Origin: a virus
Strand: one strand, 5' to 3'
IMG/VR virus record: IMGVR_UViG_3300032223_003682
Coordinates: 1 to 20,985 of that record
Length of the DNA: 20,985 nucleotides
The notes below the pieces were generated by a model. It saw only the letters and a list, made by a program, of their open reading frames with translations, was not told the DNA's origin and did no database searches. Below, piece by piece: positions 1 to 20,985 of the stretch. Each line of letters opens with the position of its first letter. Positions within the stretch are counted from its first letter, which is position 1. Made by a program: the position numbers and the translations under genes.

Positions 1-489
1 CTAAGGCAGTGCAGTTGAATGTATATTGCCAGATATGAACCAATCACTTGAATTGGTTTGTTGGGATAAGATTAAGTTCTGTAAATTGGTAGTTGAAATG
101 TTAACTGGCAAATCACTCACATTGCCAAGGCTTAGATTTATAATATCAGTCATTTGGCTGGGTGAAATAGTGATGTCTGCGACTTTTGTAATTGTTGTAG
201 TTTTTTGAATCAATATTACTCCGCTATCGCTTATATTTGTAATAAGGACAATATTTAATTTTAGTTTCACAGACACAACAAAATTAGTAGATCTTTTAGA
301 TACAATTACTGCTTGTAAATTAGTGGTACCAACAGGTACTTCATTCGTTATTCCTAAAGAGTTAACTCCAGATATAATGGTTGAGAGCTCGCTATCATTG
401 AGCAATTTGCGAAATATTGTTTGCGAATATTGTTGGGCGCCTGCAATTAAACAGTTGAGTAATAATAACAATGTTAGTATTTTTTTCAT
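1..489 (-). CDS. Small secreted protein of unknown function
   Basis: A 162-residue protein that I do not recognise. The N-terminus (MKKILTLLLLLNCLIAGAQQ) is a textbook Sec signal peptide: lysines, a leucine-rich core and a likely cut near AGAQ/Q. The mature part is rich in Ser, Thr, Asn and Ile and looks like beta-structure, with alternating hydrophobics such as VVSVKLKLNIVLI; no catalytic motif is visible. A Cys lies in the hydrophobic core (LLNC), but the surrounding residues do not form a good lipobox. It follows the next secreted gene by 3 bases, so the two are probably co-transcribed as the tail of the virion operon. The start is the ATG directly before KKIL; no Shine-Dalgarno is seen. 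The gene is clearly more AT-rich than the baseplate genes, as is its neighbour, suggesting a recently acquired pair. It is complete, with a TAG stop at 1-3. Confidence 0.75.
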   Translation of the reverse strand: MKKILTLLLLLNCLIAGAQQYSQTIFRKLLNDSELSTIISGVNSLGITNEVPVGTTNLQAVIVSKRSTNFVVSVKLKLNIVLITNISDSGVILIQKTTTITKVADITISPSQMTDIINLSLGNVSDLPVNISTTNLQNLILSQQTNSSDWFISGNIHSTALP

Positions 490-492
490 AAT

Positions 493-1347
493 TTAATTTG
501 TATGAGTTGCTTCGAAATTTAATATTGCGGCTTCGTCCATGTGATTTGTATAAAAATAAAAATCGTGAATTTCTAAACTTCCAACACCAGGATTAAAAGT
601 TTGCCCAATAGATATTGTCATTGGCTTTCCATCATACCAAATTTCTTGACCAAAATCAGCAATACCATAGTTTCCTGGGACAGATTCAATATTAATATCA
701 TCTAATGGATTATGATAATCGTTCTGATAGGCAGTTCTTAATCCTAAAATATTATTCCAAGTTATTATATACCATGTTTCAGCTGTTCCGATATCACCAC
801 AATTATAATTTTCACCAATTGTTACATCAGGTCCTAGAACAGCATACCAAAAAGAGTCATAAGTATAAGGCGCTTGAAAATAAATCAAATTTTCATTAAA
901 TGCCATTGTGCCAATGGCTTCTGTAGATATTAATGTAAAATCGGTAATAGCTATTCCAAATCCTGTATAAGGGTCATCGGCATTATCGTATCTTATCTTT
1001 ACTGCATATGTACCCTCAAGTGGAACTAATTGTTCTCGTGTCCAAGAACTAAATTCTTTATTGATTGGAGAAGTTGAACCATCAACTGGCACAGAGATAT
1101 AAGTTTTCCCACCGCTAGAATGAAACGTACCAGAATATACATCTAAATCATAACCATTATCAGTAATATCACGAAGTAAACCATCTTGATTTGGAGTTCC
1201 ATTATAAGCAAATAATGGAACAAGTTGTGGGGCTGCAGTAATTTTTGGTTTAGCTATATTAAGAAAAACTGGATCACGCAACGAAAACGCCATTTGAGAA
1301 TGGGTATTCCCAGCAATCAATAATAAAAATAAAATAAAATATTTCAT
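493..1347 (-). CDS. Secreted protein of unknown function
   Basis: A 284-residue protein that I do not recognise. The reading frame is open to 1401, but the ATG at 1345-1347 gives a clean signal peptide (MKYFILFLLLIAGNTHSQ) and lies 1 base after the upstream stop, so I chose it. Cleavage is likely after HSQ. The mature part is rich in aromatic residues, Asp, Gly and Asn (for example YDLDVYSGTFHSSGGKTYISVP and FYFYTNHMDEAAIL), as in extracellular beta-sandwich or adhesin-type domains, but I see no named motif. Only one Cys remains in the mature chain. It sits between the fibre gene and another secreted protein, with almost no gap on either side. AT-rich composition matches the fibre 3' end, so gene and fibre tip may have arrived together. 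A role in host-surface binding or modification is inference. Confidence 0.75.
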   Translation of the reverse strand: MKYFILFLLLIAGNTHSQMAFSLRDPVFLNIAKPKITAAPQLVPLFAYNGTPNQDGLLRDITDNGYDLDVYSGTFHSSGGKTYISVPVDGSTSPINKEFSSWTREQLVPLEGTYAVKIRYDNADDPYTGFGIAITDFTLISTEAIGTMAFNENLIYFQAPYTYDSFWYAVLGPDVTIGENYNCGDIGTAETWYIITWNNILGLRTAYQNDYHNPLDDINIESVPGNYGIADFGQEIWYDGKPMTISIGQTFNPGVGSLEIHDFYFYTNHMDEAAILNFEATHTN

Positions 1348-1348
1348 A

Positions 1349-3646
1349 TTATGGTTGATAAGGCGCAGCAAACACATTGGTCCCAAAGCACTTAAATGCA
1401 ACTAATCCATTTGTTAACACTACTAAATTGGTATTATTGGGGCTCCAGATCTGGGGCCAAGCAACAGTAATACCAGTGCCAAAAACAGTTGCGCCAATAT
1501 ATTTAGCATACCCACTTGATGCAACTCCAGTGGCTGAAGTGAATGTAATATTGTTGGTAATGGCAATCTCATTTAAATTAAAATTTAATACTGCTGTTGT
1601 TTGTGTAGTAGCATTAAAAATTAAATTTGCTGGGTTAAGGTTTGTTAATGCTGAACCATCTCCAATATATGTGCCGGTAAACGTGCCAGAGTAGTTGGCA
1701 TTGAGCGTGACCGGTGTATTGAAAGTCAGCGATGTCGGATAGTTTGTTCCGCCAAACACATTCAGCGCATAGGTTCCACTTGAAGTGACGGCATCGCAAA
1801 TCACACGACGAACCACGTAGAATCCCGCCGCGTTGGTCGAGGTGTATTGCTGACCGCCTGAAATCCACGAATAGGCGTTGGTGGTTCCCGGCGTGATGGT
1901 TTGTGCTGCGCCGTAAGTAATCTGTTGCAGATTGGTCTTATCATAGGTGATGTAGATGTCAGGGTCAATCTGAATGCTTGGATTTGGCCCATTGCCTGTG
2001 AAGTTCAGATAAAATGTTGAAACGAATGGACCAGACACGGACTGATAGGCATTGGTCGTTATGATGGTCGCAAAGATTTGACCAACCGTAAGATTGGTAA
2101 ATGACTTGATGTAGTTGGTCGGAGCCGTTGAGCCGAACAAAAGAGCAACCATGTTGGTGGTCGTTCCCACGCGATTCGTGATTCCGACGTTGGTGGTGTT
2201 CAAAGAGCCGTAAAGGATTTGACCGGATTTGAGAATCGAGGCGACGTAGTTTGCCGTGACTAGTTGATTGGCCGATGGACTGGCCGTATTGGTCGAGATG
2301 TCAAACACACTATTGGTGATGTAGAGTGGACCTTGAACGTAGCCTTGCACTTGCAGTGTGTTCGTGACGTAGATGGAGGGGAAGTTGGTATTGTTTGCGA
2401 TGGATGTGTTGACGAAATTCGTGGAAGCTAATCCATTGGTCAGACCGGGCAGCGAGTTCGTGTAGAGGAATACGACCGGATTCGAGTACACGACGGTCGT
2501 GAAGTTGTTCGTTGCCGCCACTACGAGGTTAGTCGTAGTAGTTAGATTCGCGCTATTGGTAGCCGAGATCTGAGTGAGTACAAAGTTTGTCGTAGCCAGA
2601 CCATTGGTGATGGAACTAGTCACGAAGCCGTTGGTCAATGCCGGCAGTGAGCTCGTGTAGAGAATGGCTGAAGGATTGGTATAGACTAGAGTCGTAAAGT
2701 TGTTCGTTGCCGCCACTACGAGGTTAGTCGTGGTCGTCAGATTGGCACCATTGGTCGCAGAGATCTGCGTCAGTACGAAGTTTGTAGTGGCTAGACCATT
2801 CGTGATCGAAGAAGTGACAAATCCATTCGTAGCATTATTGACATAGTTTGTGGTGGCCAATCCATTCGTGATCGAAGACGTAACGAAGCCATTAGTAGCG
2901 GCATTTACATAGTTCGTAGTAGCCAAGCCGTTCGTAATGCTTGAGGTAACGAAACCATTCGTAGCATTATTGACATAGTTCGTAGTGGCTAAGCCGTTAG
3001 TCACGGAAGCAGTTGCATAGTTCGAAGGATTTGAATTCAGATAGAACGCCGTCGCATTCGAATAGGCCGCCGTACCCAATCCAGCAAGATTGGTAGACGC
3101 GATGTTGGTTATTCCAGATCCGTTGCCGTAGATCACGCCGCCGATATATGCGCTGTTCGTTACGTAGATTCCTGGAAAATTGGTATTGCCAGTTGCAATT
3201 GCAGAATTGACGTAGTTCGTCGTAGCCAGTCCATTTGTAATCGAAGCCATCACGAAGCCGTTAGTGGCGTTATTGACGTAGTTAGTCGTTGCCAATCCGT
3301 TCGTGATGCTCGATGTCACGAATCCATTAGTCAGAGCAGGAAGCGAACTCGTATAGAGTATTGAACTCGGATTGGTATAGACCAGAGTCGTGAAGTTATT
3401 CGTGACGCTCTTGGCATAGTTCGTAGTGGCCAGACCATTCGTAATAGCCGATGTGACCAGACCGTTCGTAGCCGATGTGATCAGTGCATTTACCTCAGAG
3501 GTAGAATACACGACCAGACCAGTTCGAGCCGTATACGCATTGGTCGTAGTCGTCCACGGAGAAGCCGTGACCGGTGCCAAAGCGAATGCATCAAATCCCG
3601 TCATCACGAACAGCGCGACGATCAGGCCAAATATAAAGTTTCTCAT
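1349..3646 (-). CDS. Repeat-rich tail fibre-like protein with signal peptide
   Basis: A 765-residue Thr/Asn/Ala-rich repeat protein, probably a fibre. After the N-terminal 45 residues it is built from degenerate repeats of the type GLATTNYVNNATNGFVTSSITN (22 residues), plus a 65-residue unit containing LTQISATN and ANLTTTTNLV. Two stretches, YGNGSGITNI and YIGDGSALTNL, match the GxGSxLTxI signature common in phage fibres. Start choice is firm: its ATG overlaps the TGA of the previous gene (ATGA at 3643-3646), implying translational coupling. Oddly, that start gives a hydrophobic, signal-peptide-like N-terminus (MRNFIFGLIVALFVMTGFDAFA), unexpected for a cytoplasmically assembled fibre. The last ~110 codons are AT-rich, unlike the rest, suggesting an exchanged C-terminal tip. 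An exported adhesin is the main alternative. Confidence 0.75.
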   Translation of the reverse strand: MRNFIFGLIVALFVMTGFDAFALAPVTASPWTTTTNAYTARTGLVVYSTSEVNALITSATNGLVTSAITNGLATTNYAKSVTNNFTTLVYTNPSSILYTSSLPALTNGFVTSSITNGLATTNYVNNATNGFVMASITNGLATTNYVNSAIATGNTNFPGIYVTNSAYIGGVIYGNGSGITNIASTNLAGLGTAAYSNATAFYLNSNPSNYATASVTNGLATTNYVNNATNGFVTSSITNGLATTNYVNAATNGFVTSSITNGLATTNYVNNATNGFVTSSITNGLATTNFVLTQISATNGANLTTTTNLVVAATNNFTTLVYTNPSAILYTSSLPALTNGFVTSSITNGLATTNFVLTQISATNSANLTTTTNLVVAATNNFTTVVYSNPVVFLYTNSLPGLTNGLASTNFVNTSIANNTNFPSIYVTNTLQVQGYVQGPLYITNSVFDISTNTASPSANQLVTANYVASILKSGQILYGSLNTTNVGITNRVGTTTNMVALLFGSTAPTNYIKSFTNLTVGQIFATIITTNAYQSVSGPFVSTFYLNFTGNGPNPSIQIDPDIYITYDKTNLQQITYGAAQTITPGTTNAYSWISGGQQYTSTNAAGFYVVRRVICDAVTSSGTYALNVFGGTNYPTSLTFNTPVTLNANYSGTFTGTYIGDGSALTNLNPANLIFNATTQTTAVLNFNLNEIAITNNITFTSATGVASSGYAKYIGATVFGTGITVAWPQIWSPNNTNLVVLTNGLVAFKCFGTNVFAAPYQP
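2480..2830 (-). repeat. Duplicated 195-bp coding unit in fibre gene
   Basis: Two copies of a longer unit, offset by 195 bp: the shared string ctacgaggttagtcgt starts at 2521 and again at 2716. Each codes for about 65 residues including TNFVLTQISATN, NLTTTTNLVVAATNNFTT and LYTSSLP-type segments. This is a second repeat length nested in the same gene as the 66-bp repeats. Ends are approximate. Confidence 0.7.
2795..3005 (-). repeat. Tandem 66-bp coding repeats in fibre gene
   Basis: About three consecutive copies of a 66-bp unit coding for the 22-residue motif GLATTNYVNNATNGFVTSSITN. Codon-level differences between copies show divergence under protein-level constraint. Further single copies lie near 3190-3340 and 3415-3470. 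Unit boundaries are approximate, read by eye. Confidence 0.75.
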
Positions 3647-4146
3647 AGTTGAACGAATGCCTGCCAGCCGGTCGTGGAGTATCCAGACATCTTGAAATAG
3701 AGCGTGTTGGCGTCTACATCTATGTATGAATATCCGGGAGGAGCCGAGACGATTCCTTCCGGAGATCCGTGGCCGCTCAGGCGATACGGATAGATGGGAG
3801 GAGCCGCATTGGGCGTCGTTGCCGCAGGAGTAAATTCGATCTGACCTTCAAGCACACGAGTCACGTTGCCAGAAGCCGTAGAGAACATCTCGACGTCGTA
3901 CACGTATCGTCCAGCTTTGGTAGCGCGAGTGACGTCTGGAGTCAGATTGATGGCGATCTTTCCAGAGGTCGTCGAGATGACCTGACAGATGAAGTCCGTG
4001 AGATTGGCAGACGAGTAGCTCTTACGAAACTGCGAGCGAAAGCTCTGACCGGTGACGTCGAGCGGAAGTCCATTCGGATCTTTGAGATCTACGATCGCCG
4101 CAAAGGATGAGCCCTGATCGGCCGTTAAGTTAGCTACGATTGCCAT
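3643..4146 (-). CDS. Small virion protein, Ig-like/BppU-N-like
   Basis: A 167-residue protein. The first ~115 residues follow the pattern of small phage baseplate/fibre-base beta-sandwich domains: a strand with a polar start (NLTADQGSSFAAIVDL), DPNGLPLDVTGQSFRSQFRK, then GKIAINLTPDVT, KAGRYVYDVEM and RVLEGQIEFTP. This resembles the N-terminal domain of BppU-type proteins and many cyanophage virion proteins; the family call is from pattern memory only. The C-terminal ~45 residues (PYRLSGHGSPEG, GYSYIDVDANTLYFKMSG, GWQAFVQL) resemble the short collar motifs that precede fibre tips. It overlaps the fibre start by 4 bases, so coupled expression and a fibre-attachment role are plausible. GC content is similar to the baseplate genes, unlike the AT-rich gene upstream. 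Confidence 0.75.
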   Translation of the reverse strand: MAIVANLTADQGSSFAAIVDLKDPNGLPLDVTGQSFRSQFRKSYSSANLTDFICQVISTTSGKIAINLTPDVTRATKAGRYVYDVEMFSTASGNVTRVLEGQIEFTPAATTPNAAPPIYPYRLSGHGSPEGIVSAPPGYSYIDVDANTLYFKMSGYSTTGWQAFVQL

Positions 4147-4147
4147 A

Positions 4148-4846
4148 TTATGACACGGTATATGAATTAAATACTACTGTATTTGCTGTTGTGAGCGGTA
4201 TGAGAGCGTTTGATGCAATTTGCCTTCCTGTAGTTAGAATTGGATTTTTTCTATTTGCGGCTCTTACGGCATTGATGTAGATAGAATAATCACGATTCAA
4301 TATAGCGTAGGGACCATTTGCGCCAGAAGATATATATGAGTGAGGAGCTTGGATAGAAGCTGCACTTATATCATACGTGTGCGTGATGATTGTAGTAGGA
4401 TTGGTCATATATTTTACTACAAATGAGTTAACAGACCAATACCAGTTGTTGCCTCCAGAATTATCAACACTTAAAGTCATACCCTGTGCAGGCAATCCAT
4501 ATGTAAAATTTGTATTCACCGGCTGTGGGTATGGACCACCGCCCGCTGTACCTCTTGTTAATACGTATTGATATTCTGTAGCATTCCACGTCACGTTATA
4601 CGTATGAAATGGACCACTGGCAGTAGAATTACAGTAACCAAATACCATTGTCTGTCCAGGACAAATAAGAGCTAAATTGTCATCATTTGACGAACCCATC
4701 GTAATAGAATGGATAAAGGGATACGGTAAAGGAGGAAGAGTCAGATTATTAACATCCGTTCCCATGTTATTGATCTTCTGACGCTGAATCTCAAACGTAT
4801 CAGACTGAAGGACAGGAACTGACGGAGTTGTTGTGATATTTGACAT
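4148..4846 (-). CDS. Virion-associated protein of unknown function
   Basis: A 232-residue protein without a family I can name. Its N-terminus (VPVLQSDTFEIQRQKINNMGTDVNNL) has the DTFExxRQKxNNxG-xxxNL pattern often seen at the start of structural proteins in T4-like phages of marine hosts, where it is thought to dock the protein to the particle. The body is rich in Tyr, Thr and Asn and probably beta-structured (for example WNATEYQYVLTRG, NNWYWSVNSFVVKYM). It lies between gp8 and the Ig-like protein with 1- to 4-base spacings. Base composition is noticeably more AT-rich than both flanking genes, which suggests a separate origin. A decoration, fibre or fibre-connector role is inference from position. 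Confidence 0.7.
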   Translation of the reverse strand: MSNITTTPSVPVLQSDTFEIQRQKINNMGTDVNNLTLPPLPYPFIHSITMGSSNDDNLALICPGQTMVFGYCNSTASGPFHTYNVTWNATEYQYVLTRGTAGGGPYPQPVNTNFTYGLPAQGMTLSVDNSGGNNWYWSVNSFVVKYMTNPTTIITHTYDISAASIQAPHSYISSGANGPYAILNRDYSIYINAVRAANRKNPILTTGRQIASNALIPLTTANTVVFNSYTVS

Positions 4847-4850
4847 AAAA

Positions 4851-6614
4851 TTAAAATTGTGTTACGATCGTAATCGATTCGGACTGACCAGCCGCTTGAG
4901 TGATCGGTGTGCGATTTTGTACAAAAATGACGTCACCAGTACCATCCGTATATTCTTCAGCTGCTGATACGGCAGAAATGCTAGCACCTGCTACTACGGA
5001 ACTTGAATAGATTGGTTTTCTCCAAATTTTCAAGCTAGTTGGAGATGCAGTAGTAAAAGGTACCGGCGTGATATTTTCTCCCAATGTACCAAAAGTCGAC
5101 GAGTTTTGATGATAGTATACCTTTGAGCCTACCACTTGATCGACCCATCCGCGGGCAGAACCAGCAGTACCTGAACCCTGTTCAATGATGTCTCCAGCCT
5201 CAGGCATAGGAGTTGTAGTACCACCAAGCGTCAACGACTTAAGGCATCGATATGTAATCGTCGATCCGGTCGAAGAGTTAAAGACTACTGGATTTCGAAT
5301 GAGTGAGAGCTGACGAATCTGATCGCTTGAAGGAACATCAGCCGATCCGGGATATACTGTATCATATGAGAATGAACCATAAAAACCAGCATACCAAGCA
5401 GGAAGGTCAGACGTGACGTCGTATCCAAACCCCTTTATAGGCGTGATTCGAGGAATAATAGTGGCAGGAGAAGTTCCTGCACCAGTCACAAAGCGAACCG
5501 TGCCGGTCGTATAATTAGATCCCGGAGCCGTCATTGCTACCTTCAAGATGGCACCGCTACTTGAATCGATACTTATGACTTGACCGGTTGCACCGGTGCC
5601 ATCGCCGTCGACGGCAAATGTTGAAGAGGTTGTATATCCAGATCCACCTTGACCGGTCACAACGCGATATGAATATATTGCTCCGACTGATGTTGTAGTG
5701 GCAGTCGTGATTGTCGTTGAAGTACCAGTCGTCGTCGCGCGGCGATAGATCTTAAAGAATTGATTTGAATCGAGCGCACCTGAAACGTTTGACGTTAAAC
5801 CTTGAGCCGTCAAAGTTCCTGCTGTATCCAGGCCCAAATTGGACACATATACCCAACGATACATGTCTGCGCCGGCTGAACCTACCGCACCAATTATGGT
5901 AGCCGAGGTGTCTGGAGAAACCGTGACCGATTGCGATGAAGATGAGTCAATACCAGATTGAGCACAGATATAGACTTTAGAATTATACACGACATAGCAA
6001 GGATAAGCCGTATATTGAGTAGATCCACTGGTAACATTTGTAGCATAGAAGCAGCTTGGATCCGTAGGATCCCAGGCTTTGTAGAAGCTACCGGATATCC
6101 AATTATAACGAGGAAGCACATATCCAGCATTACCATAGATGGCCGTCTGTGAAGCGGCCGATCCAGTATTGAATGCGACAACTACTTTCTGTAGTGCGAT
6201 CAAATTATTGCGCGTATCAACTTCTGTCTTCACGGAGGCGATTGGAGATCCTGGAGACGCATCAGATCCATCTGGCGTCTTATAGGGATCTGACTTGCCA
6301 ATTCCGATGTAGTACTGAGAAAAGAAAGAAAGCAAGGCACCTGATAGCGTAACAGTTGGAGACGGACTGACCGTAAAGCTATTAGTACTAATCGACGTGA
6401 TGATCGTAGTAGTTGACGAGGTCAGAGATCCTGTACCCGATGTGATTACGACTGCCATGCCAGCTTGCAAATTAGCAGGAATAGTTCCTGATGCAGGAGT
6501 AATCGTTGAGACGGACGACGAGCAGTTCGCAATCATCACCTTTGGCAGAGTCATCTCGTCAAAGATGTTCTGCACGTTGTTCTTACGAAAGCGGTGTGTA
6601 ATAATAGCTGACAT
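4851..6614 (-). CDS. gp8: Baseplate wedge protein gp8
   Basis: A 587-residue relative of T4 gp8 (334 residues), a wedge component of the baseplate periphery. The anchors are ordered as in T4: residues 8-20 (RFRKNNVQNIFDEM, T4 KFRTEKMLNFYNS), 101-111 (YYIGIGKSDPY, T4 IFITFGRSEPW), 167-179 (LPRYNWISG), 206-218 (CYVVYNSKVYICA), 433-445 (IRQLSLIRNPVVF, T4 FRQISIITNPLEA) and the C-terminus 567-587 (NRTPITQAAGQSESITIVTQF, T4 NRPPIIMAMDQTEEINILFTF). The extra length comes from an N-terminal beta insertion (about 24-98) and a Gly-rich region (about 310-395) carrying two GxGYTT / GSNYTTG repeats, as in cyanophage gp8 homologues. An exact late box ends 14 bases before the ATG; there is no Shine-Dalgarno. 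Confidence 0.9.
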   Translation of the reverse strand: MSAIITHRFRKNNVQNIFDEMTLPKVMIANCSSSVSTITPASGTIPANLQAGMAVVITSGTGSLTSSTTTIITSISTNSFTVSPSPTVTLSGALLSFFSQYYIGIGKSDPYKTPDGSDASPGSPIASVKTEVDTRNNLIALQKVVVAFNTGSAASQTAIYGNAGYVLPRYNWISGSFYKAWDPTDPSCFYATNVTSGSTQYTAYPCYVVYNSKVYICAQSGIDSSSSQSVTVSPDTSATIIGAVGSAGADMYRWVYVSNLGLDTAGTLTAQGLTSNVSGALDSNQFFKIYRRATTTGTSTTITTATTTSVGAIYSYRVVTGQGGSGYTTSSTFAVDGDGTGATGQVISIDSSSGAILKVAMTAPGSNYTTGTVRFVTGAGTSPATIIPRITPIKGFGYDVTSDLPAWYAGFYGSFSYDTVYPGSADVPSSDQIRQLSLIRNPVVFNSSTGSTITYRCLKSLTLGGTTTPMPEAGDIIEQGSGTAGSARGWVDQVVGSKVYYHQNSSTFGTLGENITPVPFTTASPTSLKIWRKPIYSSSVVAGASISAVSAAEEYTDGTGDVIFVQNRTPITQAAGQSESITIVTQF

Positions 6615-6621
6615 AGTTTAA

Positions 6622-7869
6622 TTAGGGATATTTATACGCATCGGGCGAGAAGGTGATCGTCAATCCTGAATTCATAGTCGAGCTCAAAGACGTGAGCAGT
6701 GTGACTGTACCAGACACAGTATTGACCGATGAGCTGCTATAGTTGACGATCGCCGAAGACGTAGCTCCAAAACTACTGGTACCAGTGACGACCATTCCGG
6801 GAACGATGTTGAGTACTGAATACGTTCCTACGGAAAGAGTATAGGTACCTGAAGCAAACGACGCGGTCGTCAATACGCTAAACTGATTGACGGCGCCGAT
6901 GTTAGACCAGTCAGCATACGTGTATGACGGCGTATTCTGATTGGCTTCATTATAGGCCGCATCCGCTTCTTTTATTATGTAATTTGCAAATTGTGCTAAT
7001 TCAGTCGAGTCGAGAAACCATAGAGCATTTTGATAATCGAGTCGAGCATTCACCATTCTACTATCTGATTGTTCAACGATTCCGTTGTTATTGAGTATTG
7101 ACTGAATATGATACTTAAATCCAACTGGATGAACCAAAGCTCGATAGGCTTTTTCAAAAGTGCTATTTGCAACACCCGTCTGAATGATGTAGCTAAATGG
7201 AGTCCAAGCCTGAATTGGGGTCTGACCATAGACCGTCGTACTGCCTTTCACGCTAGTAGCGGCAATAGTCATTCCAGATGCTGTGAGCCAAGGCTTGATG
7301 TATTGGCTCTGTATCGTATCTGGCGAAGAAAAATCGTTGACATCTAAGATAGAAGCCGTGTCGTTATAAAAAGCCAAAAAGAAAGCTGCAGCGGAATTTC
7401 GAGATCCACGAATCCTATAAAAGTACTTTACTATCTTTTGATACAATGCCGCGCGCGGGCCTGCAAATAATTCTGGAGACTTCAAACGATTATACATAGG
7501 CACCGTCGACGTCGATGACATATATGTCGGAATCGGCACATATTGCGCAATCGTATTTTGAATGTGTGATAGATAGTCCGCGTCGACCTGATCGGGATCG
7601 AGTTCAGCCAAAATCGAATAGATGATGTTTGATGGACCAGATCCACTCTTTCCAGACAGTACCGTACCAGTCGTAGTCGACAGCGTATATTGATTCAACG
7701 TCACGGTCGAAGTCGACCAGGCATTGATGTTCATGTACTTATAATACTCCCTGAGGAGCATCAAGAAGTTCGTAGCCGTGACTCGTATCTGCTCAGGAAG
7801 CAGATCTGGAGACCTAGGAGCTTCTAGGTTGCGAGGCTGAGAGTCATTGATTCCAAGCGTAGATATCAT
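6622..7869 (-). CDS. Baseplate wedge-associated protein, gp7 position
   Basis: A 415-residue structural protein between gp6 and gp8, where T4 has gp7 (1032 residues). Residues 28-50 (IRVTATNFLMLLREYYKYMN) and 88-180 (ELDPDQVDADYLSHI, then YQKIVKYFYRIRGSRNSAAAFFLAFYND) match a helical pattern common in virion proteins of marine T4-like phages: EFLxxYYxW, then D-I-D-x-T, then FYxxKGSxxSxxFFFRxxF. I cannot align it to T4 gp7 itself, so I give no symbol. The last ~75 residues (335-410) form a small beta domain (VPGMVVTGTSS, VSGTVTLLTSLSS, GLTITF) that recurs in gp6 and gp8. The start overlaps the gp6 stop by 4 bases (ATGA). No Shine-Dalgarno. Confidence 0.75.
   Translation of the reverse strand: MISTLGINDSQPRNLEAPRSPDLLPEQIRVTATNFLMLLREYYKYMNINAWSTSTVTLNQYTLSTTTGTVLSGKSGSGPSNIIYSILAELDPDQVDADYLSHIQNTIAQYVPIPTYMSSTSTVPMYNRLKSPELFAGPRAALYQKIVKYFYRIRGSRNSAAAFFLAFYNDTASILDVNDFSSPDTIQSQYIKPWLTASGMTIAATSVKGSTTVYGQTPIQAWTPFSYIIQTGVANSTFEKAYRALVHPVGFKYHIQSILNNNGIVEQSDSRMVNARLDYQNALWFLDSTELAQFANYIIKEADAAYNEANQNTPSYTYADWSNIGAVNQFSVLTTASFASGTYTLSVGTYSVLNIVPGMVVTGTSSFGATSSAIVNYSSSSVNTVSGTVTLLTSLSSTMNSGLTITFSPDAYKYP
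6629..6636 (-). promoter_or_regulatory. T4-type late promoter box before gp8
   Basis: Exact TATAAATA on the minus strand, inside the last codons of the preceding gene. Fourteen bases separate it from the gp8 ATG at 6614. If initiation is about 6 bases past the box as in T4, the leader is only about 9 nt. Confidence 0.7.
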
Positions 7870-10349
7870 GATTGTGGATCGCGACTAAAGGTGGTGTATC
7901 CATATGATCCAGCGACTCCCGATTGAGCAAACGCGTCGGCCGCTGCGCTTATGTTCGGAGTAGTCAGATTCATGTCGATCTTGACGAGCTGATGACGACT
8001 CGGGGCTACGTCGTTAGATGCAGGACGAGAATAAATCTTCACGATCGAAGTGGTCGTGATGTCGACGGCCGAACGAATGATTACGTACTGCGAAGTAGAG
8101 TCGATCGCTGAAATGGAAGCCGAGAAGTACAACGTATTGGAACTATTAGAACTAATCGTCGCCGTCGAGCCGACCGAGCTTCCAGCCGTGATGTATAAGA
8201 CGCAGTTAGCAAATTGATTCGTAAGCCAAGAAGCACCTAGACCAGCATAGGCCGTATCCGTCAGAGTCGTTGTACTTCCAGAAGTTGCCGTACCGCCGAT
8301 GTATCGATACAGCTCGATCTTTCCAGTCGTTGGATACACCGTACCGATATGAATATCCGAACCAGTCGATGTATACTTTGGATCCAGTACGGCCGTAGTA
8401 GTCGAATTCTTCGATAAGAATAGACGACGAGAAGAGGTCGTCGAGGGATCGACGCCGTCTTTGAGATAGTATGTACCGGTCGGAGGAGTGATCGTTAGGG
8501 CATTGGACGAAACGGTCGTAGTAGCATTGGTACTTAGAGTGATGATCGTCTGAGATCCAGTGTTATTGATTCCCGCTACCGTAGCACCAACGGGTATACC
8601 AGATCCACTGACGAAGGCACCATACACTAGATAGGGAAACGTGAGTGTATTTAATCCAGAGCCTCCAACGCCGGGACTTGAATAAATCGTGACCGAAGTG
8701 CTTGACGCGCTTGACGATGCTGAGACTATGGCGGCCAAATTCGACGGCATGACCGTCGTCATCGAAGATATCGTGATTGCATCTGAAGAAACCATCGAAG
8801 CAACCTGAGTCATCGTTCCAAACAATGCATTACCAAAGGAGGTGACCAGTCCATTCGGAATAGCCGCGATACCAGTCGTACCGCTAGTGACGGCCGTAGC
8901 ACTATTCAGAGCGTTTATCGTGTAGTTCTTATAGAAAGACAATTGAATATCTGAGTTCAAGATAGACGGATCCGAAAGGTCGATCTGTCGCAGTAGATTT
9001 GAATGACGAAACACTCCAGTAAAACTCTGCAGAGAAGTCGACGAATAGTTTGAGACTACTCCGTTGACCGTATTGATTAACTCATTCGCCGTCTTAGAAG
9101 TCAGATTAGGAGAATACTTAAAGTTGACATTCAGATATAGATTGATGTAATCGACCGGATACATGACCGGTGTGACCGACATAACCTTATAAGGCTTTAT
9201 CGCATTATATACGGAATTATTATCCGAAGGAGCAGGATCGATGCAGATGTATACCTTTCCTGCATATTGCGCCGCATTGATCGGATCAAAGGTAACTTCA
9301 TCTTCTCCTCCCCAAACGTTGATCGCATTTACCGTCGACGAATAGATATCCGGATTTTTAAGCAAAGCAATATAGTCATTTGCCGTAACGGCGCGATTCT
9401 GAGTGATGAGTGATGCTGGCGCATTGAATCGAATCGCATCGATGCTTTCCTCATCGGTTCCATTCAAAGAACTGATAACGGTCACGACGGCCGAAGAGAC
9501 ATTAGTCAGAGTATCAGCAAATTGAAAACTGGTCACTCCAGTCGCCGCCAAGCCTTGAGTGGAGATATAATTGAGCTGAACGACATTTAAATTTTTCAAT
9601 GCGGCGCCGAATACGTCATCACCAAAAGTTACTTCGTATTTGCCACGACTATTCATCGACAGAAAATATATCTTCGACGTTGGTCCAGCTATGCTAGATA
9701 GTTCTCCTCCAGTAGCAAGAGTAAAAGTAGTAGGAGATCCAGCATTTTGATAATCATATACCAATACTTCAAGGGTGCTCTTTATATCGGCAGAAGCATC
9801 ATCGATGACAAACTTTTGATTGGGAATGGTATTGTCGACTTGATACGTCTGAGAGCGCTGAACGCCTTGAACCAAACTAAGTCCGCTCACGTTGTATGTC
9901 AACGTCGAAGAGGTATAGGTGGCCGTCGCCGCGTCATGTGTTACGTAAGTAAATGAGCCGTCTGGAATAGTTCCAGTAAACTTAGTGCCTTTTGGAATAT
10001 ACAGCGTCGATCCGGCCGAGAGACCGGTCAGGTTCGTCGGAGTAAATGCCACTGACACCGTAGCCGTAGCGGCACCGATCGAATTGGGAACGTAGCCAAG
10101 GAGCTTAGCCTGAGAGATAACAGATGAGCGGAGCTGAGCCGTATCGATGAAGCTCTCGTTCAGATTCAAATGAGCAAGGACGGCATTATAGTGAGTGTTG
10201 TATGCCAATACGTCGAGCATCATGTTCAGACCGGATCCATCATAGTTCCAGTCCTTGATCGGCGAATCCTGTCTCAGGAAGTAAGCCTTAAGGTTTGCCT
10301 TGATCTGATCAAAGTCAAGCTCCGTTGCGTTTAAGAGTGGTTGTGCCAT
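7866..10349 (-). CDS. gp6: Baseplate wedge protein gp6
   Basis: An 827-residue relative of T4 gp6 (660 residues), which forms the ring of wedge dimers holding the baseplate together. The N-terminal region is diagnostic: LDFDQIKANLKAYF (11-24), then DWNYDGSGLNMMLDVLAYNTHYN (33-55) and NESFIDTAQLRSSVISQAKLLGY (64-86). A baseplate J-like core follows: GKYEVTFGDDVFGAAL (236-251), then TDEESIDAIRFNAP, RAVTANDYIALL (319-330) and YICIDP. The extra length is an inserted beta region at about 500-700, including residues 575-622 (GSGIPVGATV, TIITLSTNATTTVSSNALTI) that recur in the next two genes. It starts with ATG at 10349, 3 bases after gp25, with no Shine-Dalgarno; the 11 bases around the start (minus-strand TACGATAACAT) are shared with the gp53 start. 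Confidence 0.93.
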   Translation of the reverse strand: MAQPLLNATELDFDQIKANLKAYFLRQDSPIKDWNYDGSGLNMMLDVLAYNTHYNAVLAHLNLNESFIDTAQLRSSVISQAKLLGYVPNSIGAATATVSVAFTPTNLTGLSAGSTLYIPKGTKFTGTIPDGSFTYVTHDAATATYTSSTLTYNVSGLSLVQGVQRSQTYQVDNTIPNQKFVIDDASADIKSTLEVLVYDYQNAGSPTTFTLATGGELSSIAGPTSKIYFLSMNSRGKYEVTFGDDVFGAALKNLNVVQLNYISTQGLAATGVTSFQFADTLTNVSSAVVTVISSLNGTDEESIDAIRFNAPASLITQNRAVTANDYIALLKNPDIYSSTVNAINVWGGEDEVTFDPINAAQYAGKVYICIDPAPSDNNSVYNAIKPYKVMSVTPVMYPVDYINLYLNVNFKYSPNLTSKTANELINTVNGVVSNYSSTSLQSFTGVFRHSNLLRQIDLSDPSILNSDIQLSFYKNYTINALNSATAVTSGTTGIAAIPNGLVTSFGNALFGTMTQVASMVSSDAITISSMTTVMPSNLAAIVSASSSASSTSVTIYSSPGVGGSGLNTLTFPYLVYGAFVSGSGIPVGATVAGINNTGSQTIITLSTNATTTVSSNALTITPPTGTYYLKDGVDPSTTSSRRLFLSKNSTTTAVLDPKYTSTGSDIHIGTVYPTTGKIELYRYIGGTATSGSTTTLTDTAYAGLGASWLTNQFANCVLYITAGSSVGSTATISSNSSNTLYFSASISAIDSTSQYVIIRSAVDITTTSIVKIYSRPASNDVAPSRHQLVKIDMNLTTPNISAAADAFAQSGVAGSYGYTTFSRDPQS

Positions 10350-10352
10350 ATG

Positions 10353-10784
10353 TTATCGTAGTCTCTCGAGATAAAAATTCAATGCCGCTTCTACATTCAG
10401 CGCGACGATATTAAAGTTAATCGTGATTTGATATGCATTTATGTCAGAATTATCAATCACGTCGACGGACGTCACGTTCACTCGAGGCTCGTGTTCAATG
10501 AGGACTCGTGTGATCTCTTTATTTATCGCTATCTGAGTATAAGCATTAGCGTTCTCAAATAAAAGGGCTCGTACGTTGCCTCCACGAAACGGATCGAAGG
10601 GAGATTCATAGAAGTTGGTCAGGACTAAGTTACGCACGGCATTCTTAACGGCCATGATGTCTCTAAGTGGCACGACGTCGTTGGTCATCGGACTCACGAA
10701 CGGATCACGGAGGTCCAGATCTGAATAGGTCTGAACCGCAGCGATCGTGCGAGGACGCAGTGGATTAAAGTCCGAGAAACTCAT
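10353..10784 (-). CDS. gp25: Baseplate wedge protein gp25
   Basis: A 143-residue gp25/GPW_gp25-family protein (T4 gp25 is 132 residues), the conserved wedge component that contacts the sheath in contractile systems, with homologues in type VI secretion (TssE). Visible family traits are the N-terminal FSDFNPLRPRT, DIMAVKNAVRNLVLTNFYESPFDPFRGGNVRALLFE (44-79) with the conserved PFxPxxGxxxxxLLFE pattern, and EPRVNVTSVDV with the EPR motif. It sits between gp5 and gp6. A 7/8 late box (CATAAATA, 10791-10798) ends only 6 bases before the ATG, so a transcript from it would be almost leaderless. Confidence 0.95.
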   Translation of the reverse strand: MSFSDFNPLRPRTIAAVQTYSDLDLRDPFVSPMTNDVVPLRDIMAVKNAVRNLVLTNFYESPFDPFRGGNVRALLFENANAYTQIAINKEITRVLIEHEPRVNVTSVDVIDNSDINAYQITINFNIVALNVEAALNFYLERLR

Positions 10785-10790
10785 TGAATC

Positions 10791-10798
10791 TATTTATG
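10791..10798 (-). promoter_or_regulatory. Near-consensus late box before gp25
   Basis: CATAAATA (7 of 8 bases of the T4 late consensus) on the minus strand in the 18-base gap between gp5 and gp25, 6 bases before the ATG. The position implies a leader of about one base. Confidence 0.45.
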
Positions 10799-10802
10799 GC
10801 AA

Positions 10803-11471
10803 TTAGTTCAAGTTAATCGTCGTACCCTTGATATTGATCGTTGAGCCGCAGATATTGATAACTCCTCCGGGAGCGAGCTCAATGAATCCTCCGTCTTTAT
10901 GGAGTAGAGAGATGCGTTCTTTGCCAGTCGTATCGTCGTATTCAATCACGTGGCCGGAACGAGTTTTAATCGCCTGATTGTTTGGATAGCTCGGAGCAAT
11001 ATAGTCTAAAATGACAGACTGCTTATATGTCGCTTTAGCAGCCTTTGTACCAGAGATAGCCTCGACGGGAATATCCGCCCCCGTCTTAGTCGGATTGGTG
11101 CCAGAAGGATCTGAGAATCCTATAGTCTTATCAGGCTTAGCTACGATCTTGGAAGCGATCGATCCCATGATGATAGGATCCTGTGCCGAAGGTCCATCTC
11201 GAAAGAAGCCGATGACCCACGATCCGGGTTGTAGTCCAGTCGCAGACTGACCGACGCCAGCCATTGATGCCGACGTGTTTGGAAGCAGGCACAACGCCCA
11301 AGGTAGTCCAGACGTCGGGAGTAGGCCCCTGTCGTCCGTATGATAGCCTACGCAGCGAACACGCACTCGACCGAGTTGCATTGGATCCGTGACGTCTTCT
11401 ATGACGCCGTGAAACCAATAGAATCCTCCTCCGTAGTTGGCAAAGTCGTCTTTATGATGCGTAGTAAGCAT
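10803..11471 (-). CDS. gp5: Baseplate hub/spike protein gp5, no lysozyme
   Basis: A 222-residue central spike protein. Residues ~15-115 are the gp5 OB-fold: GGFYWFHGVIEDVTDPMQLGRVRVRCVGYHTDD, then GLPWALCLLP, GSWVIGFFRDGPSAQDPIIMGSI, as in T4 gp5 and VgrG/gpV proteins. The C-terminus (GHVIEYDDTTGKERISLLHKDG, then INICGSTINIKGTTINLN) holds the beginning of the triple-stranded beta-helix but only two or three turns. T4 gp5 (575 residues) has a lysozyme domain between these parts; here a ~60-residue linker (SDPSGTNPTKTGADIP...) replaces it, so the spike is unlikely to digest peptidoglycan itself. It follows gp27, its trimeric partner in the hub, by 1 base. A weak late box (TGTAAATA, 11481-11488) lies inside the gp27 3' end. 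Confidence 0.92.
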   Translation of the reverse strand: MLTTHHKDDFANYGGGFYWFHGVIEDVTDPMQLGRVRVRCVGYHTDDRGLLPTSGLPWALCLLPNTSASMAGVGQSATGLQPGSWVIGFFRDGPSAQDPIIMGSIASKIVAKPDKTIGFSDPSGTNPTKTGADIPVEAISGTKAAKATYKQSVILDYIAPSYPNNQAIKTRSGHVIEYDDTTGKERISLLHKDGGFIELAPGGVINICGSTINIKGTTINLN

Positions 11472-11472
11472 A

Positions 11473-12849
11473 TCAGCTCTTATTTACATCATAGGTCAAT
11501 GAGTCGCGCTTCAGACGCATGCGACAGTGATATTCAGAATCAAACTGATGAATGACGGCCGTGACCAGATACTTTCCGGAAACCGTGCGATCGAAGTAGT
11601 CGTCGAAGTTGCCTTTCATGCTCTTCTTATCAAACTTCTTTAGATCGATCGCCTTTGGAATCTCGAGTGTAATCTTTCGACCAGGCCTCATCTTGAAGTC
11701 GCCAGCCGTCGTAATCTCGTGAGTGACCGTATCGAGAGTCTCAATGAGAGAGTTATATGTACCTAGACGATTGACCATCAGGTCGTGATAGCTCTTTGCA
11801 GATCCGTCAGAAGAATAGGCCAATGAGTTGATTGGCAGATATTCAGCAAACGCGTCATATGTCTTATTGATATTCAAATTCTCATTGGGCAATGAATATG
11901 GCACGCCAAACGTATTTGAAAGCACTTTATTTTTATTCAGTGTCGATTTAGCATCGATCGACGAATAACTAAACTGCTGAAGATTTACCGTCTTTGTCGA
12001 CATGTCCAAAAATATAGACTTCGAAGCATATGCGCCATTACTTATGGTCGGAAGTACTTTAGACATTTTGAAGTCCGATGATATGTCTAAAATACGCTCG
12101 ATGCTTTCCGTAAAGTATTCGGGCGATCCAGGAGTCGAGTGAAAGATCTTTGCGTCGCGATACGTACGATAGCTTGGATTCTTTTTCTCATCGATCAGAC
12201 TGGTGAGCGACTCGAGTCGAATGCCATCTATCATTGATTCATGTAGAAAGAACGGCCTTGAATTTTGATCATATGCACGGCGTAGAAGCCAATATGCTGC
12301 ATTGAGTGGATGCATGAGAGGTATCACTCCATTGAATCGACCCAATGATTTTTCAACATAGTTTACGTTATCACACAATAGATCTTTAGACAGGATGTGT
12401 GCTATTTCTGTAGAGATCGGATTATTGACGGCTCTCGATATGCGCTTAAACTGAGAGACGTAGGCTTGAGTCGTTACGCCGACTATCGAATATGCTTGAG
12501 TATTCTGCTGCTCACCTCGAGCAAATATCGGATACTCCGTGACGTAGAACATAAGATCTACATTTGTCCAATCGGGATCCGTGTAGTCATGACGCCCCAT
12601 CTTGATCTGAATAGTCTCTTGTCCGATGAGCTGATATTCTTCGATGAAGTTGGCCGAATCTTTGATATTAAGTTTTACGATCATCGAGGCCGTATACAGG
12701 CTCTCCGTGATTGTAAAATCCGTAACGATATTTTGAATATCGGCCTGCTCTCCCTTATGATTGGTCAGGATGATGGCGTCGAGCGCGTACGCATATGGCG
12801 TAAGCGCCTTATCCGTATTTGGCTTTATGTTGCCACGTATATTAGGCAT
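11473..12849 (-). CDS. gp27: Baseplate hub protein gp27
   Basis: A 458-residue hub protein similar to T4 gp27 (391 residues), the trimeric torus linking the gp5 spike to the tail tube. T4-like anchors are the first tube-like domain (IVTDFTITESLYTASMIVKLNIKDSANFIEEYQLIGQETIQIKM, residues ~42-85, parallel to T4 [23 protein letters not shown]...IIQISV) and the C-terminus (THEITTAGDFKMRPGRKITLEIP, then KYLVTAVIHQFDSEYHCRMRL, parallel to T4 IGNFNLTPGVKIIF...YVDEVIHEL). It overlaps the gp53 3' end by 8 bases and precedes gp5 by 1 base; hub partners gp27 and gp5 adjacent is a sensible unit. No signal for autonomous transcription was found at its start, and there is no Shine-Dalgarno. Confidence 0.88.
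   Translation of the reverse strand: MPNIRGNIKPNTDKALTPYAYALDAIILTNHKGEQADIQNIVTDFTITESLYTASMIVKLNIKDSANFIEEYQLIGQETIQIKMGRHDYTDPDWTNVDLMFYVTEYPIFARGEQQNTQAYSIVGVTTQAYVSQFKRISRAVNNPISTEIAHILSKDLLCDNVNYVEKSLGRFNGVIPLMHPLNAAYWLLRRAYDQNSRPFFLHESMIDGIRLESLTSLIDEKKNPSYRTYRDAKIFHSTPGSPEYFTESIERILDISSDFKMSKVLPTISNGAYASKSIFLDMSTKTVNLQQFSYSSIDAKSTLNKNKVLSNTFGVPYSLPNENLNINKTYDAFAEYLPINSLAYSSDGSAKSYHDLMVNRLGTYNSLIETLDTVTHEITTAGDFKMRPGRKITLEIPKAIDLKKFDKKSMKGNFDDYFDRTVSGKYLVTAVIHQFDSEYHCRMRLKRDSLTYDVNKS
11481..11488 (-). promoter_or_regulatory. Weak late box before gp5
   Basis: TGTAAATA (7/8) on the minus strand, 9 bases before the gp5 ATG, inside the end of gp27. Listed mainly because it fits the spacing pattern of the other boxes; a chance match is quite possible. 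Confidence 0.3.
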
Positions 12850-13891
12850 TGATCAGGTCTCGATATTGTTTAACGAACGCACGAATATAGGTCGGATTCA
12901 CTACACGAATCCTTGATCTATCTTCATTTAGATCATTCTCCCAGTCAGAATAAGAGACGGGATAGATTCGATTGGTAGGAGATATATCATATGTCGTACC
13001 TGGATTTCCAAGAATCTGATGAACATCCTGAGCCGTTAAAGCAAAGCCCAGAGGGTCCGTGAAGTAATGATACTGAGTGCCATTAACTACGATGCCTCCA
13101 TATGAATTAGCGTAGGCTTCAATCATATTAGTCACGGTGCCAGATATGTCCTGAAAATTTACGACGTCGCCGATCTGAGGAGCAAACACGTAGTGATGTA
13201 TCGCACTTCGACCGGTCGTTCTATATGGCAATATTCCTGGAGAAGCAATGGTCTGGCCGATTGCTGCAGAGACAGGAAAGAATGACGTCAGATAGTTGGC
13301 TTCAGCCGAAGCCTGAGTATAGGGTATACCAGTTGACGATACTGAAAGACGAAATATGCCCCCGGAGCTATTTAAATTAGAGATAAAGGTATCCGATGAT
13401 CCAGAGTTGATGACCCAGATCTGCTGCATGTCGGAATCATACTTCATGACCTGTCGAGTCTTACTCGTTGAAGGATTGACGATGTATTGCGGAGTATTAA
13501 GAAAGTCCACACCAGCGACGGTAGTCGCACAGGACGTAGTAGTGATGATATGACCAGCCACGTCGGCCATCTGAATGACGGAATAGCCATCATACTCTTG
13601 AGTCAGATAAGCTTCCATCTGACTGTCCGACATCGGCCAAGCCGCATGACCCGACTTCAATTTGTCATTGATGATGAAGAAAGTCCAGTAGTAGTCGGGA
13701 TCTCCATAGAGCAGCTGTGACACGACGTCCGGTCGAGCGCCGCCGTCGATGCGATAGTCCGTATATGCTATCGTCGGATCCAGTTTGATCTGAGGAGATG
13801 TGACGCTACGAAACAGATCCGTGATGCGCATGAGCGCTCCGGTCTTTTGAAGGTCATATGTTGTCAATGGAAATTGTCTAAAGAATGACAT
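12842..13891 (-). CDS. gp53: Baseplate wedge protein gp53
   Basis: A 349-residue wedge protein of the gp53 family (T4 gp53 is 196 residues). The N-terminal half is typical: FFRQFPLTTYDL, then DLFRSVT, YTDYRIDGGARPDVVSQLLYGDPDYYWTFFIINDKLKSGHAAWPMSDSQMEAYL (42-96), where xYGDPxYYWxxxxxN and WPMS are the family signature. The C-terminus (NRIYPVSYSDWENDLNEDRSRIRVVNPTYIRAFVKQYRDLI) is the usual ending in marine T4-like phages. The middle (about 105-290) is an inserted beta-rich region not present in T4. gp53 joins wedges in the baseplate ring. Its ATG has no Shine-Dalgarno; the sequence before it (TACGATAACATG) is the same as before gp6. Confidence 0.9.
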   Translation of the reverse strand: MSFFRQFPLTTYDLQKTGALMRITDLFRSVTSPQIKLDPTIAYTDYRIDGGARPDVVSQLLYGDPDYYWTFFIINDKLKSGHAAWPMSDSQMEAYLTQEYDGYSVIQMADVAGHIITTTSCATTVAGVDFLNTPQYIVNPSTSKTRQVMKYDSDMQQIWVINSGSSDTFISNLNSSGGIFRLSVSSTGIPYTQASAEANYLTSFFPVSAAIGQTIASPGILPYRTTGRSAIHHYVFAPQIGDVVNFQDISGTVTNMIEAYANSYGGIVVNGTQYHYFTDPLGFALTAQDVHQILGNPGTTYDISPTNRIYPVSYSDWENDLNEDRSRIRVVNPTYIRAFVKQYRDLINA

Positions 13892-13911
13892 GTTATCGTA
13901 TTAGAGTTAGA

Positions 13912-14865
13912 TTATTCAAAAGAGGGAAACTGTCCAGGTGAACCAGAAGGAACATTGGCTTTCGACGTCTGAACGGCTCCCTTGAATCCAATGTACGGCT
14001 TGAGCGGGATCTTGATGCCGGCCGGCGCGGCCGACGTAGCCAATCCAGTCTTCTCGTCGATGCCTCGATTCGACATTCCCATCTCGAGGAGGTCGATGTC
14101 GTTCCTCGTAAGGACTCGAGTTTCTTTGAATGACAGCTGACAGCCCACGGAAAACGGCGAACCGTCGTATCGAAACATATTTGCGTCGTCGTTGAACGTG
14201 CATTGAAACGATTCGAGATAGCACGCAAAGATCTTGGGTAAGTATTTGTTCTCGCGATCTCCTTCAAGGAAACGGATCTTCCAGAGGGGAGGATAGTCAA
14301 GCACAACGTTGGGGGCGTCGTCCGAAGATCCAGCGTATGTATAACGACGAAAGGTACGTTGAATGCGAGCGATCGCGTTCGTGTCTCGTTCTGAGTTGGC
14401 AATCAGCTTAAAGCTAAAGTTGAAGCTACGCATGTTGTTACCCTTGAAGGTGGTATTTTGATTTGGCGGCTTAACCTTCTTCTGTGCAAACATAGCCGTC
14501 TCCTTGTCGACGCCGGGAAGGATAGAAGCCAAAATCGCCTTTCCTCGAGCGCCAGTCAAGGAATGATATCGCTGCTCTACCGTTCCTCCTGCGGCGCTAG
14601 CGGCTCCACCGACGTCTCCCTGCATGAGTCTTGCCAGTGCATCCATTCCACCGCCGGCCGCGATGTCTCCGAGTTCCATCGAGTCGTAGCTGCCACCGTC
14701 CGTAAAGCTTACGCCGTTAGGCATTGGCAGGTAGATCGACGTAAACGTATTTCCTCCGGCCTTGTCTTCCTGTACCGTGAACTCGATCTGAGGAAACGCA
14801 AGCTCGCCAGACAACTCTAGAAGGTCAGACGGAAAGACGATGAAGGGATTAGCTGGTTGTGACAT
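13912..14865 (-). CDS. gp48: Baseplate tail tube cap gp48
   Basis: A 317-residue protein of the T4 gp48 type, which with gp54 forms the platform on the baseplate that starts tail-tube growth. Supporting pattern: TFTSIYLPMPNGVSFTDGGSYDSMELG (residues ~40-66), like T4 gp48 SVYLPMPQALTYSD; then FKGNNMRSFNFSFKLIANSERDTNAI, KIRFLEGDRENKYLPKIFACYLESFQCTFNDD and MFRYDGSPFSVGCQLSFKETRVLTRNDI, a fold typical of tube-like proteins. I chose the ATG at 14863-14865 (MSQPANPFIVFPSDL) over an in-frame GTG at 14877 because an exact late box ends 15 bases before it and initiation should occur between the two. T4 gp48 is 364 residues. No Shine-Dalgarno. Confidence 0.85.
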   Translation of the reverse strand: MSQPANPFIVFPSDLLELSGELAFPQIEFTVQEDKAGGNTFTSIYLPMPNGVSFTDGGSYDSMELGDIAAGGGMDALARLMQGDVGGAASAAGGTVEQRYHSLTGARGKAILASILPGVDKETAMFAQKKVKPPNQNTTFKGNNMRSFNFSFKLIANSERDTNAIARIQRTFRRYTYAGSSDDAPNVVLDYPPLWKIRFLEGDRENKYLPKIFACYLESFQCTFNDDANMFRYDGSPFSVGCQLSFKETRVLTRNDIDLLEMGMSNRGIDEKTGLATSAAPAGIKIPLKPYIGFKGAVQTSKANVPSGSPGQFPSFE

Positions 14866-14880
14866 AAATACGTTCACAAC

Positions 14881-14888
14881 TATTTATA
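14881..14888 (-). promoter_or_regulatory. Late promoter box driving the baseplate operon
   Basis: Exact TATAAATA on the minus strand, 15 bases before the gp48 ATG. It is the first box of the long leftward run gp48 to the secreted genes. In T4 such boxes need the late sigma gp55 with gp33 and the gp45 clamp. Confidence 0.75.
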
Positions 14889-14903
14889 TGAGCGGTGGAA
14901 ATA

Positions 14904-14911
14904 TATAAATA
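14904..14911 (+). promoter_or_regulatory. Late promoter box driving the rightward operon
   Basis: Exact TATAAATA on the plus strand, 15 bases from the oppositely oriented box, forming a divergent late promoter pair. Predicted initiation near 14917 gives a leader of about 68 nt before the first gene at 14985, and puts the hairpin 14920-14950 at the very 5' end of the transcript. Confidence 0.7.
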
Positions 14912-14919
14912 GAAAAGAA

Positions 14920-14950
14920 GCCAGTCACGAGATCGTGAGTCTCCACTGGC
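14920..14950 (+). other. 5'-leader hairpin structure
   Basis: Outer stem GCCAGT (14920-14925) pairs with ACTGGC (14945-14950); inside it CACG (14926-14929) pairs with CGTG (14934-14937) around an AGAT loop, leaving a 7-base bulge. It has no following T-run, so it is not a plausible terminator. In the rightward late transcript it would start at about +4, a position suited to protect the 5' end or affect translation. Confidence 0.45.
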
Positions 14951-14984
14951 ACTACAATTAACCATTAAAACCAGGATTGCAGCT

Positions 14985-15518
14985 ATGCATATTTATCCTC
15001 CAAATACAGAACAGTGGCGAATCAACTTAATTGAAAATCCTCCGCCATCTTCTAAACTTTATGAGCCAGAAGAATGGAGAGATATTGTATTAAATGAGTT
15101 GCATAAACATACGCCTATGTCAGAATCAATGCGAAAAGCTATTGGTGAAACTGTAAGAGAAGTATGGAAAGATCCAGAATATAAAGCTAGAGTTGGTAAG
15201 AAAATTTCTGAAAGCCAAATAGGACGAGTAAACTCAGAGGAAAGTAATGAAAAACGAAGAAAGTCGATGATTGGTAAACGTCACAGCGAAGCATCTAAAC
15301 AGTTGATGAGATTAAAAGCTGGACATAAACATACTGATGAAACGAAAGAAAAACTTAGTATAGCCGCAAAAGGTCGACCTTTAACAGATTTACACAAAGA
15401 AAACATTCGCAATATTGCACGTGGAAGAATGCACATAACAAATGGAATAGATAATCGATTTATACCAGGCACAGAAGAAATTCCTATAGGATGGAAAAGA
15501 GGGAGAACCATGAAATGA
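14985..15518 (+). CDS. NUMOD3-repeat homing endonuclease relic
   Basis: A 177-residue protein with four NUMOD3-type DNA-binding motifs at about residues 82-152: IGRVNSEESNEKRRKSMIG, GKRHSEASKQLMRLKAG, GHKHTDETKEKLSIAAKG, GRPLTDLHKENIRNIARG. The C-terminus (ITNGIDNRFIPGTEEIPIGWKRGR) has the NGxxNxxI...EIPxGWxxGR ending found in many phage GIY-YIG/HNH mobile endonuclease proteins. No GIY-YIG, HNH or other nuclease motif is visible in the first 80 residues (MHIYPPNTEQWRINLIENPP...), so it may be a truncated relic or a stand-alone DNA-binding protein. It is clearly AT-rich, has an AGGA Shine-Dalgarno (14973-14976) unlike the virion genes, and its TGA overlaps the gp4 ATG (ATGA, 15515-15518). Confidence 0.75.
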   Translation: MHIYPPNTEQWRINLIENPPPSSKLYEPEEWRDIVLNELHKHTPMSESMRKAIGETVREVWKDPEYKARVGKKISESQIGRVNSEESNEKRRKSMIGKRHSEASKQLMRLKAGHKHTDETKEKLSIAAKGRPLTDLHKENIRNIARGRMHITNGIDNRFIPGTEEIPIGWKRGRTMK

Positions 15519-15970
15519 GTAACGGTTTCTATAAAGGAAGATATACTCCAATAAATCCTTCAAAATATGAAGGAGATCCAACAAATATAGTACATCGAAG
15601 TTTGTGGGAACGAGTCACATTCAAATGGGCTGATACAAATCCTGAAGTCCTCAAGTGGTGTTCCGAAGAGATCGTGATCCCATACATATGCAAGACGGAC
15701 GGAGGCAGGCATCGATACTTCGTCGACCTTAAGCTCGAGATGGCAAATGGAAAGACTTACCTGATCGAAATCAAGCCCAAGTGCCAGACCGTGCCTCCGG
15801 TGCAGCCGAAGCGTAAGACACGCAAGTACATCCTCGAGGTGATGACCTATGCCAAGAACATATCCAAGTGGGAGGCCGCTGATAAGTATGCCAAGTCGCA
15901 GGGATGGATCTTTCAAGTATGGCACGAGGACACTCTAAAGAACCTTGGCATTCGTCTTCTAACGTCCTAA
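15515..15970 (+). CDS. gp4: Head completion protein gp4
   Basis: A 151-residue homologue of T4 gp4 (gp50/65, about 150 residues), needed to finish filled heads before tail joining. Matches along its whole length: YTPINPSKYEGDPTNIVHRSLWERVTFKWADTNPEVLKWCSEEIVIPY (T4 WVPKNISKYRGDPKKITYRSNWEKFFFEWLDKNPEIIAWGSETAVIPY), GRHRYFVDLKLEMANGKTYLIEIKPK and TEDGLRALG-like EDTLKNLGI. It has a PD-(D/E)xK nuclease-like pattern: E32, D71, E85-x-K87. The frame is open from 15491, but the ATG at 15515 gives the proper N-terminus and has a GGGAG Shine-Dalgarno at 15501-15505. The first ~130 bases are AT-rich like the preceding relic and the rest is not, suggesting the transfer boundary lies inside this gene. 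Confidence 0.93.
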   Translation: MSNGFYKGRYTPINPSKYEGDPTNIVHRSLWERVTFKWADTNPEVLKWCSEEIVIPYICKTDGGRHRYFVDLKLEMANGKTYLIEIKPKCQTVPPVQPKRKTRKYILEVMTYAKNISKWEAADKYAKSQGWIFQVWHEDTLKNLGIRLLTS

Positions 15971-15979
15971 ATAAGAATC

Positions 15980-16561
15980 ATGGCAGACAATAATTCCATT
16001 GACAATCTCAAGGCAGCGATTACTAAAAGAAACGGACTGGCTAAGCCCACTCAGTTTCTAATCGAATTTTCCTTGCCTACGGGTGTTCGTGGAAATATAG
16101 ACGCGAGGGACCTATCCATCCTGTGTCAGACTGCGTCGCTCCCTACGCGTACCATATCGACGGTCGACTATGCAGGCACTCAGCGTCATTCGTTCAGAAT
16201 CCCGAGTGGATATACCTTTGACAATATCACCTGCACGTTCTTGGTCGGTAACGACTTCTTTCCAAAGAACCTGTTTGATAACTGGATCAATCAGTCCGTC
16301 GATCCACTCTCGTATCGCGTGAAGTACCTCGATCAGTACTCTTCGACCGTGAGGATCTATCAGTTCGATACGGAAGGCAATTTTATCTACGGCGTCAAGT
16401 TGAATCATGCTTTTCCTACAGCCATAGCATCTCTTGAATTGGATGCCGGTGCTATGGATCAGATTCATAAGCTTAATGTGACATTTTCGTATTACGACTA
16501 CGAGGTCATAAAGAATAGCGTATCAACTACTATAGCTAGCAGTCTGTCGTCTAATAAATAA
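15980..16561 (+). CDS. Tail tube-family protein (gp19/gp54-like)
   Basis: A 193-residue protein of the T4 tail-tube fold family. Features: LAKPTQFLIEFSLP near the N-terminus (T4 gp19 FARPNLFQVEISYL), CQTASLPTRTISTVDYAGTQRHSFRIPSGYTFDNITCTFLVGNDFFPKNLFDNWINQ (T4 FQCKATALPAGIVEKIPVGFMNRKINVAGDRTFDDWTVTVMNDEAHDARQKFVDW) and a closing strand LNVTFSYYDYEVI. Length is near gp19 (163 residues). Lying between gp4 and gp26/tape measure, away from a sheath gene, it could instead be the tube initiator gp54, which has the same fold and pairs with gp48. I cannot decide between major tube and initiator from sequence alone. It starts 9 bases after gp4 with no Shine-Dalgarno; CCTAAATA (6/8 late box) ends 6 bases before the ATG. 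Confidence 0.82.
   Translation: MADNNSIDNLKAAITKRNGLAKPTQFLIEFSLPTGVRGNIDARDLSILCQTASLPTRTISTVDYAGTQRHSFRIPSGYTFDNITCTFLVGNDFFPKNLFDNWINQSVDPLSYRVKYLDQYSSTVRIYQFDTEGNFIYGVKLNHAFPTAIASLELDAGAMDQIHKLNVTFSYYDYEVIKNSVSTTIASSLSSNK
16553..16560 (+). promoter_or_regulatory. Near-consensus late box before gp26
   Basis: AATAAATA (7/8), overlapping the stop codon of the tube-family gene, 25 bases before the gp26 ATG. AT-rich chance matches are possible, but it lies in the only gap between the two genes. Confidence 0.4.
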
Positions 16562-16585
16562 CTTTCGTAACAACTGAAATTCACT

Positions 16586-17302
16586 ATGTCACTACCCATA
16601 CTTGAAACACCCAAATACACGGTAACCATTCCGTCCACCAAGAAGTCCGTTGAGTATCGCCCCTACCTTGTCAAGGAAGAGAAGATCCTCATGCTCGCGA
16701 TGGAGTCCGAGGACGAGAAGCAAATGATCACGGCCGTCAAGGACATCATTCGCGCTTGCACCTTCGAGAAGCTCAATCCAGACGACCTCACGACCGTTGA
16801 CCTCGAGTACGTCTTTCTCAAACTCCGTTCTAAGTCCGTCGGCGAGATCTCTACGGTCACGCTTAAGTGTCTGAATACTGAATGTCCTGGATCGGTAAAT
16901 GCTGAGATCAATCTCGAGTCCATCGAACCTACATCTACTGGAGCGGCCGTCTCAAATCGAATTCAACTCACGGACAAAGTTGGCATGACTCTGCGACCCA
17001 TGACGGTTCGATCACTCAGTCGACTGGGCATTGAAAGCAAGTCGAAGAGCGAACAGGTCACGGCCCTCATCGTCTCGTCCATTGAGTCCATCTTCGATGA
17101 GAACGGCGTGTATCGTGGAGAAGATCACACGATCGAGGAGCTCACGGCATTTGTCGACTCGCTATCGACTTCCCACCTTCAGAAGATTCAGGCCTATGTT
17201 GAGTCCCTCCCTCGCCTGACTAAAGACCTCGAGTACATCTGTCCCAAGTGCAAGATCAAGCATAAGATCACCCTGGCTGGCCTACAAAGTTTTTTCGCCT
17301 AG
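16586..17302 (+). CDS. gp26: Baseplate hub assembly protein gp26
   Basis: A 238-residue protein of the T4 gp26 / T4_baseplate family (T4 gp26 is 208 residues), required for hub assembly. Family pattern: the N-terminal IPSTKKSVEYRPYLVKEEKILMLAMES (15-41), CTFEKLNPDDLTTVDLEYVFLKLRSKSVGE (58-87) with the DxxxLxxFDIEYLFLxLRxKSxGE-like signature, and two cysteine pairs, C95/C100 and C219/C222, that look like a C4 zinc site closing before the end. The gene ends with LAGLQSFFA and TAG at 17300-17302. The last Ser-Phe-Phe codons contain a canonical -1 slippery heptamer, and the -1 frame continues for 69 codons, so this is probably the short form of two products. It is followed directly by the tape measure. 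Confidence 0.9.
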   Translation: MSLPILETPKYTVTIPSTKKSVEYRPYLVKEEKILMLAMESEDEKQMITAVKDIIRACTFEKLNPDDLTTVDLEYVFLKLRSKSVGEISTVTLKCLNTECPGSVNAEINLESIEPTSTGAAVSNRIQLTDKVGMTLRPMTVRSLSRLGIESKSKSEQVTALIVSSIESIFDENGVYRGEDHTIEELTAFVDSLSTSHLQKIQAYVESLPRLTKDLEYICPKCKIKHKITLAGLQSFFA

Positions 17303-17409
17303 GCCTCTCCCACGATACGCTCGCCAATCACTATACCGTGAACTTCGAGATGGCGCAGCGGCATGGATACAGCCTCACGGAACTCAATGAGATGCTGCCG
17401 TGGGAGAGG
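17290..17409 (+). promoter_or_regulatory. Programmed -1 ribosomal frameshift signal
   Basis: Slippery heptamer T_TTT_TTC at 17290-17296, in the correct phase with gp26 codons AGT TTT TTC; both tRNAs can re-pair with TTT TTT. A 7-base spacer that includes the gp26 TAG follows. Then CCTCTCCCACG (17304-17314) is perfectly complementary to CGTGGGAGAGG (17399-17409): 11 bp, 8 of them G-C. The 84-base loop may fold further. A competing 6-bp stem GGCCTA (17279-17284) / TAGGCC (17300-17305) would enclose the slip site itself. Confidence 0.75.
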
Positions 17410-17505
17410 GAGATATATGTCGCCCTCCTGATCGATCACATCAAAAAGGAGAACGAGAGGCAGAAGAAAGAAGTCGAAGCCATAAATAGTAAATACAAAG
17501 TATAA
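17296..17505 (+). CDS. -1 frameshift extension of gp26 (GT-like)
   Basis: A 69-codon open frame, -1 relative to gp26, ending with TAA at 17503-17505, 6 bases before the tape-measure ATG. It begins at the slip site: RLGLSHDTLANHYTVNFEMAQ, then RHGYSLTELNEMLPWEREIYVALLIDHIKKENERQKKEVEAI. Protein-like character starts immediately at the slip point, before any start codon. In-frame GTG (17338) and ATG (17350) exist but would delete the first part and have no ribosome site. The LxxMLPWEREIYxxLLxxxIKxEN pattern recurs, as I recall, in small genes next to gp26 in other T4-like phages. Frameshifting at 17290-17296 would give a 306-residue gp26 fusion with a charged helical tail, comparable to lambda gpGT just before the tape measure. 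Internal initiation is the alternative. Confidence 0.78.
   Translation, partial: RLGLSHDTLANHYTVNFEMAQRHGYSLTELNEMLPWEREIYVALLIDHIKKENERQKKEVEAINSKYKV
17481..17488 (+). promoter_or_regulatory. Near-consensus late box before tape measure
   Basis: CATAAATA (7/8) on the plus strand, inside the last codons of the gp26 -1 extension, 23 bases before the tape-measure ATG. Could give the tape measure its own late start. Confidence 0.4.
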
Positions 17506-17511
17506 ACTAAT

Positions 17512-19311
17512 ATGGCAGGATATAAGACGACAGACATCGCGGCTCTTATCGCAGATCTTAAAGATGCGTCTGCCGAACTTAAAGGAATAGAAGGCGTCGA
17601 GGCTTTCAAGGGCATCGCCGATTCTCTTGCTAACTTCGCGCGCATCAACTGGAAAACATTTGCAAAAGATGCCTCAGAGGGTCTTCAGAGATTTGCCGAT
17701 CTTGGCGGAAAAGACGGAGCACTCAGTAAAGCGGCTGGTGCAATTACTGGATTAGGTAAAGCTTCTAAAGGAAATACTTCGGCTCTCATTGAGCTCTCTA
17801 AAGGACTGTCTGAATTTGCGCAAATTGAATGGGCTTATCTTGCAGATGGACTTGTACAGCTTACGGCTCTTAAAGATGCCTTTAAAAGTGCTGCGCCTAG
17901 CATCAAGCAATTTGCCGCTTCAGTTAAAGGCCTAAAGAAATCTGAAGAAGACTTCAAATCATTTAATGCATTATCTGAAGCTCTAAGTTCTTTTGCCAAT
18001 GTTGAGTGGGAAGGAGTATCTGAAGGCTTTACGCAGTTGGCGAAATTAAGTAAATCATTTAAGGGGGCTGCAAAAGGCATCAAAGAATTTGCCGCTTCAG
18101 TTAAGGGTCTAAGCGAGTCCGAAGAAGACTTTAGATCATTTAGCACACTATCTGAAGCTCTAAGTTCTTTTGCCAATATCAATTGGGCAAATGTAACAAA
18201 GGGCATGCTCATGATGTCCATATTGCCTAAGCTGATTCGTATGGCGGCTAGCGGATTTGCTGCAGCCGCACAAGCCGTCGCAGGATTGGGTGTGCATAAG
18301 GAATCATTTAGTGCTCTTAATGCCTTGATGACGGCTCTAAGAAACTTCTCTGAGATCAATTGGAAAGACGTATTCTACGGGCTGATCGCACTAAGAGCAA
18401 TGTCTGGCCTCTTTGGAGGATTCGGTAAAGCTGTCGACACGTTAGGCCAGGCGATCGGATCTGAAGAATCCAAAGCGACTATCGAGTCGTTTCACATGTT
18501 TGTCTCAGCGCTCTCAGAGTTTGGTCAGATCTCTTGGGGTAAGGTGCTCCTCGGTCTTGGCATCATGAAGCTCTTTGGAGGAATGCTCAAGTCATTTTCC
18601 GCGATGGCGGGTCCTCTCAATGCGACCGTGAAGATGCTCAAGACATTTGCTCGAGGCTTGGGTATGGCCGTCACGGAGCTCGGAGCGGCTGCTACCAATC
18701 CTATCTTTTGGATTGGTATGGCCGCGCTCGCCTCCTTCGGCTTCGTTCTACTTGAATTTGGTGCGGCATGTGCTCTCGCTGGTGCTGGTGTATTGATGCT
18801 CGCCTTTGGCTTTGAACGCCTGTTAAAGAGCGCCTTTGAAGGCATCGGTAAGCTCGTAGAATTGGCTGATAATGCGCCGGCACTGTTTAAGGCCGCAGCT
18901 GGTATTACGGCCATCTCGGCAGCGCTGGTTGCCTTCGGTGTCGCTTCAGCCGCTTCTGGAATTGGCGGCGCGATCGGTGGAATACTCGGCAAGATAACCG
19001 GTTCGAGCCCCATCGACCAGATCTTAAAGCTCGCTGAAGCTTCCGATAAGCTTGATAAGACGGCGACGGCCCTCGAACGAATCAATAAAGCCATGTCTGG
19101 CATGCCTTCATCGGCCGGAATGGATCTAAGTGCTGGTGGCGCACAGGGAGCCGAGCTCGCCTCTCAACGCGGAGTTGCAGGCGCAGGTGGAATGGGAGCC
19201 ATGATTAAGACCGGCGCGAAGAACATCTCGAATAAGGTCTCTTCCGTGGTCGTCAATAATGGCTGGATGCCTGATCGCTCTACGGCTCTGATCCTCGCTC
19301 CTGCTATGTGA
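17512..19311 (+). CDS. gp29: Tail tape measure protein (gp29-like)
   Basis: A 599-residue Ala/Gly/Leu/Lys-rich helical protein whose length matches T4 gp29 (590 residues), so the tail should be of T4-like length if the usual proportionality holds. It carries six repeats of ~59 residues, each with F-[AGS]-x-[IV]-x-W: positions 42, 102, 161, 220, 279 and 337. Repeats 3 and 4 are also nearly identical in DNA. Residues ~396-440 (NPIFWIGMAALASFGFVLLEF..., ALAGAGVLMLAFGF) and ~462-495 are strongly hydrophobic, as expected for the part that enters the membrane at injection. The assignment rests on composition, repeats, length and position after gp26, not on direct alignment with gp29. No Shine-Dalgarno. 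It ends TGA 5 bases before the terminator hairpin region. Confidence 0.85.
   Translation: MAGYKTTDIAALIADLKDASAELKGIEGVEAFKGIADSLANFARINWKTFAKDASEGLQRFADLGGKDGALSKAAGAITGLGKASKGNTSALIELSKGLSEFAQIEWAYLADGLVQLTALKDAFKSAAPSIKQFAASVKGLKKSEEDFKSFNALSEALSSFANVEWEGVSEGFTQLAKLSKSFKGAAKGIKEFAASVKGLSESEEDFRSFSTLSEALSSFANINWANVTKGMLMMSILPKLIRMAASGFAAAAQAVAGLGVHKESFSALNALMTALRNFSEINWKDVFYGLIALRAMSGLFGGFGKAVDTLGQAIGSEESKATIESFHMFVSALSEFGQISWGKVLLGLGIMKLFGGMLKSFSAMAGPLNATVKMLKTFARGLGMAVTELGAAATNPIFWIGMAALASFGFVLLEFGAACALAGAGVLMLAFGFERLLKSAFEGIGKLVELADNAPALFKAAAGITAISAALVAFGVASAASGIGGAIGGILGKITGSSPIDQILKLAEASDKLDKTATALERINKAMSGMPSSAGMDLSAGGAQGAELASQRGVAGAGGMGAMIKTGAKNISNKVSSVVVNNGWMPDRSTALILAPAM
17909..18177 (+). 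repeat. Recent 177-bp duplication in tape measure
   Basis: Two adjacent units offset by 177 bp. Bases 17972-18000 are identical to 18149-18177 (29 bases), and 17909-17927 to 18086-18104 (19 bases, starting aatttgccgcttcag). This is a much younger copy event than the other four protein-level repeats. Confidence 0.8.
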
Positions 19312-19315
19312 GCAA

Positions 19316-19346
19316 CAAAAAAGCCTCGGACTTTCGTCCGAGGCTT
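19316..19346 (-). terminator. Intrinsic terminator of gp32 transcript
   Basis: Perfect 11-bp stem AAGCCTCGGAC (19321-19331) with GTCCGAGGCTT (19336-19346). Read on the minus strand it has a GAAA tetraloop and is followed by a run of six T (19322-19317), the classic form, ending the gp32 transcript. The plus strand has the same hairpin but no T-run, so it may stop the tape-measure transcript only weakly. It lies in the 52-base gap between convergent genes. Confidence 0.88.
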
Positions 19347-19363
19347 GATTCCCAAGGCTGATA

Positions 19364-20311
19364 TTAGGAATTTGCGAGACGGGCGAAGTAGCTCATACCC
19401 TTGCCGCCATCTTCGTCTTCTTCTGCAGTCGTTCCAGACAGGCCGTCGACGACCTCTTCTTCCGTAGCCGCCGTCGGACCGGGCTCAGGAGCCGGAGCGG
19501 AACGACGAGGTGCCGGAGTGGATTGCTCTTCGACGTCTTCAGCCGTAGCCGGACCGTCGATCGCCGCGTCACCCAAGACGTCTACCAGCTTCTTCTTGAG
19601 CTCGTTATAGGTCTTATAGTTTTTAGGATCGATGATGTCCTTGAGGGGCTGGAGCTGCTTGTACAGCGCTTCCAGCTGCTTATCGTCTCCGTTGTACAAT
19701 TGAGTCGGAGCTTCGAACTCGGACTTATCGTAGTTACGATAGCCCTCGACCTGACGGATCTTCAGCTTGAAGTTTGCGCCGCCCCAGAAGTCGAAGGGAT
19801 TCACGGCCTGATCTCCGGGGAACTGAGGATGCATCAAGTCGTCGATCTTGTCCCAGATCTTCTTGCCGAATTTGAACAGGAACGTCTTGCCCTCATTGGC
19901 CGGATTGCCCGGATCCGAGACGACCAAGATGTTTGCGACGTAGTGAAGGCGACGCTTCTGAGAACGAGCTTGCTTACGCTCGGGAGAGTTGTCGTCCGAT
20001 GAAGCGTTCCACAGCTTCGAGTTGAGTTCCGACACCGGATCGGTAGCGCCGATCGAGGTCAGAGAGTTTTCGATGTACCAGCGACCGGTCGGTCCCTTGA
20101 AGCCGTGATCCCAGAAGCGGACCCAAGCGACGTCTTCACCTTCGCCAGCCGGAAGGAAGCGAATGACCGCGTAGCCGTTGCCAGCCTTGTCGACGGTCGG
20201 CGACCAGTAGCGATCGTCAGCTTCGTACTTGTTCGTGTTGAGTTTATCCGCGGCAGCCAAGAGCTTACTCATGGAAGCCGTGCGATTTGCTTTTAATGAA
20301 GCGAATGACAT
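19364..20311 (-). CDS. gp32: Single-stranded DNA-binding protein gp32
   Basis: A 315-residue homologue of T4 gp32 (301 residues), which coats single-stranded DNA in replication, recombination and repair. Shared blocks: DKAGNGYAVIRFLP (41-54), HGFKGPTGRWYIE (69-81), HYVANILVVSDPGNPANEGKTFLFKFGKKIWDKI (123-156) and WGGANFKLKIRQVEGYRNYDKSEFE (176-200). A LAST-like basic motif (KANRTAS) lies at 7-13. The C-terminal ~60 residues are Pro/Ala and then Glu/Asp rich, matching the acidic partner-binding tail, but end in a non-acidic MSYFARLANS. There is no cysteine in the protein: H69 of the T4 zinc site is present, while the T4 Cys77/87/90 region reads ENSLTSIGATDPVSEL. I chose ATG 20311 over the upstream frame start at 20362 because the region between is the G-poor leader. 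Confidence 0.95.
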   Translation of the reverse strand: MSFASLKANRTASMSKLLAAADKLNTNKYEADDRYWSPTVDKAGNGYAVIRFLPAGEGEDVAWVRFWDHGFKGPTGRWYIENSLTSIGATDPVSELNSKLWNASSDDNSPERKQARSQKRRLHYVANILVVSDPGNPANEGKTFLFKFGKKIWDKIDDLMHPQFPGDQAVNPFDFWGGANFKLKIRQVEGYRNYDKSEFEAPTQLYNGDDKQLEALYKQLQPLKDIIDPKNYKTYNELKKKLVDVLGDAAIDGPATAEDVEEQSTPAPRRSAPAPEPGPTAATEEEVVDGLSGTTAEEDEDGGKGMSYFARLANS

Positions 20312-20374
20312 ATGTATCAGTGTATTTTGTGTGTTGCGTTGTATGTTAGTATTGCCGAACACTCATTCGGCGCC
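20312..20374 (-). promoter_or_regulatory. gp32 leader, possible autoregulatory site
   Basis: Predicted leader from the late box at 20380-20387. It opens with a 6-bp hairpin GCCGAA/TTCGGC (20354-20371, loop TGAGTG on the minus strand) and then 42 bases containing only two G, ending at the ATG with no Shine-Dalgarno. T4 gp32 represses its own mRNA by binding a 5' pseudoknot followed by an unstructured leader; this has the same arrangement. The loop AGTG could pair with CACT at 20319-20322, near the start codon, but that is only 4 bp. Confidence 0.45.
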
Positions 20375-20379
20375 AACAT

Positions 20380-20387
20380 TATTTATA
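20380..20387 (-). promoter_or_regulatory. Late promoter box before gp32
   Basis: Exact TATAAATA on the minus strand in the gap between gp59 and gp32. Initiation about 6 bases downstream (near 20374) would give a leader of about 63 nt. T4 gene 32 also has a late promoter. Confidence 0.7.
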
Positions 20388-20397
20388 CTAAACTATT

Positions 20398-20985
20398 TTA
20401 GACCGAAGTAAAGGTGCGAATTACGATGCCCTTCATCGTGGGCTGATGAAGGCTCTGCTCGAGGATGCGCCCATACGCCTTCACTCGAGTAGAGTGTTCT
20501 TCCCACATGCTCAGCGGATCCTTGACCTTGGGCATCTCCCGCTCGATGAACTTTGTGAGGCACTGAATGATGGCCGTCGAGTGGATCGACGTCTTGCCCG
20601 AGGCATACGACTGAAGTAAACGAGGAGGCTTGCCCTCCTGAGTCGCATCGAGGAGCAGCGAATCGAAGGTCTCACCGGACTCGGCGAGCGCCTTCATCTC
20701 CTGCTCGAATCGATAGTTCATGGACTCATGCCAAGCACGAAGTTCCACGAGCGGCTCCTCGTTCATATCGCCGATCCACTTGTTTCCGGCCATCACGTTC
20801 GACGCGCAGTACCACACGCACTCGTTGAAGTCGGAGTGCTTGCGAGCCAGCTTCTCGAAGTGATATCGATCCTTGCGGACATCGAATGCCTTCTGAGTCA
20901 GGCTCGGCATCTTGAAGCGGTACTTCACGGCGTCAAGCTTGCCCTCGAAGTGGAGCTTGATTGAAGTGGCCAGATGCCAAGCCTG
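20398..20985 (-). CDS. gp59: Helicase loader gp59, 5' end outside window
   Basis: A partial gene: the frame is open to the window edge and about 195 C-terminal residues are visible, against 217 in T4 gp59. gp59 loads the gp41 replicative helicase onto gp32-coated forked DNA. Matching stretches: HFEGKLDAVKYRFKMPSLTQKAFDVRKDRYHFEKLARKH (T4 HMNGKYDVIKYNWCMRVSDAAYQKRRDKYFFQKLSEKY), SNVMAGNKWIGDMNEE (T4 SNLVANQDAWIGDISDAD), RFEQEMKAL, and STRVKAYGRILEQS (T4 SIKLKAYRKILNID). An internal GTG at 20928 is not the start, because conserved residues lie upstream of it. Gene order 59 then 32 is as in T4, fitting the direct gp59-gp32 interaction. Its TAA lies 11 bases before the gp32 late box. Confidence 0.92.
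   Translation of the reverse strand, partial: QAWHLATSIKLHFEGKLDAVKYRFKMPSLTQKAFDVRKDRYHFEKLARKHSDFNECVWYCASNVMAGNKWIGDMNEEPLVELRAWHESMNYRFEQEMKALAESGETFDSLLLDATQEGKPPRLLQSYASGKTSIHSTAIIQCLTKFIEREMPKVKDPLSMWEEHSTRVKAYGRILEQSLHQPTMKGIVIRTFTSV

Follow-up and report, generated by a model that had tools for sequence, protein, structure and literature searches.

Predicted Sec leaders on a fibre, lectin-type and small-protein gene cassette of tailed phages

We identified three consecutive genes with predicted Sec-type leaders at positions 1-3646 of a viral contig of 20,985 bases (IMG/VR), all of which was analysed and is called the window here. They encode a 765-aa tail-fibre-like protein (P0003), a 284-aa protein (P0002), and a 162-aa protein (P0001). 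Our best explanation, to which we give about an even chance, is that these genes form a mobile host-recognition cassette in tailed phages, and that its fibres are Sec-exported, cleaved, and attached to particles once outside the cytoplasm. The roles are best read as tail fibre, distal lectin-type protein, and small accessory protein. In a broader form, which we advance tentatively and with rather less than even confidence, several tailed-phage morphotypes would pass fibres and lectins through Sec, with leader cleavage leaving a standard virion N-terminus, and fit them extracytoplasmically; fibres remaining from one lysed cell could also be fitted to the particles of other phages.

Fibres of tailed phages are generally assumed to fold, and to be attached, inside the cytoplasm. 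If the proposal is true, the place and time of fibre attachment are different, adhesive proteins are withheld from progeny until lysis, co-infecting phages could share fibres, and the last step of virion assembly is extracytoplasmic, a step absent from the literature searched. That literature, thin on subscription journals and preprints, did not describe tail fibres with Sec signals; one paper states that the diversity-retroelement targets of phages that it studied have no signal peptides (PMC6199706). As a caution, proteins with signal peptides should not be discarded when phage receptor-binding proteins are annotated.

Gene layout and predicted leaders

All three open reading frames were found on the - strand (relatives are given by L numbers):

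1..489, - strand: 162-aa protein; leader 436-489; belongs to the small leader-protein family
493..1347, - strand: 284-aa protein; leader at about 1297-1347
1349..3646, - strand: tail-fibre-like protein, 765 aa; leader, TNGLATTNYV-type repeats, common ~218-aa domain, exchangeable C-terminal tip
1349..1636, - strand: AT-rich C-terminal tip of the fibre; matches the L004 and L010 tips
1637..2290, - strand: fibre domain common to leader-bearing fibres; also in L002, L010, L018 and L058
3581..3646, - strand: fibre leader, residues 1-22; cleavage predicted to follow FDAFA; start codon set by an ATGA overlap
3643..4146, - strand: protein of 167 aa without a leader; falls in the 'L-shaped tail fiber assembly' PHROG; coupled in translation with the fibre
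4148..4846, - strand: virion-type protein of 232 aa without a leader; matches phrog_6005 (virion structural protein) weakly
4851..14877, - strand: T4-like baseplate and tail genes, preceding the cassette

The fibre leader is MRNFIFGLIVALFVMTGFDAFA, with cleavage predicted before LAP, and that of the 162-aa protein is MKKILTLLLLLNCLIAGA, before QQY. For the 284-aa protein the leader is MKYFILFLLLIAGNTHS, before QMA; this site was set from relatives, and the script alone placed it five residues later. The test was a crude custom script based on charge, hydrophobic core and the -3/-1 rule. It scored 3/3 genes in 1-3646 as positive versus 0/17 of the other called window genes, confirming the Sec-type leader that the initial annotation had assigned to each protein. 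By this crude measure the leaders have the positive n-region, hydrophobic core and small -3/-1 residues of Sec and signal peptidase I substrates. Leader hydrophobicity alone is weak evidence, because composition-preserving shuffles of a leader often still pass (5-22%).

An ATGA in which the fibre ATG overlaps the upstream stop codon pins the fibre start, as it also does in L006 and L008; the more distant L058 has no such overlap. The earlier contention that the leaders are not annotation artefacts is thus upheld by an anchored start common to three contigs. Leader sequences of the window, L006 and L008 have diverged, yet all remain hydrophobic. Export of the trio via Sec is predicted.

The trio had also been placed at the end of the virion operon. 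This is not demonstrable because the last base of the contig coincides with the 162-aa gene's stop. Genes continue past the cassette in relatives: first come genes of envelope or lysis type, followed by those of the neck.

Recurrence of the cassette and its leaders

The order leader-fibre, leader-lectin, leader-small protein occurs on several unrelated phage backbones and is identical in independent contigs. The trio does travel together, in L010, L011, L013 and L014, and in L004 as far as its contig extends. Small-family members keep the leader at 15/15 loci, and the common fibre domain, where its N-terminus is intact, follows a leader in 5/5 cases (window, L002, L010, L018, L058); the domain also occurs in L004, whose contig is without the fibre N-terminus. 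Homologues lacking the hydrophobic leader, named at the outset as evidence that would count against export, were looked for, and none was found among these loci. Across 13 aligned small-family members there is a near-invariant A-Q pair at the predicted cleavage site. The 162-aa protein probably contains the small-family domain twice.

Chosen cassette genes with intact 5' ends were all leader-positive (33/33), a count that leaves out upstream genes cut at contig ends (L004 fibre, L012, L015, L016, L023) and a leaderless 224-aa gene of L002. In seven contigs, 17/19 cassette-block genes had a leader versus 22/393 genes elsewhere, the two misses being the 224-aa L002 gene and the cut L004 fibre; where one ORF had several starts, any early start with a leader was accepted, in cassette blocks and controls alike. 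The 'fibres' of L017 and L019 were identified by position only. In G001, a T4-like relative with a complete sequence of 118 kb, five of 134 ORFs carry strict leaders, all of them at 98.6-108.7 kb, which is the fibre region. In four cultured-phage controls, sampled as 79 late-region CDS picked from annotation tables (a subset of all CDS), no annotated tail or fibre protein tested had a leader. The crude test wrongly flagged a neck-region protein of L002 (15269-16126).

The second cassette position is occupied by a LamG, concanavalin-like lectin (PF13385) in 5/7 proteins tested (L004, L010, L011, L013, L014), whereas P0002 and the L008 copy gave no Pfam match, including to PF13385. The leader-proximal segment of P0002 is the same as in the LamG lectins of L004 and L010, its own C-terminal portion being without an assignment, and both of these relatives join a window-type fibre tip to a P0002-like second gene. 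Repeats in the fibre shaft were detected by reading and self-BLAST, and the putative receptor-binding tips are swapped, as are the lectins. A sharp GC step falls inside the fibre ORF, which likely contains a recombination junction at about 1636. L026 and L029 have a shaft motif resembling that of leaderless phage fibres. L002 also encodes a small fibre-like protein without a leader (7308-7898); since such proteins coexist with the leader-bearing ones, exported fibres need not be the sole adhesins.

The cassette fibres resemble the T4-like tail fibres of T4, Pelagibacter phage HTVC008M and Methylophilales phage Melnitz in their place between baseplate and neck genes, the adjoining 167-aa 'L-shaped tail fiber assembly'-type gene, the repetitive shaft and the swapped tips. 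However, the T4-like cultured relatives tested have no leader, whereas a leader is present on all cassette fibres whose start is intact. The leader, in the window and relatives, departs from the T4 type, which is cytoplasmic and without a signal peptide.

The T4-like L002 and L058 each encode a further leader-bearing protein, of 472 aa and 195 aa respectively, in which an N-terminal motif of the T4 gp10 type follows the predicted A|Q cleavage site by 5-6 residues. The gp10-type N-terminus has been solved in the T4 baseplate (5iv5), and the motif also occurs in S-ShM2, phiM9, P12024L and others. Where there is no leader it begins at residue 5-10 (7/7 cultured phages opened). The L002 and L058 proteins differ in the 20-22-residue leader that precedes the motif, which in their mature form would lie as far from the N-terminus as in the leaderless proteins; were the leader retained, the motif would be moved 20 residues from the N-terminus. 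A motif scan found it in none of the three window proteins.

Proposed exported virion fibres and alternative explanations

We envisage that the fibre, lectin and small protein would be exported late in infection by the host Sec machinery and their leaders cut off by signal peptidase. Folding and trimerisation of the fibres could follow in the periplasm, and they might dock on finished tails upon breach of the inner membrane or once the cell has lysed. Kept outside the cytoplasm, the adhesive parts would be held apart from assembly until lysis. The trio follows the baseplate genes, and the fibre gene adjoins baseplate genes and overlaps the 167-aa fibre-assembly-type gene. A virion role is favoured because the leader is joined to shaft repeats, lectin domains, exchangeable tips and, on sister proteins in L002 and L058, gp10-type N-termini. 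The initial annotation had proposed exported products rather than virion parts; on the same grounds that exclusion is not favoured, and the evidence favours exported virion parts, with a surface role as the less likely alternative. Weighing against virion fibres, we know of no other phage in which fibres exported by Sec are added to assembled particles, and fibres docking only after lysis would be diluted. The docking motif sits on the relatives' sister proteins and is absent from the window trio, and the small protein has no virion hallmark.

The leaders and the lectin domains would also suit a fibre-like adhesin and lectin that the infected cell displays or releases, where they might mask receptors, block superinfection or change adhesion, working like lambda Lom or other envelope morons. 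Such display is favoured by a protein resembling an outer-membrane barrel, with a leader of its own, that L002, L015, L016, L058 and L074 encode in the same region, and a porin in the HTVC008M tail region is a precedent. If true, phages would encode surface lectins of a large family. We consider this a serious rival but rather unlikely given the fibre shaft repeats, the tail-operon location, the tip swapping, the gp10-type docking N-terminus on L002 and L058 leader proteins, and, by family search, the lack in the trio of an outer-membrane anchor, autotransporter domain, barrel, lipobox or holin link. Searches of Pfam and PHROGs likewise placed the trio in no known superinfection-exclusion or Lom-like family. 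The related proposal of envelope-modifying factors stands in part: the barrel-like proteins nearby in relatives point to an envelope function of some of these proteins at least, but the trio itself matched no such family in these searches. Lambda Lom, an envelope moron, and T4 antiholin RI, a periplasmic protein with a cleavable signal peptide, are so described in PMC12309495 and PMC8385771, respectively. Like the trio they are phage-encoded with Sec leaders, but neither is a fibre.

All T4-type fibres known to us are assembled in the cytoplasm, and the hydrophobic N-terminus might instead be retained on fibres assembled in that way, serving to form trimers or to insert into a membrane; chaperones of T4-type assembly are treated in PMC3004832. 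The passing shuffles are compatible with this explanation. Against it stand the charged start and the A-Q pair of the small family, and the L002 and L058 motif lies as far behind the predicted site as it does behind a normal start codon. We judge a retained segment distinctly improbable. As for wrong starts or a chimeric contig, a GC step as sharp as that within the fibre would be expected of a chimera, but it lies in one continuous ORF, and L004 and L010 pair the same tip with a P0002-like gene. Together with the ATGA-fixed start in three contigs and the shared gene order, the relatives found already contradict an artefact, which we regard as extremely improbable.

Searches and structure models

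P0003 was assigned to no family by Pfam, PHROGs or PDB search. No homologue turned up in 50,697 phage records; tblastn against cultured phages returned nothing for P0003 or P0002, for the 95-aa family, or for the L010 fibre and the complete 472-aa L002 protein, and scans of GTDB genomes with the small-protein family and common fibre domain found no relative. As lone queries against IMG/VR, P0002 and P0001 each gave no close relatives; the small-protein family surfaced only through alignment-based search. A polygalacturonase-like stretch in the L018 fibre was unconfirmed by Pfam or PDB sequence search and was dropped. Disulphide formation as a reason for export was rejected, as cysteines are unconserved in the common fibre domain. 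The leader style gave an impression of a Bacteroidota or Verrucomicrobiota host, for which we make no claim. The model of the common fibre domain was poor (pLDDT 45). The small-protein model, without a PDB match, has a pLDDT of 72 and consists of a leader helix, a linker, a helix and a hairpin.

Leaders on a fibre cassette

The window is an entire IMG/VR contig, 20,985 bases long, and represents part of the genome of a T4-like phage. PHROGs and Pfam matches identify baseplate proteins resembling gp8, gp6, gp25 and gp5, and genes for the tail tube, wedge, tube-cap, single-strand DNA-binding protein and helicase loader. The tail region includes a homing-endonuclease-like gene (14985-15518; phrog_314) adjacent to the head-closure gene. 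The lowest coordinates hold, in order on the - strand, a gp8-like gene, genes for a virion-type protein of 232 aa and for a 167-aa member of an 'L-shaped tail fiber assembly' PHROG, and a cassette of three:

1349..3646, - strand: fibre, 765 aa
493..1347, - strand: protein 2, 284 aa
1..489, - strand: small protein, 162 aa

The end of the operon is outside view because the contig stops at the third gene's stop codon.

All three proteins start with a short run of positive charge, followed by a hydrophobic core and a cleavage pattern of small residues. In a crude, home-made test for such leaders (predicted Sec signal peptides), 3/3 cassette genes pass versus 0/17 other called genes in the window. 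The fibre start codon overlaps the upstream stop as ATGA, and this overlap is kept in two relatives (loci L006 and L008) whose leaders have diverged yet are still hydrophobic. Thus, the leaders described in the initial annotation are borne out.

Across seven contigs, 17 of 19 genes within cassette blocks pass, versus 22 of 393 outside; the Fisher value (1.4e-17) is a guide only, since the blocks were defined post hoc and homologues are not independent. The 118-kb contig carrying locus L002 is probably complete, given its 127-base terminal repeat. It has 134 ORFs of at least 80 aa; under a strict test five of them pass, all within 98,594-108,680, around the neck genes and adjoining baseplate genes. 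From the late regions of four cultured phages, 79 CDS were chosen for testing: two pass, encoding a porin and a protein of the lysis region, and no annotated tail or fibre protein does.

Relatives, backbones and mosaicism

Fibre relatives occur at L002/L003, L004, L006, L008, L010, L018 and L058. The small protein's family comprises 15 loci on 15 contigs, with a leader in all 15. Its ordinary members are one small domain, of which the window protein seems, from a weak internal match, to have two copies. The same gene order (fibre, protein 2 and small protein, each with a leader) is found again in L010, L011, L013 and L014, and in L004 to the contig limit, upholding the earlier suggestion that the three form a unit. 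A LamG lectin domain was found in 5/7 protein 2 copies tested, and in neither the window protein nor L008. The cassette or its relatives are carried by T4-like backbones (window, L002, L006, L008, L058), by contig G003, which has a 2,530-aa tape measure, and by contigs of 39-44 kb, including one (G005) with a major head protein of another PHROG; many relatives derive from few metagenomes. G003 also encodes a full-length tmRNA (L052, 13642-14016; Rfam RF00023, 128 bits).

Within the window fibre, 805 bases (1636-2440) are 97.4% identical to L002, whereas longer alignments of other genes show about 65-72% identity. Beside this stretch, GC drops from 48%: the fibre tip has 37% and the last two genes 33%. 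We read the near-identical stretch, with the GC step at its edge, as recent fibre recombination. Receptor-binding proteins commonly undergo such exchange. The AT-rich G003 (34% GC) holds a close fibre tip and protein 2 relative, so the distal end of the cassette was probably acquired from another phage, with the junction within the fibre.

In T4-like relatives, a leader-bearing outer-membrane-barrel-like protein is encoded between the fibre cassette and the neck genes (L002, 12320-12952; L058, 15067-15645; also L015, L016 and L074). For the L058 copy, Pfam gives a sub-threshold match to OMP_b-brl (E 4.5e-4).

Docking motif and export

L002 encodes an additional, 472-aa leader protein whose predicted mature part begins QNINLVNVGTNANDHTGDPLRVAFQKINTNF. 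As a tblastn query, this stretch matched 570 phage records at E up to 10. Seven cultured phages were examined, and each has the motif in a protein that lacks a leader, starting at residue 5 to 10; the S-ShM2 annotation of this protein is baseplate wedge tail fibre connector. In 5/7 an in-frame stop lies no more than five codons upstream. L058 provides a second case of leader plus motif, with a different leader. When these sequences are aligned with the leader proteins, most of the cultured-phage proteins begin at the position of the predicted cleavage site or right beside it. The motif's best PDB sequence match is the T4 gp10 N-terminus (residues 5-34; E 0.4, weak alone), and a passage of a review (PMC3004832) seats the T4 short tail fibre on the gp10 N-terminal domain. 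Together, the alignment, the leaderless starts and the gp10 match with that passage indicate that in L002 and L058 a cleavable-looking leader precedes a normal virion N-terminus, on sister proteins rather than on the window trio itself. Here this T4 gp10-type motif stands behind a leader, unlike the cultured-phage versions.

The likeliest reading, to which we give about an even chance, is that of virion fibres that are exported and processed, the export being predicted. The initial annotation's doubt about a plain T4-type route was justified; the evidence does not favour its proposal that the products are exported factors and not components of the virion, given the leader before a virion N-terminus on the sister proteins. 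Surface display or superinfection exclusion, which ranks second, is kept alive by the leader-bearing outer-membrane-like proteins in L002, L015, L016 and L058, which suggest that phages carrying them also modify the envelope. Less probable still is that the hydrophobic N-terminus is not used for export. Searches of open-access papers turned up no account of tail fibres with Sec signals.

In L074 (4136-4501) the 472-aa leader protein is shortened to 121 aa, with leader and docking motif retained. Between the 472-aa protein and the terminase region lies another family of small leader-bearing proteins (L002, 17566-18003; L073, 7271-7720; L016, 7257-7475).

Follow-up and report, generated by a model that had tools for sequence, protein, structure and literature searches.

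A putative −1 frameshift signal with a covarying downstream stem between gp26 and a gp51-like extension in an environmental T4-like virus

Does the gp26 gene of this uncharacterised environmental virus end in a programmed −1 frameshift of the kind known from lambda gpG/gpGT, whose slippery heptamer is GGGAAAG? A preliminary description of the DNA had proposed that it does and that the product is a GT-like fusion encoded just ahead of the tape measure. The question has some weight for T4-type phages, as a 2016 review describes G-T frameshifting as widely conserved "except T4" (PMC5009743). We analysed the window, that is, the whole IMG/VR record of 20,985 bases, which is probably a fragment, together with relatives of its gp26 locus. 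The features on which the argument depends are as follows.

15980..16561, + strand: upstream tail-tube-family gene, given as context (phrog_45 tail tube, 4.6e-42)
16586..17302, + strand: gp26, putative TAC-N / G-like protein, 238 aa, zero frame (PF12322 T4_baseplate, 7.2e-55; phrog_150, 1.9e-60)
17290..17296, + strand: slippery heptamer T_TTT_TTC in the gp26 phase (read from the sequence; all 310 frameshift-type loci have T_TTT_TTN, as do 99/99 non-redundant relatives, a set preselected for it)
17296..17505, + strand: −1 frame extension, putative TAC-C / T-like domain (gp51 in cyanophage annotations), 69 codons plus stop (phrog_634, 3.9e-25; dN/dS)
17297..17303, + strand: 7-nt spacer from heptamer to stem (read from the sequence; equal distance in all gap-free aligned relatives)
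17300..17302, + strand: gp26 zero-frame stop TAG, one codon past the slip site (read from the sequence)
17304..17314, + strand: 5′ arm of the putative stimulatory stem (synonymous sites covary with the 3′ arm at 17304-17409 and 17307-17406)
17399..17409, + strand: 3′ arm of the same stem, with a loop of 84 nt between the arms (same covarying pairs; sole RNAalifold helix in 70 relatives)
17512..19311, + strand: tape-measure protein gene, 599 aa, directly downstream (phrog_4372 tail length tape measure, 5.5e-10)

The elements named in the preliminary description were all confirmed from the sequence: the phase of the heptamer, the 7-base spacer, the perfect 11-bp stem and the 69-codon −1 frame. 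The 3′ end of gp26 reads CAA AGT TTT TTC GCC TAG, which places T_TTT_TTC in the correct X_XXY_YYZ phase relative to gp26, and 17399-17409 matches the reverse complement of CCTCTCCCACG (17304-17314) at every base. From 17296 to 17502 the −1 frame is open for its 69 codons (RLGLSHDTLANHY...NSKYKV), with its stop at 17503-17505, and gp26 and the extension together sit between the tail tube gene and the tape-measure gene. Elsewhere in the window, an ORF with a NUMOD3 motif at 14985-15518 (PF07460, 1.9e-7; phrog_314 homing endonuclease, 1e-8) overlaps the start of a gp4-like head closure gene at 15491, and a 765-aa ORF at 1349-3646, made of repeated TNGLATTNYVN-type units and lacking a Pfam match, is possibly a fibre or adhesin-like repeat protein.

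Our reading is that gp26 is very probably a short tail assembly chaperone and that a −1 slip yields a minor gp26–gp51-like fusion, following the lambda G/GT strategy. Most ribosomes would terminate at 17300, and a fraction would slip −1 on T_TTT_TTC as tRNA-Phe re-pairs in the P and A sites, aided by the stem 7 nt past the heptamer and, in many relatives, also by an upstream Shine-Dalgarno-like stretch. The slipped ribosomes would produce gp26 fused to a 69-residue gp51-like domain, and the short form and minor fusion would then coat the tape-measure protein and recruit tube subunits, like lambda G and GT. We infer frameshifting in vivo and its efficiency from the sequence; the role of the pair as tape-measure chaperones is suggested by homology, gene order and the literature.

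Both frames encode recognizable proteins. gp26 scored 186.5 bits against PF12322 (curated cut-off 24.5) and covered positions 2-219 of the 219 in the profile. The −1 extension matched positions 58-117 of phrog_634, the gp51 family annotated "baseplate hub assembly catalyst", as well as the C-terminal region of phrog_150 (235-278 of its 282 positions), past the point at which short gp26 ends. Over the DNA of the extension, the −1 frame had a median dN/dS of 0.058, compared to 1.63 for the zero frame; the −1 frame evolves as a protein does. AlphaFold predicted a confident fold for gp26 (pLDDT 89.9) and two long helices for the extension (80.3). Searches by sequence and by fold returned no significant relative of gp26 among solved structures, the HK97 chaperone 2ob9 appearing only at an E of 6.6, and the matches from a fold search of predicted viral structures were gp26-type, other baseplate or unnamed phage proteins.

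The preliminary description had suggested searching gp26 homologues for a conserved heptamer followed by a −1 ORF. Relatives were retrieved with gp26 peptides that exclude the slip site. A first scan found an in-phase TTTTTT[CT] and a −1 extension at 80/80 loci, and T_TTT_TTN was in phase at 310 of the 318 loci whose gp26 end was intact. The same loci recur across scans, and the fair sample is a set of 99 sequences below 90% identity; all 99 keep the six-T slip, its phase and the −1 extension, although this set was preselected for the slip and for a P[WF]E motif at a constant position, which leaves 310/318 as the unbiased count. The eight exceptions are named genomes that were fetched deliberately (T4, Cronus, avDM3, RB43, three Ackermannviridae and Vibrio K444), and the first four are of a two-gene type. 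Named phages with the slip include KVP40-like phages, Emmerichvirinae, cyanophages, and Pelagibacter and Rhizobium phages; in Pootjesviridae it takes the form T_TTT_TTG. The gp26 stop begins 7 or 10 nt past the start of the heptamer in 306/310 loci, and an ORF of tape-measure size lies no more than 30 nt away in 71 of the 75 relatives in which this could be checked.

One alternative is that the −1 ORF is an independent small gp51 gene, translated from an internal start or by termination-reinitiation. This is how public records tend to present it: cyanophage, Pelagibacter, Aeromonas and Rhizobium phage records either give the extension as a separate small gp51 CDS that starts at or after the slip, as in many cyanophage records, or omit it, and in a few groups the gp26 stop overlaps a start codon as TAATG or TGATG. 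Against this, 77 of the 99 relatives have no ATG, GTG or TTG in the −1 frame ahead of T codon 4, and this scarcity of starts makes an independent gene unlikely. The first Met codon of the window's −1 frame is the 19th, at 17350, so that initiation there would lose the conserved LSHD start; in the relatives the first Met is likewise usually at index 18-19, within the conserved domain. An independent gene also offers no coding reason for the invariance of the heptamer: within the 99-sequence set, the first F codon is always TTT (66% elsewhere in the same genes) and the codon preceding it always ends in T (53% for N/S/D/A codons elsewhere). In addition, T4, Cronus, RB43 and Campylobacter phages encode the long form as one in-frame fusion. 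We therefore rejected the independent gene, mainly for its lack of starts, and regard it as very unlikely.

The three Ackermannviridae (L089 2280-2320, L091 2290-2330 and L092 2285-2325) are a separate observation. The end of gp26 lacks the six-T heptamer, and directly past the gp26 stop the −1 frame encodes a T-like domain (MPWHLDMLTETLK...; T profile 8e-7 to 2e-5); the sequence at the stop is ATTTTCATTTAATTTTTG or, in Ds20CZ, a TAATG overlap. A different joining or reinitiation mechanism may therefore operate in these phages.

A second alternative is that the two frames are joined by transcriptional slippage on the T run rather than by ribosomal slippage. There is a T run at the joint, and it contains at least seven T in about a third of loci. 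However, the run in the window is six T, and transcriptional slippage usually involves longer runs (runs of 9 in PMC5009743). The last base of the heptamer varies among C, T, A and G while the phase is kept, and a stem that covaries and sits at a constant 7-nt distance is in keeping with a ribosomal stimulator. We consider transcriptional slippage extremely unlikely, and ribosomal −1 slippage remains our preferred reading of the joint.

The evidence for the stem comes from two pairs of third codon positions. Among 66 relatives, 34 have C-G and 22 have T-A at 17307-17406, where the third bases of a Leu and a Glu codon pair; at 17304-17409 (Gly and Arg), C-G occurs in 45 and T-A in 13. In the 99-sequence set, the two pairs ranked 5 and 3, respectively, of 8385 by corrected mutual information; after correction for GC3 they ranked 1 and 2 of 903 third-third pairs, with r of 0.56 and 0.52 compared to 0.37 for the next-best pair. 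For 70 LSH-type relatives, r rose to 0.75 and 0.66. On a tree built from the upstream gp26 protein, 17307-17406 showed 10 co-changes versus 2.9 expected and had the top z among 946 pairs; 17304-17409 showed 3 versus 1.3. Such compensatory changes in the two arms are what the preliminary description had looked to, naming their absence as grounds against the frameshift. Because these synonymous pairs are the top two in covariation after GC correction, we conclude that the stem is real and under selection.

Other measures gave the same helix. RNAalifold, run on the 70 relatives, returned no helix besides 17304-17314/17399-17409, with a consensus energy near zero. Within the stem, 89.5% of cells were paired, compared to 43-72% when the arms were slid, and shuffling the arms among relatives reached the observed pairing in 0/2000 trials. 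The window's own fold had an energy of −44.6 kcal/mol (z −2.57), and its inner helices were set aside as not conserved, with 39-54% of cells paired in the relatives. No Rfam family reached its gathering score at the slip and stem site. The GGCCTA/TAGGCC stem that had been suggested to compete around the slip site (−7.2 kcal/mol in the window) was not borne out in relatives: it lacked significant covariation, with 4.44 of 6 positions paired versus 4.36 after its arms were shuffled among relatives, and 128/2000 shuffles were as good.

It could still be argued that the arms of the 11-bp stem are conserved solely as code for the protein motifs LSHD and PWER and have no function as RNA. Both arms do lie in conserved codons, and most of their pairs vary little. 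This explanation is hard to reconcile with two silent third positions whose partners, 99 and 105 nt apart, switch jointly between C-G and U-A, which lead the third-third pairs with GC controlled and of which one co-changed ten times on the tree. We judge conservation for protein alone to be unlikely, and favor a stem that acts as RNA. Nevertheless, several cyanophages and other groups retain the slip with a weak stem or none; the stem is thus not essential to the strategy and is confined to part of the family.

The Shine-Dalgarno-like signal upstream of the heptamer is best described as a tendency. Across the relatives, 12-nt windows beginning 15-18 nt before the heptamer had a mean anti-SD energy of −6.0 kcal/mol, compared to about −0.7 elsewhere, and 80% of relatives reached −4 kcal/mol or lower at the appropriate distance. 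A nearly invariant Gly accounts for most of this signal, and silent codon choice adds to it (observed −6.1 versus −4.96 for synonymous recoding; Wilcoxon 3e-8 with relatedness ignored). The match in the window itself is weak (−3.3 kcal/mol). Since the conserved Gly explains most of it, we set the element aside as a firm part of the signal. Overall, the proposed −1 frameshift with a GT-like fusion is strongly supported by the conserved slip, frame, extension and stem, together with the location ahead of the tape measure.

How, then, does T4 manage without a frameshift? The preliminary description had taken T4 gp26 to lack such a fusion. This holds in that T4 has no slip site, its gp26 and gp51 genes lying on opposite strands; what it missed is that the long form exists as a separate paralogue, gp51. 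Both T4 proteins match the full PF12322 model (8.8e-64 for gp26 and 3.9e-52 for gp51) and they align with each other at 2e-6. T4 gp26 covers positions 14-235 of phrog_150, and gp51 covers 13-280 and additionally matches phrog_634 at its C-terminus. By these matches, gp26 is the short form in T4 and gp51 the long form, and T4 does without a frameshift because the two forms are two paralogous genes. The 2022 abstract by Vladimirov and colleagues reportedly names T4 genes 26 and 51 and is said to describe the frameshift as kept in several T4-like groups.

Erwinia phage Cronus has a short/long two-gene arrangement like that of T4. In RB43 (L102 1501-2794), the long gp51-like gene and the short gp26-like gene form a tandem on one strand, whereas the T4 pair is divergent; the RB43 arrangement is a possible step in a switch between frameshifting and duplication. 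In Campylobacter phage WX1 (L097 856-1596), the one form seen was the long, in-frame fusion, which lies next to a terminase gene and has a family of its own (phrog_23772). Within the 20,985-bp record, which is probably a fragment, we found one PF12322 gene and no second one with an in-frame T domain, and hence not the two-gene arrangement of T4.

The frameshift also explains a published observation, namely that cyanophage gp51 reaches only ∼20% of the T4 gp51 length, the first ∼200 residues being absent (Sullivan 2010, PMC3037559): cyanophage gp51 is the frameshift tail of gp26 and not a shrunken gene. If so, the annotation of gp26 and gp51 as separate hub proteins in hundreds of phages is probably wrong. 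T4 relatives of the one-gene, frameshifted type and of the two-gene type form a natural comparison, in which a recoding event and a gene duplication replace each other, and the stem provides a testable handle on the ratio of short form to fusion.

The preliminary description left it as unknown whether such a frameshift had been described. It had: as relayed by the papers that cite it, a 2022 study reported tail assembly chaperones of T4-like phages made by frameshift in some and from separate genes in others (Vladimirov, Gautam & Davidson 2022, Virology 566:9-15, PMID 34826709; via PMC10885494 and PMC12846349). Some T4-like phages have one short and one long gene (PMC10885494, citing Vladimirov 2022), and poly-T slips are known in their TAC-N genes (PMC12846349, citing Vladimirov 2022). 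A frameshifted T4-like tail chaperone is therefore not new after that work. The conserved long-range stem together with the upstream Shine-Dalgarno-like bias is possibly new, and novelty is likeliest for the covarying stem; no description of it was found in the literature searched, in which Vladimirov et al. 2022 is represented by its citing papers. We would give even chances to the proposal that the 84-nt-loop stem, 7 nt past the slip, and the Shine-Dalgarno-like element form a conserved and hitherto undescribed stimulator, which sets the gp26/gp26-51 ratio across a large T4-like clade.

Comparison with known systems places the locus as follows. It shares with the chaperones of Vladimirov 2022, as these are described in the citing papers, the short and long forms that arise by poly-T frameshift or from separate genes; it differs from that account in the uncharacterised environmental virus, the covarying 3′ stem and the upstream Shine-Dalgarno-like bias. 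T4 gp26/gp51 likewise comprises short and long forms, each with full-length PF12322, but has two genes on opposite strands and no slip site. The E. coli dnaX cassette resembles the locus in its slip heptamer, downstream stem and, for many relatives, upstream Shine-Dalgarno-like stretch, whereas here the slip is six T instead of six A, the loop is 84 nt, the window's Shine-Dalgarno-like match is weak and the product logic differs. With lambda gpG/gpGT the locus has in common a −1 slip where the first gene ends, a predicted minor fusion and a position directly upstream of the tape measure (PMC5009743); the heptamer is different, a conserved 3′ stem is found in this virus, and the likeness does not extend to a detectable sequence relation.
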